NCBI GenBank assembly: GCA_022571845.1
Contig: JACZXB010000001.1
Location: forward strand, 1 to 64,000
Source of the DNA: Candidatus Zixiibacteriota bacterium
Lineage (GTDB): Bacteria; Zixibacteria; MSB-5A5; GN15; FEB-12
DNA: 64,000 bases
Direction of reading: 5' to 3'
Positions 1-64,000 of this stretch are shown piece by piece (position 1 is the stretch's first letter; each line of letters begins with the position of its first letter). A program made the translations under genes and the position numbers. The notes below the pieces were generated by a model. The model was not told the origin of the DNA. It searched no databases and saw nothing but the letters and a program-made list of their open reading frames with translations.

Positions 1-1234
1 TAACGCTTCTGTGTCGGTTTGCTGAGTTATGGTCTCCTCCTGCCACGACAGAATACCGGTCTGCGAAATTGTATTCACCGCCACCTACAGTTCCTCCCCC
101 GTAAGTTCCGGTGGAATTTTTGTTCCCGCCACAAATCAATCCTAGAATTTCAGCGACGTTGTGAGATCCCGAGAGAACATTACCATTATTGTTTGCTGTG
201 TTGTTGAATCCTCCTCCTATAACAGAATAGTTGCCGGTTACATTGCTTTCATAACCGCCCCCGATTACTGAATAGTCACCATCGATTTTATTATACATTC
301 CTCCTCCAATGCTGGACTTTTCACCGAGGATGAGATTATCGTTACCACCAGCAACCGTGTTATATCTGCCCCAAGACTGGTTGGAGACCCCCCCTCCGAC
401 CGTACTAAATTCGTCAACTGCAACGTTTGATTGACCACCGCTGATTACGCTATAATCACCGTATGCATTATTCCCGATACCACCGCTAACCGTACTATAT
501 TTGCCGTGTGCTCCGTTGGCCCAACCTCCGCTTACTGTTTGATAGGTCCCGTCAAGTTGCAATAATGAACCAGTTATGGATAGTGTACCCAGATTTACGG
601 CAGTGTGAGCACTATCACCACGTAATGAATTCCCGGCCTGTCCTCGAGATATTCCCCAATTGGCGTTTGTGTAAAGTACAGTATCGATGACCGACCAATG
701 TGAACTACTCGGTGCTTGCCACGTACCGACGCCTGCGGCATCCGACGTTAATACATCTCTAGAAACACCTCCTGAGAGTTGGATGCTCCCAACTTTTGCA
801 GTATCAGATACCGAGAGATTTCCTGCTATCTCGCCCCCTATTGCTCCATCTACAGTCGCAACTCGAAAGGCAAAAGGTACTGAGACTAATTGATTACGAG
901 GTGTGAGCGGTGGGTCAGCAGCTACTTGTATTTGAAGGAAGCGTACGGAATCGCTGAAATGACTCTCGTTCAGTGTAACTACTGATCCCAATAAGACATT
1001 GAAATTGCCAACTTCAACAACTACACCCATGTGGATTTCAGACCAGATTTGTGTTCCGTTAGTTTCTTGATCCCAAATGCTGAAAGTGACGTCAACGGTT
1101 CCGTTAACGGGATTATTCCCTGGCCCGGAAGCAGCCAAGAAGCCCTGATAGTGAATGAGTTGTGGGACTACGGCAAAAACTGAGCTTGCCATCACGCTAA
1201 TTACAACAATTATGTGTAGAAATGTTCGATACAT
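1..1234 (-). CDS. Secreted 'YQG' surface protein with YadA-like beta-roll repeats, partial (3' end off left edge)
   Basis: The minus-strand frame opens with ATG at 1234 behind a strong Shine-Dalgarno (AAGGAGG, about 6 nt away) and has no stop before the window edge, giving 411 residues so far. Residues 1-21 are a signal peptide ending SSVFA. Next comes the family N-terminal region (IHYQGFLAASG, about 28-125), which recurs in the genes at 4211-5515 and 6559-7584 and closes with SVPFAFR. From about residue 231 there are about 12 repeats of roughly 15 residues of the form YSxxSGGxxNxAxGD. These resemble the left-handed beta-roll heads of YadA-type or S74-tailed fibres. A C-terminal anchor or intramolecular chaperone would be expected beyond the edge. 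The role is inferred: an extracellular fibre or adhesin-like protein. No partner can be named. Confidence 0.8.
   Translation of the reverse strand, partial: MYRTFLHIIVVISVMASSVFAVVPQLIHYQGFLAASGPGNNPVNGTVDVTFSIWDQETNGTQIWSEIHMGVVVEVGNFNVLLGSVVTLNESHFSDSVRFLQIQVAADPPLTPRNQLVSVPFAFRVATVDGAIGGEIAGNLSVSDTAKVGSIQLSGGVSRDVLTSDAAGVGTWQAPSSSHWSVIDTVLYTNANWGISRGQAGNSLRGDSAHTAVNLGTLSITGSLLQLDGTYQTVSGGWANGAHGKYSTVSGGIGNNAYGDYSVISGGQSNVAVDEFSTVGGGVSNQSWGRYNTVAGGNDNLILGEKSSIGGGMYNKIDGDYSVIGGGYESNVTGNYSVIGGGFNNTANNNGNVLSGSHNVAEILGLICGGNKNSTGTYGGGTVGGGEYNFADRYSVVAGGDHNSANRHRSV
2..544 (-). repeat. Coding repeats: about 12 copies of a 15-residue beta-roll unit
   Basis: Degenerate tandem repeats of about 45 nt encode residues 231-411 of the left-edge protein. 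Typical units are YSTVSGGIGNNAYGD and YSVIGGGYESNVTGN. The protein periodicity is clear while the DNA copies have diverged, so this is a structural protein repeat and not a recent tandem expansion or a CRISPR array. Confidence 0.75.
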
Positions 1235-1502
1235 GGGAATCCTCCTTATGAAAAGTAAAATTTACTGATTATAGCAGAATATAAGCCATTAAGAGGATTT
1301 GTCCACCCATTTAGAGGGCGGGTTCCAGCACAAATTCACTACTAATCTAATATAGAATACTCTTTCGAGCTACCATGTACAATGACTATCATCATGACCA
1401 GGAAGAAGATTAAAAAAAGATGTTAAATATAACAAAACGAACCCATTTGCGCAGAGCGTCAAGAAACCGTAGTCAATTTACCTGCACGGGGCGACGTATT
1501 CC

Positions 1503-3587
1503 CTATGCCGCCGCTTCTTTTTCGGCCTTTGACATCTCGATTACTTTTAGGGCGGTGTCGTGGGGGACCTCTTCATAGTGCGAAAACTCCAGCGCATAAA
1601 TTCCCTGACCCTGTGTCATTGAACGGAGGTCGACCGAATACTGATACAATTCCGCCTGCGGCACCGAGGCTCTGATAATTTGGTTGCGGCCGTCGGGATC
1701 CATGCCGGCAATTTTGCCACGTCGCGATGACAAATCACCCATAACGTCGCCGGTGTTGTCATCGGGGACAGTCACTGTCAGATTATAAATCGGCTCAAGC
1801 AGAACCGGTTTACATTCCATAAAGCCCTTTTTGAAAGCCATCAAACCGGCAATTTTGAAGGCCATATCGGATGAATCAACATCATGGAACGAGCCATAGT
1901 ATAAGGCCACTTTGACGTCGACCACCTGCGAGCCGGCCAGTCCGCCATGCTGCATCGATTCGACCACGCCTTTTTCTACAGCCGGAACATACTTGACCGG
2001 TATAACACCGCCTTTGAGTTCGTTCAAGAACTCAAAACCAGAACCGCGGATGTTCGGTTCAATGCGAAGATGAACGTCACCATATTGCCCCCGTCCGCCG
2101 GACTGCTTTTTATGCTTGTACTGGGTTTCAGTTTTGCTTCGGATGGTTTCTCTATACGGAATTTTGGGGCGTACTAAGGCTACTTCGACACCATAGCGGG
2201 CTTTGAGCTTTTCCATCAGTACATCGATATGAGCAGAGCCTTGCGCGTACAATACCTGCTGCTGCAGGGCAGGGTCAGCGACAAGTTTGAAGGTGGGGTC
2301 TTCTTCGTGAAGTTTGTGAAGTCCGGTGGCAATCTTTTCTTCGTCACCTTTGGTTTTTGATTTTATGGCAGTATCCATGACCGGGTTGGGAAATTCGACT
2401 TCCGGGAACGTGACGGAGAAACCTGCGTCTGCCAGAGTATTGCCGGTGTGAGTGTTTTTGAGTTTTACTAAAACGCCGATATCACCGGCCGGTATAGATT
2501 GAACATCGATTCTGTTTTTTCCCTGAAAGGTGTAAGTCTGTGAAGCCCTTTCGCCGGAATTTTTCTGCTGATTTTTTAAATCCAGACCCGATTTAATGGT
2601 ACCTGAGTAGGCGCGGAAAAATGACAGCTCACCAAGGTGCCCTTCGGAGAACGTTTTGAAAATGAATGCCGAAGCTTTGGCCGATGCATCCGGTGCGACT
2701 TCTATTTCATCTTCTGAGCCGGTTTTGACAGCCTTGGCTGGCGGTAGCTGTGCCGGTGACGGTAGAAACTCGTTAATAAAATCGAGTAGAACTCTTATAC
2801 CAACATTCTTTGTGGCCGAACCAAATAAAACAGGATAGACTTTCATGCGGGCGATACCCAAAAGCAGACCTTTTTGAACGTCATCATTTTCGAGTGTGCC
2901 CTGTTCAAAGAATTTTTCCAAAAGTACGTCATCAGCCTCTGCGGCAACTTCGATTAAATTCTCGCGTTCTTTTATGGCTGCGTCTTTTAGGTCGGCCGGA
3001 ATATCTATTTCTGTACGTTTGCCATCGTTATCAAAGGTGTAGGCTTTCATATGCAGCAGGTCCACCAATCCTTTAAAACTGCTGCCTTCACCTATAGGGA
3101 GCTGCACCGCAACTGCTTGTTTACCAAAGGATTCTTTGATTGATTCAAGTGCGCTTTTCCAGTTGACACCTTCGGATTCCATCTTATTTATAAAGAAAAA
3201 ACGGGCAATTTGGAACGGCTCAATAGCTTTCCATTGCAAGTTAGTACCTACCTCGACTCCGGCAGCAGCATTTATCAAAACGCCGACAGCGTCAGAGACT
3301 CTGGCGCCAGACATCAGTTCACCTGTGAAATCCAGGTGACCGGGGCAGTCGATTAGATTAATTTTGCAGCCGTTCCATTCTACAGCCAGAAGTTTAAGAG
3401 TAATCGTAGTTTTTCTTTCAATTTCGCTGTCAGTGAAATCCAGAATGGAGGTACCTTCGTCTACTGAACCGATGCGGTTATTTATTCCGGTGTTAAATGC
3501 AATAGCATCACCCAGACTTGTTTTGCCGGTACCTCTTTGGCCAGCCAGGCATATATTTCGAATCTTATCAGTAGTGTATTGCTTCAC
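1503..3587 (-). CDS. Elongation factor G-like translational GTPase (EF-G paralogue)
   Basis: A 694-residue protein with the full EF-G domain order: GTPase, domain II, III, IV (about 450-600) and V. The start is GTG at 3587 with GGAGGT 8 nt upstream. The G1 loop is GQRGTGKTS (16-24) and G3 is DCPGH (80-84). The G4 motif is NKME (134-137) where translational GTPases normally have NKxD, so guanine recognition may be altered. This is the divergent EF-G-like (EF-G-2 type) subfamily, not the canonical fusA, which usually sits with rpsL/rpsG. The family acts on the ribosome in the cytoplasm; whether this copy drives translocation, recycling or something else cannot be told. It stands alone between surface-protein genes. 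Confidence 0.9.
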   Translation of the reverse strand: MKQYTTDKIRNICLAGQRGTGKTSLGDAIAFNTGINNRIGSVDEGTSILDFTDSEIERKTTITLKLLAVEWNGCKINLIDCPGHLDFTGELMSGARVSDAVGVLINAAAGVEVGTNLQWKAIEPFQIARFFFINKMESEGVNWKSALESIKESFGKQAVAVQLPIGEGSSFKGLVDLLHMKAYTFDNDGKRTEIDIPADLKDAAIKERENLIEVAAEADDVLLEKFFEQGTLENDDVQKGLLLGIARMKVYPVLFGSATKNVGIRVLLDFINEFLPSPAQLPPAKAVKTGSEDEIEVAPDASAKASAFIFKTFSEGHLGELSFFRAYSGTIKSGLDLKNQQKNSGERASQTYTFQGKNRIDVQSIPAGDIGVLVKLKNTHTGNTLADAGFSVTFPEVEFPNPVMDTAIKSKTKGDEEKIATGLHKLHEEDPTFKLVADPALQQQVLYAQGSAHIDVLMEKLKARYGVEVALVRPKIPYRETIRSKTETQYKHKKQSGGRGQYGDVHLRIEPNIRGSGFEFLNELKGGVIPVKYVPAVEKGVVESMQHGGLAGSQVVDVKVALYYGSFHDVDSSDMAFKIAGLMAFKKGFMECKPVLLEPIYNLTVTVPDDNTGDVMGDLSSRRGKIAGMDPDGRNQIIRASVPQAELYQYSVDLRSMTQGQGIYALEFSHYEEVPHDTALKVIEMSKAEKEAAA

Positions 3588-3753
3588 TTAAGGTTACCTC
3601 CGCATATCCGCTCATATTGCAGCAAAATCCAAATTGTTATGTTCTCAAATGGATTTATAAAATATTAAGAAATCAGAGGATTGTCAATCTGCTGAGAGAG
3701 CAAATCGAATGCAGAAGCCTGAAACTTTGGTGGAAATTAATGCCGTAATCGAC

Positions 3754-4218
3754 TCAGGGGCAGGCTACCGGAGAGTCACCGCCCCGAAAGATAAAATCTA
3801 TCATGAATAACAAATCATCGAAGCTTAGGGCAATGCCGTCACCATCCAAGTCGCCTTCGAACGGACAGATTGGGTCTGAGCCGCCGCGGAAGATAATATC
3901 GATAAAGATTGTCACATCGAGGGCGGTATTTGGCCTGCCGTCGGCATTAAGGTCGCCGGTAGTGCCAATACAACAGCTTCCTGAAAATGGCCCGGACCAG
4001 AATCCGGAGCCCAGTTTGTAGATTGTCGTGGTCGCCCTGCCTGTGGAGGCCTGTCCAATTGTCCCGCTCGACCTGTAAATCGAAGTAGTGCTTTTGCCGC
4101 CGCCTCCGGCAATTACACTCCGACCCACTTTGACAGAATTCTGTGCAAATGATTCGCTTTGCAGCATGAGCATGAATAGAATAATCAGATAGAAAACAAA
4201 TCGTGCCAACCTATTCAT
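3754..4218 (-). CDS. Small secreted protein with GFW motif and C-terminal dockerin-like repeats
   Basis: 154 residues from ATG at 4218. An in-frame ATG 20 codons further upstream (4278) lies inside the preceding gene and would bury the signal peptide, so 4218 is preferred. The start overlaps the stop of the upstream gene by 8 nt, which implies translational coupling. Residues 1-25 are a signal peptide. A Gly/Ser-rich segment follows, with VIAGGGG, GTIGQAS and ending YKLGSGFW, the same pattern as in the gene at 5679-6332. A CCIG linker then leads to two EF-hand-like dockerin repeats (GDLNADG and GDLDGDG calcium loops, each ending IFRGG). Probable exported partner or anchor of the upstream YQG protein; function not known. 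Confidence 0.8.
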   Translation of the reverse strand: MNRLARFVFYLIILFMLMLQSESFAQNSVKVGRSVIAGGGGKSTTSIYRSSGTIGQASTGRATTTIYKLGSGFWSGPFSGSCCIGTTGDLNADGRPNTALDVTIFIDIIFRGGSDPICPFEGDLDGDGIALSFDDLLFMIDFIFRGGDSPVACP

Positions 4219-5515
4219 CAGCGCCTCGGGAGTTTCCGTTAGCTGAGTTGCTGGATTGAGGCTTATCGCCCGGGTCATCGGCTACCGGCGTAATCGTGCC
4301 ATAGGAGGTCGGGAAGAAGATTGCTGTTAGAATTGGAAAAACGGCGCTGGCTTCTGCTGAATTCGAAGAGGCAGTAAACTTAGCTTCAAGTCTGAATGTT
4401 TGTGGTCCGGCTAAGAGGAAAAAAGTTCTTTGGGCAGTACAGTTGAAGCTAAATTGGCCGCTGCTTGGATAATTAGTGGCGCCAACTTTAGTGTATATTC
4501 CCGAGACTGTATCTCCGGTTGAGTTCACTATTATCTGCATATAGGCGAAATTTGAGCCAGTAGTGCTGTCTAAGCTGATTGTAGCACGACCCTGAACAAA
4601 AACGAATCCGGAGGCGGGAGTAACCATTGAAACTGTAGTCAAGTCAGTCATGGTAGATTTGCTCAAGGGGATTATGGTAGTTGCCCGACCTTGGGCTAAT
4701 CCCGGTTCATCTACTATATCTATGCTAAAGATTGAATTATTTATGATCTCAGGACCACCTACAGCATCGTTATCCATCTCAGAGAGACCGATTGCATTGG
4801 CGTCTATTTCAAGTGCTGTAACCGCGTTTGCAGCTATTTGCTGGGTGCCAATTGCACCAGGCTGGATGTGATCTGCAGTAACCCCATTCGTCGCAATTGA
4901 GATTGATATATCGCCGGAGTTTCCTCCGCCTGTGAGGCCGCTACCGGCTATAATTGAGGAGATATTTCCAACGCCGCTTTCATCTGGCGCAGCTACCCAG
5001 GCCGAACCGCTCCACTTTATGACCTGCCCGCTGTCGGCAGAGCTTTGCGTTAAAGACGATAATGATATTGAGTTAAGTGGTACACTTAAAGCTAGAGTTG
5101 CAGTGTCTGACAAGGCTGATTTGAAAGCAAATGGGGCCGAGGTCAGTTTTATCCGCGGACTCAGTTCAGACTCAGTACCGACGGTAATTCCTAAGAAAAG
5201 TGAACCGTTAGTAGAAAATATATCGCTTCCGATAGCTGGAGTAGGAGATTCACCCAAATTAGCCTCCAAAAGACCGCCTAAAACCAGATAGGTCTGGATA
5301 TTACTATTCCAGAGTTCATTGGCCGGGTCTGTGCTTAAGGAATCATTCCAGATTATGAAGCGGATAAAATAGGTATCGTCTAATATTGGTTCACCCAGCG
5401 TATCAGTAAGAGTACCCTGATATTTGAGAATACCTGGAACATCGGCCCTGCCTATAGTTATGGAAATAACAGATATGGCAACAGCCAAAAGCAATATGTG
5501 CTTGAAATTCTTCAT
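4211..5515 (-). CDS. Secreted 'YQG' family surface protein
   Basis: 434 residues. The signal peptide (about 1-24, ending GRA) is followed by the family start ILKYQGTLTDTLGEP and an N-terminal domain running to SAPFAFKSA. Next is a Ser/Ala/Ile-rich linker with ISSIIAGSGLTGGGNSGD, a motif common in tail-fibre-like proteins. The C-terminal third (about 290-410) is predicted beta-rich. There is no S74 chaperone tail and no dockerin. It lies upstream of, and overlaps, the small dockerin protein at 3754-4218, so the two are probably made together as a surface-display pair. It is paralogous to the left-edge gene and to 6559-7584. Function unknown beyond likely extracellular location. Confidence 0.8.
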   Translation of the reverse strand: MKNFKHILLLAVAISVISITIGRADVPGILKYQGTLTDTLGEPILDDTYFIRFIIWNDSLSTDPANELWNSNIQTYLVLGGLLEANLGESPTPAIGSDIFSTNGSLFLGITVGTESELSPRIKLTSAPFAFKSALSDTATLALSVPLNSISLSSLTQSSADSGQVIKWSGSAWVAAPDESGVGNISSIIAGSGLTGGGNSGDISISIATNGVTADHIQPGAIGTQQIAANAVTALEIDANAIGLSEMDNDAVGGPEIINNSIFSIDIVDEPGLAQGRATTIIPLSKSTMTDLTTVSMVTPASGFVFVQGRATISLDSTTGSNFAYMQIIVNSTGDTVSGIYTKVGATNYPSSGQFSFNCTAQRTFFLLAGPQTFRLEAKFTASSNSAEASAVFPILTAIFFPTSYGTITPVADDPGDKPQSSNSANGNSRGADE

Positions 5516-5678
5516 CTTTCTAATTCAATTCAATCTATCAAGATATTGAAATATCATAGATATAGAATCGGCAGTAATAAGTAGCTACTTTAAATATGCA
5601 AAAAAAGACGATTTTGTCAATAGGGAAAAGGAAGAACTGCCTTGAATTCTGACTTACTGTACAAATATTTTCCTATTA

Positions 5679-6332
5679 TCAGCACGGGCCCGGGGGGTCG
5701 CCGCCGCGGAAGATGAAATCGACCAGAAAAGTCAAATCGAGAATAGTCTGCGGGTCGCCGTCGGAATTTACATCTGCTTCTTCGTCACAGTCACCAGGAG
5801 GTCCGCCTCTAAAGATAAAGTCTACCAAGAAGGTAAGATCCAGTATGGTGGCATCATCACCATCGCCATTAATATCGCCTCTGATTCCGACACAACAGCC
5901 TCCGCCAACACCGGGCCAAAAGCCGGAGTTAAGGGTATAGTTTGTGGAAAAACCTTCTCCTACAGAGGTTTGGCCGGCAGTTCCGCCCAGAATGTAGTTA
6001 GTGGATGAGCCTGATCCTCCACCGGCAGCAATTACAAACCAGCTAATGTTGAAAACTGCTACTGCTGATGCAGATGTTTGGGGAGTTGATTGAGGCTGCA
6101 ACAAAATTGGTTCCGGAATGAGCGTAGAACTGGAGTTATCTCTGGTTGTGGCCTGCGGCTCTTGTTTGGTGTCTTGCTTTGTCGATGTAGATGAAGTCGT
6201 AGTTTGTTTTTGACTGACAACTTTTTTTGTGTCAATGTCTTCTGAAGTTTTCTTAGCTGCACCAAAACTGATTGAAGCAAAAAGTAAGAAAACTGAAAAA
6301 GCAATCGTTACTCTCGAAATGGTTGACCGCAT
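5679..6332 (-). CDS. Secreted GFW/dockerin-repeat protein
   Basis: 217 residues. The signal peptide (about 1-25) is followed by a charged and Thr/Ser/Gln-rich low-complexity stretch (about 26-85). Then comes the segment FVIAAGGGSGSS, GTAGQTSVG and YTLNSGFW seen in the gene at 3754-4218. The C-terminus has two dockerin-like repeats with DINGDGDD and DVNSDGD calcium loops, each followed by ILDLTFLVDFIFRGG. It sits downstream of the YQG gene at 6559-7584 in the same order as the 4211/3754 pair, so the two-gene cassette is duplicated. Exported; function unknown. Confidence 0.8.
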   Translation of the reverse strand: MRSTISRVTIAFSVFLLFASISFGAAKKTSEDIDTKKVVSQKQTTTSSTSTKQDTKQEPQATTRDNSSSTLIPEPILLQPQSTPQTSASAVAVFNISWFVIAAGGGSGSSTNYILGGTAGQTSVGEGFSTNYTLNSGFWPGVGGGCCVGIRGDINGDGDDATILDLTFLVDFIFRGGPPGDCDEEADVNSDGDPQTILDLTFLVDFIFRGGDPPGPC

Positions 6333-6401
6333 ATATTACCTCCTGAGAATTATCATAATCTGCTCAAAAATGAGCGATATGTCAATATATTCGTGTCTTC
6401 A

Positions 6402-6590
6402 TTACTTGCTGTCTAAAAGCTCCTTTAGCATTTTCTCGAGTTTTCTTATTTCTACTCTGGATTCAGCCTGAACCATTTGAATTAGCTCTTTAAGCTCTTT
6501 GTTTTCCCAATATAAGGGTTTGATTGAGATCCTTCTTTCGCTTTCGAGAACGACTTCATCACGGACTCGTAGAGAAAAAGATACCGTCAA
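6402..6590 (-). pseudogene. Out-of-frame coiled-coil tail after the 6559-7584 gene (probable frameshifted C-terminus)
   Basis: Just past the stop of the YQG gene a different minus frame continues for about 60 residues. It has a clear heptad, charged coiled-coil character (ENKELKELIQ, then IRKLEKMLKELLDSK) and ends at 6402. The upstream part of this frame, inside the neighbouring gene, does not look like protein. The switch falls near TATCTTTTTCTC, a short T run where one-base slippage or a sequencing error is plausible. The tail resembles the coiled coil that ends many S74-type fibre proteins. It may be a lost C-terminus, an assembly error, or a decayed remnant. Confidence 0.45.
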
Positions 6591-7584
6591 GGAAAACGAA
6601 TTCATTAGAAGTCGATGCGAATTGCGCAATGATTTCACCTGACTGAAGTATGTCAACCCTTCGAGTTTGTGCCTGTGCGAACCCCAACGAATTTTGTGGT
6701 TTGAACCCCGCCGGCAGTATTGCCATGATTGCACCGGCGGCAATGGTCGCGTGATCGGTTTTATGTATAAGCCCCCTGAGATAGACGATATCCCCAATTT
6801 TTCGGTATTCACAGATTTGAAAGTCTCCACCGTGTGAATCTACGTAGTTATTATACCCTGAGGCTAACGGAAGAGAAGTCCACGGAGTGGAGCCTATTAT
6901 ATTTCCGCTGACCGTCAGGTCACCTGTAATTTTGATATTTCCAACTACATCGAGCTTTTCAGTCGGAGTTGTGGTGCCGATTCCTACAGAATCACCTGAA
7001 GCATCAAGTCTGACAGCTGTGCCATCGTCGGTCCAGCCGCTTGCGCCTCCGCCGTGAGAGTGGCCGGTAAGAGAAAAATCTTCAGAGCTAAAGCCGTCAA
7101 GAGAGTCAGCTACGCGTGTAGAATCTGCATAAATCGCAATTTCAGCAATGGCCGCTAATACTGAAAAGGCAGCCGTATCCGCAAAGTCGGCTGTGTCGGC
7201 ATGTAGAGAATTGAAGGAATATGGCACTGACACGAGTTCAATTCTTGGTGAAATTTGCGGATCGGCCCCGACCGTAATACCAAGATAAAGTACAGAGCCG
7301 CCAAAAAGTGTAACATCAAGGAGTGAAAACGAACCAAGCAAAACACTGAACAGTCCCCCTGTGACAACTACGCCCGCATGGCCTTCCACCCAGATAGGAG
7401 TCAAGCCAACAGCGTTCTCATAGATGCCGAATGTTATATCTACGGTCGTATCCAGACTAGCACCAGTTGAATCTGTTAAGATTCCCTGATAATTAATTAG
7501 CTGCGGTGCAGCTGCTCTTGTTTGGTTTGACAGCGCAAGTACGAAAATAACTGCGCATGCTAAAATTAGCGTTACTCTTCGCAT
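6559..7584 (-). CDS. Secreted 'YQG' family surface protein, tail-fibre-like
   Basis: 341 residues in the open frame. A signal peptide (1-24, ending TRAA) is followed by the family motif LINYQGILTDSTGAS and an N-terminal domain closing with SVPYSFNSLHADTADFADT. A middle segment reads VGIGTTTPTEKLDVVGN, typical of bacterial and phage fibre proteins. The C-terminal globular part (about 235-340) carries EYRKIGDIVYLRGLI and ends FVFLDGIFFSTSP. The end may be shifted, because a coiled-coil tail continues in another frame down to 6402. It is the first gene of the second surface cassette, with the dockerin protein at 5679-6332 downstream. Likely extracellular; role unknown. Confidence 0.75.
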   Translation of the reverse strand: MRRVTLILACAVIFVLALSNQTRAAAPQLINYQGILTDSTGASLDTTVDITFGIYENAVGLTPIWVEGHAGVVVTGGLFSVLLGSFSLLDVTLFGGSVLYLGITVGADPQISPRIELVSVPYSFNSLHADTADFADTAAFSVLAAIAEIAIYADSTRVADSLDGFSSEDFSLTGHSHGGGASGWTDDGTAVRLDASGDSVGIGTTTPTEKLDVVGNIKITGDLTVSGNIIGSTPWTSLPLASGYNNYVDSHGGDFQICEYRKIGDIVYLRGLIHKTDHATIAAGAIMAILPAGFKPQNSLGFAQAQTRRVDILQSGEIIAQFASTSNEFVFLDGIFFSTSP

Positions 7585-7752
7585 GGAATTTCTCCTGATT
7601 AAAATGTATAAATTGTACTAATTATGCTGCAGATATATTTCTTTGGTGTTGCTCAAAGACGCTGCAGACTACCTATCCACTTAGAGAATATAATCAAAAC
7701 GGCCTATTTGGCAATACTTTTGGTCAAAAGGGGCAAAAATATATGTCCCTGT

Positions 7753-9099
7753 CTAATTTGTGCTCAGACCGGCCTTGGCACGTCGCTCTATCTTTTTGTC
7801 GTACTTGCGATAGAGCTCTTTTTGTTTGGAATCCAGGTTAACCTCACGGCCTTCTATATACATAAGTGTGACATGATTGGTAAGTTGGTCGAGGATGTCA
7901 CCAGATGAGACGATCAGTGTGGCTTTTTTACCAATTTCAAGTGAGCCGATCTGGTCAGCAACGCCCAATATTTCAGCAGTCGACAATGTTAGTGAACGTA
8001 AAGCTTCTTCGTAGTCCAGACCAAAGGCAACGGCCTGTCCGGCCAGAAAGGGGAGATTACGAGTTCCCCACGATGACCAGGAACCACCGTTTAGGCCGAT
8101 GCAATACTTGACACCGGCATCTCTTAGCAAAACAGGCAGGCGGTATGATAAATCGTAATCATCATCCGAGCGCATCGGCATCCGCTGTGTTGATCCAAGC
8201 ATAACAGAAATGTCATTTTCTTTTAATAGCTCAGCTGTTTTCCAGGCTTCACGCCCCCCGACGATTATTAATCGAACGTCGTAATTGTTAGCAAAATCTA
8301 CAGCCTGTTCAATCTGTCTTAAGTCGTCGGCGTGAATGAAGACCGGCAACGTTTTGTCGAAAACAGTCAGCATTGCTTCCCAGCGCGAATCAATTTTCAG
8401 ATTTGGGTCAGCTTTGCGGGCAATGTAATATGAACTGGCGTTGTCAAAATGTTTTACAATCTTACGGCGGTTTTCTTCGTTTTTCTTTTTCTGCTCTTCA
8501 GCTGTTTCATCCATCCACCAGGCAGTTATTATTGAACTTCTCGGCCAGCTGATATGAATGCCAATAGTTTCTTTTTCCATGGCATCTTCTTTGGTCCAAC
8601 CATCTAAATTAATCAAGCTTGAGCGTCCTCGTATAAGTCCACCACCCGGCACTATCAATGCTGTAGTAATTCCATTTGAACGCACGGTCGGGATAATTTC
8701 GGAATCAGGATTATAAGCAATATGCGTCTGCACATCGGGATTGTTCCTGCCGCGTTCACTTATATCGCTTGTAGCTCGTACTTGACCGATTTCAATTATT
8801 CCCACTGTGGAGTTAGGCGCTATTAGTCCGGGGTAAACCTGATAGCCCGTTATATCAATTACTTTACCGCCAGTTGGCAGGGGCAGGTCCTTGCCTATGG
8901 CTGTAATCCTGCCGTTTTCAAAAAGAATATCAGTTTTGAGCATAACACCACCTGAAACGGTGTGGAGGTCACCTCTTGCTAAAAGAATTGGTTGCTTTTG
9001 TACTTCACCCGGAATATAGTCGTGAGCAATCGACTGCTCCACGAGAATTAGGCCAAGACAAAGGCACAGAATTGTATATTGTGATATGTTCTTTCTCAT
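7753..9099 (-). CDS. Secreted amidohydrolase-fold protein lacking the metal-binding HxH motif
   Basis: 448 residues with a signal peptide (about 1-25). The fold is that of imidazolonepropionase-like amidohydrolases: an N-terminal beta-sandwich (ILFENGRITAIGKDL), a TIM-barrel start at VYPGLIAP, and a C-terminal return ending IGSLEIGKKATLIVSSGDIL. The family signature after strand 1 is normally a His-x-His metal site (PGLIDxHxH); here it reads PGLIAPNSTVG, so the metal site is missing. A later His (VFIHADD) remains. The ATG overlaps the stop of the upstream double amidohydrolase gene (ATGA), so they form one operon and probably one complex. Likely a catalytically dead partner subunit, though another activity cannot be excluded. 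Confidence 0.8.
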   Translation of the reverse strand: MRKNISQYTILCLCLGLILVEQSIAHDYIPGEVQKQPILLARGDLHTVSGGVMLKTDILFENGRITAIGKDLPLPTGGKVIDITGYQVYPGLIAPNSTVGIIEIGQVRATSDISERGRNNPDVQTHIAYNPDSEIIPTVRSNGITTALIVPGGGLIRGRSSLINLDGWTKEDAMEKETIGIHISWPRSSIITAWWMDETAEEQKKKNEENRRKIVKHFDNASSYYIARKADPNLKIDSRWEAMLTVFDKTLPVFIHADDLRQIEQAVDFANNYDVRLIIVGGREAWKTAELLKENDISVMLGSTQRMPMRSDDDYDLSYRLPVLLRDAGVKYCIGLNGGSWSSWGTRNLPFLAGQAVAFGLDYEEALRSLTLSTAEILGVADQIGSLEIGKKATLIVSSGDILDQLTNHVTLMYIEGREVNLDSKQKELYRKYDKKIERRAKAGLSTN

Positions 9100-12000
9100 T
9101 TATTTACTTTCTCCCAATAATCAAAACTATCATCGCATTGCCACTGGTAGTCTTCAAAATTATTACGTTCGCCCCAATGCTTCTTGGGTTTATCGTCACT
9201 ATTTTTCTTGCTTTCAGATTTTGCAAGAACTTTTTGAATCAACGCCTGCTTTTCTTGTTTAATAGCAGCACGCATGAGGAGGTCTGATTCCAAATCAAAA
9301 TATTTTTTGCCGTCGACCCAGGTTTGTTCCGCTTTGGCATATACGGAAAGCGGATTGTTGTTCCAGATGACGAAGTCAGCGTCTTTACCGACTTTAATCG
9401 AACCTACTCTATCATCGATTTTGAGCTGAATAGCCGGGTTCAGAGTTGCCAGTTTGATTGCTTCCTCCTGGCTCATGCCACCGTACATCACAGCTTTGGC
9501 GGCGTCTTGATTAAGGCGTCTGCCAAGGTCGCCGTTGTCTGAATTTATCGAGGTAACAACGCCAGCCTTGGTCATGAGTACCATGTTGTAGGGGATAGCA
9601 TCGTAAACTTCAAACTTGTAAGCCCACCAGTCGGCAAAAGTCGAAGCCGTGGCTCCATGTGCCGCCATTTCCGGCGCAACTTTGTAGCCTTCAAGAATAT
9701 GAGTAAAAGTCTGGATGTGGAAGCCGTGTTCTTCGGCGACCCGCATGAGCATTAGAATTTCTGATTGATGATAGGAATGACAATGGATGAACATTCTGGA
9801 ATTAACTATATCCGACATTGCCTCCAGTTCCAGATCGCGCCGCGGGGGGACAGTACGTTTTTTTGCACCGCTGCTCAACTTGTTATAAACAGCCCAATCG
9901 GCGTCGTACTCTTTAGCTGCCTGGCATTCATCTTTGATCAATGTTTCCACACCCATTCTGGTCTGAGGATAGCGGACAGTGAATTTGTCTCCGAAATTAC
10001 TGTGTTTTACATTTTCACCAAGAGCAAATTTTACAGTAGGGGGAGCGTTTTTAAATTTCATTTCTTCAGTACTCGAACCCCAGCGATGCTTGATTATTTG
10101 AGCCTGACCGCCTATGGGATTGCAGGAGCCATGCAAAAGCTGTGCAGTAGTTGTACCGCCGGCAAGCTGACGATATATATTTAAGTCATCTGAGTTTACA
10201 ACATCACCAATGCGAACTTCACAGGTTACGGCATCGGTGCATTCGTTGACCCCGCCTGAAATTGCAATATGCGAATGTTCATCAATCATACCGGCAGTAA
10301 TATGTTTTCCGGTGGCGTCTATTTCAGGCACCCCGGCTGGCGCTTTTAGATTCTGGCCGAGGGCAGCAAACTTTCCGTCTTTTATCAGCAGATCGTAGTT
10401 TTCGAGAATACCGACATCTTCAGAAGTCCATATTGTCGCATTCTTTATTAGGACATTCTCTTGCTGGGGCAATTTTTCTAAGCCGTAGGCGCGGTTAGGA
10501 AAAGTAAGTTTTGCGATCAGTTCTTCTTCATCGTCATCAACATCGTTGTCGTCAGCACTTTTCTTTTTATGCCGTTTGTCTTCTTCTTTATCTTCAACGT
10601 CACTTTCAGAGTCTGCCTTGTCAGTATCATCGTCAGCTTCGTCTTCCGCAGACTTTTCGACCGGAGCCGCTACAAATTCCTGACGGGTTCCGTCAGGACG
10701 AGTGAATTTACCCACATATGAACTATCTTTAATTCGTCCTGAGAAACGGAATGTTCCAATCAGTTCCAGAGTGTCCAGTTTAACCGAGAACATAAGTTTG
10801 GGACCCTGTACTTCGACATTTTTTAGTTTGTATTCTTTCTCTTCACCAAGTTCAAGTGTTCCTGACAGTTTTTCCGGCTTACCGCTGATTTCCAGTTCGA
10901 AATCTACACCATCAATATCAAGCGCGTATTCACCTTTGAATTCATATTCAGGAATCGGTTTTAGTTCGTGTTTTTTTCCTGCGACCCAAACAGAATAGAT
11001 TTTAGCTTCCTTTTCGAATATTTCTTTGTCCCAGATAGAGAAATTGGCAAGTTTCCCTTTTTCAAGCGTACCCGTAAACTGTTCAACTCCGCATAGTTCG
11101 GCAGGCACAGTAGTCAGCGAAGCCAGAGCAGTTTTTTTGGATAGGCCGCGTTTGATTGCTTTGCGAAGATTAGACAGGAAATCTTTCTTTTTCTTAAGGC
11201 CATGTGTAGTCAGCGCAAACGTAATATTGTTTTCTTCGAGAATATGCGGATTTGAAGGCGCTGTTTCCCAGTGACGAAGCGAGGCCAGGCTTACGTCAAG
11301 TTCGTCTTCAAACGAACCGACTTCGGGCGTCTTAGGATAATTAATAGGCAGAATTATTTTAGCGCCTGTAGCAGCAATATCATCTATTCGTTCATATTCT
11401 TCGCCGCTGCCGATATAAATAAATGAGCGGCCGAATTCTGTTGCGATGCGGTTGGCCCGCAGCAGCGAAAGCTTGTTGCTGGTTTCAAATACAAAAGTTT
11501 CGTTATCGCGGACAACTTCCGCTACTACTTTGCATTCTCTGTTGAATTCCGGCATCTTTTGATTAGGGTTTTTCTTTATGGCGGCCTGCGCATTGCTGTA
11601 CCAGTCAGCGTCAAGAAAAGTCTGTCGAATGAGAGCAATGCTGCCCATAAGGGAAGATGGATTCCATTGTTTTGAACTGCCCTTATCAAAAGAAAGAAAG
11701 TGATGAGAGTAGGGCCGCAGGACCATATCATTTGAAAGGCCTTCGCCTAAGAGCGCCACAAACGAACGTCCACGGAAGATTCCGTCAAGTTTGGCTGACT
11801 GTACTGTCGTAAAGCCAATTTCGTGAAAAGCTTTAGCCTGTATTGAGTCCGGCTTAAATGATTCTACATGGTTGACCGAGGCATGAATAGCATCGTTCCA
11901 GGAGTCGCCGCCCTGGCGATCTGCCTGATATTTAGGACTGCCAGACCGATCTCTTCTTTTCTTCTTTTCTTTTTTGCCCAGTCCATATTCAGCAAAGGCA

Positions 12001-12281
12001 TCAATAAAGCCCGGGAATATGTATTTGCCATTTAGATCTATAACAGTTGCATCAGCAGGTATTTTAATATTTGTGCCGACAGCTTCGACTAGCCCGTTAC
12101 GGATGACCATGCTGGCGTTTTCCAACAACAGGTCGGGCGTTATTTGAATGTTGGCATTTCTAAAGGTAGTAATTTCGCTGTTTTTTACTCTAATTCCATA
12201 ATTAGGGGTAGTTTGAGCAATTGCTGAACTACTAAGCAGCAACGCTGCCAGAAAAAAATATGGTTTTTTCATATATTTCAT
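9096..12281 (-). CDS. Secreted double-domain amidohydrolase
   Basis: About 1061 residues from ATG at 12281. This start has AGAGG about 10 nt upstream and gives the signal peptide MKYMKKPYFFLAALLLSSSAIAQ. The open frame extends 40 codons further upstream without a credible start. The N-terminal amidohydrolase module (about 30-480) lacks the metal HxH (it has FPGFIDAFAEYG). An acidic Asp/Glu/Lys linker follows at about 580-620. The C-terminal module carries the intact site DEHSH, further His residues in FIHCHSYH and FTHILEG, and an Asp in INSDNGD. Only the C-terminal module should bind metal. The substrate is unknown; relatives hydrolyse cyclic amides or isoaspartyl peptides. First gene of a two-gene operon. 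Confidence 0.85.
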   Translation of the reverse strand: MKYMKKPYFFLAALLLSSSAIAQTTPNYGIRVKNSEITTFRNANIQITPDLLLENASMVIRNGLVEAVGTNIKIPADATVIDLNGKYIFPGFIDAFAEYGLGKKEKKKRRDRSGSPKYQADRQGGDSWNDAIHASVNHVESFKPDSIQAKAFHEIGFTTVQSAKLDGIFRGRSFVALLGEGLSNDMVLRPYSHHFLSFDKGSSKQWNPSSLMGSIALIRQTFLDADWYSNAQAAIKKNPNQKMPEFNRECKVVAEVVRDNETFVFETSNKLSLLRANRIATEFGRSFIYIGSGEEYERIDDIAATGAKIILPINYPKTPEVGSFEDELDVSLASLRHWETAPSNPHILEENNITFALTTHGLKKKKDFLSNLRKAIKRGLSKKTALASLTTVPAELCGVEQFTGTLEKGKLANFSIWDKEIFEKEAKIYSVWVAGKKHELKPIPEYEFKGEYALDIDGVDFELEISGKPEKLSGTLELGEEKEYKLKNVEVQGPKLMFSVKLDTLELIGTFRFSGRIKDSSYVGKFTRPDGTRQEFVAAPVEKSAEDEADDDTDKADSESDVEDKEEDKRHKKKSADDNDVDDDEEELIAKLTFPNRAYGLEKLPQQENVLIKNATIWTSEDVGILENYDLLIKDGKFAALGQNLKAPAGVPEIDATGKHITAGMIDEHSHIAISGGVNECTDAVTCEVRIGDVVNSDDLNIYRQLAGGTTTAQLLHGSCNPIGGQAQIIKHRWGSSTEEMKFKNAPPTVKFALGENVKHSNFGDKFTVRYPQTRMGVETLIKDECQAAKEYDADWAVYNKLSSGAKKRTVPPRRDLELEAMSDIVNSRMFIHCHSYHQSEILMLMRVAEEHGFHIQTFTHILEGYKVAPEMAAHGATASTFADWWAYKFEVYDAIPYNMVLMTKAGVVTSINSDNGDLGRRLNQDAAKAVMYGGMSQEEAIKLATLNPAIQLKIDDRVGSIKVGKDADFVIWNNNPLSVYAKAEQTWVDGKKYFDLESDLLMRAAIKQEKQALIQKVLAKSESKKNSDDKPKKHWGERNNFEDYQWQCDDSFDYWEKVNK

Positions 12282-12432
12282 ATACCGGATACCTCTTTGA
12301 GTTATACAAATTATAAAATTTATAGTATTGGCACATAGGGCGGGGCCAATGCAGCCAAAACAAAGCGTTAAATTTATAACGGATATAGTGGCAGATATCA
12401 AGCAGAATCAAGATACTATTAGCTGCACGAAT

Positions 12433-15165
12433 TCAATTTGGGCAAACCGGAGCAGGTCCGCCACGAAAAATGAAATCCACGAGATAAGTCAGCTCCAGAA
12501 TTCCCACAAACTCACCATCGCCATTGACATCGGCAGCAGGTATAAATGGTGGCGGAGGTCCGCCTCTGAAAACGAAATCTACTAAGTATGTCAGCTCAAT
12601 AATACCTACAAATTCGCCGTCAAAGTTTACATCACCACAAATATACGGCAGCGAAATATTGATATTATCTACAAACCAGTCATCAAAAGGTCCAGCTGTA
12701 CCAGTCGAGCGAATCCTCAACCTGAAAGCCTTGTGACAGGCGTCATTCGGCAGATCATGAGCCACTTGTATAAATTCAGTCATATCCGTGTCTGAGCCTA
12801 AATACTGCTGCAAGAGCTGCCAGTTTGCTGAAGAATCCAGATATTCAAAGTATAGATTATCTCCAGTCTCAGTGGAATTACCACCTCCGGTTCGTTGATA
12901 ATCATAGCGTAGAACCGAGTTGCACTGTCCATCCAAATCAATAACTTGAGATACAATGGTGTCGGCACCCACCGGACCTCCGTTGAGATTTAAAGCATAT
13001 GGCGGGGACGGTATATTTAAGCCGATACTGTTTATTTCAATGTTAAGAAAACTAACCCACTTAGCGGGATCAATTGTTGTTGTCGGAAACTCTTCTTCGA
13101 ATGGTAAAGTGAGCGGGACGCCGAGCGAGGTAGTGATCAAAGAAGACTGGCCAAAAATAGCCGGATTCGATCCGGAAACCACATCAATAATCGCAGTATC
13201 GGATTCACCAAAAAACGAGTTTGAGATTACAACACTTACTCGAAAAGTAAAGCTCGAATCTTCCAATAGTACCGAGCTTGAATTTATGATGAAGAAGCCG
13301 GCCGAATCCCAGATTGTGGTGTTCCAAAAGTTTCCGGATGAAGTTAATGCGTATTGGTCCGAGTACAGGCCGTTGTTTGTAATCGTAAGTTGATACCAGA
13401 CAGTATCATCGACAACAGCGCTTGCTGAATCGAATAGAGGGTCAAGAGTCATTGCATAGTCAATTACTTGAAAAGTGACAATATCTGTTGTGTCGGCTGA
13501 ACCGTTGGCATCAATCGCGTACAGATAATAATCAATAATTGTGCCCGGCGATTGGGCGGGGATGAAAGCATGAAATTCATCGGGCTGTCCGGTGGGGGTT
13601 AACGTATCTATTTGCCAGATCGCGTCCAGATTATAGTACAACAATTGATCCCCTGCCGATAGAGTAGTATCGGACTTAATCTCACATATTACTTCATAAG
13701 GATTTACTGAATCCTTTGTATCTTCCAGCGGAGTGTGCGTGATTGCTGTCCCGCAAAGCAACTGTCCCATTTCGTTCAACGAATTGAAAATATTCAGCCT
13801 GCCACCAGAAACTGTTATTCCGTTTAGAGATGGAATTGGGTCTGTGCCGTCAAGAATTGTCTGAAGTACATCCAGAGCATAAGTTGCCGGATCGTTCTTG
13901 TAGGCGCTAATAAAACCGGCACAGGCGCCTGAATACATCAGAGCCACTGCCCCGGTAACTTGTGGGGTAGCCATTGAAGTGCCGGTTAGATATCCATATG
14001 AATTTCCTGAGGTTGTAGAAAAGATAGTAGTACCCGGCGCTCCCAGATCAATTGTTGTAGCGCCGTAAGCAGCGCCAGTGTTTTTGACATCAGAATTGGT
14101 AGTGTTGGTGACAGAAAGCAAGTAGTCACTATCGCAAGCTGTCGGTACATCCCCCTGCACATCAATATCGATATTTAAATTTGCGGTTGCGGCAGCGCTG
14201 ATTATTCCAGCTTGTCCCATAGAATCATACATCGCACACCAGATAGGAAAATTGTCGGGATTGCCGAAATCTACTCCGAATGATGAATTGGTAGAGACTA
14301 CGAAGGCACCTTCGGCGCCGTCAGTCTCGTTGAATCTTTTGCGCATTTCAAAAACATAGCCGTAGGCGGCAACTACAGTCGCCTCCGAACCGCTTGAGCC
14401 GGCAATCGGCATAACTTTAACATTCCAATTGACGCCGCTGACTCCTATTCCATTGTTTCCGGCAGCAGCACAAATGCCAGTAACGTGAGTACCATGGTTT
14501 CCTCCGGGAATGTTGCCGCTATTGTTGTAAGCGTTCCAGCCATGGTAATCATCAATATAACCGTTGCCGTCGTCATCGATGCCATTGCCGGGAATCTCTA
14601 ATTCGTTTTTCCAGAATAGAAGGTCGTTGTGATTCAAATCAAAGCCACCATCTATAACGGCTATAACAATTTCGTCTCCCTGGACGGTGGTATCACCTGT
14701 AGCGATATCCCAAGCTTCGGGTGCATCAATATCGGCGTCAACTACCCCTCCTAACTGGGCGGTATTATGTAATGCCCATTGGTTTCCAAAATTTGGATCA
14801 TCAGGAAAAGTCGACCTGAGAGATACTTCGTGATTAAACTGGGCGATCGCTACTTCGTTGTGATTAGAAACAGATTCAAGCAGAGCTTCGTCGCTTGTCG
14901 ATTTAGCGTCGTATTCATAAAGCCAGATATTGAGCCTTCGGGAGAGCAGCCTTTTGGGCTTTAGCTTTTGTGACTGAAAATCTTCTGATAGCAGATTGGG
15001 TTGTGAATCTTCAAAAAACTGAATAATAAGTTCACCCGGAAAATAGGTAGAATTGTCTTTCGCATCAGAGCTTGAAGATGAAGAAATAGACCAGGCAGCT
15101 AATAAAAACAGAATGAGCCGAATAGTATCTTTAGTCTTTAAGTAGAAATTTTTAAAAATGTTCAT
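12433..15165 (-). CDS. Subtilisin-like (S8) serine protease with C-terminal dockerin-like repeats
   Basis: 910 residues: signal peptide or anchor (about 14-30), a propeptide-like region with PGELIIQF (about 40-115), then the S8 catalytic domain. The triad is visible: Asp172 in AVIDGGFD, His224 in GGNHGTHVTG, and Ser in GTSMATPQVTG. Beta-rich domains follow (about 470-840), including a jelly-roll-like segment. The C-terminus is two dockerin-like repeats (GDVNFDGE and DVNGDGE loops, each with LTYLVDF.FRGGP). It should be exported and act outside the cell, possibly processing neighbouring surface proteins that carry the same tag; that link is inference. A plausible promoter lies at 15254-15281. 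Confidence 0.9.
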   Translation of the reverse strand: MNIFKNFYLKTKDTIRLILFLLAAWSISSSSSSDAKDNSTYFPGELIIQFFEDSQPNLLSEDFQSQKLKPKRLLSRRLNIWLYEYDAKSTSDEALLESVSNHNEVAIAQFNHEVSLRSTFPDDPNFGNQWALHNTAQLGGVVDADIDAPEAWDIATGDTTVQGDEIVIAVIDGGFDLNHNDLLFWKNELEIPGNGIDDDGNGYIDDYHGWNAYNNSGNIPGGNHGTHVTGICAAAGNNGIGVSGVNWNVKVMPIAGSSGSEATVVAAYGYVFEMRKRFNETDGAEGAFVVSTNSSFGVDFGNPDNFPIWCAMYDSMGQAGIISAAATANLNIDIDVQGDVPTACDSDYLLSVTNTTNSDVKNTGAAYGATTIDLGAPGTTIFSTTSGNSYGYLTGTSMATPQVTGAVALMYSGACAGFISAYKNDPATYALDVLQTILDGTDPIPSLNGITVSGGRLNIFNSLNEMGQLLCGTAITHTPLEDTKDSVNPYEVICEIKSDTTLSAGDQLLYYNLDAIWQIDTLTPTGQPDEFHAFIPAQSPGTIIDYYLYAIDANGSADTTDIVTFQVIDYAMTLDPLFDSASAVVDDTVWYQLTITNNGLYSDQYALTSSGNFWNTTIWDSAGFFIINSSSVLLEDSSFTFRVSVVISNSFFGESDTAIIDVVSGSNPAIFGQSSLITTSLGVPLTLPFEEEFPTTTIDPAKWVSFLNIEINSIGLNIPSPPYALNLNGGPVGADTIVSQVIDLDGQCNSVLRYDYQRTGGGNSTETGDNLYFEYLDSSANWQLLQQYLGSDTDMTEFIQVAHDLPNDACHKAFRLRIRSTGTAGPFDDWFVDNINISLPYICGDVNFDGEFVGIIELTYLVDFVFRGGPPPPFIPAADVNGDGEFVGILELTYLVDFIFRGGPAPVCPN

Positions 15166-15253
15166 TACTTAATTCCAATTTTGGTTTCAAATTTGTTGAC
15201 GGCAGGTAATACTCAGGAGTCTTCACGTATCTCCCAATAGTTAAATCCCTTCA

Positions 15254-15281
15254 AACATAACAATAAGCTGACATTTGTCAA
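15254..15281 (-). promoter_or_regulatory. Sigma-70-type promoter for the S8 protease gene
   Basis: On the minus strand TTGACA and TATGTT are separated by 16 nt, about 90 nt upstream of the protease start. The match is seen by eye only. Confidence 0.45.
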
Positions 15282-15333
15282 CAAACAATACATATTTCTC
15301 ATTACCATACATACTATAAAGTCTGAAATTATC

Positions 15334-15362
15334 TTGAATTGTGATTGAGTCTAAACTATTGA
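15334..15362 (+). promoter_or_regulatory. Sigma-70-type promoter for the GNAT gene
   Basis: TTGAAT and TATTGA with a 17-nt spacer. The predicted start site lies about 10 nt before the ATG at 15380, and no Shine-Dalgarno is visible, so the transcript would have almost no leader. Confidence 0.35.
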
Positions 15363-15379
15363 CAGATTAGATTTCTGGC

Positions 15380-15961
15380 ATGACTGCAGAAATCTTTCAG
15401 ATTGACCTGAGATTTTACCCGGTTACACCCAGTCGCTGGAAAGATTTCGAATTGCTTTTTGGCAAAAACGGCGCCTGCGGTGGTTGCTGGTGTATGCATT
15501 GGCGCCTCAAGCAATCTGAATATGACAAGCAAAAGGGATCAGGGAACAAACGGGCGATGAAAAAACTGATTAAAACCAATAGGCCTCCCGGAATCATCGG
15601 CTATTTCAAAAAAGAACCGGTTGCCTGGTGCTGTGTGGGTCCGCGGGAGAATTTCTCCAAGTTAGAACGATCAAGAACACTCAAGCCAATTGATGATAAA
15701 CCGGTCTGGTCTATACTTTGCCTGTTTGTTTCTAAATCTTTTCGTAAGGCCGGGCTTTCTTACCAAGTCGTAGAAGCAGCCACTGATTATGCCTTTTCAA
15801 AAGGAGCTACCATAGTCGAGGGCTATCCTTATGTGACGGGCAACAAGAAATGGGCCGACCCGTTTCTGTTTACCGGGTTGGCTTCATCGTTTAAGAGAGC
15901 AGGATTCAAAGTTGTAGCAAAACCATCGAAGAGCAGGCGGATAGTAAGATTGTTCAGATAG
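15380..15961 (+). CDS. GNAT family N-acetyltransferase
   Basis: 193 residues of the GNAT subfamily marked by the N-terminal GACGGCWCMHWRL segment (about 31-43). The acetyl-CoA-binding part follows in the middle: WSILCLFVSKSFRKAGLS (strand 4 and the loop to helix 3), then VVEAATDYAFSKGA. Cytoplasmic transfer of an acetyl group to a small molecule or protein is the expected activity; the acceptor cannot be told. It is the only plus-strand gene in the first 22 kb and is convergent with the pseudogene at 15981-18537, with only about 20 nt between their ends. Confidence 0.8.
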   Translation: MTAEIFQIDLRFYPVTPSRWKDFELLFGKNGACGGCWCMHWRLKQSEYDKQKGSGNKRAMKKLIKTNRPPGIIGYFKKEPVAWCCVGPRENFSKLERSRTLKPIDDKPVWSILCLFVSKSFRKAGLSYQVVEAATDYAFSKGATIVEGYPYVTGNKKWADPFLFTGLASSFKRAGFKVVAKPSKSRRIVRLFR

Positions 15962-15980
15962 AAGGCGCAGTTATTCCATA

Positions 15981-18537
15981 TCAATAACAGGGTCCCGGTG
16001 ATGGAGCGCCGCGGAAAATATCATCAATAATATATACAAGGTCGATGGCTGTAGCAGATCGTCCATCGAAATTCAAATCTGCTTCTATGGGACATGGAGG
16101 CGCCGGTCCGCCTCTGAATATATAGTCAATCAGATAAACTAAGTCAAAAAAACTATTGTCATCTCCGTTACCATCGATATCTCCACGAATACCTATGCAA
16201 CAGGTGTCTTCGAAAGATGGTGGACTGAAGTTCAGTACTTCTTTCAGACTGGTGAGGGAAGACAGCGGGTCATCGCCCTGGCCGACAGCAATTTTGATAA
16301 TTATCTGCTGAGTGTCATTTGGAGCAAAGTCGAACGGTCCAAATGACACAAACATTCTCCTGTCAGAAGAATTAAAATCTAAGTCCCCGGTTCCTGTTAC
16401 CGGGTCACCGGGAAGCATATATCTGGTGCCGTTAGGAAGGGGTTCACCAAAATCCCAAGGACTAAACCCATTCATATACTGATAGGTCCAGCGAAAGTTT
16501 TGAGGATCATCGGCACCTATCCACCTCATGAATGAAGTCATAGGCGGTCCCTCAATCAGTTTCCCTCCAAAAGCCGGAACTCGTGTGCCATAATCTCTAT
16601 CTGTGCCATCATTGTAGCAGAAGAAAATGTCGTTAAGCGTATCACAGCCAACGAAATCATCTCCGGCGTTGCCCAGGTCAGGGTCAAACCATAGACTTAT
16701 AAAGAACCCATTGTAAGTGTTCCCGCTTTTATTGATGAGTTTATATTTGGAATAAACTGATAAATCCTCAGCGCCGGCGGTTACTGTAGGAGGAACGGCA
16801 GCCGTAAAAGCGAAAGTGTCGGGAGTCAGGAACTTGGGTGTTCTCAGTCTGAAAATCGTGCCGGGTTCTGGCAGGCTCTGATTAAACGGCGGAGCGACTC
16901 CTCCATTCCAATTTATCAGGACAGTTCTGGCTATGACTTCTTCATCAGAATAATCATAAGTACCTGCCAGAATCTCTGCTGCTCTAGTTTGATAACCAAT
17001 ATCGCCAGGAGTAGAATCAACAGGATAGAGCCAGTAAATCCAGTCTGTGAATGGACCATCGTCACCACCTGATGCGGAGTGCTCTCCGCCAGCAGGACCG
17101 AATACCGAATCTAATGCGCAACCCCAGGCTTCGAGGTTATAAGTATAGTCATTTCCAAAATCAAGTTGCCAGACAACCATTCTGACATCGTCGCTGGCAT
17201 TGTTTGGAGTCCCTTTCCCAGTGTTCCAAAGTTCAAACGGCACCCATTGCACTTTCATCCTGAAAGGCTCTTATGGCGATACTTCCGCCACCCAACGAGC
17301 TATCGTAAATGCCGGATGAATTGGTGTCGCCGGTGAAGCGCATTTCGTAGTCGTATATGCCAACATCCTCGGCATTGTCATTTCTCAGAGATCTTGAGAG
17401 AAATGCGGCGTAGCTGCCTCGAGTACCGCCATTACAGGTACCCCCGTTGTCGCCAGTATGTAATGCCCAAATTCCCGGACCGACCTGCTGACTGCTGTCC
17501 GGAGTAATTGACGGGAAACCCTGCGAGGGAAGAGCTGCGCCAGCCGGCGGGTCAAGCGGACCGCTTGAGTTCGCCACAACTTCGAACGCTTCAAAAGCAG
17601 TAGCAAAGCCCGATACTTGTATTAGAAAGCCATCGGTGACTGTAGTATGAAGCTTGCCAAAGTTGGTTTGATTGGCCAAAACAGTATCATTCAGAGTTAT
17701 GTTTATGAGATGCCAGACCGGACCGAGAGTCGAATCATTATCGGTGCTAACCTCATAATCGTGTCCGGTAAGAAGAGTTGCGTCGACAATCTCAACTGTT
17801 ACATTACCATCACTTGCACCTATTTGGCTGACGACAAAATGAGTCGGACTTGGCAAAACATATATGCCCTCACCAGTATCAGCCCAGACAGTATGCTGAA
17901 CTTCTATTCCAAGGCCGACCGCTGAGCTGGCATCGTTTAAGTGAACGGCGCTATTGGCGTCGTTATAAACGCTCCATAGTGTCTGTTTACCTGTCAGCAG
18001 TGGATTACCCAGGCTGTCTACCGGTGCGCCCATAGATGAGGGCCAGTCCAGATAATCTTGATTCGGGTTTGATGACATGCTGTCGCTGTAAATTTTGTAG
18101 ACTCGATACAGAGAATCTATATCAGCATCAGCTATAAATGTGCCTCCAACCATTGGTCCCGGCCAGTAGTCATTCGAGTATTGTGCTACTGACACCAGTG
18201 TATCACCAGTGGACGAATTTACGCCTGCAAACCATATTCCGGCAGCAAAGCAAACGGTATTAGTGGCAGTTCCATTTTGAATGTTTTCAAGGCCATAGTA
18301 GGGATATTAGAAGCCATCACTCTTGCTCAGCATACCTGCTCTGTCCCATGAAAACGAACCGACGTTAGTGACAAACATGAGGACGTTGTTAGCGTCAATA
18401 TATTTATCTTGTTGAATGATTTGTCTGCCCGAAGAGGCTAAAGGGAGATCATTTTTATCAGGAGTAGGCAGAGCATAAGCAGTGGCTATAATCAGAGCCA
18501 TGAAAATAAGCGAATATTTCAGGCTTTTCAATTTCAC
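15981..18537 (-). pseudogene. Broken dockerin-tagged secreted protein (paralogue of 18646-21510)
   Basis: The minus strand holds a copy of the neighbouring 954-residue gene cut by two lesions. From ATG at 18537 the frame gives a signal peptide and VLMFVTNVGSF, then stops at TAA (18307-18309) exactly where the intact copy has a Tyr codon (DGFYYP). The same frame resumes at once and runs to about 17250 (IAIRAFQDE). A +1/-2 shift there moves the rest (VQWVPFELW onward) into another frame, open to 15981. The C-terminus still encodes two dockerin-like repeats (IRGDIDGNGDD and ADLNFDGR loops, FRGGPAPP). One nonsense and one frameshift in a gene whose neighbours are intact point to real decay; sequencing error is the alternative. 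Confidence 0.85.
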
Positions 18538-18645
18538 AAGTTCTGGTTCCTAAGATTCGATTTGGTAAACAGACTCCTCAATGAGGATATCGGCTTTCCT
18601 TATCTATCATAAGATAGGCAAAGAGGGTATGCTGTCAACTATAAA

Positions 18646-21510
18646 TTAGCTGCCTCCCCTGAAGATATGGTCCACGAGAACTAAAATGTCCAGAACTGTA
18701 ACTGAACCGTCATAATTTGCGTCTCCTGCTTCTATGGGGTCAGGCAGTGGGCCGCCCCGGAAAATATAGTCTACCAAGAAAACCAGGTCGGCAATGTCAA
18801 GTCGCCCATTTCTATTTATATCGCCGCCCCGGTGGCCTATTACCTCAATTGAAGAATTTACTACAAACGCTGAAGAATCTGCAAAAACGCCGCTGACGGA
18901 ATAGTCTTGCATTGTACTACCCCAGAGCAAGCCATACGTTTCCAGAAATTCCTTGGCAGGAAAGACTATTTGCCAGACTGGTCCGCTATGTCCCGGGTGG
19001 GAGGACAATAAGGTTGTCGAAACTGGAGCGATAGAATCATTAATCATTATGCTGGAGCCGTTGATTCCGTCAACATTTAATGCGGTAGACCAACCTAAGA
19101 AAACAGTGTCCATAATGGGCTCAATGCTAAATTTGAAAACAATACGTTGCGGATTAGGCTTGAGATAGGAGATTAACTCAGGCTCTACGGGAGGTACAGA
19201 ATTCAGTATTTCTTTCAATTCTGTAATTGAAGACAGATGGCTGTCTCCATGGCCAACAGCCAATTTGAATACAATTTCCTGCGTGTCTCCGGGTGCAAAT
19301 GTCAGAGGACCAAATGTTGCCATCATTCTTCTGTCAGAAGAATTAAAGTCAATATCACCAATTCCTGAAACCGGATCACCCGGAACGGCATATCTGCTGC
19401 CGTTGGCCAGCGGAATACCTCCCTGTGAGGCGTCAAGTCCATTCATATATTGATAAGTCCACTGATAACTTAGCGGGTCTGTCCCGTTTCTGTATTTCAT
19501 AAAGGAATACATAGGCGGGCCACTAATTAATTTTCCTCCGAAGGCAGGCGGAGCAGAGCCATAGTCTGAATCGGCGCCGTCATTGTAGCAAAAGAATATA
19601 TTATCCAAAGTATCACAGCCAATCAAATCGTCACCTGCCCACCCAAGGTCCGGGTCAAACCAGAGGCTGATAAAGAAATTGTTATATGTATTGTCGCTCT
19701 TATTAATCAGCTTGTACTTGGAATATATAGAAACAGCTTCGGGGCCGATTAAGACAGTCGGTGGGGGAGTAGCTCTAAATTCAAAAGTATCTATTGGTAT
19801 CTCGTTGGGTGTTCTTAGTCTGAAAACGGTTCCCGGCTCTGGAAGTTTTTGATTGAACGGCGGCTCCGTTCCACCATTCCAGTTTATGAGCACAGTTCGT
19901 GCCATGACTTCCTCATCAATAGAGCCATCATAGGTGCCTGCCATCATTTCTGCTGCACTTTGCTGATAGCCTTGATCGCCCCAGGTGGTATCAAATGGAA
20001 GAACCCAGTATATCCAGTCTGTATAAGGGTCGTTGTTACTTCCAGAGGCAGAGTGTTCACCCGAACCACCAAAAGAGACATCGTTTACGCAGCCCCATGA
20101 TTCTAAATTATAAACTGAATCTTCGCCAAAATCGAGTTGCCATACTACCATCCTGATATCGTCGGTAGGATCATCGGGAGTACCAATTCCTATTCTCCAT
20201 AACTCAAACGGAACCCAGGTAACCAAAGCATCCTGAAATCTTCTGAAAGCAAAGCTGCCGCCGCCGAGACTGATGTCATAATCGCCCGATGGAACAGTAT
20301 CGCCGGTGAACCTCATTTCATAATCCCACAATCCGATATCGATGCTATTATCTCCTCGTAGAACCCGGGTCAGAAAAGCCTCATAGCTGCCACGATTCCC
20401 CCCGCCACAGCTGCCGCCATTGTCTCCAGTGTGAAAGGCCCAGTGCCCGGCACCAACCTGCTGAGCGTCATCCGGCCGCAGGGACGGAAAGCCTTGGAAA
20501 TCAAGCGCCCCGCCAGACGGAGGTACAATTGGGCCTGCTCCGTTGGCAACAACTTCAAATGATACAAAATTAGCATCGGGGTTGGAAACCAGTACCAGAA
20601 AGCCATCGGTAACTATCGTATTATCACCGTTAAAAGTAGTCTGGTTATATAGAACTGTGTCACCTGTTGAAGTGTTAAAGAGGTGCCAAACTGCTCCCAG
20701 GCTTGAGTCCTTCTCAGTGGTCACTATATAGTCAAAATCTGTCATGGCCGAAGGATCGATTATTCTAACTTCTACCAAAATCGAAGTAGTACCGAGCTGA
20801 AGGACAGAGATTCCAATCGGGTGAGGGAGGGTATCATCACCAATTTGGTCGCTGGCCCAGGTTGTATGCTGTATTTCTATACCGAGCCCAACGTTTGTAC
20901 TGGCATCGTTTGTATGATGCGACGGGTTGGCATCGTTATAGACGGACCAAAGCATTTGGTCGCCCAGCATCACAGGCTCTCCTGCCGAATCGACCGGTGC
21001 CCCGTCTGCTACCGGCCAATCAATGAAATCCTGATTGGGGTTACTTGCTAGGCTGTCTTTATACAGCTTATAAACTCTATCAGCTGGATCGGAACCAGAG
21101 CCGGGATCAAAAGTGCCTCCGACCATTGGTCCAGGATAATAATCATCAGAATACTCAGCCACAGTAACCAGAGTGTCCCCGGTTGAAGCATTGATACCTG
21201 CAATCCATATTCCGGCTGCAAAACAAACTGTATTAGTAGCCAAGCCGTCATAAATATCGTTGAGGCTCAGAAAGGGATAATAAAAGCCATCGTTTTTGCC
21301 AAGCATTCCGCCCTGGTCATAGGCAAACGAACCTTTATTAGTGACAAACATCAGAACTTTGTTAGCATCTATCCAGGTCTGAGTGTCGTAAATTTTTTCG
21401 TTTGAGTTATTTTGTTCCATCGCGTTTTGTCCGGTCGGAGGAAGAGAATTGGTCGAAAATGGAAGAGCTATCAAAAGCACGAGAGCATTGACTAAGCATC
21501 TTATATTCAC
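18646..21510 (-). CDS. Large secreted protein with C-terminal dockerin-like repeats
   Basis: 954 residues with an N-terminal signal peptide (about 1-22). A region reading VCFAAGIWIAGINASTGDTLVTVAEYS (two parts) is of a kind found in large secreted proteins of FCB-group bacteria. The middle is rich in Trp, Gly and Asp with no recognised catalytic motif. Near the end are a beta-sandwich-like stretch (about 790-880) and two dockerin-like repeats (GDINRNGRLDIADLVFLVDY and GDANYDGSVTVLDILVLVDH), each followed by IFRGG. A tandem paralogue at 15981-18537 is broken. Exported; function unknown. A promoter overlapped by an inverted repeat lies just upstream. Confidence 0.8.
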   Translation of the reverse strand: MNIRCLVNALVLLIALPFSTNSLPPTGQNAMEQNNSNEKIYDTQTWIDANKVLMFVTNKGSFAYDQGGMLGKNDGFYYPFLSLNDIYDGLATNTVCFAAGIWIAGINASTGDTLVTVAEYSDDYYPGPMVGGTFDPGSGSDPADRVYKLYKDSLASNPNQDFIDWPVADGAPVDSAGEPVMLGDQMLWSVYNDANPSHHTNDASTNVGLGIEIQHTTWASDQIGDDTLPHPIGISVLQLGTTSILVEVRIIDPSAMTDFDYIVTTEKDSSLGAVWHLFNTSTGDTVLYNQTTFNGDNTIVTDGFLVLVSNPDANFVSFEVVANGAGPIVPPSGGALDFQGFPSLRPDDAQQVGAGHWAFHTGDNGGSCGGGNRGSYEAFLTRVLRGDNSIDIGLWDYEMRFTGDTVPSGDYDISLGGGSFAFRRFQDALVTWVPFELWRIGIGTPDDPTDDIRMVVWQLDFGEDSVYNLESWGCVNDVSFGGSGEHSASGSNNDPYTDWIYWVLPFDTTWGDQGYQQSAAEMMAGTYDGSIDEEVMARTVLINWNGGTEPPFNQKLPEPGTVFRLRTPNEIPIDTFEFRATPPPTVLIGPEAVSIYSKYKLINKSDNTYNNFFISLWFDPDLGWAGDDLIGCDTLDNIFFCYNDGADSDYGSAPPAFGGKLISGPPMYSFMKYRNGTDPLSYQWTYQYMNGLDASQGGIPLANGSRYAVPGDPVSGIGDIDFNSSDRRMMATFGPLTFAPGDTQEIVFKLAVGHGDSHLSSITELKEILNSVPPVEPELISYLKPNPQRIVFKFSIEPIMDTVFLGWSTALNVDGINGSSIMINDSIAPVSTTLLSSHPGHSGPVWQIVFPAKEFLETYGLLWGSTMQDYSVSGVFADSSAFVVNSSIEVIGHRGGDINRNGRLDIADLVFLVDYIFRGGPLPDPIEAGDANYDGSVTVLDILVLVDHIFRGGS

Positions 21511-21538
21511 TTTTACACCTGCAGGGTTTAGTGTTGGT

Positions 21539-21578
21539 ACAGTTTAAGTAAGTTAAGTGAATGTTACTAAACTGTCAA
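21539..21578 (-). promoter_or_regulatory. Promoter with overlapping inverted repeat upstream of 18646-21510
   Basis: On the minus strand TTGACA (21573-21578) and TAACTT (21550-21555) are 17 nt apart. A perfect 8-bp inverted repeat, ACAGTTTA at 21539-21546 and TAAACTGT at 21568-21575, brackets the -10 element and overlaps the -35. This is a plausible operator; the regulator is unknown. Confidence 0.45.
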
Positions 21579-21592
21579 CATTTGTTTTGAAT

Positions 21593-21629
21593 GAAAAAAG
21601 AGAAGCAGGTCGCCTTATTGACGACCTGC
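21593..21629 (-). terminator. Rho-independent terminator after the 21660-22016 gene
   Basis: An 8-bp GC-rich hairpin, GCAGGTCG/CGACCTGC with a 9-nt loop (21605-21629), is followed on the minus strand by a T-rich run (TTCTCTTTTTTC). Confidence 0.75.
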
Positions 21630-21659
21630 CATTCGTGCTTTTCTCTTGAAGTCTCTTAC

Positions 21660-22016
21660 TTAACTCTGCTGGTTATTGTCTTCAAGATTATCCAAGTGAC
21701 TCTTGGATATAAAGTAGTAGATTACAAAGGCCAGACCTGCCAATATCAGCGCCATGCCAATAACGCTTTCGCCTGAGACACGGTAAGGGGCCATTTCGTG
21801 CCATAGAAAAGGAATACCAATTGCTACCAGAATCATCCCCCATTTGACATTATTCAAATTATGCCTCTTACCGTAACCTCTGAAGAGGAATTTGACTTTT
21901 TCGTCTACCAGGCCGGCGTCTATCAGTCTCTTTCGAGTCAGATATTCGGTAAAAAGTTTAACTACCATTACGAATGCAGAGAACACTATCGCTACTACAA
22001 ATATTTCAGTATCCAT
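21660..22016 (-). CDS. Small membrane protein, DUF6249-like
   Basis: 118 residues: one N-terminal membrane segment (about 5-25), a basic cytoplasmic stretch (YLTRKRLIDAGLVDE, then YGKRHNL) and two more membrane segments (about 57-75 and 85-105). The pattern fits small DUF6249-type membrane proteins, which are often found beside ECF sigma factors. It is divergent from the sigma factor at 22154, sharing a 137-nt control region. A clear terminator follows. Function unknown; it may belong to the sigma factor's regulon. Confidence 0.65.
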   Translation of the reverse strand: MDTEIFVVAIVFSAFVMVVKLFTEYLTRKRLIDAGLVDEKVKFLFRGYGKRHNLNNVKWGMILVAIGIPFLWHEMAPYRVSGESVIGMALILAGLAFVIYYFISKSHLDNLEDNNQQS

Positions 22017-22153
22017 TGATGGAATCCTTTCGTTTTATGTCCAATTTGCTGTTTCTGTCATATTTGACCGCTCATAGAGCAGATTGTTGCAAGAATGAAT
22101 AAATATTAAAATTGTAACATCTTTTTGCCTAAACTGTCGTATAGAGTGTCAGA

Positions 22154-22726
22154 ATGGCTGAAGAGAAAAATCTTATATACCGAATCTTGGGCGAGGAGAA
22201 AAATGCCTTTGCTGAGCTTATTGAGCAGTATAAAAAGCTCGTCTTCCATATTGTCTTTAGAATTGTGAAAGATGAAGAGGAACGAGAAGACGTATGTCAG
22301 GATGTATTTATCAAGGTATATCAGGGTTTGAAAGGGTTTAAAGGAGATTGCAAATTGTCCAGCTGGGTTGGAAAAATCGCCTATAATACATCCCTAAATC
22401 ATATAGGAAAAAGGCATGATGACCTTTGGGAAGATATGGGCAACCGGGAAGTATTTCTTGAGTCTATAAACGGAAATGGTCACCATCCTGACTATATTGC
22501 AACTCAAAGTAATTATGGTAAAATTTTACGTTCAGAAATCAGCCGACTTCCGGAGCAGCAGAAAATAATAGTAAGCCTTTATCATTTTGACGATTTGTCA
22601 TACAAAGAGATAAGTGATATAACAGGTCTTCCCGACGGGACAGTTAAGAGTTATCTTTTCAGAGCGAGGCAGACTCTAAAAGAGAGATTAGAAAAGAAGT
22701 ATAAAAGCGAGGAATGGCTAAATTGA
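22154..22726 (+). CDS. ECF-type RNA polymerase sigma factor
   Basis: 190 residues. Sigma region 2 spans about 20-85 (FAELIEQYKKLVFHIVFRI, then REDVCQDVFIKVYQGL for -10 binding and SSWVGKIAYNTSLNHI). Region 4 spans about 125-180 (LPEQQKIIVSLYHFDDLSY, YKEISDITGLPDGTVKSYLFRAR) with a helix-turn-helix for -35 binding. It directs core polymerase to its own set of promoters. The anti-sigma gene overlaps its end by 13 nt, so the pair is co-translated. Which genes it controls cannot be read from this window. Confidence 0.92.
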   Translation: MAEEKNLIYRILGEEKNAFAELIEQYKKLVFHIVFRIVKDEEEREDVCQDVFIKVYQGLKGFKGDCKLSSWVGKIAYNTSLNHIGKRHDDLWEDMGNREVFLESINGNGHHPDYIATQSNYGKILRSEISRLPEQQKIIVSLYHFDDLSYKEISDITGLPDGTVKSYLFRARQTLKERLEKKYKSEEWLN

Positions 22727-23217
22727 AACATCTGTCAGATTATCAAATACAGGAATTACTGTCAGGAGAGAACAGACTTCGCAAAACTTTCTATGATGAC
22801 CATCTATCATCATGCTCTAGTTGCCAGGAAAAACTAACAGAGTATAAGAAGTTGTTTTCAAAGATTGAGTATGCGGATGATATCAAAATTAGCCCGGACT
22901 TCACCAAAAATGTTTTGCTCAGAGCGCAAGCACTAAAGTCCACAGAGGCCAATTATCCAATATTAGTATCCTTGCTGCCTTTTGTTCTTGGAGTGTCAAC
23001 TCTGGCTGTGCTTGAACTGTTAGGTGTTATCAGTCTTTCGACTGTTGTACAAAGCAGCGGCCTTTTTATTAACAATTTCATTTCCACCGTCTCAGCAAAT
23101 CTTTTTTCCTGGCTGCCGTCCCTTAATGTAAGCTTTGAACTGGTTGTGATTGGAGTATTAACAACTTCTCTTTATCACTTGCTTGATTTGCTTCTAATTA
23201 AGCCCCGTTTCAGGTAG
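22714..23217 (+). CDS. Membrane anti-sigma factor with zinc-binding ZAS-type motif
   Basis: 167 residues. The N-terminal cytoplasmic part has the zinc anti-sigma motif His30-x3-Cys34-x2-Cys37 (DHLSSCSSC). Hydrophobic membrane segments follow at about 82-108 and 140-162, with a weaker one near 115-130. The domain order matches anti-sigma factors that hold an ECF sigma at the membrane until a signal arrives. It starts inside the sigma gene (13-nt overlap, GAGGA just upstream of the ATG). The signal sensed is unknown. Confidence 0.85.
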   Translation: MAKLKHLSDYQIQELLSGENRLRKTFYDDHLSSCSSCQEKLTEYKKLFSKIEYADDIKISPDFTKNVLLRAQALKSTEANYPILVSLLPFVLGVSTLAVLELLGVISLSTVVQSSGLFINNFISTVSANLFSWLPSLNVSFELVVIGVLTTSLYHLLDLLLIKPRFR

Positions 23218-23326
23218 TTCTCGCAACTATTTAGTAAAATCTTATGCAAAGCTGACCAGGTCAGATTCGAATTCCTTTTATTTCAATCCGTAATTTTCTA
23301 TATTCACTTGGTAGAGCATTTTCATA

Positions 23327-25099
23327 ATGAAAGATAAAGCAAAAAATAGAGATTCAAAACTGGATCAGGTGATATCTAATCTGCCGGATATCGTTTATTC
23401 ACTAAATCCCAAAGGGGAATTTATTAGTGTCAGCTCTGCGATTGAAAAGATTCTGGGCTATAAACCATCTGAACTGCTTGGCAAGTCAGTATTTGATTTT
23501 ATCGACCCCGAAGAAAGAGAAATGCGCATAAGACGTTACAACAAAGATATAGAAGATTTGTATACTGGCTCGATCAGGTTTATTACCAGGATGATTGCCA
23601 AGTCCGGTGAGACGAAACAGATAGAAACCAGCCGTAAGATGGTAGTTGAAAATGGCCGTGTAGTAAGAAGTGACGGCATAGCCCGCGATATCAGTTCCGA
23701 ATTTGCACTGCGCCAGCAGTTTCAGCACAGAACCGATGAACTTGAAGAGCAGACCAGAGAGTTTGAGCAGAAAACCCTCGAACTTGCCAGAGCAAATATT
23801 GAGATGCTTGCTATGCGTGAAGAGCTAGAAAAGAATCGCCGCGAACAAGACAGCCAGTTTGAAGAGCTTACCAAGAGCAGGGAAGGATTGGAAGCGATTC
23901 TTAATTCTTCGCCTTCCGCTATCATTATGGTCAACAGTTACGGCAAAATAGCTACTGCTAACGGCAGGGTAAAGGATTTCTTTCATATTGAAAAGGATTC
24001 TATTATTGGCAAGCAATTTCAGGAGTTCAGCCAGTCAATCCAGCACTGTTTTACTGATAAGAACGAATTTCATAAAGAACTCCAGAGAATCTGGAAAAAT
24101 CCGGCAGCTCCGAAATTTGAAAGTCTAATAAAGTATACAAAGTTTAAAGGCGCTTTGAACATATGCAAGAATGAACCAAGTGAACGATTTATCCTGATTG
24201 ATGCGCTGCCGGTATTAAACAGCAATGGCGAAGAACTGGGTAAAGTCTGGATATTTGATGACATTACGGAGATTCGCGATCTGGTTAACAACCTTGAAAA
24301 GACCAATCATGAACTACAGGAAATGCAGGCCCAGTTAATACAGTCGGAAAAAATGGCCTCTCTTGGTCTTCTTGTGGCAGGTATCGCGCACGAGATAAAT
24401 ACTCCTATCGGAGCAGTAAACAGTATGCACGATACTTCTGTCAGGGCAATTCAAAAACTTAAGGACTTAGTAGCAGAATTGAATCTTGATAAAGCTGGTC
24501 AAATTCGCGCTGCAAAAGTATTTGAGGCGATTGATAGTTCTAACAAAGTTATTAAGTCAGGTACTGAGAGAGTAGGCGGGATTGTTCGCAGGCTCAGAAG
24601 TTTTGCCAGACTTGATGAAGCGGATTTGAAAACAGTTGATATCCACGAAGGCCTTGAAGATACTCTGACTCTGATAAATCATCAGATAAAAAACAGAATT
24701 GAAGTAATCAAAAATTATGGGCAGCTTCAGAAAATATCCTGTTATCCCGGTAAGCTCAACCAGGTCTTTCTCAATCTACTAAACAATGCTCATCAGGCTA
24801 TAGCGGGAAAAGGAACTATCAGCATAACAACTTCAAGCGATGAGTCTAATGTTTATATCGAAATTAAAGATACAGGCAGCGGTATCCCCAGAGAGAATTT
24901 GTCGCAGGTATTCGACCCCGGCTTCACCACTAAAGGAGTCGGAGTAGGCACCGGGTTGGGGCTTTCTATCTGTTATCAGATTATAACGGATCATAAAGGA
25001 GAGATAAAAGTTGAGAGCAGAGAAGGTAAAGGGACAACTTTTACAATTGTACTGCCAAATAATCTTGATAAAATTATTGGAAAGCAGCCCGGGAGATAG
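23327..25099 (+). CDS. Soluble PAS-domain sensor histidine kinase
   Basis: 590 residues with no membrane segment. PAS 1 is at about 11-125 (DIVYSLNPKGEFISVSSAIEK in two parts), then a long coiled coil (about 128-188) and PAS 2 (about 188-320). The HisKA domain carries the phospho-acceptor His355 in AGIAHEINTP. The ATPase domain has the N box (NQVFLNLLNNAHQAI), G1 (DTGSGIP), F box (FDPGFTTK) and G2 (GTGLGLSI). It should autophosphorylate in the cytoplasm on an internal signal. The lone receiver protein at 28458 in the same gene block is a natural partner, by inference. Confidence 0.92.
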   Translation: MKDKAKNRDSKLDQVISNLPDIVYSLNPKGEFISVSSAIEKILGYKPSELLGKSVFDFIDPEEREMRIRRYNKDIEDLYTGSIRFITRMIAKSGETKQIETSRKMVVENGRVVRSDGIARDISSEFALRQQFQHRTDELEEQTREFEQKTLELARANIEMLAMREELEKNRREQDSQFEELTKSREGLEAILNSSPSAIIMVNSYGKIATANGRVKDFFHIEKDSIIGKQFQEFSQSIQHCFTDKNEFHKELQRIWKNPAAPKFESLIKYTKFKGALNICKNEPSERFILIDALPVLNSNGEELGKVWIFDDITEIRDLVNNLEKTNHELQEMQAQLIQSEKMASLGLLVAGIAHEINTPIGAVNSMHDTSVRAIQKLKDLVAELNLDKAGQIRAAKVFEAIDSSNKVIKSGTERVGGIVRRLRSFARLDEADLKTVDIHEGLEDTLTLINHQIKNRIEVIKNYGQLQKISCYPGKLNQVFLNLLNNAHQAIAGKGTISITTSSDESNVYIEIKDTGSGIPRENLSQVFDPGFTTKGVGVGTGLGLSICYQIITDHKGEIKVESREGKGTTFTIVLPNNLDKIIGKQPGR

Positions 25100-25135
25100 T
25101 TACATTCAGTCTCTGAAAAATTTCAGTCATAATTT

Positions 25136-27907
25136 ATGAAAAGATTCTTAAAGAGCATACTGGGCGGCAGTTTTGATGTTCGCAAAGGTGAATGGACATT
25201 AACACTTTTGATGTTTGCTAATATCTATCTGATATTAGTTACTTACTATTTACTCAAACCTGCCCGTGATTCACTATTTTTGGTCAAAGTCAGCCCTCTG
25301 GAACTTCCAATAGTATTTATTATCATTGCTTTGGTGACCGTTCCGGTTATAACTCTTTATTCTAAACTGGGACGTACTCTTAAACTTCATAAGCTGATTA
25401 ATCTCACTACTGTAATATTAATCATAAATATTCTGATACTACGCTGGCTGATTGAAAGAGATGACCCCTGGATATACTATTTATTCTACATCTGGGTCAG
25501 TATTTACGGTGTCTTGGTAACCTCACAGTTCTGGCTTTTTGCCAATTCGATATTTGACGCTGCCCAGGCAAAACGAATTTTTGTTTTTCTGGCACTGGGC
25601 GGAATAATTGGGGCAATTACAGGCGGACAGGTTACCAAACTTATTGTCGCCTACTTCGGTGTCTCAACAGAAAACCTACTATTCTTCTGTATTGGTTTTC
25701 TGGCAATTACGATTGTCCTTGTTTCAGTTATCTGGGAAATTAGGATTCAGCAGGGAAAGGAACCATCACCCAGAAAAAAGAAATCGGGAGGAGAATCCAA
25801 AGAAAGTTTTGCAATGATGGTCGGAACTCTTAAGGGTTCCAAGCATTTGAAGCTTATCGTCAGCATATTAGCTACCACTGTACTGGTGGCAGCAATTGTG
25901 GATTATCAGTTTAAGTTCATCGTTTTTGAATCTATTCCTGAAAAAGATAAGCTGACGCCGTTTTTCGGTGATTTCTATACCTGGTTAAGCGTTGCATCGC
26001 TTGGCATGCAGGGATTATTCACTAACAGGTTCTTGAGAAAATTGGGAGTCGGCGGAGCGATTCTTTTTCTGCCGATAGGCCTGCTACTCGGCGGAGTGAC
26101 AATGGTAATAATGCCGGGTCTGGTCGCGGCAGTCATTCTTCGTGGCTCCGACGGGGCCATGCGGTATTCGATTGATAAAACAGGAAAAGAACTCTTGTTC
26201 ATGCCTGTACCGCTTGAAGTAAAAAAACGTCTTAAAGTCTTTATCGATATATTTGTGGACCGATTGTTTCGCGGTATTGCCGGCGGACTACTGTTGCTCT
26301 GTATTTATCTCAACTTATCAATCGTACAAATTACTTATGTTGTAATGGCTTTCATTGCAGTCTGGATTGTTATAGCGCTCATTATGCGTAAAGAGTATGT
26401 CAATACTTTTCGACGGGCGCTGGAAGAACGAAGAATTGACCCGGCGGAACTTCGCTTCAATGTCGACGATGCCCAATCTCTTAATGCCTTGATTGCAGCG
26501 CTGGGCAGTACCAATGAAAAACATATTAATTATGCGCTGACTATGTTGACTTCTGTTAGGGAAAAAGGTCTGAAGTGGCCTATCAAACCGTTACTGCAGC
26601 ATAAATCTGATGAAGTTAAACTAAATGCCTTAATAGTTTTGCAGAACCTGGGGGATGAGTCTGATATCGCCGAGGTGGAGCCGCTGCTTAAAGATGAAAA
26701 TATAGATATACGCTCTCGAGCTATTAATTTCATCGCACGTCATTCTAATCGTAATGACAAAGATCTGTTGAAAGAACATCTTGAAAGCCCAGACAAAAAC
26801 GTATCTGAAGCCGCTCTTGCCTGCATTGTTGAATTTGGCTCTCCGCAGGAAATAGAACTCATAACCGATGCTGTAATAGAAGAGATGATAGGGCAGCATG
26901 GTCAAGAGGCACTATCAGGAAGGCTGGAAGTTGCCAAGGCTCTGGGAGTGATTGAATCAGCCGATTTGAGTAAGTACATAAGAACTCTATTGAACGATTC
27001 ATCGGCTGCTGTGGTTGCAGAAACTATTAATAGTATTGGCAGGCAGCAGGTCAGGGAGTTCGTGCCCTGGTTAATCAACAAGCTTTCAGACAGAGATTCA
27101 CGCGTTCACTGCCGCAACTCTCTGGCAGCCTTCGGAACTAAAGTGCTGGGCACGTTAAACGATTACTTAAATGACGAAAAACTTTCGACCACCATGCGAA
27201 AGCATATCCCCCGCGTTATGGCAGAAATACCTCATCAGGACACGATTAATCTTTTGACAAATAGCTTAGAAGCCCAAAGCTCCTGGTTGGCTTATGATAT
27301 TCTCAAAGCTCTTAACAGACTGCGCATAAATCATTCCAATCTCAAATTTAACGAAAGGGAAATTGATAGCACAGTTATAAACGAAACTCGTTCGTTTTAT
27401 GAAGTCTTGCAGATTCTACAGCTGCAAAACGGACACGATAAACCTGAATGTGTTCTCTTGAAGAATTCATTAGAAGAAAGACTGGATGCAAACCTTGAGC
27501 AGATTTTCCGCCTGATGGGTCTTCGCTATCCGCCGGATGATATTTACAGCGCTTACCTGGGAGTAGTCAGCAAACAGCGCAAGGTTCGTGCAAACGCCAT
27601 TGAGTTTTTGGATAACCTGCTAAATGCGAATATGAAGCGGTATATACTGCCTATCATTGACGAAGTGTCTCCCGATTTTACGGCTCAAAAGGGGCGCGAC
27701 CTGTTTAGATTTGAATTAGATTCTGAAGAAGAAGGATTGTGCTGCTTGATAAAAGGTCCTAACGTCTGGCTGAAAGTATGCGCCATATACAACGTTCCGC
27801 GCATAAAAAGTGATAAGTTAGTTGATCTGGTCAAAGATATGCAGAATGATAAGGACCCTATGGTCAGGGAGACTGTTAAATTGGTCTTGGAAAAAATTGA
27901 ATCATAG
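25136..27907 (+). CDS. NTT/Npt-like MFS transporter with C-terminal HEAT repeats
   Basis: 923 residues in two parts. The first about 420 form some 10-12 membrane segments related to the Npt1/NTT nucleotide transporter family (YYLLKPARDSLFLVK, then ANSIFDAAQAKRIFVFLALG). The rest (about 430-920) is a cytoplasmic array of HEAT-like helical repeats (LNALIVLQNLGDESDIAEV and similar). In obligate intracellular bacteria NTT proteins exchange ATP and ADP; the HEAT-fused form in free-living lineages has no assigned substrate. A cyclic-nucleotide-binding protein follows 12 nt downstream, suggesting regulated transport or sensing. Confidence 0.85.
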   Translation: MKRFLKSILGGSFDVRKGEWTLTLLMFANIYLILVTYYLLKPARDSLFLVKVSPLELPIVFIIIALVTVPVITLYSKLGRTLKLHKLINLTTVILIINILILRWLIERDDPWIYYLFYIWVSIYGVLVTSQFWLFANSIFDAAQAKRIFVFLALGGIIGAITGGQVTKLIVAYFGVSTENLLFFCIGFLAITIVLVSVIWEIRIQQGKEPSPRKKKSGGESKESFAMMVGTLKGSKHLKLIVSILATTVLVAAIVDYQFKFIVFESIPEKDKLTPFFGDFYTWLSVASLGMQGLFTNRFLRKLGVGGAILFLPIGLLLGGVTMVIMPGLVAAVILRGSDGAMRYSIDKTGKELLFMPVPLEVKKRLKVFIDIFVDRLFRGIAGGLLLLCIYLNLSIVQITYVVMAFIAVWIVIALIMRKEYVNTFRRALEERRIDPAELRFNVDDAQSLNALIAALGSTNEKHINYALTMLTSVREKGLKWPIKPLLQHKSDEVKLNALIVLQNLGDESDIAEVEPLLKDENIDIRSRAINFIARHSNRNDKDLLKEHLESPDKNVSEAALACIVEFGSPQEIELITDAVIEEMIGQHGQEALSGRLEVAKALGVIESADLSKYIRTLLNDSSAAVVAETINSIGRQQVREFVPWLINKLSDRDSRVHCRNSLAAFGTKVLGTLNDYLNDEKLSTTMRKHIPRVMAEIPHQDTINLLTNSLEAQSSWLAYDILKALNRLRINHSNLKFNEREIDSTVINETRSFYEVLQILQLQNGHDKPECVLLKNSLEERLDANLEQIFRLMGLRYPPDDIYSAYLGVVSKQRKVRANAIEFLDNLLNANMKRYILPIIDEVSPDFTAQKGRDLFRFELDSEEEGLCCLIKGPNVWLKVCAIYNVPRIKSDKLVDLVKDMQNDKDPMVRETVKLVLEKIES

Positions 27908-27919
27908 AAGGGTAATTCA

Positions 27920-28366
27920 ATGTTAACGGTAGTAGAAAAAGTAGTATTGTTGCAGAATGTGGATGTGTTTTCCGAAGTTCCGGCAGAACAGCTGACCTAT
28001 CTGGCATCCATAGCAGAAGAAATAGATTGCCTGGCAGGGGATGTAATATTTAGAGAAAACGACCCTGCTGATGCACTCTATCTGGTATTGGATGGAAAGG
28101 TCGGGCTAAAAAGAGACGGTAAAGAAATTAAGCAGGCGGGTTCTCAAAATGCGTTTGGAACCTGGGCACTTTTTGACGATGAAACAAGAGTGGTAACTGC
28201 AACCGTAAAAGAAAATGCTCGTCTTCTGAAAATTGACAGGGAAGAATTTGTTGACCTCTTAGCTGATAATGTGCAGGTAACACAAGGTGTTCTGAAAATG
28301 CTGGTCAAAAGAGTTCGGGGAATCATGGACAAACTTGGTACGCCGCCTACGGATTCGGCCTCTTAA
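27920..28366 (+). CDS. Cyclic nucleotide-binding domain protein (Crp-like, no HTH)
   Basis: 148 residues, nearly all a cNMP-binding beta-roll: FSEVPAEQLTYLASIAEE, GDVIFRENDPADALYLVLDG, and a phosphate-binding-cassette position at NAFGTWALFDDETRVVTA. The cassette lacks the usual FGExxxL..RxA residues, so nucleotide binding is not certain. There is no DNA-binding helix-turn-helix. Start ATG 27920 has AAGGG upstream. It follows the HEAT-fused transporter directly and probably works with it as a cytoplasmic regulatory subunit. Confidence 0.8.
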   Translation: MLTVVEKVVLLQNVDVFSEVPAEQLTYLASIAEEIDCLAGDVIFRENDPADALYLVLDGKVGLKRDGKEIKQAGSQNAFGTWALFDDETRVVTATVKENARLLKIDREEFVDLLADNVQVTQGVLKMLVKRVRGIMDKLGTPPTDSAS

Positions 28367-28372
28367 TTAGCG

Positions 28373-28402
28373 TTGACTTTACCGCCAGCAAGGCCATATT
28401 AT
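28373..28402 (+). promoter_or_regulatory. Sigma-70-type promoter for the receiver gene
   Basis: TTGACT and TATTAT with an 18-nt spacer, about 55 nt upstream of the GTG start at 28458. Confidence 0.45.
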
Positions 28403-28457
28403 GAATCATACGATTCATAGTTAGTATTAAAAAATAGCCTGAACAGAGGAGAGAGAA

Positions 28458-28919
28458 GTGACACTCGATAATAATAAAGGAACCGTTCTGATCGTTGATG
28501 ATGAAGAGATGGTTCTGACCAGTCTCAGTACACTTTTGTTCCTTGAAACCGACTACGAGGTAAAGACCTTTGTCTCTGCCAAAAAAGCTGTAGAATATCT
28601 GGAATCCAACGCTGTCGATCTAATTATATCAGATTTCCTGATGCCCGAAATGAGTGGGTTGGAGTTCTTGACCAAAGCAAAGTCTTTTCGCCCCGAAGTG
28701 CCTCGAATAATTTTGACAGGTTTTGCTGATAAAGAGAATGCCATAAAGCTAATTAACGAAATAGGCTTGTTTCAATATATAGAGAAACCCTGGGATAATG
28801 GAGATTTGCTATTAATAGTCCGCAATGCTCTTGAAAAACGCCGGCTACTTGCAAAATTGCTTGATAGAGTAAAAGAAATAGAAGGTATCCGGCAAGCAGT
28901 CCTGGAAGCATTTATTTAA
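28458..28919 (+). CDS. Stand-alone response regulator receiver protein
   Basis: 153 residues from GTG at 28458, preceded by a purine-rich GAGGAGAGAG. It is a single CheY-like receiver domain: acidic pair in LIVDDEE, phospho-acceptor Asp in IISDFLMPEMSG, Thr in ILTGFAD, and Lys in IEKPWDNGDLL. A short helical tail (about 125-153) has no recognised output domain. It probably receives phosphate from the PAS kinase at 23327 and acts by protein contact; the target is unknown. Confidence 0.88.
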   Translation: MTLDNNKGTVLIVDDEEMVLTSLSTLLFLETDYEVKTFVSAKKAVEYLESNAVDLIISDFLMPEMSGLEFLTKAKSFRPEVPRIILTGFADKENAIKLINEIGLFQYIEKPWDNGDLLLIVRNALEKRRLLAKLLDRVKEIEGIRQAVLEAFI

Positions 28920-29099
28920 TTCGTAGAATATCAGCCGTTCACAACGCAAATACTGCCTTTCACAGAATAATTTTCGTCAGACCAGTTTTTATCGAAACAA
29001 TTCTCCAATGTCAGCGTAAAAGCCAATAATACAAAACGATTAAGATCTTGTGTATAATTGAAAGTATGCCTAGACAAAATTAGAATGGGTCGGAGGCTT

Positions 29100-31739
29100 A
29101 TGAACATTCAGTTGAATAAAACGTATCCAGTCGCTTCATTATTAATCTTTTGTTTTTTGTTCTCATTACAGTTAAATGCGACCACTCCGGATGAAACTCC
29201 CAGAAAGCACACCAGAGCTGTAAAATTTAATTCTTATGAACTGAAATTAGACGGCAAGTTAGATGATGCCGTATGGAAAAATGCCATATTTGTATCTGAT
29301 TTTCTGCAGAAAGAGCCGGATCAGGGAGCTAGTCCGACTGTAAAGACTGAAGTAGCCATTGTCTATGATGAAAAGGCAATCTATATCGGTGCCCGGATGT
29401 ATTGTGAAAATCCCGGAGCTCTGCGAATGCATCTGGACAGGCACGATGTTCAAAACCAATCAGAGCAATTAATCGTGGCACTTGATACCTATCTTGACCG
29501 CCGGACGGCCTATGTTTTCGGCGTAAATACGGCCGGAGTCAGGTTCGATCGCTATCATTACGAAGATTCTGAAAGCACCAGAGATTTTTCGTTCGACCCG
29601 GTCTGGAATGCCAAGACAGCGGTAGATGAAAAGGGATGGACAGCTGAAATGCGCATCCCGTTTTCGCAGCTTCGCTTTAACTCCATTGATAAACAAGTCT
29701 GGGGCGTCAATTTTAATCGCTGGATTCCGGCCAAAAATGAAGACATTTACTGGATATACACTCCGCGCGACGAAACTGGCTATGCCTCTCGATTCGGAAA
29801 CCTTGAGGGTATAGAAAAGATTAAGCCTTCGAGAAGAATCGAAGTGCTGCCTTATGCCGCCAGCGATGGCAGAATGCTTGATGGTGTTAATCCGAGTAAT
29901 CCCTTTAGTGACGGCAGTGACTTAGGCTACCGCCTTGGCGCTGATGCCAAGATGGGCCTGGGTCCGAGCTTGACACTGAACGCTACTTTTAATCCCGATT
30001 TTGGTCAGGTTGAGGCGGACCCCGCAGAAGTAAACCTCAGTGCATTCGAGACTTTTTTTAGTGAACGAAGGCCGTTTTTCACCGAGGGCAGGCAGCTTTT
30101 TTCCGCCAACGGTCCCAGATACTTTTATTCCAGAAGAATCGGCGGATCTCCCCATGGTTTTGCCTCGGGTGATTTCGTTGACAGTCCAATTAACACTTCA
30201 ATATTGAATGCCACAAAAGTTACCGGCCGGTTGAAATCGGGACTTTCAATAGGAGCCTTAGGGGCAGTTACTGAGCGCGAATACGCTACGAGTTATGATA
30301 CTGCTACCGGTATAAATACTACCACAGAAATAGAACCGATGACTCTCTGGGGGGTAACCAGAGTCATGCAGGAGATAGGCAAAAATGAATCCACAGCTGG
30401 AATCATTTTGACGGGAGTTAAAAGAGACCTTGATGACAGCGATCCGCTGGCAGAGTCGCTGCATAAGCAGGCTATCTCAGGCGGTGGAGATTTCCTCTGG
30501 CGTTTCGGAGGGGGCGGCATGTATCAGTTAAGAGGATTCACCGGATTCAGCCACGTTACAGGTACTAAAGAATCTATATTAAACACTCAGCAAAAATCGG
30601 CCAGATATTTTCAGAGGCCGGATGCGGACTATGTCTCGATTGATTCAAATCGCACCAGCCTGACTGGTTTTACTTCCCAGGTCGAAATCAGAAAACGGAG
30701 CGGCAAGCACTGGCTGTGGGGACTTGGAGCAGGCTCAGAATCTCCGGATTTTGAGTTGAATGATATGGGGACACTTTCAAGTGCAGATGATATCGACAGC
30801 TGGGTCTGGCTTAATTATCGGGAAACTCAACCTGGTAATCTGTTTAGAAATTACCAATTAGAAGTCAGCGCCAGTACCGGCTGGAATCACGGCGGTATCA
30901 GGACTTTCTCAAATATTAGCTTTTATAGTAATGCTACCTGGCACAATTTTATGAACACCTGGTTAAGTCTTAATTTTCAACTGGGCGGTCAAAGCGACAA
31001 CCGCACGCGTGGCGGTCCGCTAATGTGGTTTGAAAGAGGCTGGTCCCTTAACGCTGGAATAAATTCCAATTGGGCCTCAACTACCAGATATAATGTAGGT
31101 GGCACCTATGCTGTCGATGAATTGGACGGGTATTATTATTCAATAAATGGAAGTCTTACGACTCGAGTTGGAACGCGCTGGGAATTTTCTTTGTCTCCAA
31201 GATATGTACGAGAAGATCAGCCACGTCAGTGGGTCACGCTCAGCGACCAGAACGGCGGACCGACGGAGACATTCGGCAAGCGTTATGCATTCTCCAGAAT
31301 TAAGAAAAGTACACTGAGTATGCAGATTCGGATGAATTATTTCTTCACTCCGGACTTGAGTCTTGAAGTTTACGCTGAGCCGTTTGCATCAGCCGGTGAT
31401 TATTATCAACACGGTGAATTAACGGCGGCCAGAACAACTGATATCAGGTTATATGATAACATTGATTACAACTCAAATGGTGAACTCGAAGTAACCGATG
31501 GCGGTCAGACTTTTTTAATACTGGATGATGATTTTGGATTTCGATCATTTCGAAGTAATGCTGTGCTGCGTTGGAGATTTAATCCGGGCAGTACCATCTA
31601 TCTGGTCTGGCAGAGAAATCTAAGTGCCAGCAGAGACCCCGGTCAGACTGTTAAAGCAGGTTCGTTGTTTGATTCTTTTGGAACAGCAGGCACAGATTTT
31701 CTGGCACTTAAAATTGCCTACTGGATTCCGATTTCTTAA
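29100..31739 (+). CDS. CBM9-like / DUF5916 outer-membrane protein
   Basis: About 879 residues from ATG at 29100, which has GGAGG close upstream; the frame extends 14 codons further to a TTG with no ribosome-binding site. Signal peptide about 1-28. The N-terminal domain (about 35-230) is a CBM9-like beta-sandwich (LKLDGKLDDAVWKNA, then GWTAEMRIPFSQLRF). The rest is DUF5916, with FNPDFGQVEADPAEVNLS and FETFFSERRPFFTEG, and a long series of amphipathic strands fitting an outer-membrane beta-barrel. Family function is not established. Its stop overlaps that of the convergent DUF2238 gene in TTAA. Confidence 0.85.
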   Translation: MNIQLNKTYPVASLLIFCFLFSLQLNATTPDETPRKHTRAVKFNSYELKLDGKLDDAVWKNAIFVSDFLQKEPDQGASPTVKTEVAIVYDEKAIYIGARMYCENPGALRMHLDRHDVQNQSEQLIVALDTYLDRRTAYVFGVNTAGVRFDRYHYEDSESTRDFSFDPVWNAKTAVDEKGWTAEMRIPFSQLRFNSIDKQVWGVNFNRWIPAKNEDIYWIYTPRDETGYASRFGNLEGIEKIKPSRRIEVLPYAASDGRMLDGVNPSNPFSDGSDLGYRLGADAKMGLGPSLTLNATFNPDFGQVEADPAEVNLSAFETFFSERRPFFTEGRQLFSANGPRYFYSRRIGGSPHGFASGDFVDSPINTSILNATKVTGRLKSGLSIGALGAVTEREYATSYDTATGINTTTEIEPMTLWGVTRVMQEIGKNESTAGIILTGVKRDLDDSDPLAESLHKQAISGGGDFLWRFGGGGMYQLRGFTGFSHVTGTKESILNTQQKSARYFQRPDADYVSIDSNRTSLTGFTSQVEIRKRSGKHWLWGLGAGSESPDFELNDMGTLSSADDIDSWVWLNYRETQPGNLFRNYQLEVSASTGWNHGGIRTFSNISFYSNATWHNFMNTWLSLNFQLGGQSDNRTRGGPLMWFERGWSLNAGINSNWASTTRYNVGGTYAVDELDGYYYSINGSLTTRVGTRWEFSLSPRYVREDQPRQWVTLSDQNGGPTETFGKRYAFSRIKKSTLSMQIRMNYFFTPDLSLEVYAEPFASAGDYYQHGELTAARTTDIRLYDNIDYNSNGELEVTDGGQTFLILDDDFGFRSFRSNAVLRWRFNPGSTIYLVWQRNLSASRDPGQTVKAGSLFDSFGTAGTDFLALKIAYWIPIS

Positions 31740-32482
31740 TCGGTGTTGTTCGACTCAGATTTCTCTTGCTCCCGCATCTCGCGGAGTTTTACTTCGCCCA
31801 GAGGAGTGTTGTCTTTAACTTTTAATGAAGCCGCAAACTCCCGACTAAAGTCTTTCTGATAATATCTATTAAATCCGACCACAATAATCATTCCCAACAC
31901 AGCGCCAAAAGTAGCCAATCCCATATCTTTATGAGCGTCCCAAATATCACCTTGAGTTCCGAGATAGGCCATGCCCAATTCACCACCTACAATTTCAGCT
32001 GCTCCCCATTCAATCAGCTCGTATAACATAGATAAAGACATTACTAACTCTACCGGCAGATAATAACTCCAGGCGCCTTTGGCGCCGGCCACTCTCATAA
32101 ATACTTCACGCATAGGATAGGCTATCAAAAATCCAAACAAGAAGTGCACCAGTCGGTCAAAGTGATTTCTCGTAAACCCGAAAATATCATTGATAGAAAA
32201 ACCAAGCGCGCCGGTCCAGCTTTCATAAGGGACATCGGCATAGGTATAATGCGAACCGATGGTGTGCAGACTCAAAAAAATAAATATGAGAGTATAAGAG
32301 AGGCTGCTTAGCCGGAAAGTGTGACGACAGGAAATAAAATAGACTATTGCCAGAACTGTCAGAATATTTTCCAGCACCCAATCTGAAAAATGCCAGGGTT
32401 GGTAGGCCCAGGCCAGCCACCAGAGGGTAAAGAAAATCAATAATTTGGTTCTATATTCGATCTTTTTTGAAGAGGATGACAT
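31736..32482 (-). CDS. DUF2238 (YjdF-like) membrane protein
   Basis: About 248 residues from ATG at 32482, which has AGGAG 6 nt upstream; the frame extends 7 codons further to a TTG. It has six or more hydrophobic segments and the family motifs HTIGSHYTYADVP, RNHFDRLVHFLFGFLIAYP and YLGTQGDIWDAHKDM. The conserved His/Asp residues suggest metal binding within the membrane, but no activity is established for the family. A charged cytoplasmic tail (about 215-248) ends it. It is convergent with the DUF5916 gene. Confidence 0.85.
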   Translation of the reverse strand: MSSSSKKIEYRTKLLIFFTLWWLAWAYQPWHFSDWVLENILTVLAIVYFISCRHTFRLSSLSYTLIFIFLSLHTIGSHYTYADVPYESWTGALGFSINDIFGFTRNHFDRLVHFLFGFLIAYPMREVFMRVAGAKGAWSYYLPVELVMSLSMLYELIEWGAAEIVGGELGMAYLGTQGDIWDAHKDMGLATFGAVLGMIIVVGFNRYYQKDFSREFAASLKVKDNTPLGEVKLREMREQEKSESNNTD

Positions 32483-32574
32483 TAAAGCTCCTTTTCTTTT
32501 CAAGAAGCTGACTCAAGTCAGTCTTATTGACAACAAAAAGTTGATTTTCCAGTGAAAAAAAGTAATTTGCAGTT

Positions 32575-33279
32575 ATGACGCTTAACAAAGTTATACTGCT
32601 GCTCAGTGGTGGTCTTGATTCTGCCACAACTGCTGCCATAGCCAATGAAGAAGGATGCCTTATAACTGCGCTTAGTTTTGACTATGGCCAGCGCCATAGA
32701 ATCGAAATTGAGGCCGCTAAAAAAGTTGCCAGGCATCTGGATTTGAATAAGCATATGATATTGAATATCGACTTAAAGCAAATCGGCGGCTCGGCCTTGA
32801 CAGATGCAATCGACGTCCCCAAACAAAGAAGCGCTGAACAAATAAAAGAGGGCATTCCCATAACTTATGTCCCGGCCAGAAATACAATATTTTTGTCATA
32901 TGCTCTGGCGGTGGCAGAAGCAGAAGAAGCATCCAGCATTTACATTGGCGCCAATGCTCTCGACTATTCCGGTTACCCCGATTGCCGTCCGGAATTTATC
33001 GAAGCCTTTGAAAAGCTGGCCAACCTGGCCACTAAAACCGGAGTAGAGGGCTCGAAGATTCAGATAAAAGCTCCGTTAATTGATTTATCAAAAGCCGAAA
33101 TCATAAAAAGAGGCACTGAGCTTGGCCTGGATTATTCTCTCACATTCAGCTGCTATGACCCGGTCAGAGAGAGCCTTGCCTGCGGACAATGTGATAGTTG
33201 TATTCTGAGAATGAAAGGCTTTGCAGAAGCCGGTCTGCCCGACCCAACCCGTTACTCTTCGACGGTGATAGGGAAATAG
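32575..33279 (+). CDS. queC: 7-cyano-7-deazaguanine synthase
   Basis: 234 residues. QueC makes preQ0 from 7-carboxy-7-deazaguanine, ATP and ammonia in the cytoplasm, on the way to queuosine in tRNA. The ATP-pyrophosphatase P-loop SGGLDS is at 11-16. The zinc-binding Cys set near the end is [17 protein letters not shown]. Length is normal for the family. queE follows after 1 nt and queF lies convergent beyond it, so the preQ0-to-preQ1 branch is grouped here. No queD or folE is in the window. Confidence 0.96.
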
Positions 33280-33280
33280 A

Positions 33281-34048
33281 ATGAATAAAATCTCAACCGT
33301 AAAATATGAGCCAAAAATAAAAAGCTGGCCCAAAGAATTTGGAGATAAACTGCCGCTTAACGAAGCATTCGTATCTTTTCAGGGGGAGGGGCGTTTTATT
33401 GGTCATCCGGCTCTGTTTTTGAGATTCAATTACTGCAATTTGGGCTGCTCCTGGTGCGATACCCGTTTTACCTGGGATTCTGATATTATCGAAAAAGACC
33501 AGATGTTATCTGTAAATGAGATTACAGAGCTATCTGCAAAACTTCTCAAGAGCTCGAATTTGGAGCCAGCTAACGTTCATGTCGTACTGACCGGCGGGGA
33601 ACCGATGCTGCATCAGGACAGGCTACCTGAATTGATAGGTCAAATGCGAAGGCGGGGATTTAACTTTTTTGAAATTGAGACCAATGGCATGTTCTCACCC
33701 TCTCAAGATATGATTGGTTCAATCGACTGGTGGAATTGCTCTCCTAAGCTGTCTAACAATGGTTTAGCTCAAACAGTTAATGTAGTCCCTGATGCAATAA
33801 GATCGATTTATGCTACAGGCAAAGCAGATTTCAAGTTTGTCATCGACTCGCCAGAGGACATAGCAGAAATCAAAGAATATTATCTGCCATTGATTGCTGC
33901 AGAGTCGATTATTTTGATGCCCGAAGGATTTACCCGCAGCAGGCAGATAAGTAAAATGCCCATCGTCAATCAACTGGCAATGCAGAACGGCTACAGATTC
34001 AGCCCCCGTCTGCAAATACTGATCTGGGGCAATGAACGTAAAAAATAG
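33281..34048 (+). CDS. queE: 7-carboxy-7-deazaguanine synthase (radical SAM)
   Basis: 255 residues. QueE is the radical SAM enzyme that rearranges 6-carboxytetrahydropterin into 7-carboxy-7-deazaguanine, the step before QueC. The cluster-binding Cys are C52-x3-C56-x2-C59 (CNLGCSWC). The upstream substrate motif FVSFQGEGRFIGHP and the SAM motif LTGGEPMLH are present. The insert between the cluster motif and TGGEP is longer than in the smallest QueE forms. It is co-transcribed with queC. Confidence 0.95.
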   Translation: MNKISTVKYEPKIKSWPKEFGDKLPLNEAFVSFQGEGRFIGHPALFLRFNYCNLGCSWCDTRFTWDSDIIEKDQMLSVNEITELSAKLLKSSNLEPANVHVVLTGGEPMLHQDRLPELIGQMRRRGFNFFEIETNGMFSPSQDMIGSIDWWNCSPKLSNNGLAQTVNVVPDAIRSIYATGKADFKFVIDSPEDIAEIKEYYLPLIAAESIILMPEGFTRSRQISKMPIVNQLAMQNGYRFSPRLQILIWGNERKK

Positions 34049-34053
34049 AAATG

Positions 34054-34458
34054 TTAAGACTTCTTCTTACGGCTGGAATATTCTCTGATAACCGTCGTCT
34101 GAATGCCGCCGCGGGCATTAAACTTACCTTCGAGCTTTAATCTTCTCGGCTTAATCGCTTTAATAATGTCTTCTGCTACTTTATTAACTACATTTTCGTG
34201 AAAGATTCCTTTGTTGCGGTAGGCCAATAGATACTCTTTGAGGCTCTTGAGTTCCAGGCAGACTTTATTGGGGATATAAGTAAGTGTCAGAACCGCAAAA
34301 TCGGGCAGACCTGTCTTGGGGCAGATGCAGGTAAACTCAGGAATGCTCATGACTATCTCAAACTCTTTGTCAGAATAAACATTCTCAAATGAATCAAGCG
34401 GGGGAGTTTTCCAACCGCGAATTTCTCTCTGCAATCCTTTATATGTTTTCTTTGCCAT
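34054..34458 (-). CDS. queF: NADPH-dependent 7-cyano-7-deazaguanine reductase
   Basis: 134 residues, the short unimodular QueF type. It reduces preQ0 to preQ1 with NADPH. The thioimide-forming Cys is in TCICPKTGLPDF (about C46, with Asp53 near). The family helix motif reads LELKSLKEYLLAYRN and the substrate motif FHENVVN. It is convergent with queC-queE with 5 nt between stops. Cytoplasmic tunnelling-fold enzyme. Confidence 0.95.
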   Translation of the reverse strand: MAKKTYKGLQREIRGWKTPPLDSFENVYSDKEFEIVMSIPEFTCICPKTGLPDFAVLTLTYIPNKVCLELKSLKEYLLAYRNKGIFHENVVNKVAEDIIKAIKPRRLKLEGKFNARGGIQTTVIREYSSRKKKS

Positions 34459-34558
34459 ATTCTTATATTATCCTTTCAGGTAGTTATTATATGAAAAGGG
34501 TCAGCGATTGAAAACCAATAATCTAAGAATGCTTTGCTAAAAGGGGAACTAGCAGAAA

Positions 34559-35038
34559 ATGAATTATAAAGAATTACCCGGGGACACTCGTGTCTGGATT
34601 TATCAGTCTGACCGCAAATTATCAGACAGCGAAATTGAAGCTATAAAAGAACAGGGCGACAACTTCATAGATGGTTGGGCAGCCCATGGAGAAAAGTTAC
34701 AGGCCGCGTTTGAAGTTCTGCATAGCCAGTTTCTAATTATTTTCGCAGATGAAGAACAAGCCGAAGCCAGCGGCTGTTCGATAGACCGCTCGCTACACTT
34801 TATTAAGAATCTTGAACAAGAGTATTCTATCTCGCTCTTAAACCGCACTCTAATCACCTACAAAGTTGACGATGAGATAGTCACTCTGCCACAGGAAGAA
34901 TTCGTTGAACTGGTAGCACAGGGGACGCTCAGCAAAGATACTATCGTATTCAATAACTTAGTGACGACCAAACAAGACCTTGAAACGAAATGGCAAGTGC
35001 CGCTGAAAGAAAGCTGGCAAATGGACTTGATTAGCTAA
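34559..35038 (+). CDS. Conserved protein of unknown function (Bacteroidetes-type)
   Basis: 159 residues, soluble, no signal peptide. Conserved stretches are LPGDTRVWIYQSDRKLSDSE, WAAHGEKLQAAFEV, ASGCSIDRSLHFIKNLE and KDTIVFNNLVTTKQDL. Relatives in FCB bacteria are often labelled 'ABC transporter ATPase' with no support: no Walker motifs are present here either. AGGGGA lies 13 nt before the ATG. Function unknown. Confidence 0.75.
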   Translation: MNYKELPGDTRVWIYQSDRKLSDSEIEAIKEQGDNFIDGWAAHGEKLQAAFEVLHSQFLIIFADEEQAEASGCSIDRSLHFIKNLEQEYSISLLNRTLITYKVDDEIVTLPQEEFVELVAQGTLSKDTIVFNNLVTTKQDLETKWQVPLKESWQMDLIS

Positions 35039-35045
35039 CTTTTGC

Positions 35046-35074
35046 TTGACACTCAAATTAAAGGTGTCTATATT
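35046..35074 (+). promoter_or_regulatory. Consensus sigma-70 promoter giving a probable leaderless transcript
   Basis: TTGACA (35046-35051) and TATATT (35069-35074) with a 17-nt spacer. The expected start site falls at about 35081, at the ATG of the next gene (35082), which has no Shine-Dalgarno. Confidence 0.7.
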
Positions 35075-35081
35075 TAAAATT

Positions 35082-36476
35082 ATGAAACGATTAGTCTTGA
35101 TGACTATTTTCGTCCTCTTTGCTTTCGTACAACTCGGTTTATATCAAGAGGCTTTCGGGCAGAGCAGCGCAATCTACCTTAGCAATTTTGAATCCGGCTA
35201 CGGTACCTCTACTGATACGGTAGGTACCGGCAGAAAAATTGTCTGGACGATGGCTATGCGAAATAACAGCGGCGAAACGATGATTGGTCACACCAACGGC
35301 TTTGGCATTTATTCCCCTTCGGGTGCTTCCTGGACTCCTCCCGTCATAGATACGCTCGATATTGCCCCAAGTACCGGTTTCGGCTGGTCTGACAGATTGG
35401 ATCTTATTGTTCAGTTAGTACATGCAACAACAGGCTCAGGAGTTGATACAGTCGCTATAGGAGGTGCCGCTATTTGGGGGCCGGGCTTTGAAGATGGCTT
35501 TGACGCCGATGCGTTTACAATAACGATTCCCCTACCTGGTATAGATTCCATTTTTGATGGCGGTACAATTTGTATTGATTCCACCGCATATCAAGGAGGA
35601 ATCAATCAATGGATTTGGGCCACCGAATTCGGCGAAATAATAGTTCCAGATTGGAGTGGCCCGCACTGCTACACTATTGTTTCAACAGGAAATAATGCGC
35701 CTACAATAACTTCATGTGTGGCAAGTCTTGATTTTGATCATTGTCCACTTGCTCAGTACTTGTTTTTTGCCATTGACCCTGAAAACGATACTCCAATCGT
35801 ATATACATTGCTCAGCGGGCCTGGTTCAATCGATTCCCTGTCAGGTCTCTGGAGTTATCAGCCGTCAATAGCCGATGTTGGGGCAGCTCTATCTATTGAA
35901 GTAGTAGCCAATGACCCGACCGGATCGAATCTAAGCGCATACCCTTGTATTACCGCACTAAATTTTACCAATATTGCACCTATTTTAACGGTCGGCTGTA
36001 ACAGCACTGTTTCAATTTCCGCGGGCAGCACGGCAGAAATAGATTTTGACGCTGATGGTGGAGACTGTGATCCATTGAGCTATTTTGTGAGTTCGGTCAG
36101 TCCCGCTCCGTTTGGGTCTTATAGCATTAATAGTTCTACCGGACTCTTAACGTTCAGCAGCGATACTGTAAATGACAATGGTAATACATACTCCTTTACT
36201 ATCGGTGTAACAGATAATATTGTTATTGCCTATTGCAGTGCCGATGTTGATGTCTCTTGTTGTCTGGGAATAGCCGGCGACGTAAATAATGACGGTGATG
36301 ATGCTACAATATTGGATTTGACTTATTTGGTTGATTTTATTTTTCGTGCGGGACCGTCGGCAGTTTGTGATGATGAGGCCGACGTGAACAGTGACGATAA
36401 TCCCTCAAACATCTTAGACCTTACCTATTTGGTCGATTTCATTTTCAGAGGCGGACCGGCACCAAATCCGTGTTAA
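35082..36476 (+). CDS. Secreted beta-domain protein with C-terminal dockerin-like repeats
   Basis: About 464 residues from ATG at 35082. An earlier in-frame TTG (35046) is the -35 hexamer of the promoter, so it cannot be the start of this transcript. Signal peptide about 1-27 (ending EAFGQ). An N-terminal beta region (about 28-215) is followed by two cadherin/Ig-like domains (NNAPTITSC..., then NIAPILTVGC... with DNGNTYSFTIGVTDN). After SCCLGIAGDV come two dockerin-like repeats (NNDGDD and NSDDN loops, each with ILDLTYLVDFIFR). Exported and probably displayed on the surface; function unknown. Confidence 0.8.
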   Translation: MKRLVLMTIFVLFAFVQLGLYQEAFGQSSAIYLSNFESGYGTSTDTVGTGRKIVWTMAMRNNSGETMIGHTNGFGIYSPSGASWTPPVIDTLDIAPSTGFGWSDRLDLIVQLVHATTGSGVDTVAIGGAAIWGPGFEDGFDADAFTITIPLPGIDSIFDGGTICIDSTAYQGGINQWIWATEFGEIIVPDWSGPHCYTIVSTGNNAPTITSCVASLDFDHCPLAQYLFFAIDPENDTPIVYTLLSGPGSIDSLSGLWSYQPSIADVGAALSIEVVANDPTGSNLSAYPCITALNFTNIAPILTVGCNSTVSISAGSTAEIDFDADGGDCDPLSYFVSSVSPAPFGSYSINSSTGLLTFSSDTVNDNGNTYSFTIGVTDNIVIAYCSADVDVSCCLGIAGDVNNDGDDATILDLTYLVDFIFRAGPSAVCDDEADVNSDDNPSNILDLTYLVDFIFRGGPAPNPC

Positions 36477-36478
36477 TC

Positions 36479-37492
36479 TCACTTCCTGAGCGAATGATTT
36501 AAGTTTATCGCCGACGCAAAAAGTAACGCTGCTACGGCCTGATGGGCGATGGCAAGTCCCAGCGGCATAACATATATCAGAGTTAAAACTCCCAGCAGGA
36601 ACTGAAACGCTGCCAGAGCGGCGATGACTTTAACAGCATGCGACTGTTTTGAACTCAGCGGCAGCTTTCGGGCATAAAGCCAGATTCCGGCGGCGCTGAA
36701 TAAAATAAGCCAGCCAAAAGTCCGGTGCAAAAACTGAACCGTAACATGGTTATCCAAGAGATTCAGCCAGAGAGGTTCCAGCATAAACATTCTTGGAGGA
36801 ACCAGATGACCGGCCATCAGCGGAAAGGTGTTATAGCCCAGCCCGGCATTTAATCCGGCCACTATAGCGCCATAGAAAATCTGCAGCGAGATTAGTATTG
36901 TGAATCCGAGAGCAATTTGGCGCAGCCGCGGCTGGACAGTTTCTGCTGCTTCACCGCGTATCAAATTCAAGGCCTGCCACAGCGTCGCTCCCAGTAAGGC
37001 CATGGCCAATAACAAATGTGCCGCCAGCCGGTAGTGGCTGACCTGTGGTATGTCAATCAGGCCGCTTTGCACCATATACCAGCCAAGTACGCCTTGTGCC
37101 ACCAGAAGAATAAAAAGCGCCAGCATTTTGAGATTGAAGCTTGAACTGAGCCGCTTTCTGATGGAAAAAAACAGCCAGGGCAGAAGCATGAATAAGCCTA
37201 TCAGGCGGCCAAACATCCGATGCCCGTATTCCCAGAAGAAAATCGACTTAAATTCCGAAAGTGTTATATTGTAGTTAAGTTTTTGATATTCTGGGTACTG
37301 CTTGTACATTTCGAAAACTTTGTTCCAGTCAGCTTCGTTGGTAGGGGGGATTATGCCCATTAAAGGTCGCCAGTCGACCATCGAGAGGCCGGATTCGGTC
37401 AAACGGGTAATACCGCCTATCATAATAGTCCCGAATATCATAAGAACGATAACCAGCAGCCAGATGATTATGGGTCTGTCGTTATTTTGCAT
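36479..37492 (-). CDS. ctaA: Heme A synthase (COX15/CtaA)
   Basis: 337 residues with eight predicted membrane segments. It oxidises the C8 methyl of heme O to make heme A for aa3-type oxidases. Family motifs are MIGGITRLTESGLSMVDWRP and EYGHRMFGRLIG. Four conserved His positions appear in EYGHR, VSHYRLAAH, QFLHRTFGW and AIAHQAVAA. No other cytochrome oxidase gene is in the window. It is the last clearly chromosomal gene before the foreign-looking 37.5-53.6 kb region. Confidence 0.93.
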   Translation of the reverse strand: MQNNDRPIIIWLLVIVLMIFGTIMIGGITRLTESGLSMVDWRPLMGIIPPTNEADWNKVFEMYKQYPEYQKLNYNITLSEFKSIFFWEYGHRMFGRLIGLFMLLPWLFFSIRKRLSSSFNLKMLALFILLVAQGVLGWYMVQSGLIDIPQVSHYRLAAHLLLAMALLGATLWQALNLIRGEAAETVQPRLRQIALGFTILISLQIFYGAIVAGLNAGLGYNTFPLMAGHLVPPRMFMLEPLWLNLLDNHVTVQFLHRTFGWLILFSAAGIWLYARKLPLSSKQSHAVKVIAALAAFQFLLGVLTLIYVMPLGLAIAHQAVAALLFASAINLNHSLRK

Positions 37493-37546
37493 GGTGCATA
37501 TTACAAAACTAATTGTTTATGCGAAACCAGGACTTTAATTGATCAA

Positions 37547-37559
37547 ATGCCGGAAGTCG
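37547..37559 (+). repeat. Direct repeat copy 1 (ATGCCGGAAGTCG), possible insertion-site remnant
   Basis: Matches 12 of 13 bases of the tRNA-Leu 3'-end sequence at 53564. With flanks it shares 17 of 19 bases with copy 2 at 43261-43279 (AATGCCGGARGTCGWGGTT). Copies 1 and 2 bracket the chaperone/usher locus. Confidence 0.45.
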
Positions 37560-37677
37560 TGGTTTGACTCAGACTTTAGCAAAGAGCTTATGGTCAGGAG
37601 ACAGTATCGCATTAATTCCCCTTAACAGACTTTAGGAATCGTTGTCGGCTTCGGGTTGAGAGCTGCCTCTGCGGGGT

Positions 37678-37718
37678 AAAATAGGAGCTTCGAGTTTCGA
37701 GTATAAAGTTCCTATTTT
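37678..37718 (+). other. Strong hairpin in the leader region
   Basis: AAAATAGGAGCTT (37678-37690) pairs with AAGTTCCTATTTT (37706-37718): 13 bp with one G-U pair and a 15-nt loop. A T6 run follows 8 nt later. It could be a terminator, a bidirectional insulator for the locus, or part of a regulatory RNA. Confidence 0.55.
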
Positions 37719-38019
37719 GCAACGTTTTTTGCAGAAAACACTTGACAGTCGGGAGCTAACTATTCACGTTAACTTATATTCGCTGTGGATCTTCAGGGCA
37801 TCGTAAAATCAACAGTCAGCGGAAGTTAAGCAAGGACGACTTAACGCTCGGGGCAGGGACAGCAATCCCGAAGTTTTACTGAGAAGGAAATTTTCGTGAT
37901 GTATGGTAATTTGCAGAAAAGAGTAAGTTTTGACTTGGACGGTTGCCCAAATTAGCGCAAGGGCAAAAAATAAAGCTAATGACCTAAATTCGACCAAGGC
38001 AGGGTGGGCCTATTTTCGG

Positions 38020-38574
38020 ATGTCAAATTACAAAGCCTTAAATTTCGGGATTTTCCTCATAGCCTTGGCAGCGCTTGGCGTCTTTTTCCTGCCGGCAGTT
38101 GCTGGCGGAGAAGAAGGGACTATCCCGGCAACAGTTCAAATCAGGACAGTGCTCACCCTCACCAGGACAGAAGACCTTAACTTTGGTCAGATCCGTTCGG
38201 GGGATGAAGACGGCACGGTAACTGTCACCCCCTTGAACGAACGTTTTGCTTCCGAGGGTATAATTTTACGTGCCTTAACAAACTTCAGCCGAGCCGAGTT
38301 CATAATAACCGGCGATCCTGATGCTTTTTACAACATCACGCCGGTGCTTGATTTCGCTCTGCACGACCAAGGTGAAAATCCAATTCCCGGCGAAACCATT
38401 TTGCAGGTTACCAACCTGTTAAGTTACAGTACTACTGTTGGCGCCGTGACATTGGTTGGTCAGTTTGACCCTAACGGCGTCGATTCCGTCTATGTGGGAG
38501 GGACGCTGCTGGTACCGGCAGGCGCTAAGTTCGGGAAATACGGAGGAGAAGTTACTCTTACTTTTAACTACTAG
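38020..38574 (+). CDS. DUF4402 secreted protein (probable fimbrial subunit)
   Basis: About 184 residues from ATG at 38020; an in-frame upstream ATG 30 codons earlier would leave no N-terminal signal. Signal peptide about 1-28. The mature part is a DUF4402 domain: LTRTEDLNFGQIRSGDEDG, a central beta region with RALTNFSRAEFIITGDPDAFY (two parts), and the end VYVGGTLLVPAGAKFGKYGG followed by EVTLTFNY. DUF4402 proteins are Ig-like and accompany PapD-type chaperones. The gene is first in a cluster with a second small secreted protein, a chaperone and an usher-like barrel, so it is probably a pilus subunit. Confidence 0.8.
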   Translation: MSNYKALNFGIFLIALAALGVFFLPAVAGGEEGTIPATVQIRTVLTLTRTEDLNFGQIRSGDEDGTVTVTPLNERFASEGIILRALTNFSRAEFIITGDPDAFYNITPVLDFALHDQGENPIPGETILQVTNLLSYSTTVGAVTLVGQFDPNGVDSVYVGGTLLVPAGAKFGKYGGEVTLTFNY

Positions 38575-38683
38575 ATAAAGCCGTTTAAATAAAGAGAATT
38601 GTCAAATGAGAATTGAAAACACTTATCAGGAAAGGAGATAATTGCCTATGCTATCAATTCCCGTAGGGGGGGATTTTGATTAG

Positions 38684-38700
38684 GCTCCTTATTTAGGAGC
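38684..38700 (+). other. Hairpin between the two subunit genes
   Basis: A perfect 6-bp stem, GCTCCT/AGGAGC with a 5-nt loop, about 40 nt upstream of the second subunit gene. No T run follows, so processing, pausing or differential expression is more likely than termination. Confidence 0.45.
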
Positions 38701-38738
38701 AGGATATAATATTTTAACTTTATTTGGAGAATTAAAAA

Positions 38739-39275
38739 ATGAAAACAAAGCACTTAACCAGATTAGTAATGGTAAGTCTGCTGATGGCCGGCCTGCTGAC
38801 TTTTGTGGCAACAAGCACAAAAGCGATAACAGGAACTATCGGTTCAACCGTTAACATAGAATGTGCGGTAGAAATAGCTTCAAACGGGGGGTCACTTGAC
38901 TTTGGTTATTTGGCTGCACCTGGGAATGGTCTATGCGACGTATGGACAGTCTCGCCAATTAATGGCGTGGGATTGGTTCATTCCGGCACTGGGAATGGCA
39001 CTGATTTCCTTTCCGGCGACCACAGCGCGGGCAGTTTTACACTCACAGGCAGCGAGCCCATTATCTACTCTGTTGCAGTTACGACCGACTTCAGCGACGG
39101 GAACTTGACCCTTTCAAATTTAACACTGGATCCGTTAAGTCCCCAGGACCCAAGTCCGATGACCGGGGATTGCCTGACGCTGCCTGTCTCTGTAGGTGGC
39201 GACCTGCAAGTTTGCCCGGGCGCGGCTCAGGGACTTCACAATGATGCGGTAATTACAATAACAGCAAACTATTAA
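38739..39275 (+). CDS. Second secreted subunit-like protein of the chaperone/usher locus
   Basis: 178 residues with a signal peptide (about 1-30). The mature protein starts ITGTIGSTVNIECAVEIAS and ends HNDAVITITANY, a terminal strand ending in Asn-Tyr like that of the DUF4402 neighbour (TLTFNY). Such alternating terminal strands suit donor-strand pairing with a chaperone. The middle has LDFGYLAAPG and TLSNLTLDPL, and Cys residues that could pair. It lies 164 nt after the DUF4402 gene and 154 nt before the chaperone. Likely a second pilin or tip/adaptor subunit; no named family recognised. Confidence 0.7.
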   Translation: MKTKHLTRLVMVSLLMAGLLTFVATSTKAITGTIGSTVNIECAVEIASNGGSLDFGYLAAPGNGLCDVWTVSPINGVGLVHSGTGNGTDFLSGDHSAGSFTLTGSEPIIYSVAVTTDFSDGNLTLSNLTLDPLSPQDPSPMTGDCLTLPVSVGGDLQVCPGAAQGLHNDAVITITANY

Positions 39276-39428
39276 CCGAGAGTTAAATATTGGTTGATTT
39301 TAGCGTTGTTGACTGATAAATATGTGTTAAAATAAGCGGTCGGCCCACAGACTTTTTCCGGATATTTTATTCAGGTTAAAGCTGTGGGTTAGGGTCGCAC
39401 TTTGAAAAACGCTGTTTTTTGAAAGAGA

Positions 39429-40334
39429 GTGAACAAAGTAAGAACGCTTGATATAGTCCGAGCGGAAAGGTTGAGATATGCCTCCTTGCGTTTAGCTGTT
39501 ATCGTACTGGCTTCTCTAATTCTTGTAATGGCTTGTTCTTCCTCAATAGCGCAGGATCTGGGCGGCTTGACAGTCACACCTACGCGGATCGTTTTTGAGG
39601 GTCGCGACCGAAGCGCCGAGGTTCTCTTAGTTAATACAACCTCGATTGCTATGACCTATCGGATATCTTTTAAGAACATGAGGATGCTTGAAAATGGCTC
39701 TTATGAAGACATTGATACCCCCAGGAAGGGAGAGCTTTTTGCTGACCAGATGATTCGCTATTCGCCTCGTCAGGTAGTTCTTGAACCGGGCGTGTCACAA
39801 ACTGTACGATTATTGCTGCGTAAACCGGTGAATCTGGCCACCGGTGAGTACCGCTCTCACCTTCTGTTCCAGGGCATACCGCCAGAGACTGCCGGTCAGG
39901 ACATTGAAAATCTGGACCTCAAGGAAGGAGAGCTTCAGATTCGGATTAAAACTGCTTTTGCTGTTACAATACCAGTAATTGCCCGCCACGGAGAGCTATC
40001 AGCAATGGTGTCGATCACAGACCTCGCTCTCACACCTTCTGAAAACCCGGACAAACCGGCGATATTATTTTTCCGGCTAAATCGCAGTGGTAACAGGACG
40101 GTGTCCGGGGATATTGAAGTGACATTTAAGTCCAATCAGGGAGGAGATGAGTACGTTGTGAACCTGGTTCGTGGTATTGCCGTATTATGTCCCTATCCTG
40201 CACGCATAGTGAGACTTTCCTTAGGGCCGCCGGAAGGGGTAGTAATGCAGAACGGCAGTTTGCATCTTGTTTACCGCGCCAGCCCGGAGGAGGGTGGCAA
40301 AATTCTGGCCGAAGCTGACATTCAAGTCCCTTGA
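39429..40334 (+). CDS. PapD-like periplasmic fimbrial chaperone
   Basis: 301 residues from GTG at 39429. Signal peptide about 1-41 (ending SSSIAQ). Domain 1 (about 43-160) is the Ig-like PapD fold: LTVTPTRIVFEGRDRSAEVL, TYRISFKNMRM, then IRYSPRQVVLEPGVSQTVRL and the G1-strand region GEYRSHLLFQGIP. Domain 2 spans about 170-301. In such systems the chaperone lends a strand to each subunit in the periplasm and hands it to the usher. It belongs to the non-classical group found with DUF4402 genes. The DNA looks more GC-rich than genes before 37 kb. Confidence 0.85.
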   Translation: MNKVRTLDIVRAERLRYASLRLAVIVLASLILVMACSSSIAQDLGGLTVTPTRIVFEGRDRSAEVLLVNTTSIAMTYRISFKNMRMLENGSYEDIDTPRKGELFADQMIRYSPRQVVLEPGVSQTVRLLLRKPVNLATGEYRSHLLFQGIPPETAGQDIENLDLKEGELQIRIKTAFAVTIPVIARHGELSAMVSITDLALTPSENPDKPAILFFRLNRSGNRTVSGDIEVTFKSNQGGDEYVVNLVRGIAVLCPYPARIVRLSLGPPEGVVMQNGSLHLVYRASPEEGGKILAEADIQVP

Positions 40335-40480
40335 AAGCCCACGGGCTACTTCAGTTGTACCACCAATTTCAAAAGTGAAGAACAGTCGGTGGCACTCTGC
40401 GGAACAACAGAAATAGTGGTAATAGACATCAGAAGTGCTGCTCAGCTCTTAGCTTCAATCAAAAAGTGTCGCAACGACTC

Positions 40481-43195
40481 ATGACTCCATTGCGAGTCCT
40501 CTTTCTAACGCTAACAATTCTCGTCATAAGTACAGCCGTCCCGCTTTGGCCTGTTTCCGGTCAGCCGATCGAAGAGAGAAAGTCTGGTAACCCCCTTGTC
40601 CCTGTCGAGCGCTCCGATGAAGAGCTGCTGGTGCTGGAGGTGCGGCTGGGCCGCTATATCTTGAGCGACGGCATTATCGGCTATATCCACCGGGGGGGAG
40701 TTTTGCTGTCACTCGAAGAGATGGCCAGGGTGCTAGAATTTCCCATCTCCGTCAAGCCGGCCGCCGGCCAGGCCGACGGCTGGTTTATTAACGAAAACCG
40801 GCGGTTTTCTCTCGATATTGCCCGGGGTGAAGTAGTGGTGGAGGGCAAGGCTAGATCGTATGAGCGGAGCCTGGTGGAACTGCACCGGGATGGTATTTAC
40901 GTAGACGCCACCTTATTCGGGCATTGGTTTCCGGTTGACCTTGAATATGATCTGGCCCGACTGATAGTCAATGTTGTCTCGCGTGAACCGCTCCCGCTGG
41001 AAAAGCGTCTTAAGCGAGAAAAGGCGCGGCAACATCTGGGGCGCGGGGCAGGAGCGGCTCCGGTTTACCCGAGAGTAAATGCTCATTACAGTTTTTTCGA
41101 CTGGCCTTTTATTGATGCAAACTTAAATCTTTTAAAACGCAGTCCTGAGACCGGCGGCCGCGAGGGACGCTACAGCGGACTGGTAAGCGGCGACCTCTTG
41201 TTTATGAGCTCTGTTTTTTTTCTGGCGGGAATTGACGAGGACTCACTGACCGATGTCAGGCTGACAATGGGGCGATCTGATCCTGACGGGACTCTACTGG
41301 GGCCATTGCAGGCCCAGACGTTTAAGTTGGGTGACGTCTTCAGTCCGCAGATTCCACTCATATCAATCAGCCGGGTCGGACGGGGCGCCGAGATTTCAAA
41401 CTTTCCGCTTAATCGACCAAGCGAATTTGACCGCACTACTCTGCAGGGTGAACTGCCGCTGGAATGGGAGGTGGAGCTTTACCGTAACGAAATCCTGCTG
41501 GATTTCCGCACCTCTCGTGCCGACGGACGCTATGAGTTCATTGACGTGCCGCTTCTTTATGGTCTTAACATCCTGCGTCTTATCTTCTACGGGCCACAGG
41601 GACAGACGCGGGAGAAAGTGCAACGTATCCTGGTAGGCGCAGGATTAGTTCGTCCCGGGAAACTGCACTACCGCCTGGCCGCCAGCCAGCAGGACAAGTA
41701 CTTGTTTCGGCTTGAAAGGAATGTGCAGGACGAGGAACTGGTGGGACAGGGTCGTTTTCTGGCTGAATATGAATGGGGTATCAGCAGAAAATTTTCTATT
41801 TCCGGAAACGGGGTAAGCCTGCCGTTTGTAGAGGGGCGGCGATATTATGGCAGCCTGGGACTGCGCGCAGCCATGTTGGGGGCGTTTACACGGGTGGATA
41901 TGAGCCGCGAGTACAACGGCGGCACGGCACTGCAGGTGGCCACGCAGTTCAATTTTCTGGGGCACGACGTTTTTGCCGAGCACGGCCAATATTTTGACTT
42001 TGTCAGCGAGCGGATTAGAGAGCAGAGAGACCCGATTGTAAGTTTGACGAAACTCAGGTTCGACGGCGTACTGCCACTCTGGCCGTTGCTGCGCATACCG
42101 TTTGGTTTTACCGGAAATATCGAAAGGCGACAGTCGGGACGCGTACGGTATGACGGCTCGAACCGTCTCTCGCTGTTTTTGCGCGGCGTATCATTTTCCA
42201 ACACGCTTACCGGTTCCTTGAACCGCGGCGGCGGCACAGTGACAACTACCCGGGTAAACGGCACGCTTCTGTTAAGTGGACGTCTGAAGCGGCTGTCACT
42301 GCGTTCGCAGTTGAGCTATGAGCCTCCGCCTAACCACAGGTTTCTCAGCGTGGCTCTTACCAGCGATTATGCGATTCCCAACAGTTTTGGCACGCATTTT
42401 ACGGTAAACAAGCAACTGCAGGACGACCGCCGGACAACTTATTCAGTTGGAATTAACCGCACCTTCGATGCCTTCCTGATGGGCCTGGACGGCAGGTATG
42501 AAGACGATGAGAATTACTCCATCCGTCTTTCAATCACATTCAGCCTGGGTGTGAAACCAAGAAGCAATAGTCTGCATTTGAGTTCCCGCAGAATGGGAAA
42601 CAATGGGGCGGCGTCGGTGCGAGTATTTCTCGATAAGAACCTCGATGGAATTTACGACCTCGGTGACCAGCCGCTCGAGGGTGTGCGACTCCGACGCGGC
42701 GGCAGGACTTCAAAACCGACTGACAAAAAAGGCATAGCCTATATCCCCAACCTGTCCAGCCATCGGCCGACTGACATCACGATTGAAATAGGGAGTCTTG
42801 AGGATCCTTTTTGGATTCCAATTAATAAAGGGTTAACTGTTGTTCCTCGCCCGGGAAAATCGATATCACTTGAGTTCCCTGTCATTGTTACGGGCGAAGT
42901 TGACGGTATCGTGTATCTGCGGCGGGACACAGCCGTGAAGGTCGTCTCAAACGTGGTACTCGAACTCGTCAATAGTGAAAATGATATTGTACAGCAAACA
43001 AAGAGCACTTTTGACGGATTTTATCTGTTTACGATGGTACCGCCCGGACAATACATAGTGCGCATTTCGCCAGAGCAAGTAAAGCGCTTGAACCTTGAGC
43101 CTCCACCGGACCGCCAGGTTGTCATTGAAGGTGACGGTACAATAGTCAGCGGCGTAGATTTTATAATCGAGAGAAAGAGAGAAGGAGAAGAATGA
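40481..43195 (+). CDS. Usher-like outer-membrane protein with carboxypeptidase-regulatory-like C-terminal domains
   Basis: About 904 residues from ATG at 40481 (a GTG five codons earlier is the alternative; neither has a clear Shine-Dalgarno). Signal peptide about 1-28. An N-terminal domain (about 45-180) reads LEVRLGRYILSDGIIGYIHR and DGIYVDATLFGHWFP. A long amphipathic beta-strand region (about 190-690) includes the usher-like SNFPLNRPSEFDRTTLQGEL and LYRNEILLDF. The C-terminus (about 700-895) has two Ig-like/regulatory domains (VRVFLDKNLDGIYDLGDQPL, then STFDGFYLFTMVPPGQYIVR). The order fits a translocation pore for fimbrial subunits, though it is far from classical FimD. GC-rich compared with neighbours; transfer is likely. 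Confidence 0.78.
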   Translation: MTPLRVLFLTLTILVISTAVPLWPVSGQPIEERKSGNPLVPVERSDEELLVLEVRLGRYILSDGIIGYIHRGGVLLSLEEMARVLEFPISVKPAAGQADGWFINENRRFSLDIARGEVVVEGKARSYERSLVELHRDGIYVDATLFGHWFPVDLEYDLARLIVNVVSREPLPLEKRLKREKARQHLGRGAGAAPVYPRVNAHYSFFDWPFIDANLNLLKRSPETGGREGRYSGLVSGDLLFMSSVFFLAGIDEDSLTDVRLTMGRSDPDGTLLGPLQAQTFKLGDVFSPQIPLISISRVGRGAEISNFPLNRPSEFDRTTLQGELPLEWEVELYRNEILLDFRTSRADGRYEFIDVPLLYGLNILRLIFYGPQGQTREKVQRILVGAGLVRPGKLHYRLAASQQDKYLFRLERNVQDEELVGQGRFLAEYEWGISRKFSISGNGVSLPFVEGRRYYGSLGLRAAMLGAFTRVDMSREYNGGTALQVATQFNFLGHDVFAEHGQYFDFVSERIREQRDPIVSLTKLRFDGVLPLWPLLRIPFGFTGNIERRQSGRVRYDGSNRLSLFLRGVSFSNTLTGSLNRGGGTVTTTRVNGTLLLSGRLKRLSLRSQLSYEPPPNHRFLSVALTSDYAIPNSFGTHFTVNKQLQDDRRTTYSVGINRTFDAFLMGLDGRYEDDENYSIRLSITFSLGVKPRSNSLHLSSRRMGNNGAASVRVFLDKNLDGIYDLGDQPLEGVRLRRGGRTSKPTDKKGIAYIPNLSSHRPTDITIEIGSLEDPFWIPINKGLTVVPRPGKSISLEFPVIVTGEVDGIVYLRRDTAVKVVSNVVLELVNSENDIVQQTKSTFDGFYLFTMVPPGQYIVRISPEQVKRLNLEPPPDRQVVIEGDGTIVSGVDFIIERKREGEE

Positions 43196-43261
43196 TAATA
43201 TGAATAGTATTGAGGGGAGCGTGCCGCACAATTTTATAAGGACGAGGCTCGAAGTCTATCA

Positions 43262-43274
43262 ATGCCGGAGGTCG
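43262..43274 (+). repeat. Direct repeat copy 2 (ATGCCGGAGGTCG)
   Basis: Identical over 13 bases to the tRNA-Leu 3' end at 53564-53576, and the near-twin of copy 1 at 37547. It lies between the usher-like gene and the lipoprotein gene. Confidence 0.5.
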
Positions 43275-43474
43275 AGGTTACTACAATACCGACACGATTC
43301 AGACTATATTTACTGGTACTACAAGTTTTGAATTGATGCCTAATCCCTATCATCGCACCAATATGTAATCACTCCAGAAGTAACCTGGTTCCTTGTGGGG
43401 AAACTCATTATATTGAAATGTAGTAAAAGGGGGAGTATAAATCCGATCTTCATTTAGGCTCTTTTTGCATCTAA

Positions 43475-43627
43475 GCCCTTTTGGTAGGCGTAGGGCCGGA
43501 GGCCGAGGAGTACCTGGAATGGCTCCTGTCGCAGCAGCCTGATGGCAAGGTGACGATGTCAAGAGTCAATACAAGGAGAAAAAAGTTATGGGCTCAGTAC
43601 GAAGACCATGGGACACAGTCTGACTAA
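43475..43627 (+). pseudogene. Unrecognised C-terminal coding fragment
   Basis: A 50-codon stretch bounded by TAA at both ends, with protein-like composition (EEYLEWLLSQQPDGKVTMSR, then NTRRKKLWAQYEDHG). No start codon precedes the conserved-looking part. Probably the tail of a gene truncated at the island junction; family not recognised. Confidence 0.35.
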
Positions 43628-43783
43628 ACCTGACGACTTGGATAAAGTTCAAGCTTCGCAAAATAACCGACTGCAAGATGACACAAGAGACTATCCTTCC
43701 AGCCATGTTTCCCTGGTAAAGAGTGACTTTTAGAGAGCCCCTTATGCCAATACACTATAATCCGGATTGTCTGAAGACGTGCA

Positions 43784-45085
43784 CTACATTCCGACGCCCC
43801 CTTTAACAGCCGGTCCTGCACTAGAGACGCCGCCTGCGCCACAGCGAGTCTCTGAAGTAAATCCATCCGGTCCGTTCGAATTGACGGTTAGACTTTCAAA
43901 GAACTGTCCGGAGCCGTCAGCGGAGATCGGGAGAAGCGCTTGGTGTTTAAAACTTGAAGCTGAGCTCTTGCGTGAGCTAAGATAACTATTATGCTTCTCT
44001 GTAATTACCGCAGAGAGCTCATCACCGGTGGGTTCTCCGGTTAGCGGATTAATCGGTTGAGCGGTTAACTCCGCGCTGGCTGAAAAGTGTGTCCCGTACA
44101 CACCATCTTCACTCAGTGTTGAAACCTGTTCCAGGCTGACCGGACCGGTGACATACAGAAAATCCAGTGGACCGTCAGCGCAGAATGGCTTTGGCACAGC
44201 CTGATTGAACTCAATGACAAATGACTGTGTGCGAGTTTCCGCAATGCGCGGCGCCTTTCCGGCCAGATTCAGGATCATGGCGTTACCGTCCGTTCCAATC
44301 GGAACATCTTCGCTCACGTCGGAAATCGGTCCACCGATAAGTGAACGCAATTCAACCGGCAATCCGTTGTAAACGACGCTCGGAATCTCGCGAAACGGTG
44401 AATCATTAAAGCCTGGTACGGGAACCATCGGGATTGATGAATCCAAAAGGCCGCTACGAATGAAGTCGACAATGACAAATTGTTCTGCGAGTTCCCAATT
44501 GAGAACCTGGTGTGTGGTGGTACCGGGGATGAGAACTTCAAAATGTACATTCGCGATAGTAATATCACCGGCTCGAAAGAGGCGCAGATGAAAGCGCAAC
44601 TGCTGGTGATCACCGCATTCAAGTTGAATTGCGCTAGCGGTCCATCCGCTCTGCTCACTGTAAGCGGTTTGAACATCACCAATAGCGTCATCCCAGACCG
44701 AGTTGAACGGCGCAACCGGCGGCATCCCGAAAGCTGATCGATCTCCATCGAGTTCGAGCAGGGCCGCCCGAATATCCAGTGGATCAGCGGCGCCAACAAA
44801 GATCAGGTTAATCGGGTCCTGCGGCGTGGCACTGAAATTCGTGCCGGTGTAGGGCCAGACGTTCCACATCGCTGTCCCAAAAGTGATAGTGTTTACCCCA
44901 GACGGAGCCGGGAAATCCTTCATTCTCCGGGCTGCCGCAAAGGTAAAGAAAGGTGATTGATCCCCCCACCAAGGCGAGTCGTTGTCTTCTATGAATACTT
45001 CTGTGGGACTCTTGTGAGTTTCACAGCCCACCAGCGCGGCGACCATGAGAATCAATACGATTGTTAATGTGTGACGGTGTTTCAT
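43784..45085 (-). CDS. Secreted lipoprotein of unknown function
   Basis: About 433 residues from ATG at 45085, which has AGGAGAAGG just upstream. An in-frame ATG at 45124, overlapping the desaturase stop as ATGA, is the alternative and would add 13 residues. The signal peptide ends in a lipobox (AALVGCETH), so the protein should be lipid-anchored. The body is beta-rich, with NTITFGTAMWNVWPYTGTNF and VHFEVLIPGTTTHQVLNWEL, and has no known motif. The last about 35 residues are Gly/Ser-rich. Third gene of the sigma-54-driven operon, after the SDR remnant and the desaturase. Confidence 0.75.
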   Translation of the reverse strand: MKHRHTLTIVLILMVAALVGCETHKSPTEVFIEDNDSPWWGDQSPFFTFAAARRMKDFPAPSGVNTITFGTAMWNVWPYTGTNFSATPQDPINLIFVGAADPLDIRAALLELDGDRSAFGMPPVAPFNSVWDDAIGDVQTAYSEQSGWTASAIQLECGDHQQLRFHLRLFRAGDITIANVHFEVLIPGTTTHQVLNWELAEQFVIVDFIRSGLLDSSIPMVPVPGFNDSPFREIPSVVYNGLPVELRSLIGGPISDVSEDVPIGTDGNAMILNLAGKAPRIAETRTQSFVIEFNQAVPKPFCADGPLDFLYVTGPVSLEQVSTLSEDGVYGTHFSASAELTAQPINPLTGEPTGDELSAVITEKHNSYLSSRKSSASSFKHQALLPISADGSGQFFESLTVNSNGPDGFTSETRCGAGGVSSAGPAVKGGVGM

Positions 45086-45120
45086 TTCCTTCTCCTTCCG
45101 TTTGGAATTAAATGTTCTGT

Positions 45121-46059
45121 TCATGATAAAACCTCACTCTTTTTCTTGTTAGGAGGTGCATATCCATGTACTCCTGTTCTAAAGGCGTCATAGAGAAACA
45201 CGAAGTATGATTTATAGATAAAAGCGCCCGCTTTGCTATATTCATCCTGTAATAAAAGATGCAATTTGGGCAAATTATACCAGGGCATAGTCGGATATAG
45301 GTGATGTTCCAAATGGTAATTGAGATTGATATTCAAGAACGACAAGATTTTGTTACTTGTAACAGTTCTTGTCTCTATCAGGTCGCTCCCTGGTTCAGTC
45401 ATCGTGTGTTCAGCCCATCCCCTAATATTTCCAAACGAAATGGCAACAAATAGGGGAATTAACCAGCAATGCAGCAATTCATTGACAAAGTGAAACTTTA
45501 TTGCCGTTAGAAATATAAAGAAGTAGATAACGAGCAAGAGAGCGTATTCAATTATTACTTCTTTTTTCTCATATTTTCTTCCGCGTTTTAAAGCAGTAAC
45601 AGCAATGTGAACAATATAAACTGCCGATCCAATTATAATCCAAAGGTAGAACGCTAGAGTTTGTAGAAATTTGTTTGAGCTTACGTTCTTGAATTCATCG
45701 GGGTCATCTTCTGTTCTTGTATATCTATGATGAAACATATGGGTGACTTTGTAAGCACTGGCTGAAAAGAAGGCAGGGATGACTAGTATGAAACTAAACC
45801 ACTTATCCAGTTTCCGGTTTCTAAAAAGGTTTCCATGACTACCTTCATGCATCATATTTGCCATTGCATGTATAGCTGTTCCAATTGCTATATAGCACAA
45901 TATTCTTAATGCCAAGAAATCAGTATTCAAAAGAGTCCATCCTGCGAGGATCCACATGGCTATAAAAACCAGTACAACCAGATTCCACATTGGATTAACC
46001 TGCAGTAATTTATGAATTTCCTGTTTCTGCTGATAGCTCAGATTTTTCTTCCATGACAT
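45121..46059 (-). CDS. Membrane fatty acid desaturase
   Basis: 312 residues with four to six membrane segments and the three His boxes of di-iron desaturases: H71EGSH75, H107MFHH111 and a late NYHLEHH. These enzymes use O2 and an electron donor to insert double bonds (or hydroxyls) into acyl chains at the cytoplasmic membrane face. The third box in the form HLEHH resembles front-end and acyl-lipid types. Second gene behind the sigma-54 promoter at 46398-46413, so it is likely induced on a specific signal. It may also be read with the lipoprotein gene, which starts at its stop. Confidence 0.88.
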   Translation of the reverse strand: MSWKKNLSYQQKQEIHKLLQVNPMWNLVVLVFIAMWILAGWTLLNTDFLALRILCYIAIGTAIHAMANMMHEGSHGNLFRNRKLDKWFSFILVIPAFFSASAYKVTHMFHHRYTRTEDDPDEFKNVSSNKFLQTLAFYLWIIIGSAVYIVHIAVTALKRGRKYEKKEVIIEYALLLVIYFFIFLTAIKFHFVNELLHCWLIPLFVAISFGNIRGWAEHTMTEPGSDLIETRTVTSNKILSFLNINLNYHLEHHLYPTMPWYNLPKLHLLLQDEYSKAGAFIYKSYFVFLYDAFRTGVHGYAPPNKKKSEVLS

Positions 46060-46085
46060 AACAATTACCTCACTTTATCTTATGG

Positions 46086-46379
46086 TTAATATAATCGACC
46101 ACCAGAAAAACCCAACTGTTTTTCAGAAATGTCTCCTGCCAGCACTATTACTCGGCTTTGCCAATCGAGTGGCAGATTTCCACAACCTACGGATTTCAAA
46201 ATTCCCATGACGCGGGACCAGGCCGAATAATCGTCCTTTCCTCTTACTAACAGGATCACACGAACGCACGGATCGTTTCTCAATAGGTCAACAGTCAACC
46301 TGGCACCTATGTTACCAGTCGCGCCGGTAATCAGAAACAATCTGGATTTATTTGTCATCTTTTTACTAGTCATTTTCAT
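46086..46379 (-). pseudogene. Truncated SDR / thioester-reductase-type NAD(P)-binding fragment
   Basis: 97 residues. It begins as a Rossmann-fold short-chain dehydrogenase of the thioester-reductase (male-sterility) type: LFLITGATGNIGARL (nucleotide loop at about 18-25), VRVILLVRGKD, then SRVIVLAGDISEKQLGFS. Family members have 250-400 residues with a catalytic Tyr-x3-Lys, which is absent because the frame stops right after LGFSGGRLY. It is the first reading frame after the sigma-54 promoter. Probably a remnant; a functional short form is less likely. Confidence 0.75.
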
Positions 46380-46397
46380 TCTCTCTTCTAGAATGAT

Positions 46398-46413
46398 TGC
46401 AAAACCGGTGCCA
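46398..46413 (-). promoter_or_regulatory. Sigma-54 promoter (-24/-12) of the desaturase operon
   Basis: On the minus strand TGGCACCGGTTTTGCA matches the sigma-54 consensus TGGCACGN4TTGCW at all fixed positions but one, with the GG and GC doublets correctly 10 nt apart. The start site should fall near 46387, a few bases before the ATG at 46379. A sigma-54 activator gene lies 3 kb away (49290-50873). Confidence 0.85.
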
Positions 46414-46632
46414 GGAAGATTTTTAATTGTCTAATACCATAACAGACAACAGATTGTATGTGAATTTGAGATAGACGCTCAGTCTCTGAAGTGGTTAGTG
46501 AATATCCACTGGTAGTAACTTGGTAATGGTTTCATTGGCGTTTATCAGCTTACGGAAGTTGCTTTATTACTGCTTGCAGTCATAGTTGTCTATGGGTAGT
46601 TTGAATTCAAAGGGATTGGAATATTTGAAATC

Positions 46633-49233
46633 ATGTCAGATAATCAGCACAATATAAGAGCTTTGATTCCTGCAGGAACAGAGTTTTCACACTATCGGAT
46701 ATTGTCAAAAATCAGTAGCAGTGACCAGAGTGACGTCTATCTGGCAGAACACACAAAACTCAAATGTAAAGTAGCTCTGAAATTTCTTGGCGAACAGTTT
46801 CTCTTCGACTTTGAAGCCAAATCCCGCTTTGCCAATGAAGCGAAGTTGGCTGCAACTATCAATAACCCTAATGTACTGACAATCCACGACGTGGATGAGT
46901 ATCAAGGGCGGCCTTTCATTTCGATGCAATACGTGGATGGAAAGTCACTTGCTGAGATTATCAAAGAGGAACCGGTCAGTGTGGCCGATGCGATCAACAT
47001 TACCATAAAAATTTGCGAGGGTTTGCAGGCGGCACATGAAAAGGGCCTGGTACACCGTGACATAAAGCCCAGCAACATCATGATAGATGAAAAACAACGA
47101 ATAAAGATTCTTGATTTTGGTATAGCCAAAGATCTGAGTTCTAAACTTAGGACGAAGACAGGTACAACCTTTGGCACACCGAGCTATATGTCTCCCGAGC
47201 AAATACAGGGCAAGAAAATTGATCAAAGGTCAGACTTCTTTTCACTCGGGGTTGTTCTATATGAAATGATAAGCGGCAAGCAAGCTTTTTCGGGCAATTA
47301 TATCGCTGCTATAACTTACTCAGTTCTCAACGAGTCACCTACGCCGCTTTCAAGTCTGGTCGAGGGGTTACCATCCGAACTTGAAAAAATCATCAATCGC
47401 TTATTGGAGAAGGATCCCGAAAAGCGTTATCAGGATGCAGCCCAAATACTCGATGACCTGAAGAAACTTTTCTCCGACAAGACTAGGCCAACTACTAGAA
47501 TCCTTCCAAAGTTTCTTGCTCGTCAATGGAGTCTGGCCGCGATTAGCGTCATTGTGATTATAGCGGTTTTTGCTGTCTGGTATCAAGCTGACCAGACTCC
47601 GCTTCCGGCATCATTGTCTATCATGCTGGCTGTCTTGCCGTTTGAAAATCTGGGATCGCCGGCTGATGAATACTTTACTGACGGTATCACTGACGCCATA
47701 ATTGTCCACCTGGCTAGTAATCCCAGCTTGGGGGTAATTTCTCGAAATAGCAGCAAGAAGTATAAGAACACCGAGAAAAGTAATCACCAGATCGGGGAAG
47801 AGCTCGGTGTAGACTACCTATTGCGGGGTACCGTTTACTGGGAGAGAGAACCCGGAAACCGGGTTCGGATTACTGGTAGCCTGATTAGAGTGTCGGATGA
47901 TGTAAATGTCTGGACAGATTCATATGATAAGGACTTGACTAAGATTTTCGATTTGCAGGAGGAAGTTGCATTTGCCGTAGCTTCTGCTCTCAATTTAGCT
48001 CTGGATACCGACACAGCCTCCAAGCTTCTTCTGTCAACGACTGCCAATCCGGATGCCTATGATTTTTATCTTCGGGGGAATCACTATTATTATCGTGGCT
48101 GGGAAAGAATTGATATGGAAACAGCAGGCGAGTTATACGGTAAGGCTATAGATCTGGATTCAAATCTGGCTGAAGCATACGCGATGCTGTCGCGGGTTCA
48201 TTCCAGTATCTATTGGGAATATTATGACAGGTCTGAAGAACGGTGCCAGAGTGCTTTTGATAATGCAAATCAAGCGATTGAATTAAGTACAAAGAGTCCG
48301 AAAAGTTACGTTGCACTGGGCTACTACTATTATCATTGCCTGCGCGATTATAACAACGCCTTGGTCCAGTTCCGAAAGGGACTGGCTATAGATCCAAACA
48401 ACAGCAATCTATATTCAGCAGTTGCTGCGGTACAACGCAGACAGGGTAAAATTCATGAATCTCTGGAACTTCAAAGGAAAGCGCTTCTTTTGGACCCTCG
48501 CTCCCATTTGAAATTTTTCACTATTGCTGTCACCCTGGGGATTTTGCGCAGATATGATGAAGCTGATTCATATCTGCAAAAGACCGTTGACATCGCGCCG
48601 GATTTTAGCATTGCTCATGTTTATCGAGCCTGTCTGCCGATTCTAAGAGCCGGAGACATAGCCGAATCTCAAAGAATTTTGAGTGATGCAATGAATTTTA
48701 CCAATCTGCGAGAATCCAGATATTACTGGTGGCTGCTCAAAATGATTAATGTCACACCGCAGATGACTCTTCTGATACCCAATACGGACACAGTTGCATA
48801 CTACTTATTCAAAGCACAGCATAACCGTCTGAACGGGGAACCGGAACAAGAGAAAGTATACGCTGATTCTGTCAAAATTATTTTGGGTCACAAGATTGAA
48901 GAGTCCAGGGATGACGCCTGGTTTCACAGTTCGTTGGGATTGGCCTATGCCGGGCTGCGACAGCAGGATTCAGCAATAACACACAGTAGAATTGCACTCG
49001 ATTTACTCTCTACCAAGGACGATTATTTTGACTCCCCATTTTTACTTTTTAACTTTGCCGAAGTTCTTGTCATATTCGGTCTGTACGATGAAGCCTTAGA
49101 GCAGCTCGAGCTAATAATGAGTATCCCCGGGTTTACTTCGGCCGCTTATTTAAGAATAGATCCTTTGTGGGAACCGTTGCGACAATATCCAAGATTTAAC
49201 TATCTCATAGAAGACAATCAGACAGAATTATGA
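46633..49233 (+). CDS. Membrane Ser/Thr protein kinase with TPR sensor region
   Basis: 866 residues. The N-terminal PknB-type kinase (about 20-280) has Lys50 (VALKFL), HRD at 141-143 (HRDIKPSN) and DFG at 161-163, plus GTPSYMSPEQ. The glycine loop is degenerate (KISSSDQSDVYLA, no Gly). A single membrane segment is at 299-317. Outside it is a TolB_N/adenylate-cyclase-associated region (LAVLPFENLG...YFTDGITDAI, about 330-450) and about eight TPRs to the end. The layout suggests signal detection by protein contact and phosphorylation inside. It is divergent from the sigma-54 operon and convergent with the sigma-54 activator, which could be its target by inference. Confidence 0.88.
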   Translation: MSDNQHNIRALIPAGTEFSHYRILSKISSSDQSDVYLAEHTKLKCKVALKFLGEQFLFDFEAKSRFANEAKLAATINNPNVLTIHDVDEYQGRPFISMQYVDGKSLAEIIKEEPVSVADAINITIKICEGLQAAHEKGLVHRDIKPSNIMIDEKQRIKILDFGIAKDLSSKLRTKTGTTFGTPSYMSPEQIQGKKIDQRSDFFSLGVVLYEMISGKQAFSGNYIAAITYSVLNESPTPLSSLVEGLPSELEKIINRLLEKDPEKRYQDAAQILDDLKKLFSDKTRPTTRILPKFLARQWSLAAISVIVIIAVFAVWYQADQTPLPASLSIMLAVLPFENLGSPADEYFTDGITDAIIVHLASNPSLGVISRNSSKKYKNTEKSNHQIGEELGVDYLLRGTVYWEREPGNRVRITGSLIRVSDDVNVWTDSYDKDLTKIFDLQEEVAFAVASALNLALDTDTASKLLLSTTANPDAYDFYLRGNHYYYRGWERIDMETAGELYGKAIDLDSNLAEAYAMLSRVHSSIYWEYYDRSEERCQSAFDNANQAIELSTKSPKSYVALGYYYYHCLRDYNNALVQFRKGLAIDPNNSNLYSAVAAVQRRQGKIHESLELQRKALLLDPRSHLKFFTIAVTLGILRRYDEADSYLQKTVDIAPDFSIAHVYRACLPILRAGDIAESQRILSDAMNFTNLRESRYYWWLLKMINVTPQMTLLIPNTDTVAYYLFKAQHNRLNGEPEQEKVYADSVKIILGHKIEESRDDAWFHSSLGLAYAGLRQQDSAITHSRIALDLLSTKDDYFDSPFLLFNFAEVLVIFGLYDEALEQLELIMSIPGFTSAAYLRIDPLWEPLRQYPRFNYLIEDNQTEL

Positions 49234-49289
49234 ATCTGGAAACAACTACACAAGCTTCCTGAGTTCCAACGAATTCTTGAAAAGCCCAA

Positions 49290-50873
49290 TCAGTCGTCAT
49301 CCTGAACCGAAAGACCATAACGGTTCATCTTATCCTTTAATCCTTTTCGTGTCAGTCCGAGGAAACGAGAGCTTTTCTGTATATTGCCTTTCGTCTCTTT
49401 CAAAGTTCGAATTATCATTTCCTGTTCGAGCTTCTCGACAGCACTACGTAATTGACCAGCAGCAGCGGACGATACCGATGTTCCGGTGCCAAGTGTCACT
49501 TCCTCTGAAAGGTCAGTGACGTCAATCAAGCCTTCTACATCGCATAACAACGAAGCTCGCTCGATTTCATTTGCTAGTTGTCGAACATTTCCCGGCCAGG
49601 AAAATTTCTGAAGTACGGCCAGGGCCTCGGGAGTAATTGACAGGTTTTCGTTCTGCATTCCTATCCGTTGCTTTTTTAGAAAATGCTCGACCAAAAGAGG
49701 TATGTCATCAAGACGTTCCGTTAGTGGGGGGACATTAATTGTAACCGCATTTATACGGTAGAACAAATCGCTGCGGAATTCCTTTAATTCTATTGCTTTC
49801 TTAAGATCACGATTAGTAGCTGAAATCACTCTTACATTGACAAATTCGGATTTTGAGGCGCCCACCGGACGAATTTCGCCATTTTCGATGACTCTCAGAA
49901 TTGCCGTCTGAGTTGACATGGGCGCGTCACCAATCTCATCAAGGAAAACTGTGCCACCATCGGCCTCACTAAAAAGACCCGGCTTAGTGCGATCTGCACC
50001 TGTGAACGCTCCTTTGACATGGCCGAATAGTTCTGATTCCAAAAGTGTCTCTGTTTTGATGCCGCAGTTTTTTATGACAAATGGGCCTTTTCGACGCCGG
50101 CTGCTGTAGTGAATGGCGCGGGCAACGAGGTCTTTGCCGGTTCCGGTTGCACCCATTATCAATACAGGTGAATCGTTTCCGCACACCTTTGAAGCTAGAG
50201 TGAGCACCTGTCGTATGGCTCTCGAATGCCCAATGATACCTTCGAAGGAAAATCCCGCTGAGATTACATCGGCCAGACGCACATTTTCCTTTTCGAGCTG
50301 CCGATGAGATTCCTCTAATAGCTCATTATTTTTGGCCAGCTCTTCCAGTAATAGAGCGTTAGAAAGAATCTGTGCCGACTGAGAACTGATAATACCTGCC
50401 AGCCGGACATGGTTTTCGTTAAAAGAACCTCTTTCATCTTGTCGCACCAGACTGGTTATCCCGACGACATCCCCTCTAACAATCATAGGAGCACATATCA
50501 GAGATGTGAACTCGTCTGAATCCAACGATAAGTCACGAAACCTGACATCTGATTTCATATCCTTAATCAAAAGCACAGTTTGGTTTTTCAAAACCCAGCC
50601 GGAAATTTGCTCACTGGCACGGAAAGGTATTTCGTCCGGGTCGTGTGGCTTCGTTCGAACAATAGTCCTGCCCTTGCTTTGCTCATCTGAAGATAATAGA
50701 TTTATCACACCCTGGTCTGCCTCAGTTAGTCTGACAAGCTCATTGATTATAATTGACATAATGTGATTTGTCTCACGAACTCCACAGATACGCTCTATGA
50801 GTGAATTGATTGCTTGTAGTTCGCTGACCGCTTCTTGGAGATGGTCAGATTGCCCACTGTTCGTCAAAGGCAT
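49290..50873 (-). CDS. Sigma-54-dependent transcriptional activator with GAF domain
   Basis: About 527 residues (ATG 50873; a GTG directly before it is possible). The GAF sensor domain is at about 20-175, followed by a coiled-coil link (about 177-203). The AAA+ domain is at about 210-440: Walker A GATGTGKD, the sigma-54 contact loop GAFTGA, Walker B TVFLDEIG, and the arginine-rich FRSDLFYRIN. The C-terminal Fis-type helix-turn-helix (about 485-522) reads GNIQKSSRFLGLTRKGLKDK. It needs ATP hydrolysis to open sigma-54 promoters; the only clear one nearby drives the desaturase operon. The FHA domain that often accompanies Ser/Thr kinases is absent. Confidence 0.93.
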   Translation of the reverse strand: MPLTNSGQSDHLQEAVSELQAINSLIERICGVRETNHIMSIIINELVRLTEADQGVINLLSSDEQSKGRTIVRTKPHDPDEIPFRASEQISGWVLKNQTVLLIKDMKSDVRFRDLSLDSDEFTSLICAPMIVRGDVVGITSLVRQDERGSFNENHVRLAGIISSQSAQILSNALLLEELAKNNELLEESHRQLEKENVRLADVISAGFSFEGIIGHSRAIRQVLTLASKVCGNDSPVLIMGATGTGKDLVARAIHYSSRRRKGPFVIKNCGIKTETLLESELFGHVKGAFTGADRTKPGLFSEADGGTVFLDEIGDAPMSTQTAILRVIENGEIRPVGASKSEFVNVRVISATNRDLKKAIELKEFRSDLFYRINAVTINVPPLTERLDDIPLLVEHFLKKQRIGMQNENLSITPEALAVLQKFSWPGNVRQLANEIERASLLCDVEGLIDVTDLSEEVTLGTGTSVSSAAAGQLRSAVEKLEQEMIIRTLKETKGNIQKSSRFLGLTRKGLKDKMNRYGLSVQDDD

Positions 50874-51723
50874 CACCTTTCTATAATCAAACTTATTGCA
50901 CAGAATACATGATTTTACCGACTACGTCAATTCATTGTAAGAGGGCTATATGAAGGCAGTGTTGTTTCACCCCAAAGATTTGTGACGCAGCTCAAAAGAT
51001 ACGACTTTCAACTTTACGGCAGTTAGGTAATGATAGTTAAATTCTGATAAAAGAGTGAAAGTTTGCAAACTGTACTCTGTGACCATTTTGTGACCAAGAT
51101 TGGTCAAAACAGACAAGAGCAGACAAAACTAAAAAAAAGAATACGAAAAGACTAATTCCTTAGTGGGCTTTGACTTGCGGTGTAATCACCTATTAATCAA
51201 GGGGTTGTAGAAAGTAGTTATCAGTATTTCCCAGCTCCACCAATTACTCACACGACCTAAGTTACTGTCTGCCACGTCCCCCTGATTTTTGGTTCATTGT
51301 TAGATTCTTTAGAAGGAGTAGTTCAGTAAAAGAGCGCCGACATTGGACTCATCCTGTCTACCGAAAATAGTAAACCAGAGGCCCCAAAGTTCTAGAATTG
51401 TCCACATGCTATTTTTCTGAGAGAGAAAGGTTCCATTAAATATATTAAACACGGACTTTTCTCCCCCCACTTGCTTGTGAGAGAAAAGACGCCTTCTATC
51501 AGCCTAAACATCACCCAATAAGTACCTAATCAGGCTCTCAAAAGTTTGGGTATCGTACTCTCGGAAGAGGGGGAGTACCGAAATGGGGAATCTGCCCTTG
51601 AGCGAAAGGTGGCCGATCTGGGCGAAAAAAAATGCGGATTGACCGATTTTTTATTGACAAGATAGAATACCGCAGGTATATTATAAGCACAGATATAATT
51701 CTCTAACAAAAGAGGCAATATTC
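50874..51723. other. 850-nt gap between the sigma-54 activator and the recombinase module
   Basis: No convincing gene in either strand. It has a short direct repeat GTGACCATTTTGTGACCA near 51080 followed by CAGACAAGAGCAGACAAAA. It also has an imperfect inverted repeat around GTACTC...GAGTAC near 51557-51578. Composition is AT-rich near the end, where the recombinase-module promoter lies. It may include part of an attachment or control region for the recombinase. Confidence 0.4.
51654..51682 (+). promoter_or_regulatory. Consensus sigma-70 promoter of the recombinase module
   Basis: TTGACA (51654-51659) and TATATT (51677-51682) with a 17-nt spacer, about 40 nt upstream of the small gene at 51724. 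Confidence 0.7.
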
Positions 51724-51900
51724 GTGACCCGAATTAAGCAGTTAAATATCGGACGACAGATTCACATTCGGATATCAGAGGGGACGCATAGACGAATGAG
51801 AATACGGGTCGCCGAATTAGATACAAGAATCCAGGATTGGGTAGAATCGCTGGTTGTTGATGCCCTCAAATCACGGAATAAGAGGAAAGCAAACAAATGA
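51724..51900 (+). CDS. Small ribbon-helix-helix-like protein
   Basis: 58 residues from GTG at 51724, with AGAGG 8-9 nt upstream. The core reads RQIHIRISEGTHRRMRIRVA followed by ELDTRIQDWVESLVVDAL, the strand-helix-helix pattern of Arc/CopG/MetJ-type DNA-binding proteins. The ORF overlaps the recombinase start by four bases (ATGA), so the two are co-translated. It could be an excision-directionality factor or the repressor of the recombinase. Confidence 0.7.
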   Translation: MTRIKQLNIGRQIHIRISEGTHRRMRIRVAELDTRIQDWVESLVVDALKSRNKRKANK

Positions 51901-53615
51901 AAGAAAATGTAGCAGTATACTTCAGGTGCAGCACTGACAAGCAGGACAAGTCTATTGCTGATCAGAGAACGATTCTTTCGGACTATGCCACACAAAATGA
52001 TCTGACTATAACGACCTGGTTTGACAAAGATGAGGGCAAATCCGGAACAAGCTTCGAGAATCGGCCTGATTTTATGCGAATGGTCCGCTTGGTCGAATCA
52101 GGTCAGCATGACTTCTCACAGATACTGGTTTACGACATCGACCGCTGGGGGAGACCAACTGATCCCGACGAGTCCGGGTATTGGGAATTTCGCTTCAAGC
52201 GATGCGGGGTTGCCGTTCGATACGTCTCAGATGAAACCGTCAATGATAATTCGATGATGGGAAGAATTGACAAGAAATTCAAGCAAGAACTTGCTTCAGA
52301 AGAGAGTCGCAAGCAGTCTATTCGGGTTCGCGAGAGGTCGAAAATGCGAGCTGCGGAAGGATTCAGAGTAGGCGGGTTCGCACCTTACGGATACAAGAGG
52401 TTATTGGTATCGTTCGACGGTACCCCAATCCGTGTGCTCGAACATGGCGAACGCAAGGCAGAGAAGAGTCAGCGAGTTACACTCACGCCCGGAGCTGATT
52501 GCGAAATAGAAGTTGTAAAAAGAATTTTTGTTTTGCGAGAAAGCGGAAAAGGGGCGAGGTTTATTGCAAATACTCTAAACCAGGATGGCATATCAGCTCC
52601 AGGAGCCTCGAGACCCTACTCTCAAAATAGACCTGGCAAGTGGTCACAAAGCACCGTCGCATCAATTATCAAAAACTCAATATATATTGGCCACTATACC
52701 TATAATAAGCAAGTCAAAGGTAGCTGGGCAAAATTAGACGACTCATCCCAGACCATTCGAAAGGAATCCGATTGGATAGTGTGTCCTGACTCTCATGAAG
52801 GTATTATTGCGGAGGATCTGTTTCAGAAAGTTCAGGGTTTGCTTTATAATAGGGATAGGAAACGACCCTCTGGTCGGGGTGGTAGCTCAGACTACTTACT
52901 CTCCGGAATGATTGTATGCAAGGAATGCGGGTACAATTTCCACGGACACCGAAAGAACAACGGCTTCGGAAAAACCTATCGCTATTACGACGATGGCGGA
53001 TTCCGTACTCATGGTGATAGCATTTGCAAGCAAACCTCGGTACCGGCAGACGATCTTGAGCAATTCTTGCTGACCAAGCTGGATCAAAAGATTCCACAAA
53101 TGATCGATCCTATGAGACTAAAGAAATTGATTAGGGGCAAACTTTCCCGAAGTATTGACTCACAACCGAATGAGCGAGTAGAGTTACGACAGTTAATTGA
53201 GAGCACTGATACCAAGCTTGAAAACCTGACAACCGCAATCGAAGCCGGAGGCGACTTTGATTCAATTCTAAAGAGAATGTCAAATCTACGTAGAGAGAAG
53301 GTCGAATTGGAAGCAGAGTTATCACTGTTAACTGCCAACTTGAAACCAGCTCTCGATATCGACAAGGCTGTTGAGGAGATATCCAGATTATCAAAGGGTG
53401 CATTTAGAAGAATTCACTCTAAGCATCCCGATCGGATTAAAGCGGCTATTGGTGATTTCTTAGATAGAGTAGAATTCGACAGAAAAAGCAAGACTGCAAC
53501 CTTTTTCATTCACCAAATCCCAAACGTATCAAAGACTTACGAAGATACCATGTCGGTTAAAACATGCCGGAGGTCGGAATCGAACCGACATGATGTTGCC
53601 ATCGGGGGATTTTGA
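51897..53615 (+). CDS. Large serine recombinase (integrase type)
   Basis: 572 residues. The N-terminal resolvase domain has the catalytic Ser in YFRCSTDKQDKS (about S12) and the Arg region YDIDRWGR. The recombinase domain is at about 155-300 (GFAPYGYKRL). A zinc ribbon follows (VCKECGYNF, then SICKQT), then a coiled coil (about 420-480). Such enzymes integrate and excise elements at att sites. The last about 17 residues (CRRSESNRHDVAIGGF) are encoded by the tRNA-Leu gene on the other strand, so the original C-terminus was replaced when the element joined this site. Core domains look complete and it may be active. Confidence 0.9.
   Translation: MKENVAVYFRCSTDKQDKSIADQRTILSDYATQNDLTITTWFDKDEGKSGTSFENRPDFMRMVRLVESGQHDFSQILVYDIDRWGRPTDPDESGYWEFRFKRCGVAVRYVSDETVNDNSMMGRIDKKFKQELASEESRKQSIRVRERSKMRAAEGFRVGGFAPYGYKRLLVSFDGTPIRVLEHGERKAEKSQRVTLTPGADCEIEVVKRIFVLRESGKGARFIANTLNQDGISAPGASRPYSQNRPGKWSQSTVASIIKNSIYIGHYTYNKQVKGSWAKLDDSSQTIRKESDWIVCPDSHEGIIAEDLFQKVQGLLYNRDRKRPSGRGGSSDYLLSGMIVCKECGYNFHGHRKNNGFGKTYRYYDDGGFRTHGDSICKQTSVPADDLEQFLLTKLDQKIPQMIDPMRLKKLIRGKLSRSIDSQPNERVELRQLIESTDTKLENLTTAIEAGGDFDSILKRMSNLRREKVELEAELSLLTANLKPALDIDKAVEEISRLSKGAFRRIHSKHPDRIKAAIGDFLDRVEFDRKSKTATFFIHQIPNVSKTYEDTMSVKTCRRSESNRHDVAIGGF
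53564..53576 (+). repeat. Direct repeat copy 3 (ATGCCGGAGGTCG) at the tRNA-Leu 3' end
   Basis: The 3' end of the tRNA (read on the minus strand), identical to copy 2 at 43262 and one base different from copy 1 at 37547. It is the probable junction where the recombinase gene meets the chromosome. Confidence 0.5.
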
Positions 53616-53648
53616 GTCCCCTGCGTCTACCAATTTCACCACTCCGGC
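53565..53648 (-). tRNA. tRNA-Leu (anticodon CAA)
   Basis: 84 nt on the minus strand. The acceptor stem GCCGGAG/CTCCGGC has a discriminator A and no encoded CCA. The D arm contains GGTAGAC. The anticodon stem is GGGGA/TCCCC with loop CTCAAAA, giving anticodon CAA. A class II long variable arm (GATG...CATC) and the T loop GGTTCGATTCC follow. It reads UUG codons. The recombinase gene overlaps its 3' half on the opposite strand. Confidence 0.95.
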
Positions 53649-53754
53649 ATTACTGACAAAATAAGCGAAAACCAAGCAGGATTCGGCTCATAAGTTTACT
53701 AAGTAATCAGTGCAGCGGGGTACAGTCAAGCTCAAATTGGCTCTGTTAAACGAT

Positions 53755-54768
53755 TCAAACCAATAATGTAATTGTTACCGGGCAGTGATCAGAAGCTTTT
53801 AAGGTGCCACTTATATCCTTAAAAAATTCACTCTCTTTTACTTTTGCTGGTTTACCTTTCTTGTTAACACGGAGCGGCATACCGCCTCTGATTATACTTG
53901 GCGTAGCCGTCGGGTTATCATCTGCAAGCTTCTTACTTAGAAGTATATAATCTAACTGCCTGTAAGCCTTTTCCCATTTCGTACTCTTGTAGTAGTGGGT
54001 CCATTGTTCTCCTGCGGAAAGCCGATTGACAATGTTCACAATTGCGTTATTTGCCAGCAGCGGATGCAGGCCTGACTCATTTTCTTTGCCAGATTCAATA
54101 TAATCATTAAGATCTCCCATGATAATGAAGTATTCGCTCTTATAATTGCTTCCGAAGCGAACTTTAAGGATATCAATTATTCTTTCGCATTGCTCCAGAC
54201 GACGTTTCTTTGTTTTTGACCGCCCTCCCATCATAGACTTAAGATGGTTAACAAAAATCGGAAGTGTCGTCTGCCCAATTTTTAAATGTACTTCCAGGCA
54301 ATCACGGGAAAATATTTTGACGCTGCTTTTCTTTCTCTTATCATATTGATGTGTTCTTATAAAATCAAACTCATGCCTTGATAAAAAGCCTACGTCAATG
54401 AAGCGGGGATCATTTCCGTCGATGACAAAAGGATAATCGTACCGTTTTTTACCCTTGAGGAGATTACTATTAAAATATTTTAGAGTATCAAGGTTTTCAA
54501 TCTCCTGGAGCGCAACAAAGTCAGCCCTTGTAGCTCTTATTGCCTGCGCAGTTAGCTTTCTGCTAACTGGCAAGTAGCGCTTGAACTTCTTGTTGTCGAT
54601 AATAAAACCGTCTGCCACCGCTGCCTGTAGCTGCTTAGGTGTGTATGACTTATAATAGTATTTAGTTTTACCACCGACTTTTCTTTTATATCTTTTGCCT
54701 CTAAACTTGAAACGAGAAAATAGGTTTTCAACATTAAATGTTGCTACTGTGATTCTCTTTTTGGCCAT
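53755..54768 (-). CDS. Endonuclease/exonuclease/phosphatase family protein
   Basis: 337 residues with no signal peptide. The EEP-fold metal-dependent catalytic motifs appear in order: VATFNVENLF (Asn), ALQEIEN (metal Glu), FVNHLKS, IIMGDLNDYIE (Asp/Asn), and SDHCPVTITLLV (catalytic His). Members cut DNA or RNA, or hydrolyse phosphodiesters or sugar phosphates, so the substrate cannot be assigned. Unusual are many Lys/Arg/Tyr in the N-terminal third, which would suit nucleic acid binding. A likely promoter lies about 65-90 nt upstream. Confidence 0.85.
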   Translation of the reverse strand: MAKKRITVATFNVENLFSRFKFRGKRYKRKVGGKTKYYYKSYTPKQLQAAVADGFIIDNKKFKRYLPVSRKLTAQAIRATRADFVALQEIENLDTLKYFNSNLLKGKKRYDYPFVIDGNDPRFIDVGFLSRHEFDFIRTHQYDKRKKSSVKIFSRDCLEVHLKIGQTTLPIFVNHLKSMMGGRSKTKKRRLEQCERIIDILKVRFGSNYKSEYFIIMGDLNDYIESGKENESGLHPLLANNAIVNIVNRLSAGEQWTHYYKSTKWEKAYRQLDYILLSKKLADDNPTATPSIIRGGMPLRVNKKGKPAKVKESEFFKDISGTLKASDHCPVTITLLV

Positions 54769-54831
54769 AATAACCCCGCTTGCTAAAGTGTTTTTTGTTA
54801 ACTTAGATGCAGTCCCCCGCGATAAAGTTAA

Positions 54832-54859
54832 GATTTAGAAAAATATGTGTACTTGTCAA
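54832..54859 (-). promoter_or_regulatory. Sigma-70-type promoter for the EEP-family gene
   Basis: On the minus strand TTGACA (54854-54859) and TAAATC (54832-54837) are 16 nt apart. The leader would be about 58 nt. Confidence 0.4.
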
Positions 54860-54909
54860 GCAAAAAACAGACTGTTTTCTCGATTACATCTGGAAATAAT
54901 CGCAATTGC

Positions 54910-57060
54910 TCAAAAATGTGTTCGCTCGTTTGTCGTGTCTTTGGGGAAGTTTCGGGTTTTATTGACGCCTCTGGGGACATACAATCCTGAAGAGGGATGA
55001 ACATGGCAGGTCGCGGTAGGCTCGGTTCCTTCGATAAATACTTCGTTTCTGACATCAATACAGCGATCGGTGGCGATTTCGCCGGACTCAAGGCAGACAT
55101 CTATTCGGATAATTCCGTCGGGAGCCTCAAAATCAGCCAGGGGCAAAGAGTCATGTGCGGCCATCATGAATTCTGTCCAAATAGGTACACCGTTTTTGGC
55201 GCCGTCTTGATTTTTACCGAGCGAAGTCTTGTCATCAAACCCAATCCAGGTGCCGGCCGTAATCTGAGGAGTATAACCGATAAACCAGTTGTCGCAAAAA
55301 TTATCCGACGTTCCGGTTTTTCCACCAGCCGGTCGAGTGAAACCCCTCCAGCGCACACTTCGGCCGGTACCATTATCGACAACCGAGCGCATCAGGTCTA
55401 CCATTATATAGGCTGTTTCCTCGGAAAGGACTTCCTCTTTGTTGAGCGAAGAATTGTCTTCCAAAACTGTCCCATAGCGGTCTACTATTTTATGCACATA
55501 GCGATAAGGAACACGAATTCCCTTGTTGGGGAAGACTGAAAAGGCCGAAACAAGTTCAATTAACTTAACTTCACTAACTCCAATTGCCAGAGATGGCACA
55601 GCACTAAGCGGAGTGGTAATACCGAACCGCCGGGCATAAAATATCGCTTGCTCCGGGCCAATCTTTAAAAGCAGCCTAATTGCGACTAAGTTTCTCGACA
55701 AACGGATGCCGTCACGGATAGTAACCGGTCCCATAAACTTGTCATCAAAATTATGTGGACGCCATTGTTTGGCTCCGGGGATATCCAATACAATCGGATT
55801 GTCATCTATTATGTCTGTTGTGCGAAAGCCGTTATCGATACAAGCAGTATAAATAAATGGCTTAAATGATGAGCCCGGCTGTCGTAGGGCCTGAATTGCC
55901 CTGTTGAATTTTGTTTCTTCAAAGGAACGACCTCCGACCATAGCCAGCACATCGCCGTTGGAATTGTCTATAGCGATGAAAGCTCCCTGAATTTTCTTAA
56001 ATACAGGAATGGGCTGGCCAAACTGATCCAATGTATCGAGCAGGTAGGTAGTGTAATCAGAGTTCTTTAAGGTGTATCGTCTTTCAATCCGAGCGCGCAG
56101 AGAATCAATTTTCTTAAAGACTGCTTTTTCAGCAGCCTTTTGCAAGTTTAACTCCAGAGATGTATAAACTTTAAGCCCGCCCTTATAGAGAACATTCTCG
56201 CCATATTTATTTTTTATGTACTGCCGCACTGTTTCGGTAAAGTACGGTGCGTAACCAATCTTCTCTTCGGGAGGAGATATTTCAAGTTCCTGCACTCGCA
56301 ACGAGTCATACAGCTCTCTGGTAAGGCCGCCAACGTCGTAATACGAAAAGAGTACTCTGTTACGAGCCTGAATGGATTTGTCCGGATTATTGAGCGGAGA
56401 ATTTATATTTGGCCCCTTGAGCATGCCGATAAGAATTGCGCAGTCATTGATATTCAACTCATGGGCTTCTTTGGAGAAAAGTAGCCTGGCTGCTGCAGCT
56501 ACACCATAGGCTCCCCGGCTGAAGTAGTACTGATTGAGGTACATCTCCAGGATTTCTTCTTTGGAGTAAGTTCGCTCCAGTTTGATAGCTGTCAAAGCTT
56601 CTTTGATCTTACGTTCAAAAGTTTGATTACGTGTTAAAAAAAGCATGCGCGAAAGTTGCTGAGTAATAGTCGAAGCGCCCCCTTCAATTCGCCACTTTAC
56701 AATATTGGTAGCGGCTACTGTCGCCAAACGTCTGAGATTAATTCCCCAATGGTCAAAGAACTGCCGGTCTTCGACTGCCATAAGCATTTGCACCAGATGG
56801 GGAGGGATATTCTTGTAAGGAGTTAGAATCCGATTCTCGCTGTAAAATTCCTGAATCAGGATTCCATTTCTGTCATATAATTTGGTCTTAAGGCTCGGTT
56901 CTATATTATGAAGCTGCTTAAATGAAGGCAGCTCGGACTGGTAAATATTATAAGTCCGGTAGCCGAGAAAAGTCAGCAATACGAATAGGATTAACCCTCC
57001 TATGGTCAGATATTTCCTGACTTTTTCCTGATGTCTTCTTCTGGTATTTGATTCATACAT
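54910..57060 (-). CDS. Penicillin-binding protein 1A (bifunctional glycosyltransferase/transpeptidase)
   Basis: 716 residues. An N-terminal membrane anchor (about 17-37) precedes the GT51 domain (about 55-235) with catalytic Glu97 (AVEDRQFFDH) and GGASTITQQLSR, RKIKEALTA and EILEMYLNQ. The transpeptidase domain (about 330-640) has the active Ser in GSSFKPF (SxxK), SRN in RLSRNLVAIRLL, and KTGTSDNF. It polymerises glycan strands and cross-links peptides in the periplasm. Class A PBP of ordinary length; the last about 70 residues contain a Cys-bearing tail (CLESGEIATDRC). Divergent from tyrS. Confidence 0.94.
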   Translation of the reverse strand: MYESNTRRRHQEKVRKYLTIGGLILFVLLTFLGYRTYNIYQSELPSFKQLHNIEPSLKTKLYDRNGILIQEFYSENRILTPYKNIPPHLVQMLMAVEDRQFFDHWGINLRRLATVAATNIVKWRIEGGASTITQQLSRMLFLTRNQTFERKIKEALTAIKLERTYSKEEILEMYLNQYYFSRGAYGVAAAARLLFSKEAHELNINDCAILIGMLKGPNINSPLNNPDKSIQARNRVLFSYYDVGGLTRELYDSLRVQELEISPPEEKIGYAPYFTETVRQYIKNKYGENVLYKGGLKVYTSLELNLQKAAEKAVFKKIDSLRARIERRYTLKNSDYTTYLLDTLDQFGQPIPVFKKIQGAFIAIDNSNGDVLAMVGGRSFEETKFNRAIQALRQPGSSFKPFIYTACIDNGFRTTDIIDDNPIVLDIPGAKQWRPHNFDDKFMGPVTIRDGIRLSRNLVAIRLLLKIGPEQAIFYARRFGITTPLSAVPSLAIGVSEVKLIELVSAFSVFPNKGIRVPYRYVHKIVDRYGTVLEDNSSLNKEEVLSEETAYIMVDLMRSVVDNGTGRSVRWRGFTRPAGGKTGTSDNFCDNWFIGYTPQITAGTWIGFDDKTSLGKNQDGAKNGVPIWTEFMMAAHDSLPLADFEAPDGIIRIDVCLESGEIATDRCIDVRNEVFIEGTEPTATCHVHPSSGLYVPRGVNKTRNFPKDTTNERTHF

Positions 57061-57245
57061 AATCTGTTCAGTTTCATTTTAGAGAGCATTTAAGTCAACT
57101 TAAAACCGGATATGCATTTAACTGATTGATTTTTGTCCTTATATATTCTATTCTGTCGTTCAAATCGGCACTATTCGCCGCCAATTGAACTGTATAGAAT
57201 TATATGCCGATAGAGTGATTAAAGTTGCCATAAAATTGAGAAATT

Positions 57246-58505
57246 ATGCCTAAAATATTGTCAGATAAAGAGATTGAGCAGGAAGTCAAGCGACAATGGA
57301 CGCTTATTTCCAGGGGTACTGTGGACCTTCTCCCGGAAAAAGAGTGGAAAGACAAACTCAAAGAGTCTATAGCCGAAAACAAGCCTCTTCGCGTGAAGCA
57401 GGGCTTTGACCCTACCGCACCGGATATTCATTTGGGACATACTGTCGGTATTAGAAAACTCAAACAATTTCAGGAGCTGGGACACCAGATAGTTCTAATC
57501 ATAGGAGATTACACTTCCCTGGTGGGTGACCCATCGGGACAGTCATCGACCAGACCGCCCTTAAGCTACGAAGAAATAATGAAGAACTCCGAGACTTATC
57601 AGTCACAGTTTTTTAAGATCCTCGACAAATCCAGGACTGAAATTGTTTTTAACGGCGACTGGTTTAAGAAGATGAATTTTGTTGAGATAATGCAGCTGGC
57701 CTCCAAATTTACGGTAGCTAGGTTACTTGAAAGAGATGATTTCACCAAAAGGTTAGAGAAAAAGACTCCAATTTCTATTCACGAACTATTTTATCCGTTA
57801 ATGCAGGGTTATGACTCGGTAGCTATCAAGGCCGACGTTGAAATAGGCGCCACCGAGCAGAAATTCAATCTTCTGGCAGGCAGGACAATTCAGGAAGCAT
57901 ACGGCGTCAAGCCGCAGGTTATTCTGACAATGCCAATATTGGTTGGGCTGGATGGTCAGAGGAAGATGTCAAAATCGCTCAACAATTATATAGGTATAGA
58001 CGAAAGTCCCGGGGAAATCTTTGGCAAAGTGATGTCAATAGCAGATGAGCAAATCTACAGTTATTTTGAACTGGTCACCGATGTCACACTTAAAGAGCTT
58101 GCAGAAATAAAGCAAAAATTAAACAAACCGGATGTCAATCCGATGGTTATAAAGAAGGAGCTGGGGCAGAGACTGGTAGATATGTACCATCCTGCCGGTT
58201 CTGGCCAAAGTGCAAGAGAGGAGTTTGAGCGGGTATTTTCTAATAGACAACTACCGCAGGATATGCCCGAACTTACCCTTGAGAAATTGAAAAAGTTAGG
58301 ACTTAAAGAGGACAAAGTTTATTTGGTACACCTAATGTCGAAAGCTGAAATGGTTAAGTCAAACAGCGAAGCCAGAAAACTTATTCTGGCAGGAGCCGTT
58401 ACAATAGATGGAGAAAAGATTGATAACCCGGACTTTGAATTCTCTGTCGATAAAGAGATGGTTCTAAAGGTCGGCAAACGACGCTACTTGAAGTTACTTG
58501 TATAG
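57246..58505 (+). CDS. tyrS: Tyrosyl-tRNA synthetase
   Basis: 419 residues. It charges tRNA-Tyr with tyrosine. The class I signatures are HLGH at about 62-65 (FDPTAPDIHLGH) and KMSKSLNNYIG. An S4-type RNA-binding domain ends the protein (SNSEARKLILAGAVTIDGEK). It belongs to the TyrZ-like group by its FDPTAPDIHLGH segment. The lipoprotein genes downstream begin right after it, so read-through is likely. Confidence 0.95.
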   Translation: MPKILSDKEIEQEVKRQWTLISRGTVDLLPEKEWKDKLKESIAENKPLRVKQGFDPTAPDIHLGHTVGIRKLKQFQELGHQIVLIIGDYTSLVGDPSGQSSTRPPLSYEEIMKNSETYQSQFFKILDKSRTEIVFNGDWFKKMNFVEIMQLASKFTVARLLERDDFTKRLEKKTPISIHELFYPLMQGYDSVAIKADVEIGATEQKFNLLAGRTIQEAYGVKPQVILTMPILVGLDGQRKMSKSLNNYIGIDESPGEIFGKVMSIADEQIYSYFELVTDVTLKELAEIKQKLNKPDVNPMVIKKELGQRLVDMYHPAGSGQSAREEFERVFSNRQLPQDMPELTLEKLKKLGLKEDKVYLVHLMSKAEMVKSNSEARKLILAGAVTIDGEKIDNPDFEFSVDKEMVLKVGKRRYLKLLV

Positions 58506-58533
58506 TTTTCCTGAATGTTCACATGAAGTACAA

Positions 58534-60186
58534 ATGAAGATGCTGTTTAAATATGGTTTGACCAGAGTTTTACTTCTTCTTGGGGCTCTCTCCTTTTTAA
58601 TCGTTGCCGGCTGCTCATCCAAAGCTTTCAAAGAAAGAACTCTTGCGGCCAGCTCAGACAAAGTTGAGCTCAAAACTGCGTTGATTAAGTCTGAATCTGT
58701 GCTTGAGAATATTGATGAACAGGCTTTTCACCATTTTACAAACGGCGTTATAGCTGAACAGGCAGGTGATAACTACTCAGCATCAAAAGAATATAGGAAA
58801 GCCTTAAATAGGTATCCAGATTCGTATGAAATTCGCTTTTCGCTGGCCAACGTCCAGTACCGCATGCAGCAATTCAAAATTGCCCTGAAAACGCTCGAAA
58901 CAATAACTCAGAATAGTGTTGAATTAAATAACTTAAGGGGTATCTGCTATCGTTCAATAGGCGATAACGACAACGCCAGAAAGTCTTACGTAGAAACGGT
59001 CAAGCTTGATGCAACCGACCGGATTTCTGTCTCGTTTCTTGCCAGCGAATACCGTCGGCTGAATAATGTTGATTCTCTGGTCTGGATATATTCCAAACTT
59101 TCCAAAATTAATCCTAACAATTACAGGACACTTGTGGAACTGGGACGTTTTCAAATTCAGACCGGGAAGCTCGATGATGCCCTGATCTCTTTTCGCAGCG
59201 CACTGGAGCTAACGGAGGGCAGGCAAAAGATTAGTTCATATCTGGGACTTGGCGATATTTACAAAAATAAAAAGCAGCAGGACTCATCAATCTATTATTT
59301 CAAGATGGCCAGCGAACTTGATCCGAACAACTCTTATGTGGTAAGGGAACTGGCAAGTTATTATTCACAAAAAGACTCTCTTAGTCAGGCGATTTATTTT
59401 GCGGACAAGCTGGTCAGACTGGAGCCTAATAACTCGGCTGCGAAAAGATTCTTGTCTCAGCTTTATGTGTCCACCGATTCTCTGCCGAAAGCCGAAATGC
59501 TGCTTGAAGATTTGTTAGCTACGGGAGATAATGACCCCAGTAATTTCTTTTATCTGGGACGTATTGCGATAGTCAAACAGGATTATGAATCAGCCAAAGA
59601 ATATCTAACTATTTTGACACAATTATCACCCAGCCTGCCCGACGCCTGGCTTGACCTGGGTTTTGTTTATAGGCGCACCGACAATTTGGAAAAGGCAATC
59701 AATGTCTATAGTTCCGGCTTACAATTTGTCCAACAGCGCGCAGATTCTGTCAGACTATTATTTGCCAGAGGTGCCTCGCAGGAAAGTTTAAAAAAAATTA
59801 AAGAGGCCTCTGAGACTTTTGAAGAGCTTATTTTGCTAGACCCGAACCACAGCCAGGCTTTGAATTATCTGGGCTACATGCTGGCGGACAACGGCCATAG
59901 ACTTGACTACGCCAAAGACCTTATAGGAAAGGCGCTTAATCTATCTCCTGAAAACGCCGCCTATATAGACAGCTATGGCTGGGTGATGTTCAGGCTTGGC
60001 AAATATAACGATGCCGTAGAGTATCTTTCCAAAGCGGTCTCTCTTCAGAGTGACCCAATTATATATGACCATCTTGGCGATGCCTATAATGCCAGCGGTA
60101 ATTCTGGTGACGCCCGTATTTGGTGGCAGAAAGCGCTTGAACTTGCACCGGATAACGACGTAATCAGAGAGAAACTGAACGAGTGA
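58534..60186 (+). CDS. TPR-repeat lipoprotein
   Basis: About 550 residues from ATG at 58534; the frame extends to a TTG inside tyrS, without a better start. The signal peptide ends in a lipobox (LIVAGCSSK). About ten to twelve tetratricopeptide repeats fill the rest (ALETITQNSVELNNLRGICY and EAANYLG-like units such as SQALNYLGYMLADNG). Probably anchored in the membrane and serving as a protein-binding scaffold. The next lipoprotein gene starts inside its stop codon (GTGA), so the two are made together. Confidence 0.85.
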   Translation: MKMLFKYGLTRVLLLLGALSFLIVAGCSSKAFKERTLAASSDKVELKTALIKSESVLENIDEQAFHHFTNGVIAEQAGDNYSASKEYRKALNRYPDSYEIRFSLANVQYRMQQFKIALKTLETITQNSVELNNLRGICYRSIGDNDNARKSYVETVKLDATDRISVSFLASEYRRLNNVDSLVWIYSKLSKINPNNYRTLVELGRFQIQTGKLDDALISFRSALELTEGRQKISSYLGLGDIYKNKKQQDSSIYYFKMASELDPNNSYVVRELASYYSQKDSLSQAIYFADKLVRLEPNNSAAKRFLSQLYVSTDSLPKAEMLLEDLLATGDNDPSNFFYLGRIAIVKQDYESAKEYLTILTQLSPSLPDAWLDLGFVYRRTDNLEKAINVYSSGLQFVQQRADSVRLLFARGASQESLKKIKEASETFEELILLDPNHSQALNYLGYMLADNGHRLDYAKDLIGKALNLSPENAAYIDSYGWVMFRLGKYNDAVEYLSKAVSLQSDPIIYDHLGDAYNASGNSGDARIWWQKALELAPDNDVIREKLNE

Positions 60187-61865
60187 AGGCTAAGCTGCTC
60201 TCCAGACTTTGGGAAGTTTCTTTATCACTTTCAATATTATTGTTTCTGGTAATAGGTTGTGCAGAGGTTGCAGCACCTCCGGGTGGTGAGGTTGACCGCC
60301 AGGCGCCGCGCGTCATCAAAACTTATCCGGTGACTGGATCAACCGGTGTAGCTCCTTCAAATGAAATTACGTTTTGGTTTTCAGAAGGAATTACTCCTCC
60401 AAGAACAGAAAAGGCGGTGTTCATAACTCCTCGCCCAAAATCTGAGCCTAAATTAAAGTGGAAAACAGACAGGCTGACAATCGAACTATCAGAGCCGTTT
60501 GAACCGAATCAAACTTATGTAGTAACCCTGGCGGCGAACATAAGCGACTGGCGAAACAACAGGATGGACAGTTCGGTAATACTTGCATTTTCGACCGGAG
60601 AAACGATTGATTCCGGCTCGGTGGGTGGTGTTGTCTTTCATAATGAGAATCCACGTCGGGGATTACTTGTCGGCCTGTATGAAAACATAGATTCGGGCAG
60701 TAGTATAAATTATGACTCAATTTACCCCAGCTACCTGACCAGCACAGCCAAAGATGGCGCGTTTCAATTCAGGTATCTGCCGGACCGACACTTTCAGTTA
60801 GTAGCCTTTGAAGATATAAATCGTAACGATAGATTTAATCCTGAGCGTGAACCTTATGCGGTGTCAGACAGAGAAATTGATTTTGAAACCGGGCAACCTC
60901 TGGATAAACTGTTTCTTGAACTGATAGAAGATATTTCTGATTCTGTTGCTATTCTATCTGCTTCTAAAACAAGCGACGGACTTATAAAAGTCAGACTGAA
61001 CAAAGCTCTGCAGACTTCGGAGGTTGATGCTGTCAGCCTGACTTCTACCGTAGATTCTACAGTTCTTGTGTCCGGGTCATTTAAGGAAAGTTCACTCGAA
61101 CTCTCTGCTGTTTATACTTTCTCTGTAAGGGACGTTGACACCGGCAATTATGATTTGAAGTTCATCTACAATAATCAAAGTGACTTCGTCACTTATAAGG
61201 GACTGCATATTTCTGCCACCGACGATAAGTCAGGTCCGTTTTTATTCTCTTTTGAACCTGAAGATAAAGTTCATTTCTCAAAAGATTTATCTATTTCTGC
61301 GACATTTTCAGAACCTATCGACCTCTCCAAACTGACTGACCAGACATTTCTGTTAGTCGATTCGGAAGGCTCTTTGTCCGGTCTAAACTATGAATGGATC
61401 AACGATTTTGCTTTGAAGCTGATTCCTGAAGATAGCCTGAGCGAAGGAGAGTCGTACCGTGTTCTCATTGCCGAATTTGAATTGTCAGATTTGGCTGGTA
61501 ATCTGCTTGGTGACAGTATAACCGAGAAGAAGTTCAGGCTGATTGACAGAGATTCGCTTGGTTCGGTTTCTGGTAGCGTCGTTAGCAATCTTGCTAAAAT
61601 AGACTCAGGCTCTCTGAGCATCAACTTTAAGAATCTGAAAAGCAAACAGTCCTATCATCTGCGGCTGCTGAATAAGACATTCAAAATAGACCTGCCGGCT
61701 GGGAAGTATCTTATGTCAGGTTATATTGATGAAAATGACAGCGGCGGGCGGGGTAAAGGCTCGGTATTGCCGTATACGCTGGCAGAGACTTATTTCAAAT
61801 ATGACGATACTATTTCGGTGCGGGCTCGCTTTGAGACCGCCGGAATAGAGCTTGAAGTAAAATAA
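60183..61865 (+). CDS. Ig-like domain (Big_5/SbsA-type) lipoprotein
   Basis: 560 residues from GTG at 60183, overlapping the previous stop by three bases. Lipobox LFLVIGCAEV; the mature start AEVAAPPGGEVDRQAP matches a lipoprotein family common in Bacteroidetes-like bacteria. The first Ig-like domain (about 40-130) has VIKTYPVTGSTGVAPSNEIT. A transthyretin-like segment follows (FQFRYLPDRHFQLVAFED), then another Ig-like domain (about 350-450). Envelope protein of unknown role, coupled to the TPR lipoprotein. Confidence 0.82.
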   Translation: MKAKLLSRLWEVSLSLSILLFLVIGCAEVAAPPGGEVDRQAPRVIKTYPVTGSTGVAPSNEITFWFSEGITPPRTEKAVFITPRPKSEPKLKWKTDRLTIELSEPFEPNQTYVVTLAANISDWRNNRMDSSVILAFSTGETIDSGSVGGVVFHNENPRRGLLVGLYENIDSGSSINYDSIYPSYLTSTAKDGAFQFRYLPDRHFQLVAFEDINRNDRFNPEREPYAVSDREIDFETGQPLDKLFLELIEDISDSVAILSASKTSDGLIKVRLNKALQTSEVDAVSLTSTVDSTVLVSGSFKESSLELSAVYTFSVRDVDTGNYDLKFIYNNQSDFVTYKGLHISATDDKSGPFLFSFEPEDKVHFSKDLSISATFSEPIDLSKLTDQTFLLVDSEGSLSGLNYEWINDFALKLIPEDSLSEGESYRVLIAEFELSDLAGNLLGDSITEKKFRLIDRDSLGSVSGSVVSNLAKIDSGSLSINFKNLKSKQSYHLRLLNKTFKIDLPAGKYLMSGYIDENDSGGRGKGSVLPYTLAETYFKYDDTISVRARFETAGIELEVK

Positions 61866-61873
61866 TGTTATAT

Positions 61874-61900
61874 AAAAAAGGCGGGTACTTGCTAGCCGCC
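61874..61900 (-). terminator. Rho-independent terminator after the OmpA-family gene
   Basis: GGCGG/CCGCC stem (61880-61884 with 61896-61900), 11-nt loop, followed on the minus strand by TTTTTT. It sits between converging genes. Confidence 0.75.
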
Positions 61901-61924
61901 CTAAGAAAACATTTAATTTTCAGC

Positions 61925-62521
61925 TTAATTCAATTCACCCCAGACTCTTACTGTTACCCGACGGTTTCTTGATGCAGAATTTGGCTCGTCAGACAATGCG
62001 GCCGCCCTCTCTTCACCGTAAGAAAGTGTAAACATCCTGTAGAGCGATATTCCAAAACGGTCATTCAAAAAGCGTCTGACAGATTCTGAGCGTCTTTCAC
62101 CTAGCGCCAGATTATAGGAATTGGAGCCGGTATTGTCAGTATGTCCAACAAGCTCCACTAGAGATTCAGGGCTTGTTTCCATTTTCTGGCCGGCATCCAT
62201 GAGAGTCTGCTCGGCTGCCGAAGTGATTTCATCGCTGTCAAAATCGAAGTTTACTTCACCTTCCCAGATGACCTGGTAGTTTTCGAATCCTTTGGCCTGA
62301 TTAAGAGCCATCTCGGCTTTTGCTTTGAGGTCACTTTGAAGAGCCTGGAGTTTCTGAAGGTCAAGGCTGGTCGCGCTGGCTTTTCCTTCTACGTTGCCAA
62401 GCTGAGCTGATGTTCTGGCTTCGGAGCCTCTGATCTGTTCATCAACGTAATTTTTACTGGCACCGCAGCCGGCAACCAGGGCAATGACCGAAAGAAGTAT
62501 TATTAGTCTTTTGACAGGCAT
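61925..62521 (-). CDS. OmpA-family peptidoglycan-associated lipoprotein
   Basis: 198 residues with GTGAGGAA just before the ATG. Signal peptide with lipobox ALVAGCGAS (Cys19), then an alpha-helical coiled stretch (about 25-80, Ala/Gln/Lys rich as in Lpp-like linkers). The OmpA C-terminal domain (about 88-198) has VNFDFDSDEI, VELVGHTDNTGSNSYNLALG and the Arg of SRNRRVTVRV, which bind meso-diaminopimelate. It tethers the outer membrane to peptidoglycan, as Pal does. No tol genes are in the window. Confidence 0.88.
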   Translation of the reverse strand: MPVKRLIILLSVIALVAGCGASKNYVDEQIRGSEARTSAQLGNVEGKASATSLDLQKLQALQSDLKAKAEMALNQAKGFENYQVIWEGEVNFDFDSDEITSAAEQTLMDAGQKMETSPESLVELVGHTDNTGSNSYNLALGERRSESVRRFLNDRFGISLYRMFTLSYGEERAAALSDEPNSASRNRRVTVRVWGELN

Positions 62522-62643
62522 TTCCTCACCCTTTCTTATATAGTTAATACGAGTTCAATCTATACTCTTTATACAACCGCAATATTAAACAGTATCAGCC
62601 TTTTTAAAGCAAGGAAAAACAGCAAAAATATTGTCAGATTGAG

Positions 62644-63462
62644 CTATTGCTTTATTGCTCCGGCGGTTATGCCGGAGACAATCTGTTTTTGCATAATTAG
62701 AAAAAGAATCAAAACCGGCAACACTGCAATAGCTGAGCCGGCCATCAACTGCTGCCAGTCAATTGCTTGAAAACCCTGCAAATGAGCCAGGCCGACCGGT
62801 AGAGTTTTCAGGCTGTCACTATTCGTCAGTATATATGGAAAGAGGAACGAATTCCAATTGGTGAAAAAGACCTGAATCGCCAAAACAGCCAGAGCCGGTT
62901 TGCACATCGGCATGACTACCTGAAAAAGTATTCTGAACTCACCGGCACCGTCAATTCTGGCAGCTTCTTCCATAGAAGGCGGAATATTCTCTATATACTG
63001 TTTGACCAGAAAAATGCCAATTGGCTGGACCATCCAGGGCAAAATAAGAGACCAGTAAGTGTCATATATACCAGTTTTTAGGGCAAATAGATAAAGCGGC
63101 ACTACCAGTATATGGGCTGGTATCATAAGTACCATGACAACTGAGGCAAAGAGAAGCTTGTTTGTCAGATTTCGATATCGGGCCAGGGCATAGGCTACCA
63201 TGAAGCAGAAGAGAATATTTCCAACGGTTACGGTGATGCCGACGAAAGCTGAGTTAAAGAAATACTTTAAGGTGTTGGTGCCGGAAAATAGCTGAGCATA
63301 GGCCTCAAAAGAAATGCCGCTGGCAACTAAATTTTCGATCGAAATCGAGGAGCCCATTTCCATTAATGATACCCGAAACATCCAGGCCAAAGGAAATACC
63401 ATTATGAACAAGACCAGCGCCAATAAAGCGTATTTTAATAATGCTAATATGCTCTTTACCAT
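62644..63462 (-). CDS. Carbohydrate ABC transporter permease (MalG type)
   Basis: 272 residues with six predicted membrane segments. The EAA loop that docks the ATPase reads EEAARIDGAGEFRILFQVVM followed by PMCKPALAV. Placement after a MalF-type permease (7-nt overlap) marks a sugar or glycerol-phosphate-type importer. Substrate unknown; the binding protein and ATPase genes are outside the window. Confidence 0.9.
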   Translation of the reverse strand: MVKSILALLKYALLALVLFIMVFPLAWMFRVSLMEMGSSISIENLVASGISFEAYAQLFSGTNTLKYFFNSAFVGITVTVGNILFCFMVAYALARYRNLTNKLLFASVVMVLMIPAHILVVPLYLFALKTGIYDTYWSLILPWMVQPIGIFLVKQYIENIPPSMEEAARIDGAGEFRILFQVVMPMCKPALAVLAIQVFFTNWNSFLFPYILTNSDSLKTLPVGLAHLQGFQAIDWQQLMAGSAIAVLPVLILFLIMQKQIVSGITAGAIKQ

Positions 63463-64000
63463 AGCGGCTGCTTTCTCCTTAGCAGAGCGAATTGCGCCAG
63501 TGAGAATAAGGCAATGATCCCGAACAGTACATAAGCGGCGGCAGAAGCATAGCCGGACTGAAGAGTAGTGGTCAGGCCGATTTCGTAAATGAAATAGACC
63601 ATTGTTGAAGTATCAAACTTTCCTTTGGTCATGACAAAAATCTCAACGAAGACCTGAAAAGATTTTATAGTATTTATGACCAGAATAAAGAGAGCAACAG
63701 GTTTGAGAAGCGGCAGTGTTATAGAAAACAACTTTCTAAAAAAACCAGCGCCGTTGACATCGGCAGCTTCGTACAGTTCATCCGGTATAGATTTTAGACC
63801 TGCCAGAAATATTAACATATAGTAGCCGACCGACATCCATACATCCATAGCCATGATAGAATACAAGGCAGTAGACCTGTCAAACAGGAAGCCGTGCAGC
63901 GGAGGGGTCAGACCAATCAGGCTGCAGAGTCCGGCAATATAGCCGCCGCGTTGATAGAGATTGGTGAAAATTAAGGCTATCACCACCATTGACGTTATTG
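63456..64000 (-). CDS. Sugar ABC transporter permease (MalF type), 5' end beyond the right edge
   Basis: The frame is open to the window edge; the ATG at 63989 is probably internal because the four codons before it are also open. At least 181 codons are visible, with several membrane segments and the EAA loop (ELYEAADVNGAGFFRKLFSI). It forms a heterodimer with the MalG-type partner downstream. Substrate unknown. Confidence 0.88.
   Translation of the reverse strand, partial: ITSMVVIALIFTNLYQRGGYIAGLCSLIGLTPPLHGFLFDRSTALYSIMAMDVWMSVGYYMLIFLAGLKSIPDELYEAADVNGAGFFRKLFSITLPLLKPVALFILVINTIKSFQVFVEIFVMTKGKFDTSTMVYFIYEIGLTTTLQSGYASAAAYVLFGIIALFSLAQFALLRRKQPLW

Follow-up and report, generated by a model that had tools for sequence, protein, structure and literature searches.

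In Bdellovibrio bacteriovorus, prey is recognised by mosaic adhesive trimer (MAT) fibres, which are secreted proteins built from a single constant N-domain and varied C-terminal tips, among them Peptidase_S74 (S74) and phage-like folds (PMC10769870). The surface element bound by the MAT N-domain awaits identification, and no clear structural relative of this domain was found by the same authors (PMC10769870). Beta-roll heads and S74 chaperone tips are also present in trimeric autotransporters and phage tail fibres (UspA1/YadA-like heads, Peptidase_S74). Cellulosomes and the Cloacimonadota system use paired dockerins with the type I fold and carry polymer-degrading enzymes on a scaffoldin, and in Cloacimonadota surface display was proposed to rely on a cohesin scaffold that ends in a T9SS-type domain (PMC8542988).

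The window analysed here, a stretch of 64,000 nucleotides whose left end is base 1 of contig C1, was from a Zixibacteriota genome of 2.75 Mb in 21 contigs. Two gene pairs were found in it, in which a secreted YQG-type fibre protein (A) was followed by a smaller secreted protein (B). Like MATs, the A proteins were secreted and joined a single constant N-domain, which matched the NCBI family Bdello_MAT_N, to C-terminal tips of diverse kinds, S74 and phage-like folds among them; the A1 shaft matched solved MATs over short stretches. They differed from MATs in that the family match was below cut-off, most of them were shorter and a dedicated partner gene followed A. Beta-roll heads and S74 tips occurred on A as in trimeric autotransporters, but in A the place of the barrel was taken by the constant N-domain together with B, and no autotransporter barrel was found with the A proteins. 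Type I-fold dockerin pairs, and cohesins that bear a T9SS C-terminal domain by which they would attach to the surface of the producing cell, were shared with cellulosomes and the Cloacimonadota system, whereas the cargo would here be an adhesin-like fibre held via a small adaptor instead of an enzyme on a scaffoldin. A further resemblance was that of the B core to residues 30-78 of the CPR pilus protein PamT (NF058579), although this match was far below the cut-off and PamT has no dockerin. Within the literature searched, there was no paper on PamT, which was compared by its model only, nor any on dockerins in Zixibacteria. This work computed the pairing of the genes, their domain make-up, the turnover of the tips, the co-variation of A and B, and the presence of SprA and of proteins joining a cohesin to a T9SS sorting domain.

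Gene arrangement in the window

Both pairs of a YQG gene and a small secreted gene were located where the first-pass annotation had placed them, all on the minus strand (Table 1). The core VIAxGGG..GQxS..SGFW and two dockerin-type repeats, which it had also described, were present in B1 as well as in B2, with 41% identity between the two over their length. The linker of B1 was disordered and rich in S/T/K/Q. The third YQG gene noticed at the left edge was recovered as well (A3), and was incomplete at contig base 1; its beta-roll repeats were similar to the heads of trimeric adhesins, and it matched Bdello_MAT_N with an E of 3.1e-7. In the whole genome there were 6 A genes versus 2 B genes.

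Table 1. Features of the A-B pairs, in window positions
Feature	Position	Strand	Description
A1	6559-7584	-	secreted YQG-type fibre protein, 341 aa
A1 N-domain	~7228-7584	-	conserved; followed by a meander/fibre segment
A1 tip	~6562-6937	-	phage-tail-like; matches phage tail families
Old A gene scar	6384-6526	-	leftover 3' end of an S74-tipped A, out of frame past the A1 stop
B1	5679-6332	-	secreted partner, 217 aa; signal peptide, linker, core, dockerin pair
B1 core GGG..GQ..GFW	5910-6047	-	
A2	4211-5515	-	secreted YQG-type fibre protein, 434 aa; middle part like a tail fibre (phrog_892 tail fibre, 1e-8)
B2	3754-4218	-	secreted partner; ORF open from 4278 (3754-4278); dockerin pair
B2 core	3991-4128	-	
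A2 stop/B2 start overlap	4211-4218	-	8 nt, ATGAATAG
A3	2-1234	-	third YQG-type gene, truncated by contig edge; beta-roll repeats

Overlapping reading frames had been proposed for one of the pairs, and A2 and B2 did share 8 nt. Judged from the sequence, the start of B2 is more likely the ATG at 4218, which lies within the stop context of A2, GATGAATAGG. The frame overlap was also present in the orthologous loci L037 and L042 of two sister genomes, where the A2 orthologues had 79-85% identity, and it is consistent with translational coupling of the two genes.

Other features of the window were observed as well. One was a pilus-like cluster (37930-43195, +) composed of a DUF4402 protein, a PapD-type chaperone and a 909-aa SdrD_B-containing protein, which looked usher-like and had no Pfam usher match. 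Another was a recombinase-like ORF (51897-53615, +), which ran into a tRNA-Leu (53564-53649, -), an arrangement like that at the border of an integrated element.

Pairing of A and B genes

In 20 related genomes, 40 B genes were collected with a profile of the B core, and the N-domain profile gave about 108 places for A, of which 102 were used after short fragments were dropped. For 28/40 B genes, an A gene started on the same strand no more than 5 kb upstream, while random placement would give 0.19, so the two families did not occur mainly apart as seen from B. Several of the other 12 B genes were near contig ends or had an A gene downstream. A scan of genome contigs with the B core only (four-sequence profile) gave 16 loci, 13 of them with A directly upstream. 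The names of B-core relatives were nearly all Candidatus Zixiibacteriota, and in a sample of this phylum B was present in 97/118 genomes; among 20 regions of the sample selected for B, A was upstream in 16, with some ends touching or overlapping.

The loci read comprised 94 different B genes in all, of which 75 had sufficient upstream sequence. A was found within 300 bp upstream in 56/75 of these informative genes, a total which takes in loci that had been chosen for A, and five B genes overlapped A by 4 nt. Runs of as many as four or five A genes also occurred, with a single B located at the end or close to it, and many A genes had no B nearby. The constant pairing claimed by the first-pass annotation was thus near-constant when seen from B, and not when seen from A, since A outnumbers B. 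Both this excess of A and the absence of a nearby A at about a quarter of the B genes (L077, L081, L083, L085 and others) were counted against the adaptor role of B discussed below.

No natural A-B fusion was found among the loci read. In L151 a frame of 931 aa (401-3193, +) fused a dockerin protein, not A, with an entire B, and another A-B pair adjoined it. The dockerin frame of the solitary B of L081 (6017-6343, +), which had no A nearby, was lost soon after the core, and the gene resembled a decaying copy. A Zixibacteria-like A-B pair was also carried by L097, a 5.2-kb contig of a Neptuniibacter MAG, by mis-binning or gene transfer.

Domains of the A proteins and turnover of their tips

The N-terminal ~75 residues of A1 matched Bdello_MAT_N with an E of 9e-9 and 35.3 bits, against a cut-off of 60 bits. 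Matches to this family were found in 19/20 genomes, with E down to 1e-10 and at best 42.4 bits, and the cut-off was reached by no A protein, neither A1 nor its relatives in the 20 genomes. A distant homology between the A N-domain and the Bdellovibrio MAT domain is thus detectable at the level of sequence, below the family threshold. Residues 188-225 of A1 matched 8ol4 (MAT Bd2439; E 1.8e-4), and a weaker stretch matched 8on4 (MAT Bd1334), both matches being short. For the N-domain, a fold rich in beta structure was predicted with confidence (mean pLDDT 89.7), and no clear relative of this fold was found in the PDB, where the best Foldseek E was 0.024 and the best VIA Z was 6.8, at 3.5 A over 83 residues.

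The C-terminal tips were of several types, including the Peptidase_S74 chaperone, UspA1/beta-roll repeats, tail-fibre-like and coiled-coil tips. Over 45 A-B pairs the mean identity was 38% for the A N-domain and 16% for the A tips. In make-up the A proteins are thus MAT-like, with a constant N-domain and exchangeable tips, although they are below the cut-off of the NCBI family, a shortfall which was also counted against the scheme proposed below.

At the A1 locus the tip was different in a sister genome. The A1 orthologue in G001 had 786 aa and an S74 tip (Peptidase_S74, 5.6e-11), and was followed by a second A gene (447 aa) and then by B1. At the DNA level, window 6937-7732 aligned with the 5' part of this orthologue, the middle was replaced, and the stretch listed as a scar in Table 1 aligned with the last 143 bases of the orthologue (L037 7732-7874) at 78% identity. 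When translated, the out-of-frame remnant after the A1 stop matched residues 746-786 of that orthologue with 68% identity. In another sister genome, G002, the locus was flanked by the same amidohydrolase gene, but no A1 gene stood between it and B1, an absence which is less certain because the G002 assembly is fragmented. B1 was retained in the window genome, G001 and G002 with 75-77% identity. The alignments indicate that the A1 tip is exchanged between sister genomes while B1 stays.

The B proteins and their possible anchor

A signal-peptide-like start was present in 89/94 B genes, followed by a variable linker, the core and the tail. The tail fitted a dockerin-pair profile in 90/94, although the dockerins of B1 and B2 scored below the Pfam cut-off. 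The AlphaFold model of the B dockerin tail (pLDDT ~94) agreed with cellulosomal type I dockerins, with a TM-score of 0.7-0.8 and an rmsd of ~2 A, so the dockerin-like nature first assigned to the repeats from the sequence was borne out by the predicted fold. In L048, L155 and L071 the tail was a T9SS sorting domain in place of the dockerins.

The B core alone gave a fold of low confidence (pLDDT ~45-55), which was counted against the adaptor role; poor folding of the lone core in the model would also fit a core that folds on a partner. It was above cut-off in no Pfam, NCBIfam or PHROGs family. Its matches to residues 30-78 of the 241 in PamT were 1.2e-7 (L048), 1.4e-4 (L050) and 3.6e-4 (L077); at 31.4 bits or less, against a cut-off of 240 bits and in the core region only, they do not make B a member of that family.

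Cohesins were found in 20/20 relatives, and a strongly conserved protein of ~290 aa, consisting of a signal peptide, a cohesin and a T9SS sorting domain, in 18/20; that of the window genome was at G000:C4:73151-73726. The sorting domain (TIGR04183/PF18962) was above cut-off in the cohesin proteins and in the variant B genes. SprA, the T9SS translocon, was present in 19/20 genomes, including the window genome.

At least 35 dockerin matches versus few cohesins were observed in the window genome. The conserved cohesin may serve many cargos because dockerins are this frequent, and for the same reason a dockerin by itself is no marker of a fibre anchor. Other secreted proteins of the window ended in dockerin-like pairs (12433-15165, -; 18646-21510, -; 35046-36476, +), one of them subtilase-like. 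The overlapping ORFs 15981-17258 and 17233-18195 (-) matched consecutive parts of the 954-aa protein of 18646-21510 with 67% and 60% identity, and 15981-18195 (-) is a frameshifted paralogue of it.

Co-variation of A and B

Over 45 adjacent A-B pairs, the distances of each protein part were correlated with those of the other parts. The A N-domain and the B core gave an r of 0.48, and 0/1000 shuffles were as high; an earlier run on 52 pairs had given 0.46. On the same 45 pairs, r was 0.25 between the A N-domain and the B dockerin, 0.17 between the N-domain and its own A tip, and 0.00 between the A tip and the B core. The partial r of N-domain and core given the dockerin was 0.43, while that of N-domain and dockerin given the core was 0.07. 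Shared ancestry (species relatedness) and alignment noise can partly account for the co-variation of N-domain and core. The B dockerin serves as an ancestry control because it is in the same gene as the B core, though an imperfect one, since its own alignment noise could lower its r.

Role of the B proteins

B is proposed here as the surface adaptor of a mosaic, trimeric A fibre, and our confidence in this is evenly divided. A would be a MAT-like surface fibre, with its constant N-domain close to the cell and an exchangeable C-terminal tip binding the target, and B would clip it to the cell surface via the dockerin. Starting from the cell, the chain would be composed of T9SS-anchored cohesin, dockerin, B core, A N-domain and variable tip. 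One B may serve several A genes in a row, and recombination would swap the A tips, with B and the A N-domain retained. In a few lineages B would bear the T9SS sorting domain itself, with no cohesin step. The trimerisation of A, the contacts of A with B and of dockerin with cohesin, and the adhesive role are what we infer in this scheme. The first-pass annotation had suggested a displayed protein with a dedicated anchor or partner, and this gains support from the phylum-wide pairing, from B being kept while A changes and from the co-variation of N-domain and core; it also fits the two kinds of B tail and the cohesin-T9SS proteins in the genomes. The word dedicated would then mean one B for each cluster of A genes, because up to four or five A genes may precede one B.

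The place of B directly 3' of A, with translation apparently coupled at some loci, would suit an assembly factor or cap as well, that is, either a secreted chaperone or else a plug sitting at the base or tip of the fibre, with the dockerin just holding B at the surface. The S74 chaperone tips of many A proteins imply that folding helpers belong to the system, but B also accompanied A proteins which were already S74-tipped (L050, L061) and did not co-vary with the A tip, and such a role is considered rather unlikely. It is still a little less likely that A and B are separate surface proteins which share only operon and regulation and make no contact. Solitary B genes, the many A genes without a nearby B and the numerous dockerin proteins would agree with that; against it, the A N-domain and the B core co-varied more with each other than either did with the rest of its partner, and the order of A then B was kept across the phylum.

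The repeated weak matches to PamT could also mean that A-B is a pilus-tip adhesin, in which the B core would serve as the module that binds pili, with A carried on a type IV-like pilus. This is regarded as very unlikely, for the matches were far below the 240-bit cut-off, the B tail was a dockerin pair or a T9SS domain, and no pilin feature was seen.

If B is indeed the surface adaptor, docking by cohesin and dockerin would be carried over from enzymes to adhesins, and a reason would be given for the high number of dockerins in such genomes. With its conserved core, B is a small and testable candidate for the surface partner still missing for MAT-type fibres. A wider idea, considered rather improbable, is that MAT-type fibres in general have their missing base partner in the B core, a clip to whichever anchor a lineage has, such as dockerin-cohesin, T9SS or perhaps a pilus; if true, several phyla would recognise prey or host by means of a common fibre base and adaptor.
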